Virus record (IMG/VR): IMGVR_UViG_3300049846_000568
Location: 62,001-126,000 of that record
DNA from: a virus
Direction: 5' to 3' (one strand)
DNA: 64,000 bases
This document shows, piece after piece, positions 1 to 64,000 of the stretch. The translations under genes were made by a program, and so were the position numbers. A model generated the notes under the pieces. The model searched no databases and had not been told where the DNA came from. It saw only the letters and a program-made list of their open reading frames with translations. Every line of letters begins with the position of its first letter. The first letter of the stretch is position 1.

Positions 1-299
1 CAGCCATCCATAGTGTGGTCCGATCCAACAATGTACTTCCAATGCTGGCGAGCAACTAGTAATGGTGCCTTAAACTCGAAAGTCATAAAGGCGTGGCGGA
101 AAGGGCTCATGTGGCCTTCACGAATCAGAAAAGACAGAAGCCTAGCATCATTTGGGCCAAACTCATCACTCTCCTTTGCAAAGGATGCACGGGCGGCATT
201 CACAACACTAAGGTCCGAACCCATCACATCTATAAGACGAACATACCCCTTATCAAGTACCGGGATATGTGATTCTCTCTTGTCAAATCCAGTTAACAT
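1..299 (-). CDS. thyX: Flavin-dependent thymidylate synthase ThyX (partial, N-terminal ~99 residues)
   Basis: ThyX makes dTMP from dUMP using FAD, NADPH and methylene-tetrahydrofolate, supplying thymidylate for phage DNA synthesis. Read from the ATG at 299, the frame is open to the window edge, so the C-terminal part lies outside. The visible part has the family's N-terminal signature: a VRLIDVMGSDLSVVNAAR-like strand and helix, then FAKES, LLSFLIREGHMSPFRHAFMTF and the beginning of the RQ...-W...-G substrate/FAD region (VARQHWKYIVGSDHTMDG). The G-H-M-S-P-F-x-H-A motif is typical of ThyX. The classical RHRxxSxNExSxRY motif would begin around the RQHW segment and cannot be checked in full. The gene starts two bases after the stop of the acidic-protein gene, with a purine-rich GAAGAAGAG stretch before the ATG, so it is the distal visible gene of the ribonucleotide reductase operon. 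Identification is firm; completeness is unknown. Confidence 0.9.
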   Translation of the reverse strand, partial: MLTGFDKRESHIPVLDKGYVRLIDVMGSDLSVVNAARASFAKESDEFGPNDARLLSFLIREGHMSPFRHAFMTFEFKAPLLVARQHWKYIVGSDHTMDG

Positions 300-301
300 T
301 T

Positions 302-634
302 CTACTCTTCTTCGTCGTCCTCGTCATCTTCGATGACAATGCTCTTTTCGAAATCATCTTCAAACACATGTATCAAGTCCCCCGCTATATCACACATCTG
401 ACGCATCAACATGATGCTTGCGGGGGATAGATAGCCACTTTCTTCTACTACTTCATCTTCATCTTCGTCTTCAACGAGAGGGCATTCTACCATGTTTGCG
501 GCGTACCTTGCAATTTCATCTAGGGCACTGGTGATAAGAGACATAGTAAGGACCAACTCTTCTAAGGTTGGCTGTTCCTGCTCGCCCATATCATTCTGAT
601 TCATGATAGATTCAAACTGCTCGTCTTCGTTCAT
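302..634 (-). CDS. Small acidic protein of unknown function
   Basis: A 110-residue protein that I do not recognise. It is very acidic, with Asp/Glu clusters around residues 54-67 (EDEDEDEVVEE) and at the C-terminus (EDDEDDEEE), separated by helix-forming segments (residues ~22-50 and ~72-95). There is no membrane segment or signal peptide. It begins one base after the stop codon of the ribonucleotide reductase gene, with AAAGG upstream, and ends two bases before thyX, so it is co-transcribed with two nucleotide-synthesis enzymes. Its charge pattern resembles DNA-mimic or partner-binding proteins, but that is only a resemblance. A role in modulating reductase or thymidylate synthase is suggested by position alone. 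Confidence 0.75.
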   Translation of the reverse strand: MNEDEQFESIMNQNDMGEQEQPTLEELVLTMSLITSALDEIARYAANMVECPLVEDEDEDEVVEESGYLSPASIMLMRQMCDIAGDLIHVFEDDFEKSIVIEDDEDDEEE

Positions 635-635
635 C

Positions 636-2666
636 TTACGCCTTTAGAGGAATCTCACATACATCATTAGCGCAGAACTTCTCACCCTCGGCGTCTAGCG
701 CTGCGCCGTTGTATAGATCGTCCCACAGGATACCAAGTACGTTGCCGGTCTTGGTTTCCCACACATCCTCTGGAATGCGCTCGTAAGGCATCTGTGCGTA
801 AGCCCCACCCTCTTCCAGCAGTGGAAGCATGCTGATGGACTTTAGCTGCCCATCAAAGGTGCGTAGAAGCGCACCAATCTGGTCCTTCTCATCATCCTGG
901 AATGTGATGGTAACGGAAACCTGGTTGTCTGCCCAATAACGCTGTGCTAGAACAGCAAGGTTTGCCTTTTCCCACATAGAAACCTCGCGCTCTGTACGAA
1001 CCTGCGGACCTCTCGTTGGTAGCTCAACCACCATCGTGTTCTTGGGATCCATAACGTCGGGTTCGACGTGGTATCCAGCCATCTCAAGCGCACTCAGCAG
1101 TGGATCGTTGACTGCCAGTCTCATACGGCGAATATAAACATCTGCCGTAGGCCAGTGTACGCCTGGGGTTACCCCAAACAGTAGTGAAACGGTCCCAGAT
1201 GGCTTAACAGAGGTTGTCTTGATAGACTCGCGCACACCAAGCCAATCAGAGTATACGCGGTCATAACGTTGAACCTCATCATAGCCGCTGTTTAGCCATG
1301 TGCGTAGGTCTGTTTGACCGTGGCGCTCAGTGAATTGTGCGACACCCGAGACAGAGCAACCGATACGACGGTTACGCTGCATGATGGAGTTTGTCTCTGG
1401 CCAATGAGTCGGCAGTAGCGTAACAGACTTGGCATACAGATAAGCGACCTTGATGGTCCTCTTGTAGTCATCGAGCGTCTCGTGCTTAATGGGGAAGGTC
1501 TCAACCAGAGTGCAGCATTCAAAGGACTCTAGTGTCTGCTCACCGCATGGATTTGTGCCAGCAGCACGGTAATCGCGGTTATTCGGGGGATCAATTAGGC
1601 GACCATACTTACGGCATAGGTCCAGATAGATCAACCCTGGTTCACCATTGGCGGCGATACGCTCAGCAAGGTGGTCATAGTTGCCGCCTACCTCTGCGAA
1701 AACAGAGTTGTTTGATGTAAAGCCCCAACCATTGGGACCCATACGCTCAGGGTTGACCTCCCAATTCTTGAGATCAAGAAAGTCCTTATCATCTGCCGCG
1801 CCGAGGGCAATCTCCGCAGAACGACGTACATTACCAGCAACAACACACTTGCCGACAAGGTTCATCACATCAACAATATCTGTCGACGTAATGAAATCTC
1901 CCGCACGGCCACCCAAGATTTCACGAAGCTTTTCGTGCAGATCCTTTAACGGGGCATAGCCTGCTGCAATGCCTCCGAAACCCTTAATCGGCTCTCCAGC
2001 CTTGCGGATAAGGGAGTAGTCGAACTCGTAAGTGGGACGACCGGCAAAGAAGTAGCTCTCCAATAGAAGGGCCAGAGACTGACACCATCCCTCGCGAGAA
2101 TCGTCAATTGTGAATACCTCAACCTCATCTGTTGGCTGATGAAGCTGCAACTTACCGGAGCCCTTAGTGTCGAAACCAACGCCAACACCAAGCATCGACA
2201 TCTCCATGAGGCGCACAAATGGAAGGGTGGCCTCGTTGATGCTGCGTGACGACAGGTGCTCGGTAGAAATAAACGCGCAGTTCTGTAGGGCAGCTGAGTT
2301 CTTCTGCCCATTAACGAACTCGGTGCCCATCATCCATAGGCCACGACCAGGTGGTGTCCACTTACCAACGAACAGGCGCTCATAAGCGTCCTTTGCTGTT
2401 GCCTGCGCCTTGTTCTCGTTCCATGGCAGGCGATTACTCTTACACCAATCCTTCTGGATGGAGAACATGCCCTCAATAACGCGGCGGCATGTCTCCCACC
2501 AACGCTCTTTACTGCCGTCCTCCTTGCGTCTGCTGTACTTGGTGAGGAATGTTAGCTCCCCTAGATAGTTGCCCCCTCCAATCGGAAATCCCCAAGGCAC
2601 TTGCCTTGTCTTGTATGTGTCGATGAAGTCTTCTGGCAGATTAAAGGATAGATAATTCTCTGGCAT
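636..2666 (-). CDS. nrdJ: Adenosylcobalamin-dependent (class II, monomeric) ribonucleoside-triphosphate reductase
   Basis: This enzyme reduces ribonucleoside triphosphates to deoxynucleotides, using adenosylcobalamin to generate a thiyl radical. The 676 residues match the monomeric RTPR type (the Lactobacillus leichmannii enzyme is 739 residues). Visible active-site residues are the NPCGEQ motif with Asn372, the thiyl Cys374 and Glu376; Cys385, eleven residues further on, which with Cys130 (QNCAF) forms the redox pair; and a C-terminal CxxxxC shuttle pair, Cys665 and Cys670. Other family blocks are GNVRRSAEIALG (~279-290), PGLIYLDLCRKYG (~343-355) and KPSGTVSLLFGVTPGVHWP (~488-506). There is no intein or frameshift. 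It starts 13 bases after the 219-residue gene, with AGGAG ahead of the ATG, and continues towards thyX, forming a dNTP-supply operon. Dependence on B12 means that activity should be oxygen-insensitive but tied to host cobalamin supply. Confidence 0.95.
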   Translation of the reverse strand: MPENYLSFNLPEDFIDTYKTRQVPWGFPIGGGNYLGELTFLTKYSRRKEDGSKERWWETCRRVIEGMFSIQKDWCKSNRLPWNENKAQATAKDAYERLFVGKWTPPGRGLWMMGTEFVNGQKNSAALQNCAFISTEHLSSRSINEATLPFVRLMEMSMLGVGVGFDTKGSGKLQLHQPTDEVEVFTIDDSREGWCQSLALLLESYFFAGRPTYEFDYSLIRKAGEPIKGFGGIAAGYAPLKDLHEKLREILGGRAGDFITSTDIVDVMNLVGKCVVAGNVRRSAEIALGAADDKDFLDLKNWEVNPERMGPNGWGFTSNNSVFAEVGGNYDHLAERIAANGEPGLIYLDLCRKYGRLIDPPNNRDYRAAGTNPCGEQTLESFECCTLVETFPIKHETLDDYKRTIKVAYLYAKSVTLLPTHWPETNSIMQRNRRIGCSVSGVAQFTERHGQTDLRTWLNSGYDEVQRYDRVYSDWLGVRESIKTTSVKPSGTVSLLFGVTPGVHWPTADVYIRRMRLAVNDPLLSALEMAGYHVEPDVMDPKNTMVVELPTRGPQVRTEREVSMWEKANLAVLAQRYWADNQVSVTITFQDDEKDQIGALLRTFDGQLKSISMLPLLEEGGAYAQMPYERIPEDVWETKTGNVLGILWDDLYNGAALDAEGEKFCANDVCEIPLKA

Positions 2667-2679
2667 TGTGTGGTTTCTC

Positions 2680-3339
2680 CTACACCTTTCTAATTTGCTT
2701 CACAAGTTTAGGATTGGTCTTCTTAAGTTCTTGTCGCTTGATCTTCACTACTTGATCTACGGAGTAGATGTCAAAGATCAATCGCTCGAAAAAGTAGTTC
2801 GACCTCCAGTTTAGCACTTTCTTGCCTACAGAGGACTCGTGCTTCTGGAAGATAGAACAAATAACGGCGCCACCATAGGTGTATACAAGGCGCTTAAACG
2901 ACTGCTCGATTCGCTGCTTGTTTTCCTCCGTTATATCGCCACTGCGCTCTGCTTCACTGAAGAGCCAATTGAATGCCTGTCTAGTAATAGGGGAATAATC
3001 GATTGGGTCTATGATACCCAGGCTTTGACATTGATTTCTCCACTTAGCGATCTGCAGGTCTCGCTCCATTGTTTCATCGAGTAGCGCTTCCCAATCTCGC
3101 TCACCATACTGTCGAAACGACTTACACCAGAAAAGCAAATTCTCTGGTGGATCCGGTACCTTATACCGATCGTATAGTGGTAGTAGTGTAGCGCATGCGA
3201 CCGACCTACGAAGGTCTTCCTTGGCTTGTTCTGGTGAAGCGTTCTTTGCTAGCTGCTTGTACCTCTCAGTAATGTGTCTCTCCCAGTCGGATTCACCGAC
3301 ATATAAACTCAGATATCTTGCTGCGTCTTTCGTCTTCAT
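2680..3339 (-). CDS. Hypothetical protein, first gene of the nucleotide-metabolism operon
   Basis: A 219-residue protein that I do not recognise. It appears wholly soluble and largely alpha-helical, rich in charged and aromatic residues, with a basic C-terminus (KIKRQELKKTNPKLVKQIRKV at ~199-219). There are no conserved metal-binding clusters, nucleotide-binding loops or Cys pairs. It is the first gene after the predicted promoter at 3451-3479 and lies 13 bases before the ribonucleotide reductase, so it is probably expressed early with the dNTP genes. The basic tail and helical content would suit a nucleic-acid-associated protein, but no domain supports this. The ATG at 3339 is preceded by a weak AG-rich site (AGGTTTAGAG). 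Confidence 0.75.
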   Translation of the reverse strand: MKTKDAARYLSLYVGESDWERHITERYKQLAKNASPEQAKEDLRRSVACATLLPLYDRYKVPDPPENLLFWCKSFRQYGERDWEALLDETMERDLQIAKWRNQCQSLGIIDPIDYSPITRQAFNWLFSEAERSGDITEENKQRIEQSFKRLVYTYGGAVICSIFQKHESSVGKKVLNWRSNYFFERLIFDIYSVDQVVKIKRQELKKTNPKLVKQIRKV

Positions 3340-3373
3340 CTCTAAACCTATATATCCGATGCCCAGAGAGTAA

Positions 3374-3408
3374 GATGCGGCCCTACCCGCATGAGATAGA
3401 GCCGCATC
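3374..3408 (-). promoter_or_regulatory. Strong hairpin in the leader of the reductase operon
   Basis: Read on the minus strand, the two arms pair over 12 positions (GATGCGGCTCTA with TAGGGCCGCATC, one U-G wobble) around an 11-base loop. It lies between the predicted promoter (3451-3479) and the first start codon (3339), so it would be in the 5' untranslated RNA of the operon. No U-run follows it on the minus strand (TTACTCTCT), so it is a poor intrinsic terminator. It may be an attenuator, a protein-binding site or an RNA-stabilising structure. On the plus strand a T-run lies nine bases beyond the stem, but there is no plus-strand gene to terminate. Confidence 0.5.
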
Positions 3409-3450
3409 GAACCATTCGTTTTTTAAGCCTCCGAGCCGTGTGTGTCGTAC

Positions 3451-3479
3451 ACTATAGCACGACGCGGAGTATGTGTCTA
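3451..3479 (-). promoter_or_regulatory. Sigma-70-like promoter for the 219-aa / nrdJ / thyX operon
   Basis: On the minus strand there is a -35 element TAGACA (3474-3479; 5 of 6 match to TTGACA), exactly 17 bases of spacer, and a -10 element TATAGT (3451-3456; 5 of 6 match to TATAAT). Transcription would begin near 3444 and run into the operon whose first start codon is at 3339. The -10 box sits in the loop of a small inverted repeat (GTCGTGC / GTACGAC, 3444-3463), which could be an operator. This is the clearest housekeeping-type promoter in the window. Confidence 0.55.
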
Positions 3480-3494
3480 ATCGTATTGGAAGTT

Positions 3495-3800
3495 TTACAG
3501 CCTAAAACCTACGTTATCGGTCTTGTCTGCAACCTTATCGGCTGCGCCTGTGGGCTTCCATAGGCCAGTGTATAGGCCGATTGATACGATGAAGTTCTGT
3601 ACACCCAAGTACAAAGTCTGAACGTCGAAAACGCCCAGCTGGTTAACTGCCTGTGTTACCATTGCTGTGGCACCAGCTAGCACTGCTAGCAGGATACCCT
3701 TCTTTGAAGAATCGGTCTCCTTACGCGTCACCAATGCTACCAAAAATGGTAGAACTGTTGCCACCAGAAGATTAAGTAGTCCCATGTCTATCTGCATCAT
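3495..3800 (-). CDS. Putative holin-like small membrane protein
   Basis: A 101-residue protein with about three hydrophobic stretches (roughly residues 7-23, 36-55 and 63-80), separated by a short basic loop (RKETDSSKKG). The tail is charged. Size, topology and the LPFLVALVTRK...-KGILLAVLAGATA pattern resemble small holin-type proteins annotated in actinobacteriophages. A holin would permeabilise the cytoplasmic membrane at lysis. A GGAG site precedes two adjacent ATGs (3800 and 3797); the second has the better spacing. The gene overlaps the end of the neighbouring membrane-protein gene by 29 bases, so the two are probably translated together. No stand-alone endolysin lies beside it in this window, so the lysis role is an inference from topology. 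Confidence 0.6.
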   Translation of the reverse strand: MMQIDMGLLNLLVATVLPFLVALVTRKETDSSKKGILLAVLAGATAMVTQAVNQLGVFDVQTLYLGVQNFIVSIGLYTGLWKPTGAADKVADKTDNVGFRL

Positions 3801-4083
3801 TAACTCCTGTTATTTTCTGTACCGCTACCGCCCCTGCAGCAATGATGTTGAAGGGGTCCAACCAAGGAAGGAAATTGCCTGCAAAGAGGTGCTTCGTAGT
3901 GAAGCCCCACGCCGCAATCACGGTCCATCTATGAACCGGGTGGCGTAGGGCCTCTCTCCAAACCTCTGTCATCGGTTTGTTACCCTTCAAAAGAAGAGCT
4001 ATGTCAACTACAAACACATAACCTGCTAAGCCCGCCCAGGCAATAACTGCTGGCTCAATTCTCCGGGGCGAATCCTTAGCCAC
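3772..4083 (-). CDS. Small membrane protein of actinophage type, possibly lysis-related
   Basis: A 103-residue protein with one clear N-terminal transmembrane segment (about residues 11-31, VIAWAGLAGYVFVVDIALLL) and a weaker hydrophobic region near 52-70 and 80-88. The layout (short basic N-terminus, membrane helix, EALRHPVHRWTVIAAW block, F...DPF) resembles a family of membrane proteins found near lysis genes in actinobacteriophages. I recognise the pattern but cannot name a proven function. The start is a GTG at 4083, preceded by AGGAAA. It follows the 4092-4709 gene by eight bases and overlaps the holin-like gene, so the pair may form a two-component membrane lysis unit. Confidence 0.6.
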   Translation of the reverse strand: MAKDSPRRIEPAVIAWAGLAGYVFVVDIALLLKGNKPMTEVWREALRHPVHRWTVIAAWGFTTKHLFAGNFLPWLDPFNIIAAGAVAVQKITGVNDADRHGTT

Positions 4084-4091
4084 CGTATTTC

Positions 4092-4709
4092 CTATACGTC
4101 GAGTGCCTTAGCGGATGTTACGCCACGCCACTCGTTGACCCTGTTCTTGCCATACTCGTGATCGAAGTCGGTTGGGTATGCCTGTGTTGTCTCGCCCAGG
4201 CTTACAGTTGTGACACCCTTGTATACATATGGATCGAAGTAGCCAAAGGAGGCGGCTGTACCAGTCGCATCAATTGCGCGAATTGCGTGACCTGGATCGT
4301 CCAATCTACGCTGACGATCTGTATCGTCGTATGGGTCGATGAGCGAGTAATCCGTCGCACGAGGCTCGTGGCCGTAGCTCGATCCAAATACTAGGTTGTT
4401 GCCCGCTGCCTTGTTTTCTAGTGGGCGATAACGCATGCCGTCGATACGGACGCCACTACCGGCGTCGCGCAGGCTACGAATCCTGCTCTCGCTATCGTCG
4501 CCATTGTAATAACGTGTCAGATTAAGGCCATGTGGATGATAGCCGTCGCCTGGTGTGTGTGGGGTGGCCGGAATACCGTCGAGCACATGACTTGGGTTCA
4601 TGAGTGACCAGTTAGAGTACTCTTCAACCTCGTTAGTGTATGTGTTGATGTTCTGATCGGCGTCGCGGCCCTTCAGAACTGGTCTCTTGCCACTGTAGAA
4701 TAGTGCCAT
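4092..4709 (-). CDS. Unknown, probably virion-associated protein with a structured leader
   Basis: A 205-residue protein that I do not recognise. It is hydrophilic, rich in Asp, Tyr, Gly and Arg, with no membrane segments or enzyme motifs, and looks like an extended structural protein rather than an enzyme. The frame can be extended upstream to a TTG at 4727, but the ATG at 4709 is preferred because AAGGGGAG lies seven bases before it. The leader contains a nested inverted repeat (4738-4792), and the gene has one of the strongest Shine-Dalgarno sequences in the window, so abundant expression is likely. It follows the last baseplate gene and precedes the membrane-protein pair. A decoration or scaffold-type role is possible but unproven. 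Confidence 0.7.
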   Translation of the reverse strand: MALFYSGKRPVLKGRDADQNINTYTNEVEEYSNWSLMNPSHVLDGIPATPHTPGDGYHPHGLNLTRYYNGDDSESRIRSLRDAGSGVRIDGMRYRPLENKAAGNNLVFGSSYGHEPRATDYSLIDPYDDTDRQRRLDDPGHAIRAIDATGTAASFGYFDPYVYKGVTTVSLGETTQAYPTDFDHEYGKNRVNEWRGVTSAKALDV

Positions 4710-4737
4710 GAATGATCTCCCCTTCAATAAATGAGGT

Positions 4738-4792
4738 GAGGGTACAACGTAACTAGGTCCTAAGGTGGGCCTTTCGGCCCTTCTGTACCCTC
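4738..4792 (-). promoter_or_regulatory. Nested inverted repeat (structured RNA leader or terminator)
   Basis: A perfect 9-base outer repeat (4738-4746 and 4784-4792; GAGGGTACA / TGTACCCTC) encloses an inner hairpin at 4767-4780, which on the minus strand reads GGGCC-GAAA-GGCCC with a GNRA tetraloop. It lies after the stop codon of the 4826-6082 gene and ahead of the start at 4709. The U-tract expected of an intrinsic terminator is missing on the minus strand. It may be a processing or stability element, or a terminator that does not need a U-run, separating the tail operon from the next gene. Confidence 0.55.
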
Positions 4793-4825
4793 TGTATAAC
4801 TAGTAACGAGCGATTACGGCTATAG

Positions 4826-6082
4826 CTAGTTGGTGTACTCGATATTTAGGCCAGATAGAACTGGCGTTGCTCCACCATCGCTCTTAGATAGAGTGACTTC
4901 AATCCAAACCTTCTTTGAGTTCGGAACTGCAGTAGTTGTATAAATGCCGATATCTTCCGCCACTTCCCATATAACCCTATATGAGAAGACATCTGGAAGC
5001 TCACCCTCTAGAATGTTCCAAATCTCAGGGGTAACATTGGTTACGCTAGAGATTGTCTGTCCATCAGGGGCGTCGAAACGAATGATCGTCCTACCAGTAT
5101 CAGCAAACTTATCGTACCGAGCATCCAGCTTAGATAGGCCATACGAATAAACATACTTGTTATCTTCCAACATATATGTCTGCTGACGAAGCTTGATCTT
5201 GATACCCGTAATAGCTGTTGGATTAAAGTAGAAGATCTTAGGCCCGGAGTTGTTGATCTCATCACCGGTCCAACCACCAGGTGGAACCCACCCAATCGCC
5301 CTTGTATTACCGTCATACATGGCGTCGTTGTTTAGTGGAATATACGAATCGGTTGTGTTAAGTGCCACATCAAAGTTTGTGGTGTACTCTACATCAACAA
5401 TGTCGCAGCCCATGGTTGGGAATGGGTGTAGAATGATGCAGTTTGTATTGTCGTTAACGGTCATATCGGTTGGGAATCGCACATGCAAAATCACTTCAGC
5501 GCCGTTAACGTTAGGCGCATCGACCACCACGTTACGCTCCCATACGGTGCCAACCTGCTGCAGCACAGCATTGTAAACATCTGAGGTGTTCAGTCTTGCC
5601 GCAACCGAATCAGCGGTATTAGATACACCCTGGGCGAGAGCTTCGAATGTTGACGGGATTACATACGTTCCGTCAGCATTTTGCATCTTCAGCTTAGAGA
5701 ACGATGAAGAGGCGTTCTTAGGAAGCGTAATGATGCTGTACTGCCCATCCCAGCTGCACTCTGCGTCAGTTGATACCGCAAAATCTGTCGTTGAAAAACG
5801 ATCTACATCAATCTGATCTGGATCGCCAAACGTTAGAATTGTGTCGCCAGCTTCAAGAGCGGCGATGCGGCTCGTGAGATCGTCTAGGACCTTGGCAATA
5901 GACAACTCTTCCTTGAAAATGCGCTGACGAAGCAGGCGAAGCTCCTCATCTGTAATACCCAACCTGTTGACAAGGGTCATTAGATCCTTATAGAGGTTCT
6001 CGATACGCTCGTTGTACTTGTCACTTGTTGTAGGGCCGCGCCACTGTGCGTACTCCTGCTTTGAATACAAAGCCTCACTCAT
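4826..6082 (-). CDS. Baseplate/tail structural protein (member of a four-copy paralogous family)
   Basis: This 418-residue protein has an N-terminal helical coiled-coil region (about residues 20-78), a beta-rich middle, the block ITGIKIKLRQQTYML near residue 298 and a C-terminal ending GGATPVLSGLNIEYTN. The same order (coil, beta domain, xRxxxRQxxY block, T-P-x-V/L ending) occurs in the 9716-11998, 11998-14052 and 14052-16568 products, so I treat the four as paralogues. This is the shortest copy. No enzymatic motif is visible. It is the last gene of the long tail operon. An outer baseplate or fibre-attachment protein is likely from size, beta content and position. The start ATG at 6082 lies ten bases after the previous stop, with AAAGGATG upstream. 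Confidence 0.65.
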   Translation of the reverse strand: MSEALYSKQEYAQWRGPTTSDKYNERIENLYKDLMTLVNRLGITDEELRLLRQRIFKEELSIAKVLDDLTSRIAALEAGDTILTFGDPDQIDVDRFSTTDFAVSTDAECSWDGQYSIITLPKNASSSFSKLKMQNADGTYVIPSTFEALAQGVSNTADSVAARLNTSDVYNAVLQQVGTVWERNVVVDAPNVNGAEVILHVRFPTDMTVNDNTNCIILHPFPTMGCDIVDVEYTTNFDVALNTTDSYIPLNNDAMYDGNTRAIGWVPPGGWTGDEINNSGPKIFYFNPTAITGIKIKLRQQTYMLEDNKYVYSYGLSKLDARYDKFADTGRTIIRFDAPDGQTISSVTNVTPEIWNILEGELPDVFSYRVIWEVAEDIGIYTTTAVPNSKKVWIEVTLSKSDGGATPVLSGLNIEYTN

Positions 6083-6092
6083 ATTACATCCT

Positions 6093-6425
6093 TTAGATAG
6101 CTAGGTCCTCAAGTCTCTTAACTCTGATTCGCATACGCTCAACCTGAGCGGCGATCTCGTCAAGGCCAAGGAGTACAAGATCTTGATCACCAGCGTCGGT
6201 CTCATACTGAACACCATCCACCGCTCCACCATTAACAATGGTATCAGATACCTCGTCTAAAAGCTCGTCCATATTGTCTAGCTTGTAATCGCTGTTCTTG
6301 ATATCGAAATAGTACTGACCTATTTCCTGGTTGATCTTTAGACTTTCGCGCACACCCTTGTAACGATGACGCCACCTAACAAAGTTTGGTTGATAGATCT
6401 TAGTTGTATCAGTGTACAGAATCAT
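6093..6425 (-). CDS. Small coiled-coil protein following the fibre gene
   Basis: A 110-residue protein without recognisable family membership. It is acidic in the middle (residues ~48-80) and ends in a heptad-type coiled coil (LDEIAAQVERMRIRVKRLED). The ATG at 6425 overlaps the stop of the 1091-residue fibre gene as TAATG, giving tight translational coupling; a GTG twelve bases earlier is an alternative start without a better ribosome site. A small coiled-coil protein encoded directly after a fibre often acts as a fibre assembly chaperone or connector. That role is inferred from position and coiled coil only. Confidence 0.6.
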   Translation of the reverse strand: MILYTDTTKIYQPNFVRWRHRYKGVRESLKINQEIGQYYFDIKNSDYKLDNMDELLDEVSDTIVNGGAVDGVQYETDAGDQDLVLLGLDEIAAQVERMRIRVKRLEDLAI

Positions 6426-9400
6426 TACACAATCCACCAGTTAGTACCGTCAGACACAAACGAGAACGCTGCGTATGGTGTTGACCAGGTCTTCTGCGAA
6501 GGGGTGGCGGCGTTGTCGATATTGCCACTATAGCAGTCAACAATAACAGAATTGGCGTCTGCGGTGATCTTCTTAACCGTGTACATCCTACCCTCATATA
6601 GTGAAGGGTCTGGAAGAATAATGCTCTTACCCGTAGATGTCGTATCGACTAGAATGATAGACTCAGAGATATCTACAACATACTCAGAAGGTGTTGCGGC
6701 GTCTGCGGTTACAGTTGTGATGGGGTTGCGAAGAGCCCTGGTAGAGATATCGACACCAGTTCCCCATCCATCCCCATCCTTATTGTATGGACCGAAAAGC
6801 GTGACCGTGCTTGGATCCAAACCGTTGTCGACATAATAGTTTCCGTACTCACTGTCAAGTTGGAATGCCCCATCCCTGAAATCGGCCCAACGCGCGCCGT
6901 TGTAGTCGTCGTTGATCTGAGTATGTAGAGCAATGCCGTGTGAATTGCCGGTTAGATATGTGGCGTCGGTCGCCGTCGTCATTAGACTGCCGTTCAAATA
7001 GAAGCTGAAACTTGGACCGTCCATTGAAACAGACACTACCGTACCCACAGCGTTGGTACCCAGGAAAGTCTTTAAGGTTGTAAAGGTTCCGTTCACACAC
7101 TTAGAAAAAGCCCAAGCACCATAACTGACGGAAGCAAGAAGTGCATAGAAGTTGTCTGGGTCTTGATACCTCAAAACAAGACCCTGCCAATTCTCGGCTA
7201 CGCCACTACCATCGTCGCCAAACTTTGTACCAACCGCAACATCTGGGGAACCTAGGTTACGGACAACAAGATTCTGCTTACAGTTATACGTAGCAATATT
7301 GGGCGAAATTGTGGTACCGTACTTGAAATTATCGAGTCTCGTTGTTGTGGTGATGGTCTGGTTTGGGCCACCAATACCTATATACTTTGCATTGGCGTTG
7401 GTGTGCTGCAGTACAGCATCCACAATGGTGTATGTATAGGTAGCACGGAGGCCATATGCCACAATCTTTGTGCCGTCATGCACTTGATAGAAGCGCATAA
7501 CATCGTCGTCCCCGACTTCAACACGAATGCCGTAACCAGCACCAGTAAGTACGTCTGTCTCAGCGGCTGCGCTTACTCGGGTAATTACGCCACCAACACA
7601 CTTGTATACAGCATAGCCGCCAAAGGTTGTATTTGGAACCACCATAAGCCAGTTGTTTGCGTCTTGGCAGCGAACAATAATGCCAAGATCGGCGGCGAGA
7701 GACGAAGTGTGGGCGGCGAACAATATCTGAGCGCAGTGAGTTGTGGAGTTAGCATCACGAATAAGCATGTTCTTGTTGCTAGCGCCATTTGCTGTTAGGT
7801 AAAGCTGCTCGCCGTTAATACCCCAAGTACCAGACGTCTGTGTCCAACCGTTATCTACTACACTGGTCGAATCATCGCGATCAAACTCATCAACAAAGTC
7901 TGGGTTTGTAAACTTCGTGCTTACAAGATATGCCTGACCATAATCGTCAATACCCCAACCACCGGTTACTGGTGTCCATCCAGTACCGCCAATATCTGTG
8001 GCGTCGGCGGCTCTTTCAAAATCGTCTGTGATAATTAGAGGATCGCCAGCGCCAGAGTCCCATACGGGCAGGTCAACCTTTGGGGTAACCTCGTCTGACC
8101 AAAAGCCAAGCAGGTTGCGACTTGAGACACCCTCATTGAGGGCGGCTACAATTTCCTCTAACGTTGTCTCAGCAATAACCTTTGCGCCCTCTGCGTTAGG
8201 GTGCAAACCATCCTTAGAGAACCACTTAGCGTTGCTGTTTACTGTCCAAGTAGCCGTAGTACCGCCAAGAGGCGTATCGTTGTCAACCAAACGTACTGTT
8301 GGATCATTAAACCAGTCAACAACAGTCTGAATCCAATCGTTAATGATGTCGTGTACGTCGGGATCTTGTAGGGCGGCCCAGACCCATGAACCGTTTGGTG
8401 GCTGAATCATATTGGAGACCAAAACAAGCGGTGGTTCGTCCGCTTCAATCTGCCAATAATCAAACTTCAGCGTTGCATCACCCTGTGGTACGGTGCCAAC
8501 AACGGCTCCAGTATAGCGAATTTCAATCTCGTGCTGCTCGACCAAGCTTGTTGTCGTTAAGGATGAATCCCTGCCGCTTGTCCCACTCGTGGTTGGAACG
8601 GTAGGAATCCACATACGGTAAATCATTCCCGTTTTCTGATGATAGGTCTGACCAGAACTGGTTGAATAGTTTGTGCCAAACGCTGTACCGTATGCCGCGC
8701 CGCGGCCATTGTTCAGCGTGCCGTGATAAACGCCGTCAAGGTAGATATCGGCGGTGGCGCCTTCGTACCCACCAATGAAACCAAGATCTACCCATACACC
8801 ATCCTGGTAGCGACCCATATCGCTTGGGGTGGTAATGGTTACCTTTGCACCTGGAGAGTTGGTGTAATGGAACCCCGTACCCGAACCCCAGGGATCGCCG
8901 CCAATACTTTCATATGTCCTAGCGGTCCAGCTTCCGGTGTACGCTATCGTTGTTGTGTCTGTGTTCTCGTAGACAGAAGCCGCCCTATACCTAGCAATGA
9001 CGGTCTTATAGGCCTCTTTAAAGGTCCATTCATCCCAGTTATCCGTGCGATAAAACACTGTTGCGTCATTTGTGCCCCACATGGTGAAGACAATGCCCGC
9101 GTCCGCCACACGTGGAGCATCTACAATACCGGGGTTAACGTTCTGAAGAACTGTTTGATAAGTACATGTGCCGTCGTGCCAACGAATCACACCACCAGAA
9201 ATAGCAATATTCTGCACCTGTGTGGGAAGAAGGCCTAGCATAGCCTTGATACGCGCACCGGTGCACTGATTGGCTGCTACACCGATACCGTTTGGGTCCA
9301 TATAAGAATGGCCCGCAATTTTAAGAGATGATACCTGTGGAGGAGTTGGCCCCTGGCTTGTAATCTGCTCGAAGTTTGCGCTATTGAATGAGGTACCGCT

Positions 9401-9700
9401 CGTATGAGCGGTTGTTACCTGATAGGTGTAGCCACGATACCTAACGAGATCGTTTAGGGCATACTCGGTCCCTGCGGCCCAAGTACCAACGGGATTCAGG
9501 TGGGTTTTTGCCGCTTCCGCATCGAGGCGCGACGAGACACTAGCGTGACCACCACTGGGTGTCGCGCCCAGTTCAAGCTCAATCGCCTCAATTGCATCGT
9601 TTGCGTCGGCGTGGATCTGCGCATGGCTGGGGCTATCTTGTGTCTGTGAACTTAGCGGATTGTAGAGTGTATCAAAATCCTCGGGGTAATTAGTGGCCAC
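6425..9700 (-). CDS. Tail fibre with SGNH/GDSL-type esterase domain and carbohydrate-binding-like modules
   Basis: This 1091-residue fibre carries its own enzyme. The N-terminal ~65 residues include the ELGATPSGGHASVSSRLD pattern common at virion-attachment ends of tail fibres. Residues ~70-105 (VGTWAAGTEYALNDLVRYRG...) look like a short carbohydrate-binding repeat. The SGNH-hydrolase blocks follow: AGHSY with Ser132, MWGTND with Gly209/Asn211, and KDGLHPNAEG with Asp497 and His500, giving a plausible Ser-Asp-His triad. Between blocks III and V an inserted beta domain (~250-420) probably binds substrate. The C-terminal half contains at least two concanavalin-like beta-sandwich units (beginning DDFERAADATD and DEFDRDDSTS). 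Such enzymes usually remove acetyl groups from surface polysaccharide, so host-surface deacetylation is the likely job. It is translationally coupled to the coiled-coil gene behind it. Confidence 0.8.
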   Translation of the reverse strand: MATNYPEDFDTLYNPLSSQTQDSPSHAQIHADANDAIEAIELELGATPSGGHASVSSRLDAEAAKTHLNPVGTWAAGTEYALNDLVRYRGYTYQVTTAHTSGTSFNSANFEQITSQGPTPPQVSSLKIAGHSYMDPNGIGVAANQCTGARIKAMLGLLPTQVQNIAISGGVIRWHDGTCTYQTVLQNVNPGIVDAPRVADAGIVFTMWGTNDATVFYRTDNWDEWTFKEAYKTVIARYRAASVYENTDTTTIAYTGSWTARTYESIGGDPWGSGTGFHYTNSPGAKVTITTPSDMGRYQDGVWVDLGFIGGYEGATADIYLDGVYHGTLNNGRGAAYGTAFGTNYSTSSGQTYHQKTGMIYRMWIPTVPTTSGTSGRDSSLTTTSLVEQHEIEIRYTGAVVGTVPQGDATLKFDYWQIEADEPPLVLVSNMIQPPNGSWVWAALQDPDVHDIINDWIQTVVDWFNDPTVRLVDNDTPLGGTTATWTVNSNAKWFSKDGLHPNAEGAKVIAETTLEEIVAALNEGVSSRNLLGFWSDEVTPKVDLPVWDSGAGDPLIITDDFERAADATDIGGTGWTPVTGGWGIDDYGQAYLVSTKFTNPDFVDEFDRDDSTSVVDNGWTQTSGTWGINGEQLYLTANGASNKNMLIRDANSTTHCAQILFAAHTSSLAADLGIIVRCQDANNWLMVVPNTTFGGYAVYKCVGGVITRVSAAAETDVLTGAGYGIRVEVGDDDVMRFYQVHDGTKIVAYGLRATYTYTIVDAVLQHTNANAKYIGIGGPNQTITTTTRLDNFKYGTTISPNIATYNCKQNLVVRNLGSPDVAVGTKFGDDGSGVAENWQGLVLRYQDPDNFYALLASVSYGAWAFSKCVNGTFTTLKTFLGTNAVGTVVSVSMDGPSFSFYLNGSLMTTATDATYLTGNSHGIALHTQINDDYNGARWADFRDGAFQLDSEYGNYYVDNGLDPSTVTLFGPYNKDGDGWGTGVDISTRALRNPITTVTADAATPSEYVVDISESIILVDTTSTGKSIILPDPSLYEGRMYTVKKITADANSVIVDCYSGNIDNAATPSQKTWSTPYAAFSFVSDGTNWWIV

Positions 9701-9715
9701 TACGGTCTTCTCCAG

Positions 9716-11998
9716 CTATTGGGCGTACAGGAATCTCACTCTATAGAGATCAAGAGAGGGGGTGACGTGGGGATTCTCGACGGATCTCTGAAGGTCTGCT
9801 TTCACCCTAATCGCTGAAGGGCCAGCGTTCGTGGACTTAGCGTACTTGAACCTAAAGTTATCCGTGGGCTGTCTCCTTGAGATGATCTCCTTCTTGTTCT
9901 CCCCTACTTCTCGTATAGTAAACGAGAAAGGCGTGTTTACTTCATTGTATTGCATATGGAAAAAGTCGACATAAGTCCAGGTAGCGAGCTTAACTGTGCC
10001 GAAATCGTCAAGATTGCTATCTTCCATTAACAGTAGTTTGCCGTCGTAAACCTGAGGTACATCATCTGTGGCTTCAGGAATAGTGACCAGCAGTACAATA
10101 TGGTTCAATCCCTCTACAAACTTCCACGGAATAGCAAGAAAGTCAGTCCCAACATCTAGTACACCGATCTCACGACCATTGAGATAAACCTTAACGTCCC
10201 AATCTTTTGCGTTGGCGTCTGCTTTGCGGAAGTTTCGAATGAATAACTCAGTGGCTGCGCCCGTCTCTAGGTATGTCTCTACATAAACATAGCGATCGCT
10301 CTCACCAATAACGCTACCATCAAGGATGCCCTTGCCTTCATCTATACGCATGTAGATTTCGGATGCTGTTGAGGCACCACTGATGTAGTCGGTCCAAAAA
10401 GTTAGATCATTGTCTGCAGTAGAGGAGGATGCGACGTGGAGAATGCGCGCTGTATTCACACCCTCCTCTAGGACTGCGGATGAAGGAATGATATCATCGC
10501 TGAATTCGGCTAGACGCCAAATATCCGTACCCTGAATGATATTCGGGTTTGGATTTAACTGCGATGGCTCTGTCCCCTCAGCATTCTGGGGAAGGATGAG
10601 CTGAAGTTCCCCATTCTGAGGACTGGATGTGATGCTAACTACTGATGTTCTGGCGCCACCAAAGCGCACAATGGAATCTGGAGACCTATCCACCTTTTCG
10701 ATGGGCTTAATCTTCTTCCATTCAAAGTCGCCAATACCGGGATCGGCGCTGTCTATATCTGCCGCCACCCAATACGTAATTGACGTATCGGTGGGCACTG
10801 TTGCGTTCGCTAACAAACTAACCGCGTCGATGACGTGTTCTCCGTCAACCTCCGTCGGCAGGGAGAGAGCCTTTGAAACGAGGATAGCCTCTTGATCATA
10901 CACGTGCTGAGTAAAGACGATGTCTTTGGCGCCAAAGATGTAACGATAAACCGTTGTACCGGAAGCGGTACGAATTGAATAGTCGGGCGTATTCTTGCGC
11001 AGGAAGAACGATACATGTGTTGATTTTCTGAGATTGTCCGCAAAGACCATCTTGCTGGCGGAAGTGACGATCTTATTGTCAAAGTCGTCACCCTTAAAGC
11101 CCATAGCCGCTAAAGAGGCGTCGTTGAATTCGGGAGGGATCGAAATGGTTCTCTGACTAATGGTACGACCCTCAGGCTCCCCAGCAGATAAGTCCTTTGT
11201 AGTCGATAACCTTGTATCGTATGTTCGAACCATCGTTTGCACAGGTTCAACGCCCCAGGGATCAAACTCGATTCTAGAGATATAGGCGGGTGTGTCCTGC
11301 GTACCAACTGGCACGGTAAAGACCACAATAACTTCCGCCTGGGTGTTAGACTCTACTTCTACCCCCCATATAGTGTTGTCCAAGCCGTCGAGAGCATTCT
11401 CGAATGGGGAAAGAACCTTGTACTGGGCCCTGCTGCCATTTATGGATGCCGTCAAATTGATGTTATTGCCGATCTGGTTAATTGGGACCGGTCTCGTAAG
11501 GTGGCTATTAGCCGGGATTGTCACCTTTCCAGCAGCGGTATCTACAAGAGCTGTAGTCAGGGACAAGTCTATATTCTCTAGGTTGTCAAAAGTATCCGAC
11601 AACGCCATAAAGTAGCCATCAGCATTGAAGAGTGTGAATAGGTAGTCGTCAATCTGAGACATAAGCGCCCGTCTACGAAGGCGCAATCTCTCTAAGCTAC
11701 TCTGCAAAACCGATGTGGTCATCATGATATCGCGAATCTGCTCAAGGGCGGCTTCATACGCTACAGATAGATTGTGCTGCATGCCGAATAGTGCGGCGTT
11801 CATGTAGTCTACATTTGATCTCTGTCCGTCTGACGCAAAACCTTGAAGCGGCTTAAGTGGTGTGCCCGGGGGATACTTGGAAAAGTATCTGGATACCTCA
11901 GTCAAAATATCCGACAATCGCGGTTTCTCACCAGAGGCATAGAATGACCTGGTAACTTCCTCAAACAGTCTGCGACGCTGAATACCTGAAATGCTCAT
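9716..11998 (-). CDS. Baseplate/tail structural protein (paralogous family, 760 aa)
   Basis: A structural protein with an N-terminal helical region (residues ~70-150, with the basic coil SLERLRLRRRALMSQID), then a long beta-rich body. The family block appears as STHVSFFLRKNTPDYS near residue 332, and the chain ends NPHVTPSLDLYRVRF, matching the T-P-x-x-x-x-Y endings of the three related genes. The central body includes a region like a galactose-binding jelly-roll (about 520-650). No catalytic residues are evident. The ATG at 11998 overlaps the stop of the preceding paralogue as TAATG, so the three consecutive paralogues 14052-16568, 11998-14052 and this one are translated as a coupled set. 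The most likely role is outer baseplate, for example fibre-holding arms. Confidence 0.65.
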   Translation of the reverse strand: MSISGIQRRRLFEEVTRSFYASGEKPRLSDILTEVSRYFSKYPPGTPLKPLQGFASDGQRSNVDYMNAALFGMQHNLSVAYEAALEQIRDIMMTTSVLQSSLERLRLRRRALMSQIDDYLFTLFNADGYFMALSDTFDNLENIDLSLTTALVDTAAGKVTIPANSHLTRPVPINQIGNNINLTASINGSRAQYKVLSPFENALDGLDNTIWGVEVESNTQAEVIVVFTVPVGTQDTPAYISRIEFDPWGVEPVQTMVRTYDTRLSTTKDLSAGEPEGRTISQRTISIPPEFNDASLAAMGFKGDDFDNKIVTSASKMVFADNLRKSTHVSFFLRKNTPDYSIRTASGTTVYRYIFGAKDIVFTQHVYDQEAILVSKALSLPTEVDGEHVIDAVSLLANATVPTDTSITYWVAADIDSADPGIGDFEWKKIKPIEKVDRSPDSIVRFGGARTSVVSITSSPQNGELQLILPQNAEGTEPSQLNPNPNIIQGTDIWRLAEFSDDIIPSSAVLEEGVNTARILHVASSSTADNDLTFWTDYISGASTASEIYMRIDEGKGILDGSVIGESDRYVYVETYLETGAATELFIRNFRKADANAKDWDVKVYLNGREIGVLDVGTDFLAIPWKFVEGLNHIVLLVTIPEATDDVPQVYDGKLLLMEDSNLDDFGTVKLATWTYVDFFHMQYNEVNTPFSFTIREVGENKKEIISRRQPTDNFRFKYAKSTNAGPSAIRVKADLQRSVENPHVTPSLDLYRVRFLYAQ

Positions 11999-14052
11999 TA
12001 GCGCTTTCTCACTTTAAGTTTGTACCACTTAACAACTGGGGTGGACGAGGCGTTGAGGTCCGAACCTGTAGATGCCGTGTTTGCGTCGGTCGTTGTGGAT
12101 GCTGGACGAGACAGCTCAATCTTGAGCCTCACCGAATTTACGGTGCTATTAACGTTGTAGTACCCGACCCCAGTTTCGTGAAACTCCTCTGGCAGAGGAT
12201 CGTTGAAAGCAACGATCTCTGGAATTCCCAAGAAGTCATCCTGGATTCTGGAGATTGGGAACCAGTTAATCCCATCGTCTGGGGAAACAAAGAATTTGAC
12301 CCAGAGCTGCCCATCAGACGTTGGGAACGAGGATGGAATGTCGATGTCTGCTTCAAGAGAAACGCGATCAACAATGCCATTAATCTTGAACGGTTTTGAG
12401 ACAATAACACCAACTGGCTTATATAGTACCTCGTCAATGGTCACATCGCGCACTCCAATAGCCCATCTTTTACCCTGGAATGCTTCAACCTTCTTAACAA
12501 GATCGCCGTTTGAAGAGTATCGCGGGTCATTGTATTGAGCGGGATTGACCACGGTCGGGATTGGGCCCTCTTTACGCTCGCCGCCAACCTCTATCTCCGT
12601 AATGCCGCCACCACCACTGCCACCACCAAGGCCAATTTCGACATTGACATTGTCGCCGCGGAACTTTCTTTGAATCCTCTTCTTCGTTTCCCAGTAAACG
12701 TGCCCGACAACACAATCTACTGGGTACTTCTGACGAATCTGGAATCGAATATACTTCACGGTACGTTCGGAGAATACCCACACCCCACTACCAACCACAG
12801 AATTGTCTGCGATACGTGCGGTTTCTAGGTTCTTCTCATTTGCGATCCACATATTCGTAGGGTTCAACTGTATCCAAGTGCTACCGTCTTCTGACGTTTC
12901 TACCTTTTCAACGAGAATTGGATAATTCTTGTTGTCGGTAAGAGCATATGGTACTAGCGTAATGGTGTTGATCTTTCGCAGCTCTTGAAGTTCAACCTGA
13001 AAATCAAGCTTCAAAACACCGGCGTCATTGCCAGGAATGTAGCGATAATTCCCGCCGAAAAGCGTAAGGAGGGCTTTAGGCCCTGGATTCGAAGCGATAT
13101 CAACCGGTTGACCACCAAACTCCTTGAAAACAGGTTTCTTGCCGCCGGGAGCCCCGAGTTTAACGCTCTGCTCGAGACTAAAGCCTGGTCCAGTCGCCCA
13201 GTCAACCTGGACCTCCTTAGATGGATCGGCGGGGTCTGGCTTCCTGTAGGTGAAGTTAAAGCCTTCAGCTTTAATGCGATCTTCTGGATCCACCATATAG
13301 TATTCGTACTCGATCCAAGTAGTCGGATCTTGATCAATAGTCGAATCTAGTCTCGCATGACGATCATCCTGACCAAGGAATGTGAGATCCTGCTGCGCTT
13401 CTTTGTCGTCATAATATGCGGCGGCGGAGTTAAAGCTGCGAGGATCAATTTCCTGATTGTTACCAAGAAAACCGTTTGACGAATCAAGAATAGTCACCTT
13501 AGCTTTACTCAGAATCTTCTCTGCGTCGCTGGTCGCCTTGCTTAAGGTTAAAAAGCCGGGATACTGAATAATTGCCTTTGTATCCACCGGCGTCTTTGCA
13601 TTGTCAACTTGGTCTTCGTTTAGGAAATAGTCACCAAATATGATGACATCATTATCCTGCGCGCTAGAGTAAAGCTGTAGGGTCTTTAGTTTGTTTGACG
13701 CCTGGGCATTTTGTCGCTGCGCCTTTAAGATCTCAGTGTTCACATAGTTGAACAAGAAAATAGCGCCGGCTCTAGCATAGTCTGTCTGCTCGGTCAGAAT
13801 GTTGATGTCATCCTGCATCTGCTTGAACATGCGATTCATCTTCTCTGCCAGTACAGGTTCACCCTCTACAAATGGGTCAAACTCAAATAGCGGCTGTCCA
13901 AGTCCGTTCAAGAATGTGGTAAGAGCAGACTTGAGTTCGCGTGCGACATCGTCTGGAGACTTGAATTCCTTACTAAGATACTTGTTCTGTAGATCGCGAA
14001 TAAGGGATACGGCCTGGGACTGAATTAGTGTTGTTGGAGCTAACTGCGTCAT
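11998..14052 (-). CDS. Baseplate/tail structural protein with discoidin-like region (paralogous family, 684 aa)
   Basis: The N-terminal ~130 residues are helical (coil around 70-125). A beta domain follows, with the order INTITLVPYA... SEDGSTWIQLNP ... TVKYIRFQIRQKYPVD (about residues 355-445). That order resembles the strand pattern of discoidin/F5-8-type-C carbohydrate-binding folds. A Gly-rich hinge (GLGGGSGGGG, ~475) separates this from a C-terminal beta domain ending STPVVKWYKLKVRKR. It is coupled to both neighbours by TAATG overlaps. I see no enzyme motif. The jelly-roll suggests sugar binding or packing between baseplate arms; the similarity is by eye and not to a named phage protein. 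Confidence 0.65.
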   Translation of the reverse strand: MTQLAPTTLIQSQAVSLIRDLQNKYLSKEFKSPDDVARELKSALTTFLNGLGQPLFEFDPFVEGEPVLAEKMNRMFKQMQDDINILTEQTDYARAGAIFLFNYVNTEILKAQRQNAQASNKLKTLQLYSSAQDNDVIIFGDYFLNEDQVDNAKTPVDTKAIIQYPGFLTLSKATSDAEKILSKAKVTILDSSNGFLGNNQEIDPRSFNSAAAYYDDKEAQQDLTFLGQDDRHARLDSTIDQDPTTWIEYEYYMVDPEDRIKAEGFNFTYRKPDPADPSKEVQVDWATGPGFSLEQSVKLGAPGGKKPVFKEFGGQPVDIASNPGPKALLTLFGGNYRYIPGNDAGVLKLDFQVELQELRKINTITLVPYALTDNKNYPILVEKVETSEDGSTWIQLNPTNMWIANEKNLETARIADNSVVGSGVWVFSERTVKYIRFQIRQKYPVDCVVGHVYWETKKRIQRKFRGDNVNVEIGLGGGSGGGGITEIEVGGERKEGPIPTVVNPAQYNDPRYSSNGDLVKKVEAFQGKRWAIGVRDVTIDEVLYKPVGVIVSKPFKINGIVDRVSLEADIDIPSSFPTSDGQLWVKFFVSPDDGINWFPISRIQDDFLGIPEIVAFNDPLPEEFHETGVGYYNVNSTVNSVRLKIELSRPASTTTDANTASTGSDLNASSTPVVKWYKLKVRKR

Positions 14053-16568
14053 TATAGATTCCTCTTTGCGTCAGCCTTCTTTGTCTTGGCCTTAATCTGG
14101 TAATAGTCAACACGGGGGGTAGCGTATTCCGTGCTATTACATCTTAGCACGACTCTGACACGCACGTCGCTAGGCTGGAACTGATAGAACACTCTAAATG
14201 GGCTTGAAACGATTTTGTTGAACATCAGATTCTTGCCAGAATGGATAAACTGGTAGTTTGCGTTACCGGAATCCAGAACCGCTTGTGTACCGTCCTTATA
14301 GTTTGTCAAGTTGTATGCTACAGTGCCATCCTCAAACCTGACAACGATTGGGCTATAGCCGCTTAATCCTGTGGTGGAGCTGTATGTAGCCGCATCCACT
14401 TGCGTGTAATCGATGTATGGGCTGTGCTTAAGCGCCACAATAAGTTGGTTACCAGAATCTTCATAGCCTTCTCCAGCACCGTCTGCGTCAAATGAGGAGA
14501 CGAGTGGTGGAGCTTTCGATGGATCAAGTGGAGTAAACTCTAAAGTGGTAAAGTCACGTGAAGGTGTGTAGTCAACGGTGATAATGTCTGATGAACCATA
14601 ATCGTGCACCGGGATCATTAGAGCGTCGAAAGAAAGACCCTTTTGCGAATCCTTACGCCTCGCTATCTTGTTGATCTCGTACTCCTTCTTATGGTAGCCG
14701 TTGATATACACCTTGATTGGGGCGTCAATCTTAGCTGTAAACCGCAGCTTGCATAAGCCGTCAGTGTCCGGAAATAGGCGCTCGCCTACAATCTCTGTCG
14801 TATCAATCGGTAAGATGGGCATCCAGTCATCTTCACGAATGGGCTTCGATACATTGCTCACAGAATATTCAATCGACGTAATACGATCTGTATCCTTATC
14901 CGTGTCTGTGAGTTTGACGTTTGTGTAGTCAGACTTGATGCGCACCGCACCAATATCGCCGGGGGCCTCAAAACGCTTAGAAACAAAGACCGCCCTATCC
15001 CTCATTTGGGAAATGCCAACGAAGACATTCCTAATACCCAGTTTATATACGTACGGCATGGATGAGGAGCCCTCACCAACAGCCTGAGTGGCTTCTGTTG
15101 TCGGCGCCATAATTGGGTCAGTATGATCGCGAGACGTCCTAATGTTGGCCGTTGACCCAGCACCTGCGGCCTTAACCATCTGCTGTGTGTTGAGAATGTT
15201 TGCCCAAATCACCTCTGAATTAGAGATATCTTTAAGCACGTCGTTCATTAGGGTTGTAGCCCAGTCTACGTTCTTCCATGCCTTAACGTTGTCCTGATAA
15301 GACGAACGATCGAGCGCCGATTGCCTGAACGAGAAAGAACCCCAATTCTTCCTGTAATCTGAACGAGGAAGACTTGTTGCGAAGGGAGAATTCTTGCGAC
15401 CAAGCTTATTCTTGTCCTCAAGATACATAAGCATGCGTTGATCCCACCAACCCCTAGAGGACTTTGATCCAGTCAATGGCTTGATTTGCGAAGCTCGTGC
15501 CTTATCGTCCGGAACGGTGTTCTTGCTGATCAGCTCATCAAAGATGATCTTATTCTGCGCCTCTGCTGCGTATGCGCGATCCAATACGCGCCTATATGTG
15601 GGCTGGCGAACATAAAGCCGGAATCGCGATACAACCGAAGTCTTGAAGTTTACGTTTGTGGGTCCGGTGATATTGGTTGGCTGATCCCATACTTTCTCAT
15701 ACGTTGAGTCGTCACTATCCTTGTATGTGCGAACCTCACTTAGCATCAAACCCCAGTCGGAGAATGGCACTACGGTAATGGTGTCAATTGGAATCGGAGA
15801 TGCGAGCGTGAATTCAAGTATAAACTGAGCCCCGTTGATATCTCCGGTAGAGTTCTCTTCGTACCCCTCCATTTGACCGCGAATAAGGGCTTGGCTCTTT
15901 ACTGATACCTTCCAACCGTTGTCTACGCGTGGTTGCACAATGTTTTTTAGTGACGCAAAGTCCGCCGACGATAGCATTGAAGTGATGTTTGACTTAAGTA
16001 GAGTCACATTGGCGATTGGTAAATGCCTGTAATTAGAACTCGACATATCGAGTACGCCCGTATTTACATCAATATTGGCGAAATCATCAACCTCGAATAC
16101 CTTACCGTTCCTGTCGGGAATGCGGTTCATCTCAATTTCACGGCCGCGCTCATCGCTGAATGGTTCCAAGAATGCGTAGTCGTATGCGCCATTATCAGAG
16201 ATCAGAAACGCATAGTTCTGTACAGCCTTCTCAAGGGCGGCAAGTTCATCCTCAAGTGCCTTAATGTCTGCGGACAACACATCCACATAGTTGTCTAATA
16301 GAAGCGAGATTGCGTTGGAGCGACCAAAGATATCGCTTACGAGCAGGTCCATCTCCCTGAATCTTTCGGTTATAGATGAACCAGATACGATGTCAGTACT
16401 CTTTACTGGGGCGAGTTGCAGTTTTCCAAGTGCAATGTTCTTGTCCAGCTTCTCCTTAATGGCAGCAAACTGTTCCTTCTCAATTTTGGCATTGGACAAC
16501 ATGAATGTAGCCTTGCGGGCCCCTTCTGGGGATAGGCTTCTCACAAAGTCGTCAAGGAAATACCTCAA
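14052..16568 (-). CDS. Baseplate/tail structural protein (paralogous family, 838 aa)
   Basis: The largest of the four related proteins. An N-terminal coil (residues ~55-115, LSADIKALEDELAALEKAVQ) is followed by a short stretch (EPFSDERGREIEMNRIPDR) and a beta domain containing IDTITVVPFSDWGLMLSEVR and VSRFRLYVRQPTYR (near 319), the counterpart of the IRQ block in the next gene. A second beta region follows (~500-700), and the end is STEYATPRVDYYQIKAKTKK. The gene follows the 1762-residue gene without a gap, and its stop overlaps the next ATG as TAATG. No catalytic motif is visible. It is probably a baseplate arm component. Confidence 0.65.
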   Translation of the reverse strand: MRYFLDDFVRSLSPEGARKATFMLSNAKIEKEQFAAIKEKLDKNIALGKLQLAPVKSTDIVSGSSITERFREMDLLVSDIFGRSNAISLLLDNYVDVLSADIKALEDELAALEKAVQNYAFLISDNGAYDYAFLEPFSDERGREIEMNRIPDRNGKVFEVDDFANIDVNTGVLDMSSSNYRHLPIANVTLLKSNITSMLSSADFASLKNIVQPRVDNGWKVSVKSQALIRGQMEGYEENSTGDINGAQFILEFTLASPIPIDTITVVPFSDWGLMLSEVRTYKDSDDSTYEKVWDQPTNITGPTNVNFKTSVVSRFRLYVRQPTYRRVLDRAYAAEAQNKIIFDELISKNTVPDDKARASQIKPLTGSKSSRGWWDQRMLMYLEDKNKLGRKNSPFATSLPRSDYRKNWGSFSFRQSALDRSSYQDNVKAWKNVDWATTLMNDVLKDISNSEVIWANILNTQQMVKAAGAGSTANIRTSRDHTDPIMAPTTEATQAVGEGSSSMPYVYKLGIRNVFVGISQMRDRAVFVSKRFEAPGDIGAVRIKSDYTNVKLTDTDKDTDRITSIEYSVSNVSKPIREDDWMPILPIDTTEIVGERLFPDTDGLCKLRFTAKIDAPIKVYINGYHKKEYEINKIARRKDSQKGLSFDALMIPVHDYGSSDIITVDYTPSRDFTTLEFTPLDPSKAPPLVSSFDADGAGEGYEDSGNQLIVALKHSPYIDYTQVDAATYSSTTGLSGYSPIVVRFEDGTVAYNLTNYKDGTQAVLDSGNANYQFIHSGKNLMFNKIVSSPFRVFYQFQPSDVRVRVVLRCNSTEYATPRVDYYQIKAKTKKADAKRNL

Positions 16569-19500
16569 TTACCACTCCTTGCCTTCAAGGTCTTCAATCC
16601 TGAACTGAACACCGACAGTAATGTTGCGTCGAATGGTGTCAATGACATCCTGCTTGTTGGGGAACTGATCCTTGAGTTCCGCGGGTAGGCGGATAAGGAT
16701 GAAGCCGCCCTTCTGGTATGTCATACCAGTTGCATTAGTAACGTCCCAATAGGCGTTACTTTCCGAAATCAACTGCTCTATCTCCTGCAGTGTTGCGGTG
16801 TCCTTTGCGCCACCACCCCTACGCCTCGTGTCGAGCATGACGAGATCGTTGATGTCTAAAGTAGAGGTGATATAAACCACAGCAAGTTGAACTGCTAGCG
16901 GATTGTAATCTGGGTCCAGCCTATTGAAGATAGATGGGTCAAGGGTCCAGCTAAGTGTTGTAGTACGAACCGAATCCGAGATAATCCTGTTTTCTTCATC
17001 CTTAACGAACTGTGGCAATGCGTAGACATAGATGGGCTTACCTACTAGGTCCCTATTGTGTCCCGGATACGGGTTTAGATTAAGCTGATTGCCGTCTGCG
17101 TATGTCAAGTAGTAGTTAAGTCTCGCGGTTGTGTAATCGACCTTAACGAGTGCAGGGTCGGTTGAATCTAGTGGGCTCACCAGTTCGATCTCACCAGTAG
17201 AGATGTTATAGTCTGCAATATCTTCCCAAGTCAAGGCTGTCCAGCTATCGTTGATGGATGCTCTCGTTGAGACCGTGAAGACGGGGCGTCGCGGATCCGC
17301 TGCCGTCCCATAAGAAGACACCACCGTAGGGACGGTCACCATATGTATTGGGGCTTGACGAACCTGAATCTTTGTGTCCGTTACGATAACGGGGGATTCA
17401 TCTTTTACGTCGATAAATGGGCGACCATAGATAATTGACCAAGATCCAGACTTAGCCTCCGGTACAGCATAGAATGCCTTCACGATGGTTCCGGCGTAGC
17501 CCTCAAGCCACGCATTTGTTGTTGGCAAATCATTAACGGCAGGGACTGCTATTGGCCGAATGAACGATCCAGTCTTAACTGGAAGACCCCACATATCGTG
17601 TGGCCCAAGATTGGCCGAAAGTGGCTCCACCTTGATTTGGGACCCTGGACTTGTGCAGATGCCGTAGACAGGCATTGCCAACCTATAGGGGAGCAGCGGG
17701 CCGCCATCTGCTGGAAGGTCCGCTTTCTTGTCCACCTCGTAGTCTGTAATAGCTGCAACAAAAACGTTTTCTGGACCCCTTGAGATCCATTCTAGGTAAG
17801 TCATCTCTGGTTTACCTTCTTGACTCAGGATGAACTCCTGATTCTTGATATCATAGAACCCAACCATAACCTCTGGATCCACATCAAGAGCAGAAAGAGA
17901 AATGGTTGCGTAATGACGCTGCGCCTCTCGTGGACCTACGGCGGTAGGCATCTCTGGGAATCCAAATGGTTTTCCACTGGCATTGCAGAACAACTTCAAA
18001 CCATCTACCTTGGTAATCCAACCACTTTCTTTGACGGGGTTAATACGCCCATGCTCGTCCTTGGAGTAGTACGTGTAACCCGCTACTCGATATACGTCGG
18101 CTGTTGGTGTAGTTGATACTGCTGGGTTTGACGTTGTCCTACCAATATACGGACCCGACTTATAGTTGGTGCCGCTTTGATTGTGTACACGTAGATTACG
18201 CAGCGTCAAAATACCGCTATGACTAATCGAGGCGACGATGTCGCTTGGTAAGTTTGTGGTAACGTTAGACCAATTGACGTTACTTAGTGTTCCGTTGCCC
18301 GTGTAGTTTGGCGTCAACGCAATAACCACGTCCCTACCGGTTGTTACTACGGCTGAACCACTGCGCTCTAAAGCGATGTTAGTCTGTGAATAGTATGACT
18401 GGTCTGTGTGGATTTGAATATCAGATACACCAAACTGCAGAATACGGCCAATACCAGTTGGAGTATCCTGCCCAAGACGAACCATTACAGTATCACCGTA
18501 AACGGGATTGAATGGCACGAAATAGGGCTCCCCATGCGCCACCCTTGCGTTAACCGGTACATTGACGTAGCCTGTTGGGAAATTCGCCAACCCACTACCC
18601 ACAAAACCGTTATAGCCCGGGAGGTTAGATGCCGTATGCACGCTGAGGGCTTCGAAAAGCATGCTCCCACCAAGAGACCCTTGAGCGCCTTCGACATGAG
18701 GGATGAGGGTTACGCCCCAGATTTTGGCGCTTCTGTTAAGAGATATCTGAATGATGTCCCAAATGTAGTTTGGCGTATTTGCGCCACCATAGTTGGATCG
18801 CTTCGACCAGGTGAATGTTGAGTTTCCGTCAGAAATACCGGAACGGCTCATCTGAAACAGGGGACTCTGGAAGAAAGTTGTATTTGGACTGGCAAGCGCG
18901 TTGTCTGGGATAGCGTCTGGGTAAACCCAATCTTCAATATAGGACCCGAACGCTCCATAATAGTCACTCTGTAGACGTAGGATCTGACTACCCATCATCG
19001 AGAGCATCTCGGCGTCTAGCGCGCCGTCTTGTTCAAGTGCGCCAAACGTAGACTGAAATCTAAGAACCGCATCGTGCGTTACGTTGCCCCAGTAACCATC
19101 TGTTGGCACATATGGGCCCGACATATAACCCCAGAAGATAAAGTAGTTAAGAGCGGTCTGCATCCAATAGACCACCTTACCCCAATCTCCTCGATTTAGC
19201 CTGAAGAAGGCTGCGTAGCTAGGGTAGTTATGGTTTGAGTGTGCGTTGTAGTAGTTCGCTGCAGCGAATGTATCAATTCCGTATGGATGCCTTACGCCAA
19301 AGTCGAATGGCATGTAGCTTGTAAAGGTTGTGCCAGAACCACTGCTAGCCCAAGTTTCGGTACGCCTATCTACAATATTGATTGTTTCGACGGCCGTTCC
19401 AGTGGCGGTCCATGTAACCGTTTTGGTGTCTAAGTCCTGTGCGGTGTCAGCATACTTTACGTCAACGCGCATACCATATGGTTTGGGTGGGTATGTTCTT

Positions 19501-21857
19501 GATATATACTGTCCGTTTACGTAGTTACCCGGAGTCAGGCGCTCCCTAACAACATGTGGACCAATCTCTCTCGGCACTGTAAACTTGGGCGTATATTCCT
19601 CGGTCCAAACATACGGTGGCTCATTCTCGTCAAGCTCGGCCGAATCTACATGCTCTACGCTAGAGTTTGTAACCTCAATAGAGTAGACGCGGCTTGAGTT
19701 CACGACCTTACGCAAATCCTCTTCACTCATACTCTCTTCAATAAGCTGCTTAACAGTCTTGGCTACGGTCTTACCGTTGTCTCCGGGTACCTCTAGCCTA
19801 CGCTGCCATACAACTGTTGGATCTGATCGGCTCTTAATACGCTCAACAAACTGATTACGTTCAATCTCACTCTGAGAGAGGATATCGTTAGCGCCATCTG
19901 CGGTGTTGTTGTTGATAACCCAGGATGGACGCCATGGAGATGAGAACGACCAACTACTGCTTAGCGTAAACTCATCACTATCATCAAGGGCACGGCCCTT
20001 CATAGCGTATAGGCAGATGTTGTACAGGAGCTTGTATGCGCCCTCTTGCGCCCAGGCACTCGCCATTTCAGCATAATCCTCTGGGGTACCGGCGTCGTAC
20101 GCTGTATCACCAAGGTTTAAACTAACGAGCTGCCCAGTAGTTGGATGTGCCAAATAGTTTGTGGCGATATCGACGGTGTCAATAATGACCGAACCACCGG
20201 AACTGAATTCCCGACGAATCATTACAGGCTTGTATGTGGTGTCTGCGGAGCTTCTAGCCTTCAGAATTGTCTCGTAGTATGTTGGATTGCTGTAGATGTA
20301 GTGAGATGCCCTATCTCCATTGCTGGACCAAACGGCCATCACATTAACTAGCGCCGGATGAAGAGAATTGTACTCGTCACCAGAGCCATCATTGAAGTCC
20401 CAACCGCCAAGCTGTGTGTCGGCATCGAAAAAGATGTCTGTCGTATTCGAAACAGTAAGTGTGCCAAGAGCCGCATAGTCGTCATTTGCCCCAGGGTAAT
20501 TGACAATAGATCCGTCATATGGGTCTACGAAGCTTGTAAAAGTGCAGCCCAAACCCTGTGGAAGTGAACGTGTTCCGCACTCGATAATGAGAGTGCCGCC
20601 AAGCTGACGCGTAAAGTAATCAATCTTATTTAGGTAGGGTGTGAAATCAAACTCATATGTCTCAGGATGCCAGACAAGGATGTCGAACTCCTGCAGTTGC
20701 GACATGGTGATTGTGTCGAAGTTGACATTCCAATATGTTGCGCTTGTCTTTTCGATTGCACCAGATGGGTTTGCTTTGTTGAGCTTCTCTGTAACTGGAT
20801 TGATGAACTGTAAATTGCCGGCGTTGTAATCACTGACACTCATGTTGTAGAAGACGTACGGAGCAATGGCTCTAGTTCCAGCGGTCCAATTTGGGTTTGT
20901 CCAGTTTGTGCTAACGGTACCGCAGCGAATAACCTGCTTTGATCTTGTAGGGTCGATTCTAACCTTCTCGGTAAAATCGCACGTTACGCGCCACCTAAAG
21001 AGCTGGAACAATCTAGGATCGTTAACCGCTTTCTTGGGCACATATACCTTGTAGCCATCGGCGGCGGCCGTCTTGATGCCAAGGAGTTGCTCTTTTTGAT
21101 TGGTCGGCTTTGTACTGTAAATTCGCTTGAATCTATTGGCCGGGTCGAAGACATCGCTCTCTTCTGGCACATACTGGTAGTAGTGTAGCGGATTTAGTAC
21201 TTCTCTATGATTGATGTTCTGGTTCTTAAACTGCCCATTTGTATCAATCTCTACCTTATTGTACTGAAGGTATAAATTCTCAGCCGTATCCGTATCAACG
21301 TAGGCGTAGACCCTGTAGGCGGTCTGGGCTTCTTCTGCCTCTTCAACCGCTCTCGCCACAGCGATTCTATACTTTGGCTTACCAGTCTCGTCTGTGTATT
21401 CCTTGCCGTTGTTGTCAACAACCTTTACGTTAGGAATGGTGAGAGGGTGGACCGTATCAAAAGACGAGTAACCCTTAATGTCTATGTGGAAGTACCGGCT
21501 TACGTGCACGTAGGGAAGGATTGACTCAGCCGTGTATTCGTTACCGGGACGAAGTTCAAAATCCTCATTGATACTGAACACATCAGCGACGGATGGATAT
21601 TCGTCAAAGATGGCCTGATTACCAAACTCATCCTGCAGAATACCGAGTTCGTCTGCGTACATGAGCTTACATGCGCCAAGCGTACCAGTTGTGTTTTCGG
21701 GCGTAATATTCGATGTATCGATGATGATCAGATTGTTCTCCGGGTTAAGAGCGGGGGCCTTAACCCAAGACAGATTTACATCACCATCAGGAACACGGAC
21801 ACCCCTACGAATGGCCTTTTCGTTACCCGCAGTAGATTGGTTGCGAAATCTGTCCAT
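16569..21857 (-). CDS. Giant baseplate/tail protein with a peptidoglycan-binding domain
   Basis: This 1762-residue protein contains a recognisable peptidoglycan-binding (PG_binding_1-type) repeat at about residues 880-955: RGDWGKVVYWMQTALNYF, then GYWGNVTHDAVLRFQSTFG and DGALDAEM. That matches the GDxGxxVxxLQxxL...GxxGxxTxxAVxxFQ...DG pattern. Upstream (~385-540) is a segment (QEFDILVWHPETYEFDFTPY ... LGGTLIIECG) with the feel of a class-I glutamine-amidotransferase-like or DUF4159-like Rossmann region, without an obvious catalytic Cys. Downstream are beta-rich regions, one resembling a galactose-binding fold (~1040-1130). No signal peptide is expected in a virion protein. It probably forms part of the outer baseplate and anchors it to cell-wall peptidoglycan during injection. 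The ATG at 21857 follows GGAG and lies three bases after the previous stop. Confidence 0.7.
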   Translation of the reverse strand: MDRFRNQSTAGNEKAIRRGVRVPDGDVNLSWVKAPALNPENNLIIIDTSNITPENTTGTLGACKLMYADELGILQDEFGNQAIFDEYPSVADVFSINEDFELRPGNEYTAESILPYVHVSRYFHIDIKGYSSFDTVHPLTIPNVKVVDNNGKEYTDETGKPKYRIAVARAVEEAEEAQTAYRVYAYVDTDTAENLYLQYNKVEIDTNGQFKNQNINHREVLNPLHYYQYVPEESDVFDPANRFKRIYSTKPTNQKEQLLGIKTAAADGYKVYVPKKAVNDPRLFQLFRWRVTCDFTEKVRIDPTRSKQVIRCGTVSTNWTNPNWTAGTRAIAPYVFYNMSVSDYNAGNLQFINPVTEKLNKANPSGAIEKTSATYWNVNFDTITMSQLQEFDILVWHPETYEFDFTPYLNKIDYFTRQLGGTLIIECGTRSLPQGLGCTFTSFVDPYDGSIVNYPGANDDYAALGTLTVSNTTDIFFDADTQLGGWDFNDGSGDEYNSLHPALVNVMAVWSSNGDRASHYIYSNPTYYETILKARSSADTTYKPVMIRREFSSGGSVIIDTVDIATNYLAHPTTGQLVSLNLGDTAYDAGTPEDYAEMASAWAQEGAYKLLYNICLYAMKGRALDDSDEFTLSSSWSFSSPWRPSWVINNNTADGANDILSQSEIERNQFVERIKSRSDPTVVWQRRLEVPGDNGKTVAKTVKQLIEESMSEEDLRKVVNSSRVYSIEVTNSSVEHVDSAELDENEPPYVWTEEYTPKFTVPREIGPHVVRERLTPGNYVNGQYISRTYPPKPYGMRVDVKYADTAQDLDTKTVTWTATGTAVETINIVDRRTETWASSGSGTTFTSYMPFDFGVRHPYGIDTFAAANYYNAHSNHNYPSYAAFFRLNRGDWGKVVYWMQTALNYFIFWGYMSGPYVPTDGYWGNVTHDAVLRFQSTFGALEQDGALDAEMLSMMGSQILRLQSDYYGAFGSYIEDWVYPDAIPDNALASPNTTFFQSPLFQMSRSGISDGNSTFTWSKRSNYGGANTPNYIWDIIQISLNRSAKIWGVTLIPHVEGAQGSLGGSMLFEALSVHTASNLPGYNGFVGSGLANFPTGYVNVPVNARVAHGEPYFVPFNPVYGDTVMVRLGQDTPTGIGRILQFGVSDIQIHTDQSYYSQTNIALERSGSAVVTTGRDVVIALTPNYTGNGTLSNVNWSNVTTNLPSDIVASISHSGILTLRNLRVHNQSGTNYKSGPYIGRTTSNPAVSTTPTADVYRVAGYTYYSKDEHGRINPVKESGWITKVDGLKLFCNASGKPFGFPEMPTAVGPREAQRHYATISLSALDVDPEVMVGFYDIKNQEFILSQEGKPEMTYLEWISRGPENVFVAAITDYEVDKKADLPADGGPLLPYRLAMPVYGICTSPGSQIKVEPLSANLGPHDMWGLPVKTGSFIRPIAVPAVNDLPTTNAWLEGYAGTIVKAFYAVPEAKSGSWSIIYGRPFIDVKDESPVIVTDTKIQVRQAPIHMVTVPTVVSSYGTAADPRRPVFTVSTRASINDSWTALTWEDIADYNISTGEIELVSPLDSTDPALVKVDYTTARLNYYLTYADGNQLNLNPYPGHNRDLVGKPIYVYALPQFVKDEENRIISDSVRTTTLSWTLDPSIFNRLDPDYNPLAVQLAVVYITSTLDINDLVMLDTRRRGGGAKDTATLQEIEQLISESNAYWDVTNATGMTYQKGGFILIRLPAELKDQFPNKQDVIDTIRRNITVGVQFRIEDLEGKEW

Positions 21858-21860
21858 GTA

Positions 21861-24800
21861 CTAAAACTCCCTATAATCGGGGCGTGCTTCTGTTAGGTCG
21901 TTCACTGATGTGGGCGTTCTCAATGGTCCCAGTGCGCCGAGCTGATACTGGCGATATCTATCGACCGCATACCAATCAGATGGGTTAACTTCCCATGTTA
22001 CTGGTGTCGCTGGCGCGAGTGGTGTAGCCTCATCGTAGAAGGTTGGCCAAGCGTAGGTACCGTTGGGGGCCAAATCTGGAATGGTCTCTGTTCTCTCACT
22101 GAACTGAACGGCGTTGCGGGGTAGACCATTAAGGTTTTCGACTCCATGAATCGAATCGATATACTCAACCCAGAACACAACATCGCCAGTCAAGCTCCAG
22201 TCTGGTGTTGCCGGGTCATTCCAGCCACCCGGAGTGGCGCCATACCCATCAATACTGCCATAAGCCCTGACATTGTCTATAGTAATCCCATCATCGGTTA
22301 TAGCAAACCCGTGATCAGAAGCCGATACATTTCCTGCTTGCACCGTCCAAGAATCCACCAATACACCATTGATATACCACTCTATTGACGTGCCCTCAAA
22401 CACTGCCCTAACAGTATCCCCGTCCGCATATGGGACTCCTGTATCGTTAAATACAACCGGACCGCCACCGTCTACCTCGAATACTTGCCAGTTGGCACCG
22501 TATCCACTAGCTACACCAATACCGAGATACTGATTGGAATTCAGGTAACGGACATACATGAGATCGCCGCTACCGCCTACAGTACCGCCAGAGAATGTCC
22601 AAGTTGATTCTACCGAACCATCAGCCTCACAGGTGGCAAATGCCTGACCTCCACCCGATGCTGGGAAGGTCTCCACCTTGTTGTTGTACACCCTAAAAAT
22701 TGAGGGACCAAAACCACTCCACGGTCCACCAAGCTCGGCGTTGTGGTTCTGGAGATCTTTATTGTTGATGTCGGTGAAAGTATCAATCAAAACGGGAGAA
22801 TGATACGACATGTTTGGTGATGCTGTCTCACTCTCTAGGGCCACCATCCAATAACCTGGAGACCATGGCGTAGCGGCCATAAATGGTCCTACGTTGAAGA
22901 CACCGTTTTCATCGGCCACAACTCGACCAGCCTCATTGTCCCAACCGGGAGACGCCGCGGCAGTTTCGTACTGGGTCGTCCAAACATCCTTCATATAGCG
23001 GCCCTTACGCCAATAAACTACGGCATAAGGTACTGGTGTATGTGAATCATCTTCAACTCGACCATATAGCTCAACACTAGAATTGCCGTCAGCGGGAATC
23101 TGCTGAACATTTGGCACTGCTGCAAGTGTATAGGTTGGCGTCGCCTTTGGAGTAATGTGGTAGTTCACAGTTGCCGACGCATCACCCGATACTGTCACCA
23201 TACCGGAGAGGTCCGTGTTTGTGCTGGCCGATAGAAGCTTAACCACAGCAAAACCGTCATCATTTGTTGTTACGGTTGTATAATCAAGCGTACCAAATGT
23301 GGTGCCGAGATTGAATGTGGCGTTGGGCTTTGGATTGCCATGAATATCTAACGACAGAAGCGTAACTATCAAGTAGTCTTGACCATCAGCGATAATGCTT
23401 GATGGGCTAATCCTTACCTCAACCTTATCCAAATCATACTCATTGTGGGAGATATAGATAAAGCCCTCATCAAGTACTGTATAGAAGGTGCTCAACGGAA
23501 GCTGGACCGGTGTAGCTGGATCGAACTTTGAGATCTCGTAGTTAATCGAAACCTCAGCGGGCAGTTCCTGATCAAACACCAATCGAGTCTTATTTTGGTT
23601 ATCTACATCCACATATTCGTGATCTGCGTAGAACGAGCGACTGACCTTGTAAGTCAACTCATATTCATGATCAACGTTTGTATTGTCTGATGTAGTAATT
23701 GCGTTAGTTTCCGTAAAGGTGGCTGCTGCTACTGTTTCGCCAGTATTAAGGTTGGTTACTGATATGTCGTAAATATCTTCATAAGCAGCATATAGGACCG
23801 TTGAACCTGTACCATAGACCGTTTGAGTGGTGTATTGGGTAAATCCTGGTGTCGCCTCGTCCCAAAAGGCGACCTGCCTATACTCCCTAGGTGTCAGCTC
23901 GTTTGTCTTAACGATGATTGGGGCACCCTGGCGAGCAACCCTTGAAAGGATCTTCGCGTCTGATGTAATTGTCGCTGTCTCTTCGGATGGCGTAGCATAG
24001 AAGTAGTATTCGTCGTTACGATCGTAGAACCACCCAGAATGAACCTGCGGATACCACTGCTCTGGGATATTTGGGTTCAATCTTGCGCGAACCACAAATG
24101 GTCCATACGAATATACGCCCCCATCTAGTGTTTCATCTACGGCGTTAGCGGGGTACGTAACTGCGGTGCCGTCATCGAATGATGGTTGCACTGTGTTAGA
24201 GTCGAGCCATACAATTACCCGACCATTGTCAATTGACTCCACGCCAATCCAAGTTACAACGTAATCTTCCGTATTTGGAATGCCGAAGTCATCCCTACTA
24301 ACCGTCATCGTCTCTAGATTATAGTTTGAGTTCCCTGGTTGTGGAGCAATTCCATTACGCCATGGGCCATTCTCGTCAACGACACCACTAAAGGTGTTTA
24401 GGCAGTCATACTCAAATAGCTCCCAGTACGGGCAGTTGGCTACGGGGTAAAGAGCACCAACTGGTGTGGCGTTTTCGTCAACAGCCTCAAACACAAACTC
24501 TGCAGTATCTGCCGTAAATGTCTTTTGTCCGTTAGTCCAAGTCGAAGACCCATTACAACGAACATACTCTGCGGGGATGAACAGGCCTGAACCGTCTACA
24601 TCTGTTGTGTAGCCACCATAGCTATTGTTATCGTCTGCGTCTGTTGTAACAATCTGAACCTTATAGGTACGGAGTCCGGTCTCGTATGGGTGCCAAATTA
24701 TTGCTGGTACAGGAATGGTAAAGCTTTGTAGTCCTTGGTCCGGAAGTGCCCCATTGATAGATACGGTATAGCGGTGCTTATCTGAGACCCACGTATCAGT

Positions 24801-26897
24801 GGAAGAAGCCGTTTCCTTGCTCTCCATTGAAATCGACACCGGGTGGAATGCAGAGATAAGGGGGGTAGAACCACCATCAATCGTAATTGGTGTGGCGCCG
24901 TCTGCGTATTCTAGCAGGGATGTTGTATCGCCACTAAACCAAGCGGTGTAGGTATCGCTCGATGGCATATACGCATAGTATGGCGAGCCGCCGTTGTAGT
25001 GCCAGTTGCCATTATAGATCTTGCAGCTTGTGATGTCCGCCCAAGTAAAACTATAGCTTGAGCTTACCGTATGTTCGCCACCGGTAGAGTCAACCCAAAT
25101 CATCCCAGGGACACTCTGTCCGTCCTGAGTCATGAAGAAGTGCTCAACTACGCTATTTGTAGTAGGTGTTGCGGACTGCTCACCGTTATTTGTTGTGAGC
25201 GAGAAAATGTGACGAAGAGTTCCCTTGCCAGTAACAGCAAGCTCGATGGTAAAGTATGCGGTTGTATCCGGGTTCTCGTACTTAGTGTAAGGTACTTCAC
25301 CCCAAATATTAACGTCAAAGGTGATCTTACGAAACTCGTCGCGTGTCTGCTTCCTGCGACCACGCAGCTTTACGTGTCCCGTAAACTCTCTAGCACCTGT
25401 TACCTCATCTGGGCGATAGACATATAGATCGTTACCGTCACCAATACCAGACTGCGTATCATCATCATCAAGTGGAGTAGCATCATATCTGCGCGCTAGT
25501 TCGGAATAACCTTCGCCTTCCTGTCCACCAGCATCCCATGTAATGTTGCCCCAAACAAAGTTGCCCCACGTACTTGGATACTCTTTGGCCAAGGATTGAA
25601 TTAAGTTGATGAACTTCTGTGTCGGCACGCCGTCAAGGCCAACAAAGTCTGTATGATTCTCCAGGTCATCAATCTCATACACCTCAGGAGTTGCCCCTGG
25701 GAAGTAAGAATCCGGTGTGGAGTCTACAGGATCCTGGAAGTACTGCCACAAACTAAGCTCTCGCCTAAGGGCCAACTTGAACGCCTCTACACCAACACCT
25801 GGCTTGTTGATAAACACATCAAGAATACGACCCTTGAAGTATTCGTTTGTCTCAAGATGGAGTCTACTAAGGTCTACCTTTAGGCCAAACTCGTCAAACC
25901 AGTTCCAGATATGGTGTGGCGATGCAGTATAGGCACTGTAGTTGATGAGGATTTCATCATAGTTCTTGTTGAGGAAGATGACGTCCTCAACATCGTCATG
26001 CCAAAAACCATATTCGTCATCTGTAAGATCGTAGAAGTCTTCCAAATTAGAACAACGAGACAGTTCAACACCATCACCACTAATCTGGTAAACGGCATTT
26101 GGCACGTCTGCAATGATGTAGATCCAAGCCTTCTGGTTTACGTCTGCCGTGTTGATAAACTGCTGAGCGTAGACGTAAGCTATATCATCTCGAAGGTCAT
26201 CTAACCACTCGCCAGCAACTGCACTAAGCAGCATGCCGGATAGCGAGGTTGGGGTGGCCAGTTCAGGTGTTGCGGGATCTTCGTTCTCAATCTCGCGAAC
26301 GGCCATCCACTCAGGAAACTTGTTCTGAATATCACGAACAGACTTGTAGGAAGGCTTGCCCTGAAGCGGTTCGCCAATCCTGACCCTAATGATAAGTTCG
26401 ACATCCGCTGACGAAAAGTCCTGATCACTACTAAGGCGAAGAACTACCCTACCATAACGATATGAGGATACCTCACCAATGTAATCAAGGTTTGTAACGC
26501 CAGCCTTAAATGCCCACTCATCGGGAAACTGCGCCGTAGCATCATCTATCGTATACAGGTCAAGAGCGCAGTTAACATCCGCTACACCGTTCAGTGTGGA
26601 AAAAGTAATGTCATAGTCTACAACATCAATACGACCAGATTGGTCAATAAACCTGTCATTGTCGATGATACCAATCTCTGTCTCTGTGGCGGAGAGCTGG
26701 TCATAGCCGACATATGTGTTATTACCTAAGCTGTCAAGACCGTAATTAGACTTAATTGTAGAGTAGTTGCGGTAAGATGGCGTCGCCATCTCGGATGCGG
26801 CACTCTGGTTATCGTAGAAATCGATGATACCAGAAGTCCAAGTGTTATCACTTTTTGTAAAGTCTTCTGTAACAAGTCTTAGGTAATAGGTCTTCAA
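21861..26897 (-). CDS. Giant tail/fibre protein with Big_1-like Ig domains and a concanavalin-like domain
   Basis: A 1678-residue beta-rich protein. At about residues 1166-1250 there is a bacterial Ig-like group 1 domain (SSIIADGQDYLIVTLLSLD, then TVTTNDDGFAVVKLLS), and a second, divergent one at about 1258-1350 (QQIPADGNSSVELYGRV ... VVADENGVFNVGPF). Residues ~1380-1555 form a LamG/concanavalin-like sandwich (MYVRYLNSNQYLGIGVASG ... GTSIEWYINGVLVDSW). The tripeptide Ala-Thr-Pro occurs 17 times, scattered from the N- to the C-terminus and written with many different codons. Translation probably starts at a TTG (26897), with AAAGGG six bases ahead. A host-surface-binding fibre or baseplate arm is the likely role. 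No enzyme motif was found. Confidence 0.7.
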   Translation of the reverse strand: MKTYYLRLVTEDFTKSDNTWTSGIIDFYDNQSAASEMATPSYRNYSTIKSNYGLDSLGNNTYVGYDQLSATETEIGIIDNDRFIDQSGRIDVVDYDITFSTLNGVADVNCALDLYTIDDATAQFPDEWAFKAGVTNLDYIGEVSSYRYGRVVLRLSSDQDFSSADVELIIRVRIGEPLQGKPSYKSVRDIQNKFPEWMAVREIENEDPATPELATPTSLSGMLLSAVAGEWLDDLRDDIAYVYAQQFINTADVNQKAWIYIIADVPNAVYQISGDGVELSRCSNLEDFYDLTDDEYGFWHDDVEDVIFLNKNYDEILINYSAYTASPHHIWNWFDEFGLKVDLSRLHLETNEYFKGRILDVFINKPGVGVEAFKLALRRELSLWQYFQDPVDSTPDSYFPGATPEVYEIDDLENHTDFVGLDGVPTQKFINLIQSLAKEYPSTWGNFVWGNITWDAGGQEGEGYSELARRYDATPLDDDDTQSGIGDGNDLYVYRPDEVTGAREFTGHVKLRGRRKQTRDEFRKITFDVNIWGEVPYTKYENPDTTAYFTIELAVTGKGTLRHIFSLTTNNGEQSATPTTNSVVEHFFMTQDGQSVPGMIWVDSTGGEHTVSSSYSFTWADITSCKIYNGNWHYNGGSPYYAYMPSSDTYTAWFSGDTTSLLEYADGATPITIDGGSTPLISAFHPVSISMESKETASSTDTWVSDKHRYTVSINGALPDQGLQSFTIPVPAIIWHPYETGLRTYKVQIVTTDADDNNSYGGYTTDVDGSGLFIPAEYVRCNGSSTWTNGQKTFTADTAEFVFEAVDENATPVGALYPVANCPYWELFEYDCLNTFSGVVDENGPWRNGIAPQPGNSNYNLETMTVSRDDFGIPNTEDYVVTWIGVESIDNGRVIVWLDSNTVQPSFDDGTAVTYPANAVDETLDGGVYSYGPFVVRARLNPNIPEQWYPQVHSGWFYDRNDEYYFYATPSEETATITSDAKILSRVARQGAPIIVKTNELTPREYRQVAFWDEATPGFTQYTTQTVYGTGSTVLYAAYEDIYDISVTNLNTGETVAAATFTETNAITTSDNTNVDHEYELTYKVSRSFYADHEYVDVDNQNKTRLVFDQELPAEVSINYEISKFDPATPVQLPLSTFYTVLDEGFIYISHNEYDLDKVEVRISPSSIIADGQDYLIVTLLSLDIHGNPKPNATFNLGTTFGTLDYTTVTTNDDGFAVVKLLSASTNTDLSGMVTVSGDASATVNYHITPKATPTYTLAAVPNVQQIPADGNSSVELYGRVEDDSHTPVPYAVVYWRKGRYMKDVWTTQYETAAASPGWDNEAGRVVADENGVFNVGPFMAATPWSPGYWMVALESETASPNMSYHSPVLIDTFTDINNKDLQNHNAELGGPWSGFGPSIFRVYNNKVETFPASGGGQAFATCEADGSVESTWTFSGGTVGGSGDLMYVRYLNSNQYLGIGVASGYGANWQVFEVDGGGPVVFNDTGVPYADGDTVRAVFEGTSIEWYINGVLVDSWTVQAGNVSASDHGFAITDDGITIDNVRAYGSIDGYGATPGGWNDPATPDWSLTGDVVFWVEYIDSIHGVENLNGLPRNAVQFSERTETIPDLAPNGTYAWPTFYDEATPLAPATPVTWEVNPSDWYAVDRYRQYQLGALGPLRTPTSVNDLTEARPDYREF

Positions 26898-26907
26898 CTT
26901 CTACCCT

Positions 26908-28095
26908 TTAGTTGTCTAAGTAGATCGTGTGCTCCGAAGTTACTCCGTGAACTGGATGGACGAACTGCAAGTGCTGAGATGGTCTGCCCATAACGGCAAG
27001 GGTCTCTTGCGCATAAGTGTTGTAACTTTCGGGCGACCCACTGATCCTGAGGATTGAGCTACCAAGAGTCATCTTGCAGTTCTGGTGATAATGCCCCATG
27101 AATACGTCACCGAAAGGTTCGGGCACTGCGCCATCCTTCCAACCCATTACCTTCTTGTAGTAGGTGTGGCTAGACGTAGGAGGAGGTAGCTGGTCTCCGT
27201 GTATTAGTAACGTGCCATACTCGCCAATGGTATCAACAGCGTAGAAATTGCTTTCGCCATGACCATCTGGGATATCAAAGGTTACTCTTGGCTCATTTGC
27301 AAACATGTGCTCCACAATCTTGTAGAGCAGTCTGTCCATATTTGTCTCAGAGTTGTACTCTCTCCTACTGCGGCCACCAATTGATCCATGGTTGCCAATT
27401 ACGCCAACAAAGTGAACGTGCTCAAACTCCTGTAGAAGTCTGAGAATCATGTCTCGGATAATCTCCGGACCATTTACACCCACCTGCTTATACAGGCTTG
27501 AATCGATTAGGTGTGACTGACCAGAGAAGATATCCTCACCCTCAACAATGTCACCAATAAACCAAAGGTGGATATCTCTTACGGGATGATCTGCCCTCTG
27601 AACATTTGTTACCTCAATAATTCTCTCTGTATACTTAGCAATTCTCTCGCGGCATACTTCTGAGTTGTAGGTAGGGGTAACCTTGCCTAGCTGCCAGTCA
27701 GCGCAAACGGCTACTGCTGTTTCCTCGTCTCCACCAGAATAGCGAATCTTTGGCGGATCAACCTGAGGCGGGCGGATCTTCTCTACAGCCTCCTTCATAG
27801 CATCGTACACGGCGTCAACAGCGTGATGCTTGATGATCTTGTGCTTGTCTGCCAATCGGGCGAGACGAACTACCTCTTTACGAAGGAAGATGACTTCCTC
27901 TTCAAGATCTAGGTCGTCTAGACTATATGCTGGGGCCACGCTTTTAGCGACAGCTTCAGCAACATCTTGAGTCCAAGCTCTACGCTTCGCTTCATTCTCC
28001 GCGTTTCGCTTACATCTAGGACCGCAATACTTTTGATTGTGTACTACCGGCTCAAAAGTGTTGCTGCAATCTGGTCCAGCGCATTCTCTATCCAT
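26908..28095 (-). CDS. Metallophosphoesterase with N-terminal zinc finger
   Basis: A calcineurin-like metallophosphoesterase of 395 residues. Metal-binding blocks are in order: ADWQLGK (Asp133/Gln135), GDIVEGE (Asp182), GNHGS (Asn235/His236), HGDQ (His299) and GHYHQ (His335/His337). The first block has D-x-Q in place of the usual D-x-H, a known variant. The N-terminus carries a Cys4 zinc-binding site (Cys5, Cys10, Cys24, Cys28), followed by a helical linker with a coil (~62-110). Related enzymes act as DNA nucleases or phosphodiesterases; with a zinc finger in front, a nucleic acid substrate is plausible. It sits inside the baseplate gene run, 12 bases after baseplate J and 10 bases before the giant fibre gene, so it is transcribed late with structural proteins. 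Whether it enters the virion is unknown. Confidence 0.85.
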   Translation of the reverse strand: MDRECAGPDCSNTFEPVVHNQKYCGPRCKRNAENEAKRRAWTQDVAEAVAKSVAPAYSLDDLDLEEEVIFLRKEVVRLARLADKHKIIKHHAVDAVYDAMKEAVEKIRPPQVDPPKIRYSGGDEETAVAVCADWQLGKVTPTYNSEVCRERIAKYTERIIEVTNVQRADHPVRDIHLWFIGDIVEGEDIFSGQSHLIDSSLYKQVGVNGPEIIRDMILRLLQEFEHVHFVGVIGNHGSIGGRSRREYNSETNMDRLLYKIVEHMFANEPRVTFDIPDGHGESNFYAVDTIGEYGTLLIHGDQLPPPTSSHTYYKKVMGWKDGAVPEPFGDVFMGHYHQNCKMTLGSSILRISGSPESYNTYAQETLAVMGRPSQHLQFVHPVHGVTSEHTIYLDN

Positions 28096-28107
28096 AAACC
28101 TTCTTCT

Positions 28108-29247
28108 TTATGAGGCTATCTGTATTGTGATGCTACCAGGGATTACCTGCTCGTCGTCTTTGACTACGTAGTTCCTACGAATTGTCTCAACGCCGCGCGG
28201 TGCGAATCTATTGATACGCACGTCCTGGATAGCGGATGATGTGTCCATGATCGCCTGGATGAGTCTATTATACACCAAAGTATCGCCCGGAAGAAGCGAA
28301 TTGATGTAACGCATCACTGAAACTCTGACCATGTCTGCTAGGTTGTCTTCAACAACCGAAGATCCTAGCACAATCGATACTGAGATATCAACCAGGATCG
28401 TGCTCGGTTCCTTAACAATCATTCGTACGCCAACTGGCCGTACTTGGTCCATCGCAACTTTAGCCGAGGCGTAGACACCCACCGATGAGGTCGGGTTCTC
28501 CGCGATTACAAGAGCTTCAAAGGTTCCCATACCATAAGGAGCCTGGCGAATCTTCACATCGCGTACACCATTGACATTTAGGGCGGCGAACCTAACTGCA
28601 TCTGAAGTTCCGGAACTTGCTACACGGATAGCCTTAACTAGTCGTACTCGGAAGTTTTGATCGCTCTCATATCCAGGCTGTGGAGCAATAGCCTTAGGGT
28701 TTGTACAGTTTACCGTAGTACCTGGAGGAGAGGTAAAGTTATGGGTAGTCAGCGTATTAGCGGCGGCGCTGAACATCCCGTCGCTGAAACTTGGACGAAT
28801 CGAAGCAAAGACCTTTGTACGGCCCGCCTGAATGATCGCCTCGGCCGTTGTATCGAACGCGAGCTGCCTACCAATGAACGAATCTATTCCCGTATATACC
28901 CGAGTTCCTGAAGGAATGACAATATCGGAACCATAAGGCGTATCAATGTAGAAATAAAACGCTCCAAGCTGCGCATTAACGGCAGCCATATCCGATAAAG
29001 TACGGCGTCTAATGCCATAGAGTTCCCCCAAAAGATCTAATGATCTACCTGTAGCGGTAGAAATAACAGACTGAGCAAGGTTGTACTCTAAGGCATCATA
29101 CATGTCGCCCAACTGCTCACTAATGGCCTCGGTAAATGCCCGTGCTACAGAACCTGGACTAGTAGAAGTGATGGGAGTATCCTTCTCAAGCCGCCAAAGG
29201 GCCTCTCTCAAGATCTCTGCTCGTCTCTTTCTAGCATAAATTGCCAT
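28108..29247 (-). CDS. Baseplate J-like wedge protein
   Basis: A 379-residue protein of the baseplate J / T4 gp6-gp47 type, which forms the inner wedge ring around the hub in contractile tails. Recognisable features are the N-terminal helical block (TSPGSVARAFTEAISEQLGDMYDALEYNL...), the TGRSLDLLGELYGIRR motif, the beta insertion with IPSGTRVY, the DQNFRVRLVKAIR segment and the C-terminal repeats built on VNGVRDVKIRQAPYGMGTFE. The ATG at 29247 overlaps the stop of the gp25-like gene as TAATG, the usual gp25-J pairing in myovirus baseplates. Its length is normal for the family. Confidence 0.92.
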   Translation of the reverse strand: MAIYARKRRAEILREALWRLEKDTPITSTSPGSVARAFTEAISEQLGDMYDALEYNLAQSVISTATGRSLDLLGELYGIRRRTLSDMAAVNAQLGAFYFYIDTPYGSDIVIPSGTRVYTGIDSFIGRQLAFDTTAEAIIQAGRTKVFASIRPSFSDGMFSAAANTLTTHNFTSPPGTTVNCTNPKAIAPQPGYESDQNFRVRLVKAIRVASSGTSDAVRFAALNVNGVRDVKIRQAPYGMGTFEALVIAENPTSSVGVYASAKVAMDQVRPVGVRMIVKEPSTILVDISVSIVLGSSVVEDNLADMVRVSVMRYINSLLPGDTLVYNRLIQAIMDTSSAIQDVRINRFAPRGVETIRRNYVVKDDEQVIPGSITIQIAS

Positions 29248-29627
29248 TACTGAACCCCTAAGTCTTGCTCTACGGATAGGATCAGCTGACTGCGTGATCC
29301 ACTTTCAATGAAGATATCAAATCTAATCGTTTGTGGACCGGTCGGCACTGCGTTGATCCTGATCGGCTTACCAATAAATCGTCCCTCCCTATTGAGAGCC
29401 TCCTCTATCAATGCCGCCCCATACTGTCCTGTAGCCTCTGTTTGGGGCATGCCGAAGAGCTGCGAAAGCTCCGTACCCAGTGTGGGATATAGTACAAAGT
29501 CAGCGGGCTCTGTCTTCACGCGTATATAAGCCTGCTGTGCGTCGTCTCGCCACGGTGATTCCGTTATCGCAATATCGCCAGAAGGGCTCACCTTAATGTC
29601 CCCATCTTCAGAGAAATACCAATCCAT
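29247..29627 (-). CDS. gp25-like baseplate wedge protein
   Basis: A 126-residue protein of the gp25/GPW (or XkdS/DUF2634-like) group, which initiates sheath polymerisation at the baseplate. It shows the short N-terminal strands with D-I-x-x-S-x-S-G-D-I-A, then WRDDAQQAYIRVKTEPADF, YPTLGTEL, the helix ALIEEALNREGRF and closing beta strands. It is coupled by TAATG overlaps to the protein before it and to baseplate J after it, the expected neighbourhood. No lysozyme residues are expected or seen. Confidence 0.85.
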   Translation of the reverse strand: MDWYFSEDGDIKVSPSGDIAITESPWRDDAQQAYIRVKTEPADFVLYPTLGTELSQLFGMPQTEATGQYGAALIEEALNREGRFIGKPIRINAVPTGPQTIRFDIFIESGSRSQLILSVEQDLGVQ

Positions 29628-29986
29628 TATACCTCTTCCTCCAGGAAGTCATCAAAGCCTCTAAAGATGCCAACGCCCTCTTCGGGGTCGTATTCGTAGA
29701 AAGCAGGCTCAGTAAACTTAGTAGCACGATCGTTGAAGGTTCGCTTGTTCCAAACCAGTCCACCATGATCCTTGGTTAGGAACTTGATCTTATCAGCAAC
29801 AAATGTGATGCTGCGGTTTTGTGGGTGCAGGATGATAGCCAAACCCTCACCAGCTACAATCTCAACGTCACCAGAGTCCGTCAACCTAACAAAAGCGTTT
29901 GTGAACTGATGCGTAATGCCCACCTCCGTGGGACTATACCGCTCATGCTCTGCGATCTTGAATGTAGGTCTTTCAATCCTGTCCAT
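29627..29986 (-). CDS. Small baseplate-associated protein of unknown family
   Basis: A 119-residue, mostly beta protein. I do not recognise the family. It has a hydrophobic beta core (DVEIVAGEGLAIILHPQNRSITFVADKIKFLT, about residues 40-71) and an acidic C-terminus (GFDDFLEEEV). It lies eight bases after the OB-fold spike-like gene and overlaps the gp25-like gene by one base (TAATG), so it is part of the central baseplate set. In comparable operons this slot holds a spike tip, a PAAR-like protein or a wedge adaptor. I see no PAAR metal site, so adaptor is the better guess. Confidence 0.65.
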   Translation of the reverse strand: MDRIERPTFKIAEHERYSPTEVGITHQFTNAFVRLTDSGDVEIVAGEGLAIILHPQNRSITFVADKIKFLTKDHGGLVWNKRTFNDRATKFTEPAFYEYDPEEGVGIFRGFDDFLEEEV

Positions 29987-29994
29987 TACACATC

Positions 29995-30366
29995 CTACAT
30001 ATTGAGGTAAAACTGGGATACGCCGCTTCTTGCATCTGTGTGACGATAGTAGTCTCTCTTCTGGTACAGATGATTAAAGAAGTGCGTGATGACGGGTCGC
30101 GACTCATTCCTTGAGCTTAGAAAAGTGACAAAACAGGGTCTGCCTGGCTCCGGTGCCGCCATTTGTAGCCCCATATATGTCGGGCAGGGGACCTTATCTA
30201 GAATCTGTTGAATACCATCAGAATCTGGGGCAGACAAGATAACAGTGGCGGTATTGTTATTGGGATCATAGGAACTAATGATACCATAACGCGGAACCGG
30301 CGACCCCATATGCCGCTGGGCGGCCTTGTCGTCAATATACTTGTCGAACTTAGGATAGTTTGCCAT
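29995..30366 (-). CDS. OB-fold baseplate spike/hub protein (gp5/gpV-like N-terminal domain)
   Basis: A 123-residue protein whose core (PRYGIISSYDPNNNTATVIL ... CPTYMGLQMAAPEPGRPCFV) has the strand order of the OB-fold domain of T4 gp5, P2 gpV and related baseplate assembly proteins, which sits between hub and membrane-piercing spike. There is no lysozyme domain and no long beta-helix, so the spike itself would be short or made from another product. It is encoded 11 bases after the M15-like lysin and eight bases before the small baseplate protein, consistent with a central hub position. The OB-fold assignment is by eye. Confidence 0.65.
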   Translation of the reverse strand: MANYPKFDKYIDDKAAQRHMGSPVPRYGIISSYDPNNNTATVILSAPDSDGIQQILDKVPCPTYMGLQMAAPEPGRPCFVTFLSSRNESRPVITHFFNHLYQKRDYYRHTDARSGVSQFYLNM

Positions 30367-30377
30367 CTATATAGTAC

Positions 30378-31241
30378 CTACTTAATCTGTATATGCACGT
30401 GGTTAGGATTGTCTGGAAAGTCGTAGACATTCTTACCGTTTGCTGGCGGTAGTGGAGTGCTTCTGGTTCCTCGCCCAAAGCCAATACTCCAGGATGTGTC
30501 CATCATATCAATAACGGCAGAAACTAGTTTGTTTGCTAGTTCGTCACTGCCATTCGTCTGCTTATGGTCAATGTAATCGATGTCGATACAGAATCCCGCG
30601 CCATGAGATGTTGGACTCTCTGGACGGATAAAGGAACTGATCTGAATTGGGAACTGATCTGCTGCACCAACAACTAATCCGAGAAGGCGAACATCTACTT
30701 CGGTCTTACCCATACTGAGGGGGACTGAACCACCATTAGCGAGTGTTTCGAATTGGCCACGTGGATTACCTGGGTCAAACGTAATGTTGGGATGGGTGAT
30801 AATCTTCTGAGCAAGGTCCTGAACCTTACCAGAAACGAACTTTCCTGTTCCACCTACATACGTTCCGGTAGGTTGGGTAGACGAAGCCGAAGTATATGCT
30901 GTTGATGCGATATTCCCAGCCTTGGATGGATCAGGGTCGGCATAAACGACATCATATGGATTAAGCTTGTCGTCTCGCCTCGTGAACAAGGTTTCCTGCC
31001 CCATTGCCCCGAGCTCCTTGCTGAGCTCCTGATTAAATGCGTCATATGTGGCACCGGTGGGCTTATATAGGGCGACACCCTGGAGAGCATCGGAGATGCT
31101 ATATGTAGTCATGGCTAGAATAGGCTCACTGCTCTGTGATTGTGTGGTCTTCAGTGGAGTTCTACCTCCCTGATTTTCTACCTGCGCTTTTGCAAAAGTC
31201 TTTGCGTCTTTGAAGTCGCCCAAAGAATAATTGAAACCCAT
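30378..31241 (-). CDS. Tail-associated lysin: docking domain + M15-like D,D-peptidase
   Basis: A 287-residue protein of two parts. Residues 1-~110 form a module nearly repeated in the next gene (the shared ...YDAFNQELSKELG... region). After a Ser/Thr/Gly linker, residues ~135-287 resemble zinc D,D-carboxypeptidases/endopeptidases of the M15 type: SHGAGFCID gives His213 and Asp220 (the SxHxxGxAxD pattern) and NHVHIQI gives His283. These would bind zinc and cut peptidoglycan stem peptides. With the sister lysin it probably opens the cell wall locally during injection. The ATG at 31241 overlaps the previous stop as TAATG, with GGGGG upstream. The catalytic Glu/Asp before the HxH is not obvious, so activity is likely but unproven. 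Confidence 0.8.
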   Translation of the reverse strand: MGFNYSLGDFKDAKTFAKAQVENQGGRTPLKTTQSQSSEPILAMTTYSISDALQGVALYKPTGATYDAFNQELSKELGAMGQETLFTRRDDKLNPYDVVYADPDPSKAGNIASTAYTSASSTQPTGTYVGGTGKFVSGKVQDLAQKIITHPNITFDPGNPRGQFETLANGGSVPLSMGKTEVDVRLLGLVVGAADQFPIQISSFIRPESPTSHGAGFCIDIDYIDHKQTNGSDELANKLVSAVIDMMDTSWSIGFGRGTRSTPLPPANGKNVYDFPDNPNHVHIQIK

Positions 31242-32143
31242 TATGAAGTACCCCCTCTAACTTTGTTCACCGCATCTATTGCAGCGGGTAGGTATTTCCG
31301 TACGTCCAAATCTGGTCTGCTACCGTCCGCAGAAGTGCCATCGGGATTGGTTGCCCAAGGTCTTAAGTTTGTGCCGCCTTTAGACAAGAAATACATAGCT
31401 TTGGCGTTAGTCCAAGGATCGGTAAGGTCCCTAGCACGCCATTCTGTCAGATACTGCGGTAGCATGGCGCCATCAATGACATTGAACTGCCAAAGACCCC
31501 AAGAATTATCCCCTGTTGAGGCATTACCATTATGCGCTTGAGAGTTACCTGAGGACTCACGCTGAGAAATCGCAACAAACAAGGCAGCTCTGTTCGGATC
31601 AGTAATGCCAACGGACAAAACCAGATCAGCTCTCTGCTCCATTGTTAGTTGACCGGCTGGCCAGGACTTGCCAGGTGGCGGAGTAAAGACCTCTGTGCCG
31701 GGACCGGGATTCGGGTTAATGCTAGTACCGGCGCCACCCCCCTCAACTGATGGAGCTGCAGGACCACTTGATCCGGGTGGCATTGAGGAGCTTCCATCCT
31801 GTAGGGTGATGCTGCCAAGCGTAGATGGATCTGGATCTCTCACGAAAACATCATAAGGAGTAAGCTTGTTGTCTCTAAGTTCCCACCGAGCCTCAAGCCC
31901 CATATCACCAAGTTCCTTACTTAACTCCTGATTAAACGCGTCATAGGTTACGGCGGGATGCTTGTAAAGAGCCATGCCCTGCATGGCATCAGAGATGCCA
32001 TAGGTGGTCATAGCCAAGACTGGCTCATCACTCTTAGATTGGGTGGTGTGGAGACCTTTCATGACCCCCTGTTGTTCGACCTGGGCCTTAACAAAGGTTT
32101 TGCTGTCTTTTATGTCTCCAAACTTGAAATTTACGTCGCCCAT
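31241..32143 (-). CDS. Tail-associated lysin: docking domain + lysozyme-like transglycosylase
   Basis: A 300-residue protein. Residues 1-~110 are the same docking module as in the M15-like lysin, at very high identity. A Pro/Gly-rich linker (~118-165) leads to a lysozyme-like domain: ISQRESSGNSQAHNG with the likely catalytic Glu196, the SWGLWQFN motif (215-221) and a C-terminal helical part with the pattern DPWTNAKAMYFLS ... LRPW. This matches SLT-type transglycosylase/lysozyme folds, which cleave the glycan strand of peptidoglycan. It is coupled to the giant hub gene before it and the M15-like lysin after it by TAATG overlaps. Different catalytic heads on one anchoring module suggest that both attach to the same hub site or to neighbouring equivalent sites. 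Confidence 0.85.
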   Translation of the reverse strand: MGDVNFKFGDIKDSKTFVKAQVEQQGVMKGLHTTQSKSDEPVLAMTTYGISDAMQGMALYKHPAVTYDAFNQELSKELGDMGLEARWELRDNKLTPYDVFVRDPDPSTLGSITLQDGSSSMPPGSSGPAAPSVEGGGAGTSINPNPGPGTEVFTPPPGKSWPAGQLTMEQRADLVLSVGITDPNRAALFVAISQRESSGNSQAHNGNASTGDNSWGLWQFNVIDGAMLPQYLTEWRARDLTDPWTNAKAMYFLSKGGTNLRPWATNPDGTSADGSRPDLDVRKYLPAAIDAVNKVRGGTS

Positions 32144-35100
32144 TATTTCGGTCCAAGGATTGCGCCTCTATCGAGATCGTTTAGAGTTAACTTTGTGGTG
32201 TCGACATCTGCGTAGCCGGCCATAATCATCTGCCAGTTAGCGGTGTATGGCAGGCCGTTGTCGAGATATCCATCCCAAGCTGCAGCCGGAACTGGAGATG
32301 GCTTCCAGCCACCATTACCGTCTGGTATACGCCCCGCCTGAGCCATCAGAACTTCTTCCCTTGATACGTCGGGGGCATCGGGGGCGTTGTGGAATACCAC
32401 GGCCAGCTCACGACCCCAGTGCTCTTGCGGCCTCGACTTCAGTTGGCGCACCACCACAACAGTACCCACCGGTATGATAGACTCCAGGTATTCTTTGGCT
32501 CTAAGGCCAATGTCGTCTTCTGGGACATATTCTGGGTTCTGGTGATTCGCAAGCTCGGGGGCTCGAACACCAGAAAGACGGAAGCTCAATTCGACATTTG
32601 CCCCATTGGCGGCTAGATCGCCACCAACAACAATGCCGTTAAGGGTATCGCCGTCTTCTACCTTTGTTACACGCATAAGAGAAACAATATACTGCTCATC
32701 AAGCATTGGGCCGTCAGGGGATAGACCTGCGATATCTAGGATATGACCCTGAGTTTGTGCAACCCACCAACTCGTCTGCTTATATGCTAGAGCAGTATCT
32801 ACCTCATTCCAGCCTAGATTGCTTAGCAGTTCATTAACCGTAATGCGGCCGTCAGTATCGACGCGAATACCTAAGATGTTGGGGAGCAGCTCTATTGTAT
32901 GGAAGCGACCAACCGCAACACCTTGAGCATATGATAGTCCGGCGTCCATGGGCTGACCATCCTTTGTAAGGTACTGGATATAGCAGCCGTGTTGATCTAG
33001 GAGGTTGTCCTTTACCCAGCTCCAAATATCCCAACCAAGATCCTTGAGAAGTCCAATACCAGGAATATTGCCAGCCTGTAAAGCTAGAAGATCCGTATTG
33101 TTCGGATTACCACCCTGAGGCCCGAGGGGCAATCCACCCTTCTGCTGATCCGCTGCTTCGCCCTGGCTCTTAACTTCTTCAAGAAGCTTCATACGATCTG
33201 CTTCTGTCTGATATAGACCTGTCGCCTTTGCCGCAACGAAATCCTTAACAATTGCATTTGCGCCACCATCATACACGGTGTGCCCAATCATTGGGACCGA
33301 GAGCATTTGTGCAAGGTCTGCTGTTGTGATCCAATCACGAGTTCTAAGGATGCTTGTATCGTCTGCAAAAACGCCCATGTGGTGCCGTGTATCGTCGCGA
33401 ATGTTCTTCGCACCAAACAATGCCGTAATCCACTTCGTAAACGTCCATCGAGCTGGGTCGTTGATTGTAACAAGCGCATTTGGTGTGATGGCGGTTATGA
33501 ATCCCTCTTCCGGAGTGAAGTGGTGTGTAACAGCCTCAACCTCAACAAGACCATACATGCGCTCGTAAACGTCTGCGATATAAACCAAGTCGTGAGCCCT
33601 AATGTCTGGATCTCCCAGCACGAAGATCTCACCCTGGTAGATATCTTTCAGGCTCTCCTTCAAATGCCACAACGCAATACGCTTAGACAGTAGCTCATCT
33701 GAAGATCCTTGAGCTGCCTTACTATAGCCTCTCAGCGTTTCGATTGGATTCATTAGTGGGTGAAGGAACGAAAAGAAGCCCTCACCATTTGCGTTATCCC
33801 AATAGATACCAGTCTCAACGGCCTTCTCGTTCTGAAGGTTAGACTGAATACCCTTGTCAAAGTACACGGTTACTGGATACTTACCATCAGAACTTGCCGT
33901 AACGACTGTAGATACACCATTTAGATTTTCCTGAATACCGTTGCCAAGGATGTGTTGGAATGAATCGATATAATGCAGCCTCTGGAACGGTTCGCGAATC
34001 TCGATAACTGGTTCACCATACTCACGGGTGAATGGATTGTCCACCATCTTCAGTAGGTCGGGCCTGCCATCGGGTAGGTAAGAGCCCTCGGCGTAGTAGA
34101 TGGAGTCGTTTAGCACTCGATTAAGGACTCGAGCCTGACGCTGCATGTTGCCGACCATATCAAGGCCATAGCCCAGCTGCTGGATCTGGCCGCGGAAGAG
34201 AGCAATGAGACCCTGCAGTGAGTTAGCGGAGACCGAAAGCAGTCTGCCAATTGTATTGTTGTATGAGTTAGAGAGGTCTTCAAGCCGTCGAGCTAATGGG
34301 TTCTGAGACTTCTTGCCTGGATCTGAGTAATCTTGCAACCACTTTAGTAACTCCGTTGCACTATCTGATAGTTCGCCATTTGGCCCCCTATCCCACTTCT
34401 TTGTCCAATCGGTAATTGGACCCTTAACCTCCGTATTTGATAGTGGGTCTGAGCCGTGGAATGCATCGCGAGCTGTAATCCTCAGGAATTCCTTCCAAGC
34501 CAGACGCACACGGCTATTCCCAAAATCGCACAATTCATTGGCATTTACGGCGTCGGTAAGTTCTTCTATCTTGCCCGGAGGAATAATGAACGCTACTGGA
34601 CCAAGAACGGCTGTCGCTCCCGCCTTTGCTAGTCCCTGACCAAACCAGTTACCGGTGATAAACTCGACACCAGTAGCCAGCATTGAATCCGTTGGCAGGA
34701 TAGAGGTGTTGAAATCCGTCGTGACCACAAGCCAAGCCCTAGCATACGGGTGCTGCCACAGGAACTTCTTGAACGTACCAACAAGAAGAGTTGGTAGATA
34801 GTCATACTTATCATCAGCGCGATCGGGATCATATTCGTCAATGGATCCGTCAGCCCAAATGCTAACCCTGGCCCCAGGCGGGTTCTTTGATGCCGCCTGC
34901 CAATAGGCTTCCTCTTCGAGGGTATAACGTCCAGCATTATCTACGAGTGGGTCGTACTTGTCGTCGCCTTCTGCTGGAGCGAATTCTTTCTTTGTCTCTG
35001 GGTCAGCATCGAAAAGGTAATCTCTACGAGTCTTCCAGGGACTTTCCTTAATCTCCGCTATCACCCCATACTTGTCCCCTTTACTGCCAATACCCCAGCT

Positions 35101-38100
35101 CTGCCGGAACTGATCCCAAATCATCTCAGCCAATTGAACAACATCGCCAGGCTTAACATCATCTTTGGCGGTAGGGTCATTTGGATCCTGCTTCTGGTCT
35201 AGCTGACCAAGATCGGTAAACGCACTACCGAAATCAAGTTCGGTTGACCCCAAAAGGGCCTCTTTGCCTAGAACACCTTTCTTGACCAGTGTGTGAATTC
35301 GCTGGGCGTACTCCCGATCATAAAGCAGTCTGGCGTAATGACCTACTGGGTCAATATCCGCTGCTCGCTTTACGGACTCAATTGGATCCTTCTTTTCGTC
35401 TTCATAGTGTTCTACAACACTCCAAACATTGATGTTTGAACTTAAATAGCCTCTCGTATAAGAACTAAACGCCTTAGGGTCGGCGCCGGGAGCAAGTACG
35501 TTTGCGTATGCTTTCGTTGCCGTTGAAAGTATGACGTTGGCGGTATTGACCTCTCCACCTGAACCACTCTTACTATCCGGGTTTTCAGATGCTGACGCCG
35601 TACCCGAAGTTCCGCTGGACGAGCTACCGTCAGTTGGTCCGAGCTTTGTGTTTTGGGGAACAAAACCAAAAAAGCAGACAGAATCATCGGTGCCAGTGCC
35701 AACACCATCAAGGCCAAGGGCATACCAGCAATCTGGGGACATACCGGCCACAATCTTTAAATCGCCACCAGGGCCATAATCACCTATGGCAGCGATAACT
35801 ATCTTGCCGGTTTTCCTACTCTTAATGGCTACACGCTTACCCCTATAATCTTCCTGATTGTGGCCCGGTATCTTTGGGTTGCCCTGTTCAGTCGACTCAA
35901 CGTATGGCCAGCGCATGTTGAAATACCACTGCTCTTCTTCTGGTCCAAAACCGGGCTGATTGAAGTACATAAAAGCACCGTTCTGACCAGGAAGGTTAGG
36001 GTCCTGCGCATCTGGATCGAAACCTGGATCGCCGCCACGAAGACCGCCCACCCTATCCATATACCGCGGATGCTTATGCTTATCTGGAAGGTTCGAACTC
36101 TGTAGGTGCTTACTAACATCGGCCTGAAGATCTGGGTCTGTCGGTAGATGCATTTCCATGACTGTCGGGCCCTGGCGGAATGGGAGCTTTACCTTAGAAT
36201 TTGATTCTTCTGTTATTGGCTTTCCGCTACCGTCAAGGAATTGTGGTAGCCCCTCTACATCGGCGCCAGTGTACGGCATTCCAACATTAGTCTTAGCCGG
36301 GTTCACCGCAGTAACCTCATTTAGAGACTGGAAAAGCTTCTGCTGGGCCTCAAAGTCCGCCAATGGGTTGGCCATGTTGCGCATTTTCTCTAGGAGCCTA
36401 CGCTGCTCTTCGTCTGGAGCGATTGGCTTTACGCTCTTATCGTCCTTCGCAATACCGGTTGTTACCGGAATGACACCAGAAGTATATAGCCAATGTGGCT
36501 TACCGTAGAAGACTGTAGATCGATCCTCAAATGGTCGAACCGCAACAACATAGTTTGGTAGTAGTGCTGCACAAACCTGGAATAGATCCCATACTGACTT
36601 CATGTATGTCTGGGCGCGGAACGACACCTCATCAAAACCCTTAAGGTCATCGTCGTGGTGGTTTGTAATACCAAGAGCGTTGAGTAGTGGGTTATCATCA
36701 AGATCTCCATCCATTACCTTGTTGAAGAGATCCCAACCAGACTTAGCTAACCCATAAGTACCAAACGTTACACCGTTGACATTCGCTTCAACAAACCCCC
36801 CTAAACTTGGTCCAGAGTCTTGTGTCTGGTCTTCTTTCTTCTGCTCGTCTTTCTGGGTGTCTTGCGTCCCAGTTTGGCCCCTCTTAGCTCGCTCGATATC
36901 TGCTTTACGCTTGACTTCTGGAGACTTAAAGATGGGTGCCTGTCCACCATCTGCACCCGCGGCCTCAGCGATCATGATACCGGCTTCTGGGAAATCACCA
37001 CCAAGATACTGCGCAATACCGGTACCGTTACCAGGATAAATGTTACGCTTGAAGATCTCGTAGTCCCTATGCCTAAACGAGTTTGCCCAAAGCTGTGTCA
37101 TAATGGCAGCTACGCCAGTTCTTGTACTAGAGTCATTACCGACAAGGTTATCCCACCCACCAGACTTAGACGCTCCAGGGGCAAATGGGTCGTCACTGCC
37201 CGTATCTGGCTTTGCTGCCTTAATGGCCTCTGTTACATAGAGAACCCTCTCACCCTCACCACTAGTCATCTCCTCGTAAAGAATCTGACCGAAGTGGCGA
37301 ATACCAAACTTATTCTCGGAGAAGATCTTGCCATTGTGAGCATTGGCGAAAGTCTCTCGGAACGTGCTTGACCCCATACTAAGGAGGCGAACCATAAGAT
37401 CTCGTGGCTCAGACAACCAAAGACCGGTGTTTATACCGCCGTCAATACCTCCAGAGTCACCGTCCTTATCGGTGGTGTTAATGTATGGAGACAACTCGAT
37501 ACCATCGCCCTGAGCAACAACCTCAACAATGTCACCCTGCGTTACCTGTGTAATCGTTCCGTTGAAGATCGTCTGTAGCGAATTTGGGTTGGCGCTGTAC
37601 CCAGCGCGAAGATGAACACGAACACCTGGCTTTAGACGAATGCCGGCCAGATCTCTAATGTAATTGTTTTGGGTACCAGATAGTATATTGTCGGCGCCTT
37701 GGTCAAGTTTTGTTATGATCTGCTTATCAAGTTGTTGATCAATGGTGTTCGGATCATTTAGGATTTCTGCCAATGAAGGATTATTAGGATTAAGATCAAG
37801 AGATGTGCCATCTTCATTAACTCTGACCATTCGACTAGAAGGAGTATCAAGCTTTGAGTACATGTTGGACAAACGAAGCGTCATGACGTCGCCAAGGACG
37901 TCCTCAGACGAATGTACGGAGAAGTCGATAACCGACTGTAGCCCATAGAAGTTGTCGAACAACTTGGTACCAGCAAAGTTGCCGCCCTCATCGATTAGCC
38001 ATAGCATGTACGTTGGGAAGGCGCGGACCATACGACCAGAACGACTACGATACTGAACGTCTTCGATCATCTGCTGCACCTGGTACATTGGGTCGTTGCG

Positions 38101-41082
38101 GCCAAGCGATTCACCTGGCTTCTGAGCTGTAGGCTGACCATAGCCTTTATCGCCACCAAATGGTGTTGTGACTCCGTCAGCTAGCGCCTTGTTCAGCGAC
38201 TGTCCGGCATGGTCTTCCCTAACTGAGCCAAATCCCGCCGCTGGCTTTGTTGGATCTGGACTTACGATGTCAAATTTGCCAGTAGACATATCAACATTGG
38301 CGAGAGCAGCATCGCCTTGCTTAATCGCAATACCGCTCATTTGTGGCTTGCCATCACCAAATGGTGGGAAATGAACATTCATCTGAATGTTCTGTGCACC
38401 ATATGCTTGATCTGCCAAGTTGGGATCGATGCCGGTGTATGGCGTACCATCTGGGTTATTGTTTTGATCCGCTAACTGCTGATCGACCGCACTTGGCTGA
38501 ATAGGCTTCTTCCTACCCTGGCTTGCCTGTGGCTCATTAAACGAATCGGCGTTGTGTACAGGGTCTTCAATATTCTTCGTGTTTGGATCGTAGGCGGTGT
38601 TTTCCCAAGTCTTACTTGGACGGTTCCGCAAATTCTGCTGCACCAGGTCGTCATCAAAAGTCTGGAACGACTTAAAGTAAAAGTCGGGGTCTAGATGTCC
38701 AATAAGCCTTCTTTTCTTGCCACGAAAATGGAATATGTCGACCTCTTCATATACACCCAGAGGAAAATCTGGATAGGCGTTAAAGGAACTCCATAGCTGC
38801 TTAACCCGCAGGAACGGGTTACGCTTACCAAACATCTCAATGAATTCTTTTTGCTGCTCGTTAGAGAGCATTTCTCTCTTCTGCTGGAAGATATCGAAGT
38901 CCACCATATCAAGCCGTACGTTGTAAGCGTGGGGTTGATTGGGGATGGTGTCGATGGAAAAGTTCAACGGCACGACATATTTGACACCACAGAGTGTTGT
39001 AATGACGTTCTTAATGCCTAGGAATCCCAACATGCCATGTGCATGTTCCAGCCTTGCTAGACCACTAATGTGATCGAATGCGCGGCGAAGTTTGATAAGG
39101 TCATCTTCACCAAGCACAATCATGTTAACGCTAACTACGGCGTCCTTGCCGCCAATGTGCTGAAGTGTTGGCTCGGCCTGCATTTGAAGCTGCAGTCTTG
39201 CGAAGTTGTTGCCAAGCGAAACTGAGACGCCCTGAACCAGAACCTTACTCCAGTCAAGGGATAGCTTGGTCATTGGAACATCCCACTCAGCGATACGCAT
39301 TTGTCGCTTTGCGTTTTCCTGATCCATGTACTGCTTGAAGAGCGGGGAATTCAAGTGCCCCTTGAACATGTAGTAGAACCATAGCTCTTTAACAAGCTTG
39401 GTGTCTGCCTCTTCCATGCGATCAGTATAGCCGGAACCCAGCTGTGTCCTACGCTGATTGACGCGCTCTCTAATGTAGGCGTTCATCTTGTCTTCATCCA
39501 TATTGGTTAAGGCAAGGCCCTGGCGCTTTAGGTATTCGGTAAGTATATCGTATTCACTAATACCGCCATGAGGACCAGATGATGCGGCCTGGTCGAAGTG
39601 ATCTAGGTAGTCGTATAGCGACTCGGGGTGAGCTAATGGGTTGTAGCCAAGCGTTGTTAAAAACTGGGCCCACAAATCCCGGCTTACCTCCAACTGATTA
39701 TCTTCACCCGGCTGACGCCAAGCATAAGTATCTGGAGCGTATACCTTTACGGGCGTGTTGGATGGGTAGTAAATATCGAATTTGTTTGGATTGTCATTAC
39801 CGGAATCTATTCCAAGATCTGCCAGCTTAGAGAACGAACTCTGTGAAGATCCAGTACTATCAAGAATCTTTGCATCGCGTGGAGCTTTAGGGTCTGGGTT
39901 TTCTTTCTCGACAAGGAAGCCTTGATTCACATATGAGTTCAGCTTATTCGCAGCGCGCCCCATATACTGGCGGAATCTACCCCACTTAATAGCCTGGTTG
40001 AAATCCTTAACCATAGGTAGGAATACCTTATGGTTGAAGCTAAGAAGCTCAAGGTTCACCGCCAAACAGAATGGGTAGTTCGGCATGGTCTGTATGCTTA
40101 TAGACTGCAGTGCCACTGCGGTAATGTCGTAAGTTCTGTTTAGGTATTCGTTCCTGATCGGGAGAATGGGCGAATACTTGAACTGTGCTATCAGACCGCG
40201 AAGGGAGGAGATAAACCTATCAATCTTCTCATCCGAATCTCTATCGAAATCAATATCCTCGTCAAGACCAGGATAGCCCCAAATGGATTCCTGGTTTGGG
40301 AAATACAGCGTAAGAGAGATTGTGGTATCTGTATGGCCGGTATTGAACTTTGGACTATTCTGCTGTCTGATAGCCCCACCGGTCATACTACCGGCACGGT
40401 AGCTCTGATTTACCTGAATGTTAATCGGTGGAACAAAGAAACGAGAACCGCCAATCCTGATCTGGTAAGGAAGAGTAAGTGGGGGAGGAGTTTCATCGCG
40501 CTCGTGCTCGCTAAGCCATTGCGCAACCTTTGACTGGGTATCGATGAAGTCGCCAGCCCAAACAAACTTACCACTCTTGCCATTACTGAATAATTCTAGG
40601 TACTGTTCAATGGTCTGCTTTGGATCTTTAGCCTGTGCGGCGTCAATTACTTGCGCATTCTGCACATCCTTCAGGAACCTCTGCCACTTATCGTAGATAA
40701 ACCTCAGACGTGGGAAGTACCTAATAGCATAGCTGAGTAGTTCGGGATCCTGGGATAGCCTAACTAGCAGGTTGTTATACTGAGGATTAAACGCATGATC
40801 CGACTGGATGTTGTCCCTGTTGTCGAAGTAATCTTCGAGGCTCTGCCAATTCTCTACAAGATTTGGAAACCCTAACTTGTTCAGCTCGTTAAGAACACGG
40901 GCCTGGACCTCTGCCGACAATCTAGTAAACTGCTTGGATGGTTTGGTCCAACTATAGTCACCATCAGCTGGCTCTAGTGGGTACCCATCAACGATTACTG
41001 GATGATCGTGGATAAATATGCGGCCTGCTACCTCTTCCGGTGTGGTTTTCTTATCGTAATACTTAGACGGATCGTACGACAT
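32143..41082 (-). CDS. Giant baseplate hub protein with RlpA-like barrel and C-terminal nuclease-like (SNase) domain
   Basis: The largest gene in the window (2979 residues). Residues ~1-800 contain two similar beta domains (endings TMPNYPFCLAVNLELLSF and TIPNQPHAYNVRLDMVDF). Residues ~1000-1250 look like a gp27/gpD-type hub region (IFNGTITQVTQGDIVEVVAQG). Around 1700-1800 is an RlpA-like double-psi barrel with FMYFNQPGFG and the GDYGPGGD turn (near 1769), as found in actinophage tail proteins acting on cell wall. Residues ~2800-2905 resemble staphylococcal nuclease: KVEDGDTLNG, FRLSGVRAPEL and HWGRELAVVF keep the equivalents of catalytic Arg35, Glu43 and Arg87 and one calcium ligand (Asp21); the Asp40 position is Arg. 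Charged Q/K-rich linkers separate the parts. It probably forms the hub and carries wall- and DNA-directed activities. TAATG overlaps bind it to both neighbours. Confidence 0.8.
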   Translation of the reverse strand: MSYDPSKYYDKKTTPEEVAGRIFIHDHPVIVDGYPLEPADGDYSWTKPSKQFTRLSAEVQARVLNELNKLGFPNLVENWQSLEDYFDNRDNIQSDHAFNPQYNNLLVRLSQDPELLSYAIRYFPRLRFIYDKWQRFLKDVQNAQVIDAAQAKDPKQTIEQYLELFSNGKSGKFVWAGDFIDTQSKVAQWLSEHERDETPPPLTLPYQIRIGGSRFFVPPINIQVNQSYRAGSMTGGAIRQQNSPKFNTGHTDTTISLTLYFPNQESIWGYPGLDEDIDFDRDSDEKIDRFISSLRGLIAQFKYSPILPIRNEYLNRTYDITAVALQSISIQTMPNYPFCLAVNLELLSFNHKVFLPMVKDFNQAIKWGRFRQYMGRAANKLNSYVNQGFLVEKENPDPKAPRDAKILDSTGSSQSSFSKLADLGIDSGNDNPNKFDIYYPSNTPVKVYAPDTYAWRQPGEDNQLEVSRDLWAQFLTTLGYNPLAHPESLYDYLDHFDQAASSGPHGGISEYDILTEYLKRQGLALTNMDEDKMNAYIRERVNQRRTQLGSGYTDRMEEADTKLVKELWFYYMFKGHLNSPLFKQYMDQENAKRQMRIAEWDVPMTKLSLDWSKVLVQGVSVSLGNNFARLQLQMQAEPTLQHIGGKDAVVSVNMIVLGEDDLIKLRRAFDHISGLARLEHAHGMLGFLGIKNVITTLCGVKYVVPLNFSIDTIPNQPHAYNVRLDMVDFDIFQQKREMLSNEQQKEFIEMFGKRNPFLRVKQLWSSFNAYPDFPLGVYEEVDIFHFRGKKRRLIGHLDPDFYFKSFQTFDDDLVQQNLRNRPSKTWENTAYDPNTKNIEDPVHNADSFNEPQASQGRKKPIQPSAVDQQLADQNNNPDGTPYTGIDPNLADQAYGAQNIQMNVHFPPFGDGKPQMSGIAIKQGDAALANVDMSTGKFDIVSPDPTKPAAGFGSVREDHAGQSLNKALADGVTTPFGGDKGYGQPTAQKPGESLGRNDPMYQVQQMIEDVQYRSRSGRMVRAFPTYMLWLIDEGGNFAGTKLFDNFYGLQSVIDFSVHSSEDVLGDVMTLRLSNMYSKLDTPSSRMVRVNEDGTSLDLNPNNPSLAEILNDPNTIDQQLDKQIITKLDQGADNILSGTQNNYIRDLAGIRLKPGVRVHLRAGYSANPNSLQTIFNGTITQVTQGDIVEVVAQGDGIELSPYINTTDKDGDSGGIDGGINTGLWLSEPRDLMVRLLSMGSSTFRETFANAHNGKIFSENKFGIRHFGQILYEEMTSGEGERVLYVTEAIKAAKPDTGSDDPFAPGASKSGGWDNLVGNDSSTRTGVAAIMTQLWANSFRHRDYEIFKRNIYPGNGTGIAQYLGGDFPEAGIMIAEAAGADGGQAPIFKSPEVKRKADIERAKRGQTGTQDTQKDEQKKEDQTQDSGPSLGGFVEANVNGVTFGTYGLAKSGWDLFNKVMDGDLDDNPLLNALGITNHHDDDLKGFDEVSFRAQTYMKSVWDLFQVCAALLPNYVVAVRPFEDRSTVFYGKPHWLYTSGVIPVTTGIAKDDKSVKPIAPDEEQRRLLEKMRNMANPLADFEAQQKLFQSLNEVTAVNPAKTNVGMPYTGADVEGLPQFLDGSGKPITEESNSKVKLPFRQGPTVMEMHLPTDPDLQADVSKHLQSSNLPDKHKHPRYMDRVGGLRGGDPGFDPDAQDPNLPGQNGAFMYFNQPGFGPEEEQWYFNMRWPYVESTEQGNPKIPGHNQEDYRGKRVAIKSRKTGKIVIAAIGDYGPGGDLKIVAGMSPDCWYALGLDGVGTGTDDSVCFFGFVPQNTKLGPTDGSSSSGTSGTASASENPDSKSGSGGEVNTANVILSTATKAYANVLAPGADPKAFSSYTRGYLSSNINVWSVVEHYEDEKKDPIESVKRAADIDPVGHYARLLYDREYAQRIHTLVKKGVLGKEALLGSTELDFGSAFTDLGQLDQKQDPNDPTAKDDVKPGDVVQLAEMIWDQFRQSWGIGSKGDKYGVIAEIKESPWKTRRDYLFDADPETKKEFAPAEGDDKYDPLVDNAGRYTLEEEAYWQAASKNPPGARVSIWADGSIDEYDPDRADDKYDYLPTLLVGTFKKFLWQHPYARAWLVVTTDFNTSILPTDSMLATGVEFITGNWFGQGLAKAGATAVLGPVAFIIPPGKIEELTDAVNANELCDFGNSRVRLAWKEFLRITARDAFHGSDPLSNTEVKGPITDWTKKWDRGPNGELSDSATELLKWLQDYSDPGKKSQNPLARRLEDLSNSYNNTIGRLLSVSANSLQGLIALFRGQIQQLGYGLDMVGNMQRQARVLNRVLNDSIYYAEGSYLPDGRPDLLKMVDNPFTREYGEPVIEIREPFQRLHYIDSFQHILGNGIQENLNGVSTVVTASSDGKYPVTVYFDKGIQSNLQNEKAVETGIYWDNANGEGFFSFLHPLMNPIETLRGYSKAAQGSSDELLSKRIALWHLKESLKDIYQGEIFVLGDPDIRAHDLVYIADVYERMYGLVEVEAVTHHFTPEEGFITAITPNALVTINDPARWTFTKWITALFGAKNIRDDTRHHMGVFADDTSILRTRDWITTADLAQMLSVPMIGHTVYDGGANAIVKDFVAAKATGLYQTEADRMKLLEEVKSQGEAADQQKGGLPLGPQGGNPNNTDLLALQAGNIPGIGLLKDLGWDIWSWVKDNLLDQHGCYIQYLTKDGQPMDAGLSYAQGVAVGRFHTIELLPNILGIRVDTDGRITVNELLSNLGWNEVDTALAYKQTSWWVAQTQGHILDIAGLSPDGPMLDEQYIVSLMRVTKVEDGDTLNGIVVGGDLAANGANVELSFRLSGVRAPELANHQNPEYVPEDDIGLRAKEYLESIIPVGTVVVVRQLKSRPQEHWGRELAVVFHNAPDAPDVSREEVLMAQAGRIPDGNGGWKPSPVPAAAWDGYLDNGLPYTANWQMIMAGYADVDTTKLTLNDLDRGAILGPK

Positions 41083-41465
41083 TAGAACATCCTGTTTAAC
41101 TTTGTCATAGAGTGCATGCGAGCAATAGAGTTGGTTCCAGACTTACCCATAGTATAGTCTACCATAGGGCCTACATGATTTTTGCGTGCGGAGAAAGAGC
41201 CTGGCTTCAATGACCTTAGGTCTGTTGGTACCTTGGGACCACGAACGTGCTGTGTTGGGTAGCCGTTGCCATTCATCTTAAGCCAGGTTGATTTGGCGCT
41301 GTCAAGACCTTCGGTAGACGCCTTTGGCCCAGATGTAGAGAAGGCCCTCGATTGCTTGCGTACAGTGCTAAGCTTGCCCCTTGCCCCGATTGAGGTTGAT
41401 ATGGCGTCCCATTTCTGACGTGAGCTTGCATCGGCTCCTACGTTTCTGTTTGGGTTACCAGCCAT
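41082..41465 (-). CDS. Small basic protein between tape-measure region and hub
   Basis: A 127-residue basic, Ser/Gly/Lys/Arg-rich protein, probably largely disordered. I do not recognise it. There are no membrane segments, Cys pairs or enzyme motifs. It begins two bases after the 1273-residue gene and overlaps the hub gene by one base (TAATG). Small basic proteins in this slot could bind DNA ahead of ejection or bridge the tape measure to the hub; neither is shown. Codon use is like that of its neighbours. Confidence 0.7.
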   Translation of the reverse strand: MAGNPNRNVGADASSRQKWDAISTSIGARGKLSTVRKQSRAFSTSGPKASTEGLDSAKSTWLKMNGNGYPTQHVRGPKVPTDLRSLKPGSFSARKNHVGPMVDYTMGKSGTNSIARMHSMTKLNRMF

Positions 41466-41467
41466 AT

Positions 41468-44400
41468 CTATCTCCCAAAGGCTTCACGGGGATCTTGCCT
41501 CTTACGCGGAAGGGCACTGTATACGGATCCACTAGCTCTAGTACCAGTAATGGTCTCTGCAGCGGCGCGGAATCTGTCACTTGAGAACCCACCTCTAGCA
41601 TTTACCTTGTATATAACGCCGCCACCATTGTTGACTACGCTATGAGGATCTTGCTGTGGCATATCTGGACTTGGCATGTCTTCATAGAAGCTGCCACCAG
41701 GCAGAAGAGGTGGTCCCTGGAAGTCATCAACAGATCTATCCTTGGTCTTCCTATATAGTAATGATGCACCGATCAATCCCGCAGCGGCGATACTACCTTT
41801 TCTGAAGCTGGGTACGTCCCACATCTTAGTGACCAAATCACTAATGGTCCTACCTTGCGGCCCGCGGCCACGAATACCGGCGGCGACATCCTTGGCCACA
41901 TCGTATGCTGCAGCCCTTGCGCCCCTACTTTGCATGCCTTCGGTAACGAAGCCTGGGCTAATGTCCCCCAATATGTCATCACTTGTAATCTTCTGACCCG
42001 CTAAACGCCTAAGGCTGGATCGCTTGCCGGATGGAGATGGTGTTCTCAGCTCAAAATAAGCTCGGGCTTTCCAATATGCTGCCGTATTACCGAGATCTGA
42101 CGCCGCAAATTCGTCACCATACCTCTGCATAAATGCGCCCATGGCGTGAAGCGCTCGGCGCGTCATCTTGCCGTCTTCAAATGTACTTACAAATGCACGG
42201 CGCATTTCATCACGAGCAAATGAACGTTTAAACAAATCATCTTCTACATCGACAACAGTTTTACCAAATAGTTCCTTCTGCATATGATTTGGCAATATGC
42301 CGGTTCTCTCGGCGTTAGCCATAGCCATAGCGTCATCGAAAGCCTGCTTCATCATGTCGGCGTCTTCTATGGCTTGGTCGTCAAAAAAGGTTCTCCTAAA
42401 CGGATCAGACTTCTCCATACCAGCAGCAGCTTCGTCAACATATTTCTGAGCTTCGAAGAGCATTCTTTCTTGTGCGAGCTTCGACTGTGCGTTAATGGAT
42501 CGTGGATCTTCTGGACTCATAAGTAGTTCGTCTATGCCTCCGACACCGGCCAAACTAAACTCTCCCTGCATAGCCTTAAGGTGGCGCTCCATGTTGGCAA
42601 TGGATGCCGAATTGCGACCATCTCCTGTTAGTCTTCCGGGATCTAGGATGTTAATTCCCATAGTTTGACGCACTATTAGTGCCGCCCTTACCATCCCTCG
42701 CTCAAGCGCCTGGGTGGCAAGCTCAACATCCTTTGGAAGCAGCGCCTCATACCCCTTAGCCTGACCCTGGGCAATGAGGTCGATGATGGGCTCCATTTCG
42801 AACGGTGTCAATATGCCCTTCGGAACTGGAGCGCCGAGGTTTTCCAATAAGATTGCCATTTGGTCAGACATTTCACGGACAAGCGAATAACGCTCAAGGG
42901 TATGACCGCCCTGACGTGCCGTATAGGCAATCGATGCCTGCATCTCTTCAGACAAATTGGGATACTTGGCGAGAATCTCTGTGACGTCGATATCTTGCGG
43001 TTCTGGCAAATACGGCATTAAGGCTCGTGCCCGCTGAAGAACATCTGAGTAGGTCTCAGAATTGAGAACCTGGATTGCAAATGGAACCTGTGCCGGGTGA
43101 TCACCAAGTCTAGCTATTGTTTGGAGCCTTTGCTTTAGAGCTGGTGTCATCTCTGGTGCGTGCTCTCTCAGTATTGAGCCTATTACGCTTAGATTTAGAG
43201 CTGATGTTCTACTTGCCTTGGCAAAACCGAGCACCGGTCTACCATCATCCCCTACGAATGTAGCTGCCTCCAGTGCAGCTCTTAGTCCTTGATTTTGTGC
43301 GACGATTTCGTCCCCGGAAGTAAGGAGATCTGCCACATCCCAATAGCTTTTATCATCCAGCGTGCTAAGGCTCAACTCGCCAACACCAAGAGGAGAGCGC
43401 TTGGTTAAGGATACAAGATTATCGCCATCCCTATAAAGCAGAGAGGCCATCAAGTCGTCCAAGTCGGCACCGCCGTGAGTCGCAGCCAAACCATTGGCCC
43501 AGTCAAGAGCATTATATATGGTACCGTATTCTTGACTTATGCCAAAGCTGCCTTTGGCGACACCGCGTCCCCCTATGAGTCTAGTAAAGAAGTCTGTAGT
43601 CGCGTGACCCTGAATAGAGTATGGGATAAGGCCAAATAGGTCGTCAGCTTTAGAACCTACTGTAGACTTTCGGAGGAAATCGATCATACCGCCAGCTACA
43701 TCACGTAGCATTGCTTCGTCGTTAGCCGGGTTGATACCCATCTCAAGGCTAGTTAGAATTCGTCGCGCCCTTTCCTGCTGCTTGCGTAGTTCGGGTATGC
43801 TCTCCGAACCAATAATCGACCTAATCATCGTTGGATCATTCGAATCTACATCCAGGATTCGCCGCATGTGTGCCTTATAGGCTTTGGGTAGTTCACCCGT
43901 TTCGAGTAGCGTCTTCATAGAGCCCTTGAATGCTTCAAGGTTGTATTGGGTGAAGGCCCCGAAGCCATGAGCTGCGTCGAATACTTCGTCGCCAGCCACA
44001 GCAAGGAGCTGCTGGTCAATAGGAACCCCTGCCTTCATATGGGTTATATGGAATGAGACACCCCTAATCGAAGCCTCTTTAGCAAAAGAGGCTGCTGGCG
44101 CAATAATGTCTGCCCCCAATACCTCGTCAACAGTATTGCCCAAAATGCCAGCCATATGAGATGCGGTGGCCTTCCACTGCTTTTCACCGATGACGTGTAC
44201 GTCGCCCTTGATAATGCCGTTTCGGATCATCTCAAACGTCTCTTCGTCTAGGCCAGCCCTTTGCGCCCACTCCCAGTCAAAGCCACCCATACGAAATCCT
44301 TCTAACACGCCCCCATTCTTGCGCAGGCTTTTAAGTCTCCCAATGGCTTCATCTAGCTTACGAAGATCTCTTTCGGTCTGCCTTCTCGCAGCTTCGGTAA

Positions 44401-45289
44401 TATCTGTTCTGCCTAAGAATATCTCCATCTGAAGGAGGTCGTCCTCCATCGCCTTTTGCATGTTTGCGATGACGCGAGGATTAAGAACACTCTTACCTTC
44501 AACCATCCTCTCTGCGACTTCTCTGGTAATGCCGTCCATTGACTGGCCAGTCATCATGCCATACATTTCTGCGTAGTTTGTAAAGACTAGGGCCTTAATC
44601 TTATCGCTATTGTCCATAGCAAATTCATCAAGATTGCTGATGACTTTCTTTCTCTTTTGGAGCTTTACAAAAGCCCGATCCTTAGCCATTTGTGCGGCCC
44701 TTACCGCTTCAGCTGGGGTTTTAGCTCCAGCTTCAGCCCTTGCTTCTATGGCATTGACACCGGAAGTCAAATCAAACAAACCCAAACGACGAGCTTCTGC
44801 CTCAATATCTTCGCTGAAAAGCTGCTCTCTTTTTCCTGTAGCCAGGTTAATCTTGTATACCTGGGTAAGTACGGTTGTTTCTTTATCGCCAGTAAGAATA
44901 CCGATTTGCTTTCCACCATTAGCGATGAGTTTTGCCAATGCATCTATATCAATTTTGCTGGAGTCAAGCGAAGTCCTCACAACTTCAATACGATGACCCT
45001 TATAGGAGCCACTGGCAAAGCCGCGAGCTATGCTCTGTTCGCGTGTATACTTCCAGAAACTAGATCCAGGAAGAGACTCAACAAAATCAGATGTAATAAC
45101 ATGCTGAGTTTTTACACCCAGCTTACTACGAGCAGTTTCTAATTCGTACATGTCCGTATAAAATGTCCCCATAAATTCGACACCCCAACGGCCGCCACGA
45201 CGCTCCACCTTATATCCACCCTGAGATTGCGCTTCCTTAAGTAAGGCGGCGTGAACCGGGTTTGCTCTGATTTCATCGAAAGTTGCCAT
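41468..45289 (-). CDS. Large helical virion protein of unknown function, tape-measure neighbour
   Basis: A 1273-residue protein, mostly helical with long charged stretches (~190-330, ~900-1050), one hydrophobic segment near residues 1170-1190 (GSIAAAGLIGASLLY), and a disordered Pro/Gly-rich tail. I do not recognise a catalytic family. A compact region near residues 590-645 (NALDWANGLAATHGG, then ADLDD, then RDGDNLV and KRSPLGVGELSL) is the most conserved-looking part. Its clustered Asp residues followed by an R-S-P...G-E segment recall, weakly, metal-binding loops of large phage enzymes. The start overlaps the tape-measure stop as TAATG. Candidates are an ejected internal protein or a tail-tip component. 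I have low certainty about function. Confidence 0.7.
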   Translation of the reverse strand: MATFDEIRANPVHAALLKEAQSQGGYKVERRGGRWGVEFMGTFYTDMYELETARSKLGVKTQHVITSDFVESLPGSSFWKYTREQSIARGFASGSYKGHRIEVVRTSLDSSKIDIDALAKLIANGGKQIGILTGDKETTVLTQVYKINLATGKREQLFSEDIEAEARRLGLFDLTSGVNAIEARAEAGAKTPAEAVRAAQMAKDRAFVKLQKRKKVISNLDEFAMDNSDKIKALVFTNYAEMYGMMTGQSMDGITREVAERMVEGKSVLNPRVIANMQKAMEDDLLQMEIFLGRTDITEAARRQTERDLRKLDEAIGRLKSLRKNGGVLEGFRMGGFDWEWAQRAGLDEETFEMIRNGIIKGDVHVIGEKQWKATASHMAGILGNTVDEVLGADIIAPAASFAKEASIRGVSFHITHMKAGVPIDQQLLAVAGDEVFDAAHGFGAFTQYNLEAFKGSMKTLLETGELPKAYKAHMRRILDVDSNDPTMIRSIIGSESIPELRKQQERARRILTSLEMGINPANDEAMLRDVAGGMIDFLRKSTVGSKADDLFGLIPYSIQGHATTDFFTRLIGGRGVAKGSFGISQEYGTIYNALDWANGLAATHGGADLDDLMASLLYRDGDNLVSLTKRSPLGVGELSLSTLDDKSYWDVADLLTSGDEIVAQNQGLRAALEAATFVGDDGRPVLGFAKASRTSALNLSVIGSILREHAPEMTPALKQRLQTIARLGDHPAQVPFAIQVLNSETYSDVLQRARALMPYLPEPQDIDVTEILAKYPNLSEEMQASIAYTARQGGHTLERYSLVREMSDQMAILLENLGAPVPKGILTPFEMEPIIDLIAQGQAKGYEALLPKDVELATQALERGMVRAALIVRQTMGINILDPGRLTGDGRNSASIANMERHLKAMQGEFSLAGVGGIDELLMSPEDPRSINAQSKLAQERMLFEAQKYVDEAAAGMEKSDPFRRTFFDDQAIEDADMMKQAFDDAMAMANAERTGILPNHMQKELFGKTVVDVEDDLFKRSFARDEMRRAFVSTFEDGKMTRRALHAMGAFMQRYGDEFAASDLGNTAAYWKARAYFELRTPSPSGKRSSLRRLAGQKITSDDILGDISPGFVTEGMQSRGARAAAYDVAKDVAAGIRGRGPQGRTISDLVTKMWDVPSFRKGSIAAAGLIGASLLYRKTKDRSVDDFQGPPLLPGGSFYEDMPSPDMPQQDPHSVVNNGGGVIYKVNARGGFSSDRFRAAAETITGTRASGSVYSALPRKRQDPREAFGR

Positions 45290-48200
45290 TAGTAAACACC
45301 TGCATTAACTTCTAGACGCGTTCCAGGGTAGGGCGTCCTAATCATTTGCACATCACCATGAATGCCATTTCCATGCATTAGGTCTCTCAATCTACTTTTT
45401 ACATCCCCGCCTCTCGAAACGGCGTTGAAGGATGGGTAGGCGGGATTAACTAGGTTCGCTTCACGTACCTGCTGTGGATAGTACCCCATTTGGGACATAT
45501 CCAACCCCATACTCTGGCCCATCTTCACCTTAACCTGATCCATGTTTGTGTTCGGGTGCCACAGCGATGAACCAGGACCTGGTAGTTCGTGGTGTTCGAA
45601 GTACTCATCTAGATCGGGCCTTGCCTCAACTTGACGACCCCACACAGCTTCAAGTGCCCGACGCTCCAGCCTTCCTGCCGTAGAAAGGATCCTGTCCCTC
45701 TCCTGCTCTGGAGCTTGCGCCATTGCCATAAAATGCTCTCTCTTGCGCTTTGGAATGGCCTGGGCTATCTGGTCCACTGGAGCATTGTAGACGTCTACCC
45801 CATATAGGGTGCTTGAAGCGCGGCGCTTATATTCTGACGCTGCCTGCATGTCACCCATAGTAGAAGCCATATTGGCGAGGTGTGTGTTCTTTACGTAGCT
45901 CAATATGTCGGTATACTCCTCAAGAGCTACTTCCTTGCGCCTGAACTCCGGCATGTACCGGCGACCAGTTACGGCTTCCTGAATCTTGCCAATCATACTG
46001 GAGGCAAAACCTAAGCCTGCGCCAGCAACGGCGCCAATAACCTTGCCTTGAGCCGTCTTACCAAACAGGGTACCGGTACCACCAAGGACAAGGGCTGCCT
46101 GGAACGGGTCACGCTGAGTGGACTTATAGAGCATCGGCTCAAAGAAGTCCCTAATCGGATTTTGCCACTGGGGGAAAGTGGCACCATAGACGTTGAAGCG
46201 CTCCCAATCCTCTACCGCGGTTCTATTTGGCATGAACTTGGTATTAAACGGGGTGTCGAAGTGTTGAAATGCCTCCCAACCTCGCTCAATAGCCTGAACC
46301 GTATTGGTTGGAATGGTGTACTTATGTTGGTAGGGCGTGAACTCGTGTTCTTGTGCCTTTGCTGCAACCTGGTCACGAGTAAGCTGAACCTGCTCTGCGG
46401 CCGATCCCTCAAGATTCCCAACGACCCTATCGATGCGCCTATACTCTTGAGACCATGGAGCTACATCGCCCAAGATCTTGTGGATATCAGCTATACCATA
46501 CTTGCCGTATCGGTCAGAATGAAGTTGATGTAGTCTTTCGTAACCAGTACCAGGAAGACGCATTTCGCCTTCAGAGATCTTAGTGTAAGGATCGCCGGTG
46601 CTGAAGTCTAGGTAATATCCAGAGTTGCTGTTTGGTAGCCAGGGATACTGCTGACCCATCTGGTTGCGAATCGGGTTAATGAACTCTGTACCGCTTCTCT
46701 CACGAGGAATGAATCGGCGGATGATTTCAGAGAACTCGATGTTGGCGAAGTTACCTTCAAGAGGGCTAGGCACGTCGCCAAGACCGCCAAGACCAAGGCT
46801 CCAGAATCCGCGAGTAGACCCGTAAGCCCTGCCAGCGGAGTCGAGAACTGGGCGGGCGGTTGTGAGATCCTGATTACCAAAGCCCAAGGACTCTCGAACA
46901 GCACCGAACGCGAAGCCGTAGATACCGGCCATTTCCTGCAGCTCATAACCCAGCTGACGTGACTGATATCCAAGGTTTCTCGTTGATGTTGGAGGTGCGC
47001 CGCCGATAACTCTTGGCGACATTGCCCCAGGGGCCTGCACTGGGCCATAGGCACCAGAGTATGCTGCTGCTGAATATCCCGCGTTTGTGCTGCTAATAGA
47101 GCCGAAGCTAATGTTACGGCCTGTTGCCATAGGTGTTCGACCTGCGGCTGACATACCTGCGTTAGCGCGCGAAATGGCCATCCCCGCACCAGCAGCACTC
47201 ACGGATCCAGACGCTGGCAGGAAGATTCCGCTCTTACCACTAGTGGCGCCTACCGTAGTCATACCGCCAGCGGCTCCACCGATAACAGACATAGCCCCTG
47301 GACTACCAGGAGGAGCAAAGTATGCGCCCTGTTCACCTGTTGGCAGGTATTGCGAGAGCCCACCTTCAAGCTCCTGCTTGTGCATCTTGATTTGAGGTTT
47401 TAGAACGCGACCTACTGTGGCGTTCAATGCGGAGCGGAGTGGACCCCAAGGACCGGTGAAGTATTCGCCCGATGCCGGATATGGCCTATCGGCATAGTGC
47501 TCACGCTCAAACCTATATGGGTCTAGAGGCCTTAATGGTGAGAAGTCATAACCAAATGCTAGACGCTCAAGAGGTGAACCATATGCCTGGTCTGTATAAG
47601 CATAACCAGACTTTAGTCGGCGGTACCAACTAGGCCTGAAATACTCAATGCGGCCACCCTTCCAAGGTGTGTTACCAAGTGGCCACCAACGGCCAGACCT
47701 AATTGGTACTTCACCCTTGAAGATTTCATCGCGTTTCTGCTCAAACGTCTGACCACCAGGCATAACTCCGGCCAAAGCAGCCTGACCATATGCGACGCCA
47801 GTTGCTAGGCCACCAAGGAAGTAGGGGGAGTAAACTCTGTTCCCCTCTGCGTCCTTGGGGTTCGCAAAGCCACCGACAGTTCTGTCAAGCGCTACTGCTG
47901 TAGTACCGGCTGCGACCAGCGGTAGAATACGCTGACCAACAAGACCACGCGCATACATGTCCATTGGACTCTTGTACTTTGTTGGGTCCAGCGACATGCC
48001 GACAAAGCCAAAGCCCTTATTGAGACGATCTACAAGGTGGCCACTAAGAATTGAGGAGCCAGAGAAAGCCTGTCTATTACTCCAGGTGTTCATGCCCAGA
48101 ACGCTAGCCACTGCCCCCTTTGGGTTACGAGCATACGCGGTGGCAAATGTCGGGACTAGCGCAATGTTGCCACTAAATGGATCGTATTCCTGACCATGAT

Positions 48201-51200
48201 ATTCATATGGGGCCGTTCCGAAGTGACGCTTAAGAAATGGCATTACCTTGCCAAATCGACCCTGCCAACCCGAACCGGACATCGCCTCATACTTACCAGT
48301 AGCAACATCCCCAATGAGGTCGTGGCTAAGTGCTCCACCCACATTAACAAAGTGTTGCATGGCAGCTTGAGTATTCTGAAGTGTACTGAACTTCGGGTTA
48401 TAGCCGATGAAGTTCGAGTAATCTAACTGAGTACCAAGAAGAGCTGCACGAGCCTCAATATACTGAACTCGCGAGATCATACCGCGACGTTTCATAGATT
48501 CTAGCTGCTGGCTCATATCGCCAATAGCGCGCTCGAATCCGCCTCTTTCATTATTGCCCAGAATACCCTTCATCGTGATTAGGTACTTCTGGAAGTCAGC
48601 GCGGAACTGATCCTCTCGTGTACTAATTGTTCCAGAAATACCAGGAACTGAAGTATCCCAGTAAGTCGAGCCCGGTTCGTTCTTAATGTGTCGATATACT
48701 AGGAGCTTCTGTGCGCGTCGTACAGATGTCTGCACCTCGCTAGACATAATAGAGGCGTCATCGAGGTGCTGCTCTGCTGTCAGCCTGGCAAACTCAATAA
48801 GCTGCGCTTGTGACTTGATATCGGCCAGATTATGAACTCCGGGAGCAATAATGCCGCCAGGAACACCTTTCCTTAAGTTGACGTTGAAGACTCCGCCATC
48901 TCCATCTTTTGTTCTGAATGGGGCTTCATTCTCCAGCTTACGTGGAATACCTCTAGCTCGAAATAGATCTGGGAACCTGTCAAATGCATTTGCCACTGCC
49001 TGCTGGTCAAACGCGACACGGCCAGCACTTCCCGTGGGCTGAGCAAGATCGTAGACAACACCCCTCTTAACGTCTAAGCGTAGACGCTTTCCCTTAGCCT
49101 CAATGGTCTCCCCAGAAAGGAGCCTGGAGAAGACGATTGGGTTATTGATATCCGTGTGACGATTACGGAAACGACCAAACCAACCAAAGACAGAGTCTGG
49201 CTGGTGATCAGAAATGTTAAACGCAGACTTAAACCTCTCCCATCTTGTAGGCTGACGAGGGTTTCCATTTGCGTCTACTAATGGCGCAGAAATACGACCT
49301 AGATCACCCGCGGCAATCTTGACCTGATGAGCTTCAATTGTGTTGGCTACAGTAGAGATTGGACGGTACTTACCAGGAAGCACATGTTCCCTAAGCAGGC
49401 CATCCTGACCCCACTTGAATGATGCTACGTTGCCCTTACTGCCACGAGCGGTGGCGCGAGTCCACATCAAGAAGTCTGGGTTGTCTGCGCCCTGCAAGAA
49501 TGGCTGGTTGACGTTACCCGAGACGTACTGAATCATCGAGCGTTCACGCATATTGCGGAAGCCAGAATAACCAAGTGTCTTCAGTGGCATGAGGTGGATA
49601 AGGGGGATCTGGAACTCGTCTGCCAGCTTATCGTTGAACTTGCGGATTCCCCTTCGAACAGAGTTGAAATCTAGCAGCTCACCATTGACGCTCTGATAGA
49701 GGCCGCCAACATTGTAGCGACCCATCGAGGATACGGGGTCTCGTGCGCCCATCGTCTTGATAAGGCCACGAATCTCGTTTTCTCTCTTATCGGTTGTACG
49801 GAAATAGCCTTTATCTAGGGCCTCCTCCACGCCAACTGCCCTGTAACCAAGGAAGTTGTAACCGCCCTTATTCCAGGGTTTGCTAATTGCCTTCTTGGTA
49901 ACAAGCTGGGCACGGAGTGCACCGAAGTTCCTGGGGTCTAGACCTATGCGCTTTAGGTGATCTTCCACCATAGCGTCGGAAACAACATCGCCAACATCAT
50001 TACGCATGCGCAGACCGGTAAGCTCTGCGGTCTTACGTGTTAGGAATTTCTGACGCTCTGTAGAGAGGCCACCACTAAACATCTGATAGGGGAGTTTGCC
50101 CTTGCCGAGAATTGATTCACCCATACGGGGAACCGTCTCGTTATAGAATAGGTTCCACTCACCAACGATTCTGTCGTCAATACCTTTTCTTAAAGCGCGA
50201 TCTTTGAAGAGGTGATCCACCCTTTCAATCGCATCCGGCATGTGCTTGATGAAGTTTTGGGGATCTTTAAGCTTGAGTTGGCCAGCGAGATATGCATAGA
50301 TCTCCTGGTCACTATTCATCTGTAGTGACTTACCACCCACCTTAAATCGGCTTGTGATGTGTGTGCCGGTTATTGGAGCGTTAACTCCTACTACCTGATG
50401 GAATCTAGCGATAGCTTCTTCGTCTAGGCCAGCTTTACTTAGCTCCTGCCTCAACCTAGCGTTGTAGATGTCGTGAACTCTGTTTTGGTAGAATTCACCA
50501 TTCTTCCAGGCAGGGTTTACCCTGCCATTTCGTAGAACTGGCTGACCGCCACTTAACCTGTCTAGCGAGCCAAGCAGTTCTTCAATTGGTGAGCCCCCGC
50601 CATACAGCGCTTCGTTAAGCGCTTTCTTTTCATCGGGGCTGGCATCACGGATGAATGCAGACCTACCCTTTGCGAGCATTGAGGAAAGAGCTTTTTGCTG
50701 AGCCTCAATACTTGTGCTCGCCTCCCTCGCGGCCTGTATACCAGAATACATACCCTTGAAGGGACCGGGCAGGGCGTCAAATGGTGATGTCGGCATCTTC
50801 GTCAGAGCACCGCCTAGGTTAAAGAAGATGCGAGCCTTCTCACCCCAAATCCGCGCCTTACTCATACCCTTGAACTGGGCCTTATCGATGGCCTCTCTTG
50901 TACCGTGTCGATACCAGTTTAGGAAGTCTACAACGCCGACCTGATTATCGTTGGCCACCTTAACGGCGGTGGCAAAAGCGCCAGTAGAACGACGCGAGAA
51001 GTTAATAGCACTGTTAGCCACTGTACCAAGATCGTGACCAACTTCCTGCAGCAGGTCGCGTACGCCGGTCACCTGCTGATAGGCTATTCGTTGCGACTTA
51101 GTCAACCTAGCAAGGTCGTCGCCATAGCTCAAGACTTGACGAAGACCCTGCGATGCCGCAGCCTGGCCCACGTCAAACGGGCTAAACATGAAGGCTGCGT

Positions 51201-51918
51201 TCTTGACGCTCTGGGTTACGAAGTCGGAAACAACGTCAACGGGGTTAAACCAATTAACCTTTTGGTCTTCTGATGGCTGACCGTTGAACAGTCGATCTGT
51301 GACGCCGCGCTGTGCTACATATGCCGCTGGTAGCTCGTAGGGGAGGCGGCGAGCTGACATGACAGCCTTCTGTCGCAGCTCATCTTTTAGGGTCCAGTCC
51401 GCAACACTGTCAATACCCTTTTTACCGTACCGGGCGGCTGCCTTCTTTTCTTCGTAGGTCTGATACCAGCCCTTAACGGTGATGAGTTCATCGTTTGGTG
51501 CACGACCATCTGAAAGGACCTGCTTACCATAACGAATATTGCCCTGTGGGTCTTCCCAGAAGAGCTTGCCGGCATTCTCGGGGGAATATGCTTCTGCGTT
51601 TCGTACGACACCCTGGAAGTCGTCAAGCAGATCGCGTAGCTGTCTCGCGTCCTTGATAAGGGCTGGAGCTACACCCTCCTCTTGCATCTTGACGAAGAGT
51701 TTAACGCCACCCTTACGTACTGTCTGGCTTGCTACCGCAGTAGCTGCAAGGGTTGCGCCCGTAACAGCAAAAAAGCGTAGAACAGGATGGTCCTTAAGTG
51801 CGTTGGAGATAACACCACCACTTGGGTTAGCTCCTTGCTGGACATCCTTGTCTACGCCTAGATTGCGACTGTTGACCCCAAAGCCTAAGTTATATGCTGG
51901 ACCCTTATCTTGGATCAT
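45289..51918 (-). CDS. Tape measure protein
   Basis: A 2209-residue protein placed directly after two tail-assembly chaperones, the classical position of the tape measure protein that sets tail length and is ejected ahead of DNA. It has long helical regions, hydrophobic segments (for example residues ~52-68 RFFAVTGATLAATAVAS, ~1330-1420 and ~1995-2015) and an Ala/Gly/Ser-rich middle (~1560-1680). A Trp/Tyr/Pro-rich block (SGRWWPLGNTPWKGG, near 1405) is a feature I associate with large phage tape or internal proteins. No lytic domain was seen inside. If the full length were a helical ruler at about 0.15 nm per residue, the tail would be near 330 nm; this is an inference, and non-helical parts would shorten it. 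It is coupled to the next gene by TAATG. Confidence 0.8.
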   Translation of the reverse strand: MIQDKGPAYNLGFGVNSRNLGVDKDVQQGANPSGGVISNALKDHPVLRFFAVTGATLAATAVASQTVRKGGVKLFVKMQEEGVAPALIKDARQLRDLLDDFQGVVRNAEAYSPENAGKLFWEDPQGNIRYGKQVLSDGRAPNDELITVKGWYQTYEEKKAAARYGKKGIDSVADWTLKDELRQKAVMSARRLPYELPAAYVAQRGVTDRLFNGQPSEDQKVNWFNPVDVVSDFVTQSVKNAAFMFSPFDVGQAAASQGLRQVLSYGDDLARLTKSQRIAYQQVTGVRDLLQEVGHDLGTVANSAINFSRRSTGAFATAVKVANDNQVGVVDFLNWYRHGTREAIDKAQFKGMSKARIWGEKARIFFNLGGALTKMPTSPFDALPGPFKGMYSGIQAAREASTSIEAQQKALSSMLAKGRSAFIRDASPDEKKALNEALYGGGSPIEELLGSLDRLSGGQPVLRNGRVNPAWKNGEFYQNRVHDIYNARLRQELSKAGLDEEAIARFHQVVGVNAPITGTHITSRFKVGGKSLQMNSDQEIYAYLAGQLKLKDPQNFIKHMPDAIERVDHLFKDRALRKGIDDRIVGEWNLFYNETVPRMGESILGKGKLPYQMFSGGLSTERQKFLTRKTAELTGLRMRNDVGDVVSDAMVEDHLKRIGLDPRNFGALRAQLVTKKAISKPWNKGGYNFLGYRAVGVEEALDKGYFRTTDKRENEIRGLIKTMGARDPVSSMGRYNVGGLYQSVNGELLDFNSVRRGIRKFNDKLADEFQIPLIHLMPLKTLGYSGFRNMRERSMIQYVSGNVNQPFLQGADNPDFLMWTRATARGSKGNVASFKWGQDGLLREHVLPGKYRPISTVANTIEAHQVKIAAGDLGRISAPLVDANGNPRQPTRWERFKSAFNISDHQPDSVFGWFGRFRNRHTDINNPIVFSRLLSGETIEAKGKRLRLDVKRGVVYDLAQPTGSAGRVAFDQQAVANAFDRFPDLFRARGIPRKLENEAPFRTKDGDGGVFNVNLRKGVPGGIIAPGVHNLADIKSQAQLIEFARLTAEQHLDDASIMSSEVQTSVRRAQKLLVYRHIKNEPGSTYWDTSVPGISGTISTREDQFRADFQKYLITMKGILGNNERGGFERAIGDMSQQLESMKRRGMISRVQYIEARAALLGTQLDYSNFIGYNPKFSTLQNTQAAMQHFVNVGGALSHDLIGDVATGKYEAMSGSGWQGRFGKVMPFLKRHFGTAPYEYHGQEYDPFSGNIALVPTFATAYARNPKGAVASVLGMNTWSNRQAFSGSSILSGHLVDRLNKGFGFVGMSLDPTKYKSPMDMYARGLVGQRILPLVAAGTTAVALDRTVGGFANPKDAEGNRVYSPYFLGGLATGVAYGQAALAGVMPGGQTFEQKRDEIFKGEVPIRSGRWWPLGNTPWKGGRIEYFRPSWYRRLKSGYAYTDQAYGSPLERLAFGYDFSPLRPLDPYRFEREHYADRPYPASGEYFTGPWGPLRSALNATVGRVLKPQIKMHKQELEGGLSQYLPTGEQGAYFAPPGSPGAMSVIGGAAGGMTTVGATSGKSGIFLPASGSVSAAGAGMAISRANAGMSAAGRTPMATGRNISFGSISSTNAGYSAAAYSGAYGPVQAPGAMSPRVIGGAPPTSTRNLGYQSRQLGYELQEMAGIYGFAFGAVRESLGFGNQDLTTARPVLDSAGRAYGSTRGFWSLGLGGLGDVPSPLEGNFANIEFSEIIRRFIPRERSGTEFINPIRNQMGQQYPWLPNSNSGYYLDFSTGDPYTKISEGEMRLPGTGYERLHQLHSDRYGKYGIADIHKILGDVAPWSQEYRRIDRVVGNLEGSAAEQVQLTRDQVAAKAQEHEFTPYQHKYTIPTNTVQAIERGWEAFQHFDTPFNTKFMPNRTAVEDWERFNVYGATFPQWQNPIRDFFEPMLYKSTQRDPFQAALVLGGTGTLFGKTAQGKVIGAVAGAGLGFASSMIGKIQEAVTGRRYMPEFRRKEVALEEYTDILSYVKNTHLANMASTMGDMQAASEYKRRASSTLYGVDVYNAPVDQIAQAIPKRKREHFMAMAQAPEQERDRILSTAGRLERRALEAVWGRQVEARPDLDEYFEHHELPGPGSSLWHPNTNMDQVKVKMGQSMGLDMSQMGYYPQQVREANLVNPAYPSFNAVSRGGDVKSRLRDLMHGNGIHGDVQMIRTPYPGTRLEVNAGVY

Positions 51919-51936
51919 TCAGTCTCCTACTTACCC

Positions 51937-52590
51937 CTACAGACCTCCAAGTGCCTGATGGAGTTTAGCGGCAATTGGATCGTCAACTCTTGCTGCGCCG
52001 AACGAGCTAGATGCATCGGGATCTGCCTGCTTGCGCCTCATCTTCTCGAACTCCGCTTCCTGGATCTGCCTATCCTTTTCTGACATCTCTTCTGGATCGA
52101 TGATCTCAAGCTGAAGTTCGATGTTTGGATCATAGATACTCTTCTTGATCTGGATAATCTGTTCTGCGATGGCGACCTTCTCTGCGAGTTGCGAGAAAGT
52201 CATATCATCCAAATCCTGTACCGTAAGACAAAGTTCTGCGTGGCATGCGAGAACTACAGACTTCATAACATTGACCACGTCTTGTGCGTGATCCCTCTTT
52301 TCTTCAAAAATTGCTTTAGCCTTCTTTGGATTAGTAAAGGAGGAAACATCCAAAATCTCGTTGGCTAGAGCCGTAATTGTACCGGGACGCAGCTTGGGAT
52401 TGTCGGGCCACACAACGGCGCAGCTAACAGCATATTCCTCAGCCTCTGCTGAAGACATGCCAGACACTAAGAGTTTGTTGTATTCGCCCAGTGTTAGTGG
52501 GCGAAACACATACTCCTGCGTGCCAAAGGAGGCGGAATAGATTTCTCCATATGCCTCCTTTAACCGGGAGACAATCTCCTTAGTAGGCAT
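51937..52590 (-). CDS. Tail assembly chaperone 2
   Basis: A 217-residue protein whose first ~110 residues are similar to the gene just before it: LKEAYGEIYSASFGTQEYVFRPLTLGEYN aligns with WKEEYGDIYVTSITVDKHVIWRPLTRPEYN, followed by helices around C-x-V-V-W-P / C-M-L-F-P and a helix that scans for residue pairs. The C-terminal half is charged and helical. This layout fits the chaperones that coat the tape measure before tube assembly, and it lies 18 bases before the tape measure gene. Its ATG directly follows the previous stop codon (TAA-ATG). Many phages make the second chaperone by a programmed frameshift; here both are separate genes. Confidence 0.75.
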   Translation of the reverse strand: MPTKEIVSRLKEAYGEIYSASFGTQEYVFRPLTLGEYNKLLVSGMSSAEAEEYAVSCAVVWPDNPKLRPGTITALANEILDVSSFTNPKKAKAIFEEKRDHAQDVVNVMKSVVLACHAELCLTVQDLDDMTFSQLAEKVAIAEQIIQIKKSIYDPNIELQLEIIDPEEMSEKDRQIQEAEFEKMRRKQADPDASSSFGAARVDDPIAAKLHQALGGL

Positions 52591-53082
52591 TTACAGCTGT
52601 CGTACTTCCAGAGCCGTGAAACCGGAGGCCTCCATCACCTGCTGAGCGATTAGTGAGGGGGTACCAGCTAGGCCTGACTTCTTCTCCTTGCGATCATACT
52701 TGGGGAAGAGCATGCACAGCTCTGCAATTGCTTCCTCGTTGTACAGATTCGCACGGGCTGGACTTAGCTGACCGGAATCTACAAGATCCTCCATACGCTC
52801 AATGTGAGCGTTGTACTCGGGTCGAGTAAGCGGTCGCCAAATCACGTGCTTGTCAACAGTAATAGAGGTTACGTAGATATCGCCGTACTCTTCTTTCCAG
52901 TCGGTTACGTCGCCAGCGGTTGGCCCGCCAGGCCAAAGCTCCTCGTCTGGGTCAAGAGATTCAACGGAAACGATATCTTCCTCGTCCTCTAGTTCATCTT
53001 CTACTGGAACCTCGGGCTCCTCGTCCTTAACTGGCTCCTCTTCTTCGGGAACCTCGTCAAGCTTAATCTTCACATTAGCCAT
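52591..53082 (-). CDS. Tail assembly chaperone 1 with acidic N-terminal extension
   Basis: A 163-residue protein. Residues ~1-45 are an acidic, disordered extension (EEEEPVKDEEPEVPVEDELEDEED). Residues ~55-163 match the N-terminal domain of the following chaperone (EYGDIYVTS ... WRPLTRPEYNAH). It lacks the charged C-terminal half found in the second copy. The gene follows the third tube-like gene by ten bases and abuts the second chaperone (stop TAA immediately followed by ATG). I found no slippery heptamer at the junction. The role, inferred from position and paralogy, is to hold the tape measure soluble and recruit tube subunits. Confidence 0.7.
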   Translation of the reverse strand: MANVKIKLDEVPEEEEPVKDEEPEVPVEDELEDEEDIVSVESLDPDEELWPGGPTAGDVTDWKEEYGDIYVTSITVDKHVIWRPLTRPEYNAHIERMEDLVDSGQLSPARANLYNEEAIAELCMLFPKYDRKEKKSGLAGTPSLIAQQVMEASGFTALEVRQL

Positions 53083-53092
53083 TACTTACCAC

Positions 53093-53962
53093 CTATCTTG
53101 GAATCATAATATCGCGAGCGATAAAACTATATACCTCTGAACATACAGTGCCATCTGGAGAATACTCTGCCTGTAGGCCTGTCAACTCCACATTGGAGAG
53201 AATGATTTGTGTCGATGAGTTATTCACACCACTATGAACAAGGCGCTCATTAACGTTCGTGAATGCCGCCGTATCTGTCTGATATCGCTGATAAACCTCG
53301 TTAAAGCGGTTTGACGGATCTGGCTTCAAGCTCATCGGCTGAATGCCGTACTCGATCAACAAGTTAAAGGGGGGATGGATGCTCCAAATTCGCTTCTGCT
53401 GCTCCTGGTCTTTCTGCTCAATGTGTCTGTCCCAGTATAGCGCAACATTCTGCTCATCGGTATCTAGACCACGAATTGGATGTAGTCCAGTTCTACTCTC
53501 CTTACGTGCAGTAGCGGCTTCAGCAATCATGTCTGTCAGTCTATTGGGGTATGTTGTAACAAGGCGGAAAACACCAGTGACAATACGCGTTCCCCTCATC
53601 ATGGCGTCGTAGGTGTAGCTCCAGAAGCCGTACACCGGTGTCTTCTCCTGTTGTACCGAGAAAGACAGCTCAACAAATGGGGACTGATCTGGATCACTAA
53701 CCGAAATGTTTTTTGCGCCCTCGATCATAATGCGAACATCTTGACCGGTAAAGTAGTAATCGAAGTAGGTTAGTGGATGTCGCTCGCCAGAATAGTTGCC
53801 CCAAATGAAGTCCTGTTCTGGGTCAAGATCCTGGAAGATGTTAACTTCTTGACGCTTCTTACGCGCCGCCTCAATAGCTAGCTGAAACTGACGATCAAGA
53901 ACACTCTTTGTAGGACTCGCTGTCCACTTATCTAGTTCTCTTCTGTCGTCTGCGATACCCAT
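53093..53962 (-). CDS. Tail-tube-like protein 3 (divergent paralogue)
   Basis: A 289-residue protein with the same core order as the two tube genes before it. The segment LSFSVQQEKTPVYGFWS ... RGTRIVTGVFRLVTTY corresponds to the SxxREKxPIYxxG...RGKRxIAGSxIFTTF block of the tail tube, and HPPFNLLIEYG corresponds to the PPFDVTITFAN strand. An extra N-terminal helical extension (~1-60) and an insertion between the blocks (~150-200, charged) set it apart. It ends VYSFIARDIMIPR, like the YVARD endings of its paralogues. It is probably a tube-initiator or baseplate-proximal tube ring (as T4 gp48/gp54 relate to gp19) rather than the bulk tube. The start at 53962 is one base after the previous stop. 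Confidence 0.65.
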   Translation of the reverse strand: MGIADDRRELDKWTASPTKSVLDRQFQLAIEAARKKRQEVNIFQDLDPEQDFIWGNYSGERHPLTYFDYYFTGQDVRIMIEGAKNISVSDPDQSPFVELSFSVQQEKTPVYGFWSYTYDAMMRGTRIVTGVFRLVTTYPNRLTDMIAEAATARKESRTGLHPIRGLDTDEQNVALYWDRHIEQKDQEQQKRIWSIHPPFNLLIEYGIQPMSLKPDPSNRFNEVYQRYQTDTAAFTNVNERLVHSGVNNSSTQIILSNVELTGLQAEYSPDGTVCSEVYSFIARDIMIPR

Positions 53963-53963
53963 A

Positions 53964-54713
53964 TTAACCTCTGAATGAGATTGTATTTGTTGTTGGCTTA
54001 AGCGTTAAGTAGGTTGGCTGATTACGCCACTCCTCAAAATCCTGAGGCGTATAATTGATAAGCGGCTGAATACCCCTAGCCATATAGGTGTATGTTTGCT
54101 CTGTGATTAAGTCATCAACAGACATTGTACCACCTTCGTCAACAATTGTTACGCCGAAGATTTTGAGCTTAGAAACAAGACCAAGTTCATTAGAGAAAGT
54201 CAAGATAATGTCAAATGGAGGCAGCATATCTGCAAGAGGAAAGAGATTGTGCTTCATCATTTCCTTGAATTGCTGCAGGCGATAGAATGTGTATTCGTCA
54301 AACTGAGTGAAGATAAGACTTCCGGCGATTGTGCGCGGCCCCCTGACAAACCCTGCGGGGTTAACATTACCCAAGACTCGTACTGGACTGTTCTCCCTGT
54401 GGATTGAGTAGGAGATTGTCTGCAGCTCGCCAAGCGTGAGATCTGTCTTCTCGTTCGGAACCAGAATAGTTGCTACGATATCTGTACCAGCATAGGAGTT
54501 GTACAGAACTGGGAAGCTCTCTCTAGGGCCGACTCTCTCGTTGGCCATTAAGACTTGGTTGACAGCGGAAAGATTTGAATACTTGCGATATCCAGCGTAA
54601 GTATTCTGCGTTACGTCGTTTTCAATGTCGGCTATACGCAGATCGCGCCAAATCTTGGGATCGTAGGGTATCGCGATTTCCTGATTCAGATCTTCACGAC
54701 CTATTTCTGGCAT
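53964..54713 (-). CDS. Tail-tube-like protein 2
   Basis: A 249-residue paralogue of the main tube protein. Shared blocks are ISYSIHRENSPVRVLGNVNP, GFVRGPRTIAGSLIFTQFDE, LPPFDIILTFSNELG, the FGVTIVDEGGTMSVDDLI segment and TYTYMARGIQPL. It carries an N-terminal extension (~60 residues) and a C-terminal extension (~20 residues) relative to the tube. It lies on the far side of the transcription terminator, so it should be made in smaller amounts than the main tube, consistent with a minor ring at the end of the tube. GAGGAG precedes the ATG at 54713. Confidence 0.7.
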   Translation of the reverse strand: MPEIGREDLNQEIAIPYDPKIWRDLRIADIENDVTQNTYAGYRKYSNLSAVNQVLMANERVGPRESFPVLYNSYAGTDIVATILVPNEKTDLTLGELQTISYSIHRENSPVRVLGNVNPAGFVRGPRTIAGSLIFTQFDEYTFYRLQQFKEMMKHNLFPLADMLPPFDIILTFSNELGLVSKLKIFGVTIVDEGGTMSVDDLITEQTYTYMARGIQPLINYTPQDFEEWRNQPTYLTLKPTTNTISFRG

Positions 54714-54761
54714 CGTGCTCCTCGATTTATTGATTGTAGTTGATATAGTAACAGGAGAACC

Positions 54762-54790
54762 AACAAACCCCCCGACAAGCGGGGGGCTGT
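54762..54790 (-). terminator. Intrinsic terminator after the tail tube gene
   Basis: On the minus strand a perfect 7-base stem (CCCCCCG / CGGGGGG; plus-strand positions 54768-54774 and 54780-54786), extendable by a G-U and an A-U pair, closes a five-base loop (CTTGT). It is followed by the U-rich tail TTTGTTGGTT. It lies about 30 bases after the tube stop codon and ~50 bases before the next ribosome-binding site. It probably ends or reduces transcription after the sheath and tube genes, the two most abundant tail products, leaving lower read-through into tube-like 2 and the tape measure region. Confidence 0.8.
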
Positions 54791-54819
54791 TGAATAAGTT
54801 AAGTTGTAACTAGCTAAGA

Positions 54820-55500
54820 TTACGGGATGACGATCCTAGGTAGATCTGGATCAGCGTCCGAGAAGCCCGAGAAAGAGGCATCGCCGATACCACCATCGCG
54901 TGGCTGCTTAGTTGCGAACATTGGGCCTACGTCACGAGCCACGTATGTCATGGTCTCTTCGATTACGACGTCATCCATGGATGCGCCGGAGCCCTCGTTT
55001 AGAAGCTCTACGCCGTAGATGCTACGCATAGCTGCCTGGCCGTACTCGTTAGCAAACGTGATGGTCACATCAAATGGTGGAATCTGGTCTGCGTAGTATG
55101 GGAAGGCCTTTGCGATGTCACGTGTCTGGTACTGTACCGGGGTAATACCGCGGTGAGTTACGTTGCCATTAGTGTCGAAACCAGGCATAACGTTAGACGA
55201 ACGAGTGAAGTACTTCACGGAATCGTCGTTCACGTGCTTCAACAGCATCTCATATAGGGCTGGACGGTCGAATGTGGTGAAGATCATAGATCCTGCGATA
55301 CCACGCTTACCACGAGAGAACGAACGGGGGTTCGGGGAACCCATCGTGTAAATGGGGGCCTTCTCACGTGTGATCGACCAGGTAATACCTGATAGTGTAC
55401 CAACTGTAACGCCACCAAACACGCAGACAATATCTGCACCGGAGAATGTGGTGTAGGTGTCTGTATATCTGCTTAGCGGCTGTGTCTGTGTTGCCGGCAT
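54820..55500 (-). CDS. Major tail tube protein
   Basis: A 226-residue protein that forms the inner tail tube. It immediately follows the sheath gene, the usual order in contractile-tailed phages. The core has SGITWSITREKAPIYTMGSP, FSRGKRGIAGSMIFTTFDR, IPPFDVTITFANEYG, IYGVELLNEGSGASMDDVVI and MTYVARDVGPM, typical of the beta-barrel tube proteins of large Gram-positive myoviruses. A strong Shine-Dalgarno (GAGGAGGAGAG) lies just before the ATG, and a terminator follows the gene, both fitting high expression. It is the shortest of the three tube-like products here and the best candidate for the bulk tube. Confidence 0.85.
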   Translation of the reverse strand: MPATQTQPLSRYTDTYTTFSGADIVCVFGGVTVGTLSGITWSITREKAPIYTMGSPNPRSFSRGKRGIAGSMIFTTFDRPALYEMLLKHVNDDSVKYFTRSSNVMPGFDTNGNVTHRGITPVQYQTRDIAKAFPYYADQIPPFDVTITFANEYGQAAMRSIYGVELLNEGSGASMDDVVIEETMTYVARDVGPMFATKQPRDGGIGDASFSGFSDADPDLPRIVIP

Positions 55501-55548
55501 TGCTCTCCTCCTCGCGCTTTATTGGCGCATCATTGGGTTAAGGTTAAA

Positions 55549-56835
55549 TTAAAGGTTAATGCTTACCTGAACTTCGATGTTGCGAAGTTCGAATGCTGGG
55601 GTTAGGATCAGGTCGACCACAGCCTTAGCGTCCCGTGGGAAGTAGGTGACTGTGAAGTCGCTGGAGATCAGGGCCCCTAGCTTCTGCATGCCCATCAGGC
55701 CATTTGTAATACCTGTCTCTAGAGCATTGCGGATCTCAATTGTTGCTGCCTCACCGATGAAGTTCTGGGCAACATTGCGAACAACCTGTACTGCGTCGTT
55801 CACGATACGGACTGTGGTAAGTCTACGATACTGTGAAGTATCCTTGGCGAAGGTTAGGGCATCTACCCAAACAGCCTCGCGCTGGAAGTTCAGCGCTACA
55901 GGCACAACACCCTCATCGATCAGGTTCTGCTGCTGCGTCTTTGTTGGGACATAACGCAGAGCTGCGACGTTGAAGATACGCTTCATTGTGGGTGCTGACC
56001 ACGAATCTAGCTGTGTGATATAGCCTGCGTACAAAGCTGCACCGTTTGACCAACCCCAGCTGTAGGTATCCTCGTAGCCTAGTGGCTTGACCTCTACACC
56101 AACGATTGAGATATATGGACCAACTGCGCCCATGCTGTCGTCATTACGATCTGCTAGGTTTGTGATTGCGCCGCCAATGTGAGACGAAACTGCAGATGGC
56201 GTCATACCACCGGAGGTGTCAGCCTGCCCAGTCCATGGCTTGATGCCCATCACGGCAAAGCATGGGTGGGAGTTCTGAGTAATCGTCTTGCATTCTGTCG
56301 CTACCTTGAAAGCCCAGTTACGAGCTACGATCGCACTATTGTCTGCGTAGAAGCCAAACTCTGTTGTGCCAGGGGTGGCTGGTGTAGAGTGGTCATCCCA
56401 GTCATCTGAGCTTGAGCCACGACCCCATGGAACAACGATATCTGCCTGGGCTGCCTCTACAGCAGACCATGCATCGGCCCATAGGTCTGTACCACCACGG
56501 CCAGTATATGCGGCCGAGCTAATTGTGCCCATAGTGTGATCAAAAACTGTGTCAGATGGCAGGGCAACAGCACTAATGCGTGTTGCGCCACCCGCTACAG
56601 CCTCTAGATATCCACGAACGATGTCAGACTCTTCACCAAATACTGTTCCAAGTTCCTGCTCACTTGACACATTGTAGATGTCAAGGTCGTAAATCGCACG
56701 GCCAGAACTATTTTCTGTGCCATCGGCGGTTGTGCGACGCCCGAGAATCAGAACCCTTGGCCCCTGTGGGACATCTGTTCTGGATACCGTATAGAAACGG
56801 TCCTTAATTACAGTACTAACGCCTGGGAGTGCCAA
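55549..56835 (-). CDS. Contractile tail sheath protein (main)
   Basis: A 428-residue sheath subunit. The N-terminal handshake strand region (MALPGVSTVIKDRFYTVSRT) and the C-terminal core are typical: YRRLTTVRIVNDAVQVVRNV, ENFIGE-like NFIGEAATIEIRNALETG, then FTVTYFPRDAKAVVDLILTP and the closing strand IEVQVSINL, which interlocks with neighbouring subunits. The middle (~130-260) is a variable surface domain. The start is a TTG at 56835; GGAGG lies seven bases before it, and the only nearby ATG is out of frame, so a rare start codon is used for a major structural protein. A gap of 119 bases precedes it, in which I see only a weak promoter-like TTGACC without a good -10 partner. Confidence 0.92.
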   Translation of the reverse strand: MALPGVSTVIKDRFYTVSRTDVPQGPRVLILGRRTTADGTENSSGRAIYDLDIYNVSSEQELGTVFGEESDIVRGYLEAVAGGATRISAVALPSDTVFDHTMGTISSAAYTGRGGTDLWADAWSAVEAAQADIVVPWGRGSSSDDWDDHSTPATPGTTEFGFYADNSAIVARNWAFKVATECKTITQNSHPCFAVMGIKPWTGQADTSGGMTPSAVSSHIGGAITNLADRNDDSMGAVGPYISIVGVEVKPLGYEDTYSWGWSNGAALYAGYITQLDSWSAPTMKRIFNVAALRYVPTKTQQQNLIDEGVVPVALNFQREAVWVDALTFAKDTSQYRRLTTVRIVNDAVQVVRNVAQNFIGEAATIEIRNALETGITNGLMGMQKLGALISSDFTVTYFPRDAKAVVDLILTPAFELRNIEVQVSINL

Positions 56836-56954
56836 TTTGATTCCTCCATAGTTACTTGCAGAGATGCGATCTAGCTATTTAGTAATCGAAAGCTCTGGTC
56901 AATTGTAGTTTCAGGTCATATAATTCTTGATGGAGGGCAGATTCTTTACCATGT

Positions 56955-57842
56955 TTAGGTGTTTGGCGTGGCGTATTCGTCCTGAATGTCAACCTCAACA
57001 TGGCCTAACCAAACGGCGAGCCTTCCAACTCCGTCAGCTGTGATGCTAATAGCATCTCCTGCGGCACTTTGCAAGTAAAGCTTGTTTCCGTCGATGGCCG
57101 TAATCGTGTAGCGCCAACCATGGTGTAGGCCCTCTGGTAGTGGGTTGTCTAAATCTTCATGCACGACGACCTCTGCACCAACTGTCAGAGCGTGTGTCTG
57201 CACTACGATATAGTCGGTGCCAGATGTGGCGGTGAAGACATCTCTAATAGATTCTAGGAACGTGCGGGCTCTAACCAAGATGGTATCAAATCTATCAACC
57301 GGAATCTGTCGAACCCTCTCAAGATGGATTCGGTAAACTACGGCTCTCTTGCATATATCTTCTGCGTCACGATTCTCGTCGCTATCAGATAGACGTCTTC
57401 CATACCAGATATTCGAAATGCCCAACTTCTGTAGGACAGGTGTGATTTCCTCCATGAAGTCTTCGAAAAGCTCCATGATAGCTTCGGCTAGATCTGGTTC
57501 GTTCTCTGTAATGACCGTGAACGAAATAATGTGGTTGAATACCTGACCAACAACTCTATAAATCTGACCAGTCGTCTGATCCTTTACGAATTCACGATGT
57601 CTGCGCTTATCGTCACTGTTTGCCGTCGTCTTGTTTTCAATGCCGTAAACGATACATGGATACTTGGCGAAATTCTTGCCCTGAGTTGGCAGAAGTGGAA
57701 TGTCTGGCTGCCCCTCATTCCATAGTTCTTGGATGAGGGCGATCATCTCACGAAATGTTAGATTGCCACTTGCCCTAAGATGCTCCCAGTTGCGCAGAGG
57801 TGCTGCAATCTCGTTCTTGGGCTGCGTGTAATACTCTGGCAT
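56955..57842 (-). CDS. Probable tail terminator / tail completion protein
   Basis: A 295-residue protein. The first ~185 residues alternate helices and strands (FREMIALIQELW, IISFTVITENEPDLAEAIMELFEDF, RAVVYRIHLERVRQI) in a manner typical of tail terminators, which cap the tube and stop its growth. A C-terminal beta domain (~205-295, HALTVGAEVVVHEDL ... WRYTITAIDGNKLYLQS) resembles a small SH3/hub-like add-on. It lies between the sheath-like neck protein and the main sheath, where terminators usually are. The assignment rests on position and fold pattern; a neck adaptor is the alternative. Confidence 0.6.
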   Translation of the reverse strand: MPEYYTQPKNEIAAPLRNWEHLRASGNLTFREMIALIQELWNEGQPDIPLLPTQGKNFAKYPCIVYGIENKTTANSDDKRRHREFVKDQTTGQIYRVVGQVFNHIISFTVITENEPDLAEAIMELFEDFMEEITPVLQKLGISNIWYGRRLSDSDENRDAEDICKRAVVYRIHLERVRQIPVDRFDTILVRARTFLESIRDVFTATSGTDYIVVQTHALTVGAEVVVHEDLDNPLPEGLHHGWRYTITAIDGNKLYLQSAAGDAISITADGVGRLAVWLGHVEVDIQDEYATPNT

Positions 57843-57843
57843 G

Positions 57844-59511
57844 CTATGCTCCTGGTCCTACTTCAACGGTGAAGAACAGCTCTCGAACGCCAAAGTATGG
57901 AGTTAGGGAGAGTGTAACGATCACAGTCTGCTCCGGATCGATCTGTGGTGGGCGTCTGGAGATGTCAAGCTGGTATCCCCTAATCTGTCCACCCGTCACA
58001 AGAAGCTGTAGCATCTCTTCTACTTGCCGCTTAAATGTGCCGTACTGAATAGTGCCAATCACACTGTTGCCAAGTAGCTTGATTTCGTGGATTACCCTAC
58101 CAACCATACGCATAGACACTACAGACCAAAAATCACTTCCTTCTGCGCTGAATAGGTTATCTGTTGCAACGACAGTATTGTAGGGTTCGCCGCGCTTGCC
58201 CCTTTGTCTGCGAACGACAGAATTGATTCGGCATTGGGCCAACTCCTGAATCTGTTCGTATGACAAGTCCTTACCGATCGGATTTACCGCATTAGGGATT
58301 GTCAAGTACGTAAAGCCGCGGTTAAGCTGCTGCGCGGAAAGGATGCCAGCAACCGCCGAAACTACGGAGTTGGTGTATGTAAGCGGGGCCTGGGGGAGGG
58401 TGAATGTAGCCTCTCCAAATATGATCATTCCAAACTTATATGGAAGGCTGTCTGCGGCTTCGTCTTCCCTTGTTGGGTAGTTGGTGTCGTATCCGTCATA
58501 GGTAGTCCAAGGAGAATCGAAATCAATTGGATCGCCATAGGCTGCTGCGTCTCCAGTTAAAGCAGCGACGTGATCTAAGAAGTCCTGCCTCGTAAATCCG
58601 CCCAAGCTAAGTACTAGGGGTGTATTCTTCATCTCTTCTAAATCATCTTCTGTCCATGGACCCATCTGTGTGCCAAGAAGGCCAATGGACACAAAACCGG
58701 TGTTAACAAAGCGGTCGTAGCAATTCCAAATAAGATCCTCAAAGAAATCCACACCATCAGTATCGTGATAGGCGGCTTCTACTAGAACAAGGAGTTCGAT
58801 GTTCTCCCAATCAAGAAGCGCATCATATGTGACCCTAAGGCGTTCACGGTATCTACCGTACCAGTTAAGCCCGCCCCAAATATCGCGCTGTTCTAATCTG
58901 GCTGTTCGATCAGTACCGTTAAAGGGGATGTACTCACTCATCGGGGCTGCCGCCACAAGCCAGATATCCCTGGCCCCCGCATTATAGGCTTCAAGCATGG
59001 CGCGAATCAGCGGACACGCCGCATCGCCACCAAGGGCATTGACTGCCTCCTTGACGTTCGTGACCTGGAACGGAGAGTTTATACCGATACCGTCGCCATG
59101 CCCCACAAGAAAGATCGTGTCGGTAAGACCAATACCCATAACATCGTAACGATGGGATTCACGAATCTTGCCATAAACACGGGGAGGATCGATAAGCGAG
59201 TTTGGCTCTACGTCTGGCTCTGCAAGCTGGAACACCTCTGTCTGCTGAATGGTGTCGCCACTAACAGTAGCGTCCCAAACCACGGTATAGTTTGAGGGAA
59301 CCAAGAAAGCGTCGATTGTAATCGAGATTGAATACTGTCCAGTACCAAGCCTTGTAACTTCCCCTTCAGAATATACATACGGTCCATAGACGGTATCGCT
59401 GAAGTTTCGGGTAACTCTAACTGTCACCTCATCTGGATCATATAGGGTGCCAGTATAGTCATACCACGTTGAATAGAATGTACCTGTGTCAGAATTGTAA
59501 AGTACTTCCAT
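57844..59511 (-). CDS. Second sheath-type protein with N-terminal Ig-like domain
   Basis: A 555-residue protein. Residues ~1-105 form an Ig-like beta domain (YDYTGTLYDPDEVTVRVTRN ... GTGQYSISITIDAF). The rest is sheath-like: a GVDFFEDLIWNCYDR/TQMGPW alpha-beta part, the internal SLGGF and LTYTNSVVSAVAGILSAQQL helices, and a C-terminal core with INSVVRRQRGKRGEPYNTVV, FKRQVEEMLQLLVTGGQIRG and the closing strand DPEQTVIVTLSLTPYFGVREL. It is clearly distinct from the main sheath. It may be a neck- or baseplate-proximal sheath ring, or a second sheath. The ATG at 59511 overlaps the previous stop as TAATG; an upstream in-frame start at 59547 would lie within the previous gene and is not preferred. 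Confidence 0.75.
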   Translation of the reverse strand: MEVLYNSDTGTFYSTWYDYTGTLYDPDEVTVRVTRNFSDTVYGPYVYSEGEVTRLGTGQYSISITIDAFLVPSNYTVVWDATVSGDTIQQTEVFQLAEPDVEPNSLIDPPRVYGKIRESHRYDVMGIGLTDTIFLVGHGDGIGINSPFQVTNVKEAVNALGGDAACPLIRAMLEAYNAGARDIWLVAAAPMSEYIPFNGTDRTARLEQRDIWGGLNWYGRYRERLRVTYDALLDWENIELLVLVEAAYHDTDGVDFFEDLIWNCYDRFVNTGFVSIGLLGTQMGPWTEDDLEEMKNTPLVLSLGGFTRQDFLDHVAALTGDAAAYGDPIDFDSPWTTYDGYDTNYPTREDEAADSLPYKFGMIIFGEATFTLPQAPLTYTNSVVSAVAGILSAQQLNRGFTYLTIPNAVNPIGKDLSYEQIQELAQCRINSVVRRQRGKRGEPYNTVVATDNLFSAEGSDFWSVVSMRMVGRVIHEIKLLGNSVIGTIQYGTFKRQVEEMLQLLVTGGQIRGYQLDISRRPPQIDPEQTVIVTLSLTPYFGVRELFFTVEVGPGA

Positions 59512-59900
59512 TACGTAGGCCTTTCCTGGGATACGCCACAAACCCAAAACTCAATACGCCCACCACGACCCCTCATAGGGATAGACTTGTCGATCAAAAA
59601 GGTAGACATGCTGTTTGGGTACAAGTCAATGTTCTCGTAGATGCGGTCACCAGATGCCGGATTCGAATCCCACTTAAAGAAGTAGATCATCTCAGAATCG
59701 TGAACAATGCCTTCAGACATTTCAATAGCAAGATTGGCGAGCAGACGACTACTTGGGTGCATATGCCTTACGGTGTGGCGCTCCAGCCGACGAGTGTATG
59801 ACGGTGTGGCGCTTGCGTACTCATTCTCGCGGCGCTGCAGGATGATGTTGTGACCGTATCTCCTAAGCGTTGCCTCAAAGCTATTACGAAGGTTCGCCAT
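59511..59900 (-). CDS. Head-tail connector protein (head-closure type)
   Basis: A 129-residue protein. The pattern ATLRRYGHNIILQRRENEY, then a beta barrel and a C-terminal strand, fits head-closure proteins (gp16/Hc1-like) that seal the portal ring after packaging. It overlaps the adaptor gene by 17 bases at its start and the sheath-like gene by one base (TAATG) at its end. Size and place (between adaptor and terminator) are as expected. A few hydrophilic insertions make the family match moderate only. Confidence 0.65.
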   Translation of the reverse strand: MANLRNSFEATLRRYGHNIILQRRENEYASATPSYTRRLERHTVRHMHPSSRLLANLAIEMSEGIVHDSEMIYFFKWDSNPASGDRIYENIDLYPNSMSTFLIDKSIPMRGRGGRIEFWVCGVSQERPT

Positions 59901-60726
59901 CTAGCAGTCCTTGCTTATGGGGTTCGTATTTCTCGTATTCATCATCTCTACGCAGCTTGCGGATAGGAATAGGGTTGTCGTAGTTTGAACCATGAACAAA
60001 AGCCCTTGAAGAAGAAGCCTTATAGATAACTTCCTTCCTCAACGCCGCTGCTAGTTCGCACCAGGTTGTAGCGTTGCCGCGGTTGGTAGATGACTTCGGG
60101 AAGGAACGATATGTGACAGAGAAATCACCAAGAGCAATAGACTGCTCATTGCCGTCCCCAAGCTCAAAGACCCGGCTCAACTCACACGCTGCTGCTGCCT
60201 TAATGTAGTCTAGTGCTGTTGGATCTGTTGGGCATTCACCGTCACCCAACTTCAGTATCGTGTTAAGTTCGGATGATGCGCGCCAAATAGCCTCTGCGAT
60301 GTCAAGCTCTGTGGCGTCGGGGAAAATAGCTACAAGCTCATCCGGGTTAACGCACAGTGGGGTAATCACGCCAGCCATTGATACTGTCTCATCGGCCAAT
60401 AGAGTTTCTGCTGTTGTGGTCGAATCGACACTGGGGTCAATGACCGTAAAGTCGTCCGTAACGACATCACTACTACCATCACCGAAGACGCCAACGAACT
60501 CAACGAAAAAGTCGCCCGCTGCTGTTGGTGTCCAGTCGTAATAGTATACGCCATCAGATTCTTTTGTTGGGGTGCCAGACGCTACAGTTGTAGGGCTTGC
60601 GGCCATATCGACAATACGAAATGTCACCGTTACCGGATCCTCTACAGAGGATGTGCCAGTACCACTATCCCAAGAGTAGAATGTAACCCTAATTCTGATT
60701 GTATCGCCCACGTAAGCTGTCGACAT
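59884..60726 (-). CDS. Head-tail adaptor with N-terminal Ig-like domain
   Basis: A 280-residue protein of two parts. Residues ~1-100 are an Ig-like domain (DPVTVTFRIVDMAASPTTV ... SDGVYYYDWTPTAAGDFFVEF) similar in layout to the N-terminus of the second sheath-type protein. Residues ~120-250 are helical, with CVNPDELVAIFPDATELDIAE, ALDYIKAAAACELSRVF and FSVTYRSFPKS, which fits gp6/gp15-type adaptors bound under the portal. It is the first clear neck gene after the repeat-rich virion protein. The Ig domain would project from the neck and could hold the virion to surfaces. Confidence 0.65.
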   Translation of the reverse strand: MSTAYVGDTIRIRVTFYSWDSGTGTSSVEDPVTVTFRIVDMAASPTTVASGTPTKESDGVYYYDWTPTAAGDFFVEFVGVFGDGSSDVVTDDFTVIDPSVDSTTTAETLLADETVSMAGVITPLCVNPDELVAIFPDATELDIAEAIWRASSELNTILKLGDGECPTDPTALDYIKAAAACELSRVFELGDGNEQSIALGDFSVTYRSFPKSSTNRGNATTWCELAAALRKEVIYKASSSRAFVHGSNYDNPIPIRKLRRDDEYEKYEPHKQGLLDGEPS

Positions 60727-60736
60727 AAAAGCTCCA

Positions 60737-61519
60737 CTATTCGATTTCTAGAGTAGAAATGTGAAGGGGATCAACGATAATCTGCCCGCGACGAGGTGAT
60801 GTAGACATTGAGCCACTGCGCTTGTTCGTCTCAGTAGACCCTTCTCTTGTAAGTATAGTAATCCGACCAGCCCTAATATCGTTATCTAATGCTGCAGAAT
60901 AGTGAATTAGGTGTATAACTGGGACGTTGTGAACCATTTGTGCGGAGGCCAAAATAGCCTCAAGATTAAGCGATGTTTCCAGATCGGGAGCAAAAGCTAA
61001 TGCATCTGCGCTTAAAAGCCCCGGGAATACACCCGCACCCGCACCAACCAATGGGGTAGAGAACTCGGCGTTTAGGTCTGCGACCACTGCGGTCAAGATC
61101 TTAGAAATGGACAGGTCTACTGCAAACGCCTGGGCGGAAGCCGACATAGACAGTGGATCGATCCCAATACCCAAAGCAGTTGATGGGTCATATGCACCAG
61201 CAGTTGCATCGGACAGGTTGCTGGCTATCACAATGCCAATTGACAAACTCGGCACAGCTGCGGAGCCTGTAGCTAGCATGTAGGACGGCAAAAGGGTTAG
61301 CCCGATCGACAAAGATGGACTAACCCCGTCACCAGTAGCTGTAGCTGTAACGGCAGCTAAATTCTGCTGCCACGTATAAGTAACGTTAGGGTCTAGAGCT
61401 AATGCCGTTGCCACCATTACTGGAGACGCAGCGGTAATGTCGGAACCGCCACCTATGGCGTCGACAACATATCTATCACCATACGTTAAGGTTGCATAAG
61501 GTCCCCGTCCGTATGGCAT
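60737..61519 (-). CDS. Repeat-containing virion protein, Ala/Ser-rich
   Basis: A 260-residue protein. It begins MPYGRGPYATLTYGDRY, a Tyr/Gly-rich start seen in various phage virion proteins. Residues ~35-195 are built from degenerate repeats around P-S-L-S-I-G, with alternating hydrophobic residues (for example SPSLSIGLTLLPSYMLA and VPSLSIGIVIASN), suggesting a beta-solenoid or fibrous part. The C-terminal ~50 residues are basic and Ser/Thr-rich (TNKRSGSMSTSPRRG). It lies between the methyltransferase and the neck adaptor. A neck whisker, capsid decoration or fibre is possible. I do not recognise the family. Confidence 0.65.
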   Translation of the reverse strand: MPYGRGPYATLTYGDRYVVDAIGGGSDITAASPVMVATALALDPNVTYTWQQNLAAVTATATGDGVSPSLSIGLTLLPSYMLATGSAAVPSLSIGIVIASNLSDATAGAYDPSTALGIGIDPLSMSASAQAFAVDLSISKILTAVVADLNAEFSTPLVGAGAGVFPGLLSADALAFAPDLETSLNLEAILASAQMVHNVPVIHLIHYSAALDNDIRAGRITILTREGSTETNKRSGSMSTSPRRGQIIVDPLHISTLEIE

Positions 61520-61525
61520 AGATGG

Positions 61526-62080
61526 TTATCCCCTCTTTGTTAGCGTAACATATATATCTGTGACTACATTGATGTAGTGCTTAATAGCAAAGGAGCGAGC
61601 TTCTTCACTCCTATTTTGCCACGCCGGATCGAGTGCATATCCATAAACAAAATCGAAATCAGACTTGATCGGATAGTGGTCGAGCCCATTCGTAGTGCGC
61701 CATTCCTTATTGTAGTAAAGGAAACTAGCCTCCGAAATAGCCCTAACATGTGTTGGATCTTGCCAAGCACGGATCGAGCTGTAATATGGGGCCACCACAG
61801 ACATCTTGCCACCTGGCTTCAAAGTTCTGTGAACCTCATCCATAAATGCCATAAGATCGGCTACGTGTTCGATAAAGTGCGAACACTCAAATTCATCAAC
61901 AGAATCATCTTCAAATGGCCATGGGTAGACGTTCAAGTCATGAACTATATCTACTCCCTCCATTTCAGATATGTCTATACCAAGAAAACCTTCTGGCTTC
62001 CTCTGACCACAAGCCAACGATACTCTAACTGGCTCTTCTACGACTTCTTCACTACCAGACGATGTCGTTGTCTGCGTCAT
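61526..62080 (-). CDS. Class I SAM-dependent methyltransferase
   Basis: A 184-residue Rossmann-fold methyltransferase. The S-adenosylmethionine site is visible as VSLACGQRKPEGFLGIDIS (~19-38) followed by DLNVYPWPFEDDSVDEF, and a VFEH-like SHFIEHV motif with an adjoining helix (LMAFMDEVHRTLKPGGKMSV). It is of the Methyltransf_11 type acting on small molecules or sugars. The start overlaps the end of the glycosyltransferase gene by 29 bases, with AGGTAGG five bases ahead, so the two are co-translated. Methylation of a sugar added by the neighbouring transferase, on virion or host surface glycan, is the simplest reading. Confidence 0.85.
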   Translation of the reverse strand: MTQTTTSSGSEEVVEEPVRVSLACGQRKPEGFLGIDISEMEGVDIVHDLNVYPWPFEDDSVDEFECSHFIEHVADLMAFMDEVHRTLKPGGKMSVVAPYYSSIRAWQDPTHVRAISEASFLYYNKEWRTTNGLDHYPIKSDFDFVYGYALDPAWQNRSEEARSFAIKHYINVVTDIYVTLTKRG

Positions 62081-62771
62081 AATGACCTACCTTCACTCTC
62101 GTATCACATGCGAACCTGTAACCGAACTTAGCGGCGTTCTCGAAGAAATAGAGATCTTGGGTATACGCCCTCGTTCCCACCCCTGGACTATATGACTGCT
62201 CAGTTCTAAACCACGGTCGCGGAATTCTTTCATCCTTAAACATATCAAGCTTGAAAAGCGTAAAGCCCATTCCAAGCCCATTGCACTCTTGAATTGTGTC
62301 TGCCTGAGGCACCTGTGGCATGAAGTTCTTAGGCATGGCTTTTGGGTCTCCATAAATCATTGGCTGACCCTCCTCACCCTTGGTCCAATAAATTCCGCCA
62401 ATAGCATCGTATTGGTCCATGTTCTCGTACAGCCTTAAAAGGCCATCTGGTGGAGGCATGTTGTCTTCCTCTAGTGTGAGGATGTACTTCCAATCTGAAA
62501 GGCCAGGCGTGTTGATGATCTGCTCAATAGCGCTAGAATAAGCTGAACCCACTTCCATGCCAATCATGAATATGCGAGTAAAGCGGTTATTCATGGGTGT
62601 CATTAGGGCCATCCAAGACTGAACGACCTTGGCGTGAATATGCCCTCTGGTCGGGACGAGACAAATAGTGGAAAGATCCCTATATGCCTGCCCCTTCTCT
62701 AGGCGCTCTAATGAGGCTGGATCCGTGTTATGTCTGCCTTCTAGATTCTCAATTACAATCTGAGGTTTCAT
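62052..62771 (-). CDS. Glycosyltransferase, GT-A / family-2-like
   Basis: A 239-residue protein of GT-A fold. A Rossmann start (STICLVPTRGHIHAKVVQSW), the helix SSAIEQIINTPG and the nucleotide-sugar/metal motif YILTLEEDNMPPP (acidic residues Glu101, Glu102, Asp103) are visible, followed by an acceptor-side region with GGIYW and GLGMGFTLFKLDMF. It is short for the family but intact. The gene starts 42 bases after the fibre gene, behind a likely extended -10 promoter, and overlaps the methyltransferase. A role in glycosylating phage fibres or altering host surface sugars is inferred. Confidence 0.8.
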   Translation of the reverse strand: MKPQIVIENLEGRHNTDPASLERLEKGQAYRDLSTICLVPTRGHIHAKVVQSWMALMTPMNNRFTRIFMIGMEVGSAYSSAIEQIINTPGLSDWKYILTLEEDNMPPPDGLLRLYENMDQYDAIGGIYWTKGEEGQPMIYGDPKAMPKNFMPQVPQADTIQECNGLGMGFTLFKLDMFKDERIPRPWFRTEQSYSPGVGTRAYTQDLYFFENAAKFGYRFACDTRVKVGHYDADNDIVW

Positions 62772-62786
62772 ATACAGTTTCCCATT

Positions 62787-62813
62787 AGACGATATAACGT
62801 CTACATTATATCA
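62787..62813 (-). promoter_or_regulatory. Extended -10 promoter with palindrome, upstream of the glycosyltransferase
   Basis: On the minus strand the sequence TGATATAATG (62804-62813) contains a perfect -10 hexamer TATAAT preceded by TGN, the extended -10 form that can work without a -35. No good -35 is present upstream. A 16-base inverted repeat (AGACG-6-CGTCT, 62787-62802) lies at the expected start point and could be an operator. Transcripts would start near 62798, 27 bases before the ATG at 62771. It begins just after the stop codon of the fibre gene and could serve the whole tail operon. Confidence 0.45.
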
Positions 62814-63690
62814 CTATGAAATGCTCGACGCCATGATGTTGTAGTAGGGGATGGCGTTGGAGGCGTAGGACCGGATGTCTCGGAAGTCCACGTTGTTCGG
62901 TGGGGCGGCCGACTGCACCGAGAACACGCCATGCCCCGGGTTGTATTGCGAGCCCGAGGATGCCGCCGTCACGCCGAAGGGGCGGTGGTTGTACGACGAC
63001 GAGTTGTAGATGCCATAGGCCGTGAGCGCGGGGAGCACCGGGTTCAACGTCGATCCCGCAGCCGTGTGAGCGGTGACCCAGGCGTGCGCCAGCCAGTAGT
63101 TGCCCGGCGTGATCTGTGCCGTGATCGGGATAGGCATCATCACCGCACCCGAGAGGATGTTGTAGATGCTCGCCAGGGCCGACGTGAAGAACGACGTACC
63201 GACCGACGAACCGGCCGAACTGGTGGCGTGGGTCCCCTGGATGGTGGCGATGGTCGAGTTGCCCGAGATGTCCACCTGACTCGGGTATCGGAGGTCTACC
63301 TGGCGCGAGGCGGTGACCTGCGTGGCGTTGCTGAGGCTGATCCCGACCGAGTGCGAGACCGAGATGGGGAAGGTGGCCGCCCACATCGACTCCAGCCGAG
63401 TGTTGTTGGTCCCAGTGCCTCGGGAGTAGAGGGCGATGATCCGAGACATGATGAAGGACTGACTCGCCCCGCCAGTGGTGTTGGAGGCGTACACCGTGCC
63501 GGTGCTTCCCTGGAGGACGGTCTGCGAGGTGCCGCCCATCGTGTGCAGGACGTTGAGGCGGCCCGGCCCGACGTAGGCGGGGACCTGCATCGGCTGGAAG
63601 TACCACGACGACACGCCCATAGCGAACGTGGTCGAGCCGGACTGGAGCGGAGGGATCGGCTCGAAGAAGTCGAAGTCCGGTCCGGCGTGG
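62814..63690. other. GC-rich island inside the fibre gene
   Basis: Hand counts on single 60-base lines give about 70 % GC at 62881-62940 and 63301-63360, against 43 % at 63721-63780 and 47 % at 62461-62520. The change is abrupt on both sides. The right edge falls at the boundary between the beta-repeat part and the C-terminal domain, and the left edge at the stop codon. Third codon positions are almost all G or C inside. This looks like replacement of the receptor-binding domain by a segment from a GC-rich genome. Long ORFs on both strands in this region are side effects of the base composition. Confidence 0.75.
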
Positions 63691-64000
63691 ATTGATAGTG
63701 TTCCATTAGAGCCGTTGATTGATTGACTTAATGTAACGTTTGACCCACCAACAAATACATATTGAGCACCGGCGCCATCTAGCGTGCCGGTCGTTCCAGC
63801 AGTATTGCCGCCAGTTGAAACACCAACGTTAATTGGGTTGAAAGAGGCCGTAAGAGTACCGGCATTCAAGCCAAAGGTGATGTTGTTACCGTTGGCGAAT
63901 GAGACACCACTGAGAACAATGGTATTGCTATTACCTGAAAGGGTTATGTTGTTGCCGCCCGAAAGATATAGGGCACTTCCCTGTAAACTTCCTGTTGTTC
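62814..64000 (-). CDS. Adhesin/fibre protein with beta-repeat N-terminal region and GC-rich C-terminal domain (partial)
   Basis: The gene enters from beyond the right edge; the frame is open from 64000 to the stop at 62814 (about 395 visible residues). The visible N-terminal part consists of repeats (SALYLSGGNNITLSGNSNT, GVSFANGNNITFGLNAG, AQYVFVGGSNVTLSQSING) of a type common in large phage structural and adhesin proteins. From codon HAGPDFDFFEP onward (about 63690 downward) the sequence changes to a domain of ~290 residues without repeats, rich in Ser, Thr, Ala and Gly, ending NIMASSIS. This part is much more GC-rich. It is probably the receptor-binding tip of a fibre or head decoration. 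The TTG at 63869 is an internal codon, not the start. Confidence 0.7.
   Translation of the reverse strand, partial: TTGSLQGSALYLSGGNNITLSGNSNTIVLSGVSFANGNNITFGLNAGTLTASFNPINVGVSTGGNTAGTTGTLDGAGAQYVFVGGSNVTLSQSINGSNGTLSIHAGPDFDFFEPIPPLQSGSTTFAMGVSSWYFQPMQVPAYVGPGRLNVLHTMGGTSQTVLQGSTGTVYASNTTGGASQSFIMSRIIALYSRGTGTNNTRLESMWAATFPISVSHSVGISLSNATQVTASRQVDLRYPSQVDISGNSTIATIQGTHATSSAGSSVGTSFFTSALASIYNILSGAVMMPIPITAQITPGNYWLAHAWVTAHTAAGSTLNPVLPALTAYGIYNSSSYNHRPFGVTAASSGSQYNPGHGVFSVQSAAPPNNVDFRDIRSYASNAIPYYNIMASSIS

Follow-up and report, generated by a model that had tools for sequence, protein, structure and literature searches.

Does a contractile phage tail carry an active nuclease at its tip, or merely a nuclease fold put to another use? 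This question is raised by a stretch of 64,000 nucleotides (here called the window) contained in a 145.8-kb virus record, in which a giant baseplate hub gene was noted in a first-pass annotation to end in a staphylococcal nuclease (SNase)-like domain that could cut host or competitor nucleic acid at entry or could be a reused fold that only binds. The additional statement that no well-described example of such a fusion was known has to be corrected. An N-terminal staphylococcal-nuclease domain in the BtI1 homologue of 0305phi8-36 gp147 is reported in the relevant section of Hardies et al. (2007; PMC2147016), where the reason for its presence is not explained, and further cases occur in the records of phages MTATph1, KLEB27-3 and ME3. 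Beyond Hardies et al. (2007), no further description of an SNase-hub fusion was found in the literature. The BtI1 hub belongs to the same family as the window hub and likewise bears a fused SNase domain, but that domain is N-terminal, and the section concerned contains neither a survey nor an analysis of catalytic residues and does not mention a C-terminal form. While the fusion itself has thus been known since 2007, its C-terminal form, its spread, the selection on its catalytic residues, their loss in a single clade and the occurrence of three alternative positions are new.

The Baseplate Hub and Its Genomic Context

The window hub is a member of the 0305phi8-36 gp147 family. It matches PHROG 20474 (1.3e-134), and tblastn identified homologues in MTATph1 (a Moorella phage), KLEB27-3 (a Bacillus phage) and ME3 (an Acinetobacter phage), the last being termed 'baseplate hub protein' and labeled in its record as a homologue of the 0305phi8-36 hub. 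In addition, a model of the hub C-tail matches UniProt entry A0A6J5M9K0, 'Baseplate hub protein' (3.5e-18). The lysozyme-like and baseplate-J neighbors (Table 1) confirm the baseplate context, and the gene order in the window (hub, lysozyme-like gene, then a baseplate J wedge gene) is similar to that in KLEB27-3. The gene following the baseplate-J gene within the cluster (26908-28095, minus strand) matches PHROG 284, 'exonuclease' (1.3e-43).

The relationship to gp27 rests on Hardies et al. (2007; PMC2147016), who tied the 0305phi8-36 hub to T4 gp27 and P2 gpD by HMM-HMM comparison. A core profile of three sequences (A2) retrieved no gp27 structure among PDB sequences and a Pfam search of the hub gave no GPD match, both being weaker tests than that HMM-HMM comparison.

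Table 1. Features of the hub gene, its terminal domain and neighboring baseplate genes; positions refer to the window.
Feature	Position	Strand	Basis
Giant baseplate hub ORF, 0305phi8-36 gp147 family	32143..41082	-	2979 aa, ORF translation
Conserved hub core segment A, residues 1010-1235	37378..38055	-	Alignment A2 and relatives found with A2
Conserved hub core segment B, residues 2471-2552	33427..33672	-	Alignments A1, A3; 148 relatives in viral contigs
Complete SNase domain, residues ~2797-2965	32188..32694	-	Pfam/PHROG/NCBIfam, AlphaFold, Foldseek, alignment A8
DGDT, residues 2810-2813 (Asp19, Asp21 calcium ligand, Thr22)	32644..32655	-	Sequence, family alignment
RLSGVRAPE, residues 2835-2843; position 40 is Arg (R2840), window only	32554..32580	-	Family alignment
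Arg87 equivalent R2891, in WGR 2889-2891	32410..32412	-	Family alignment
Tail lysozyme gene (SLT_3/SLT), next after hub	31241..32143	-	Pfam 1.2e-13
Baseplate J-like wedge subunit, further downstream	28108..29247	-	PF04865 3.1e-21; PHROG 6 7.9e-43

The Hub Ends in a Staphylococcal Nuclease Domain

The hub terminates in ~170 residues that constitute a genuine member of the staphylococcal nuclease family, carried on a contractile tail tip. Pfam, PHROGs and NCBIfam concur in the homology proposed in the first-pass annotation: PF00565 was found with 6e-4 and 20.6 bits on the C-terminal 205 aa and with 21.1 bits on a trimmed segment of 130 aa (curated cut-off 21), and searches with the full 2979-aa hub returned PHROG 452, endonuclease (1.5e-7), as well as NCBIfam CaNuclEcnA (6e-4). 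With a profile built exclusively from the stand-alone SNases encoded by this virus and by relatives, the hub scored 32.6 bits, whereas the highest value among 5000 shuffles was 7.0, and C-terminal windows were the sole part of the hub to score; profile-profile comparison of the hub domain with these stand-alone proteins gave 96.6%. The predicted structure agrees with this. AlphaFold without templates modeled the domain with a pTM of 0.78, and the best 50 PDB matches obtained for this model with Foldseek were all of SNase type (one being SND1, 4qmg, and the rest staphylococcal nuclease), with a probability of 1.00 and best TM values of 0.67-0.69 by target length.

A domain span of residues ~2800-2905 had originally been proposed. 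An SNase domain is indeed present there, but it does not end at ~2905, as an insert of ~45 residues (~2900-2945) lies inside it, ahead of the last helices. The segment around NW 2949-2950 (family consensus LNWELVxxGLAxVY) aligns with the SNase segment VNEALVRQGLAKVAY, and the domain therefore extends to about residue 2965. The three motifs occur exactly where they were first reported (Table 1). Arg35, Glu43 and Arg87 correspond to R2835, E2843 and R2891, the calcium ligand Asp21 is retained as D2812, and the position of Asp40 is occupied by R2840, just as initially read. The window domain thus shares its fold, the three catalytic residues and Asp21 with staphylococcal nuclease (Nuc, PF00565), from which it differs by Arg at position 40, Ala at position 41, the insert before the last helices and its location within a virion protein of 2979 aa.

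Conservation and Loss of the Active Site

Searches of viral contigs and phage records with the C-terminus of the window hub gave no close relatives, and family-level profiles of the conserved core had to be used instead. Scans of viral contigs with such profiles yielded 8, 41 and 148 relatives (of the 148, 80 are among the matches listed). An SNase-like domain follows core segment B, as it does in the window, in 65 distinct C-tails of hubs encoded by uncultured phages. The fusion is thus shared with related phages, which the first-pass annotation had named as a point to be checked. The phage collection searched contained no close cultured member of the clade with C-terminal SNase.

Arg35, Glu43 and Arg87 are all kept in 45 of the 65 C-tails, Glu43 and Arg87 are lost in 19, and a single one is a fragment. 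In a tree calculated from C-tail columns outside the SNase domain, 18 of the 19 hubs affected by this loss form one clade (support 0.849), while contig L009 is a separate singleton. Among 28 non-redundant hubs, with the loss lineages left out, mean pairwise identity within the SNase domain is 34%, and only eight of 91 columns are invariant, namely Asp19, Asp21, Thr22, Arg35, Glu43, Arg87, one glycine and one further arginine. The chance of finding the six active-site positions among these eight columns is about 4e-8. The count of invariant columns involves a small circularity, as L009 is excluded from it because the residues are lost there. With six of the eight invariant columns being active-site positions, nuclease chemistry is under selection in the hub family: the sequence pattern is the one expected under selection for SNase chemistry, and it also reveals one lineage keeping the domain without it. 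Thus, of the two possibilities formulated at the outset, an active nuclease gains from the family-wide selection of catalytic residues, while there is also one clade that does without these residues. The retention of the domain in the 18-hub clade and in L009 argues that the fold is useful without catalysis.

This bears directly on the proposal that the window domain is a pseudo-nuclease, i.e., an SNase/OB fold that has become a poor or inactive catalyst and binds nucleic acid, a surface polymer or another baseplate protein, which we regard as rather unlikely. Such a role is favored by the hubs that retain the domain devoid of Glu43 and Arg87, by a degenerate SNase-like insert in the large protein encoded upstream of the hub in three relatives, and by position 40 of the window hub. 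In the 28 non-redundant hubs, this position is Asn in 22, Asp in four, Ala in one and Arg in one, the latter being the window, and Arg is unique to the window among all 65 C-tails. As it sits at the position of the calcium ligand Asp40, the window's own nuclease activity is uncertain, and metal binding may be weakened. On the other hand, the window domain, although only 24% identical to other family members, keeps Asp19, Asp21, Thr22, Arg35, Glu43 and Arg87, and free decay would not spare only these.

SNase Domains at Other Positions and in Other Genes

The homologous hubs of MTATph1 and KLEB27-3, listed in GenBank as 'endolysin' and 'putative baseplate protein', respectively, differ from the window hub in that their SNase domain is located near the N-terminus (residues ~125-305). 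The same placement is seen in contigs L014, L018 and L019, and the equivalents of Arg35, Glu43 and Arg87 are kept in all five of these N-terminal domains. The more distantly homologous ME3 hub contains a clear SNase domain (PF00565, 4.7e-14) which, unlike that of the window, is internal and situated just before an M23 peptidase; here, too, the equivalents of all three residues are retained. Catalytic residues hence survive at three places of the hub. The SNase profile found no match in the hubs of L010, L011, L012, L020, L021, L022 and L055.

In a tree of the SNase domain (~120 columns), the C-terminal hub domains are compatible with one origin. A joint origin with the N-terminal hub domains could not be rejected (p-AU 0.25), and the same holds for a joint origin with the stand-alone SNases (p-AU 0.33), so that the tree speaks neither for nor against the 'intragenomic transfer' put forward for the hub SNase by Hardies et al. 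(2007; PMC2147016). In L032, hub and SNase at first sight seem to be separate genes; this reading was rejected, since the joining sequence continues in another frame, which looks like an assembly frameshift. The L032 hub (5420-10258) furthermore harbors an intein at ORF residues ~384-711 (PF14890, 2.3e-10), adjoining a conserved NMRWPY motif that is uninterrupted in the window hub.

SNases are also encoded apart from the hub. Outside the window, the same virus encodes a 130-aa stand-alone SNase in which no catalytic residue is missing (G000:C1:30050-30313, plus strand; L001:1396-1788), and stand-alone SNases, mostly of ~137 aa, are present in 31 of 50 related records searched. No link was apparent between catalytic loss in the hub and presence of a stand-alone SNase, the gene occurring in both kinds of phages and many of the records being fragments. 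The degenerate insert mentioned above (RVAGV.., DTYRTVGAVVY..) resides in a large protein encoded upstream of the hub in MTATph1 (CDS0026, L003 ~2200-2560), in the MAG containing L055 and in the record containing L020 (loci L059, L082, L079); the window homologue of this protein (45289-51918, minus strand, 2209 aa) is free of the SNase-like module, and its flanks align. Phages whose hub gave no SNase match (L013 and L012) encode an intact SNase domain in a different ORF of 1448 aa, located at L071 and L073 of the respective records.

Proposed Function of the Hub Nuclease

Classical SNases are secreted, calcium-dependent enzymes that cleave DNA as well as RNA and require far more calcium than the cytoplasm provides. 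Peptidoglycan-degrading domains accompany the hub, i.e., SLT_3 in the gene after the window hub and M23 in the ME3 hub itself, and the MTATph1 hub shows a VanY-like stretch with an E value of 0.0026 that falls below the cut-off. Based on the conservation of its active site, we consider it about evenly probable (roughly 0.5) that in the clade of uncultured giant phages that includes the window hub the domain is maintained as a calcium-dependent phosphodiesterase, which would most likely act outside the cytoplasm together with peptidoglycan hydrolases. The cell surface and the cell wall or periplasm are plausible sites of action, as the hub travels with such hydrolases and calcium is available outside. 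There, the enzyme would cleave DNA or RNA that is extracellular or bound to the surface, the wall being opened at the same time by the hydrolases of this tip, and would thereby clear surface or matrix nucleic acid that could hinder the tail. Calcium would serve as the switch: with cytoplasmic supply far below the needs of a classical SNase, the nuclease would be off during assembly, sparing the phage's own genome, and on once outside. We infer nuclease activity, calcium control, site of action and substrate alike. Position 40 speaks against this explanation, being Arg in the window and Asn in 22 of the 28 non-redundant hubs in place of the Asp present in staphylococcal nuclease, and so do the 18-hub clade and L009, in which the domain persists although Glu43 and Arg87 are lost.

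Action inside the host has to be weighed against the extracellular role. VgrG spikes carrying fused or attached nuclease effectors are well established, and the C-terminus of a gp27-family hub would be an analogous place for a nuclease delivered into the host cytoplasm or periplasm upon tail contraction, where it could cut host or competitor nucleic acid in the manner of a VgrG effector. DNase effectors of type VI secretion are exemplified in PMC6688995. VgrG of type VI secretion systems resembles the window hub by analogy in combining a gp27-type hub with a C-terminal enzyme; the window hub, however, is part of a phage virion and its gene lies in a phage tail cluster rather than in a secretion system. 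We judge delivery improbable: cytoplasmic calcium is too low for a classical SNase, a cytoplasmic nuclease would meet the incoming phage genome, and the hub is a structural part of the virion with a domain that is conserved, not polymorphic. Even less credence, indeed very little, is given to the idea that the domain acts on the phage's own DNA in assembly or serves the tail tip as a structural clamp, without any part in host attack. The clade without catalytic residues indicates that structural use would be possible, but contact of genomic DNA with the baseplate is not expected before ejection, and the catalytic conservation in most lineages would be left unexplained.

Biological Significance

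The question of why such hubs contain an SNase was raised in 2007 and left open. Given the family-wide conservation, it can now be addressed by direct tests on a domain that is small and separable. In broader terms, we tentatively propose, with somewhat less assurance than for the extracellular phosphodiesterase itself, that an active tail-tip nuclease may be a recurrent, selected part of the injection machine of this lineage, with an SNase placed at either end of the hub or within it, its active site kept, and cleaving nucleic acid on the surface of the cell as the phage enters. Tail tips are known to bear enzymes directed at the cell wall and at sugar polymers; one directed at nucleic acid would imply that these phages face DNA or RNA on the surface or in the matrix as a genuine obstacle, or exploit it as a target.
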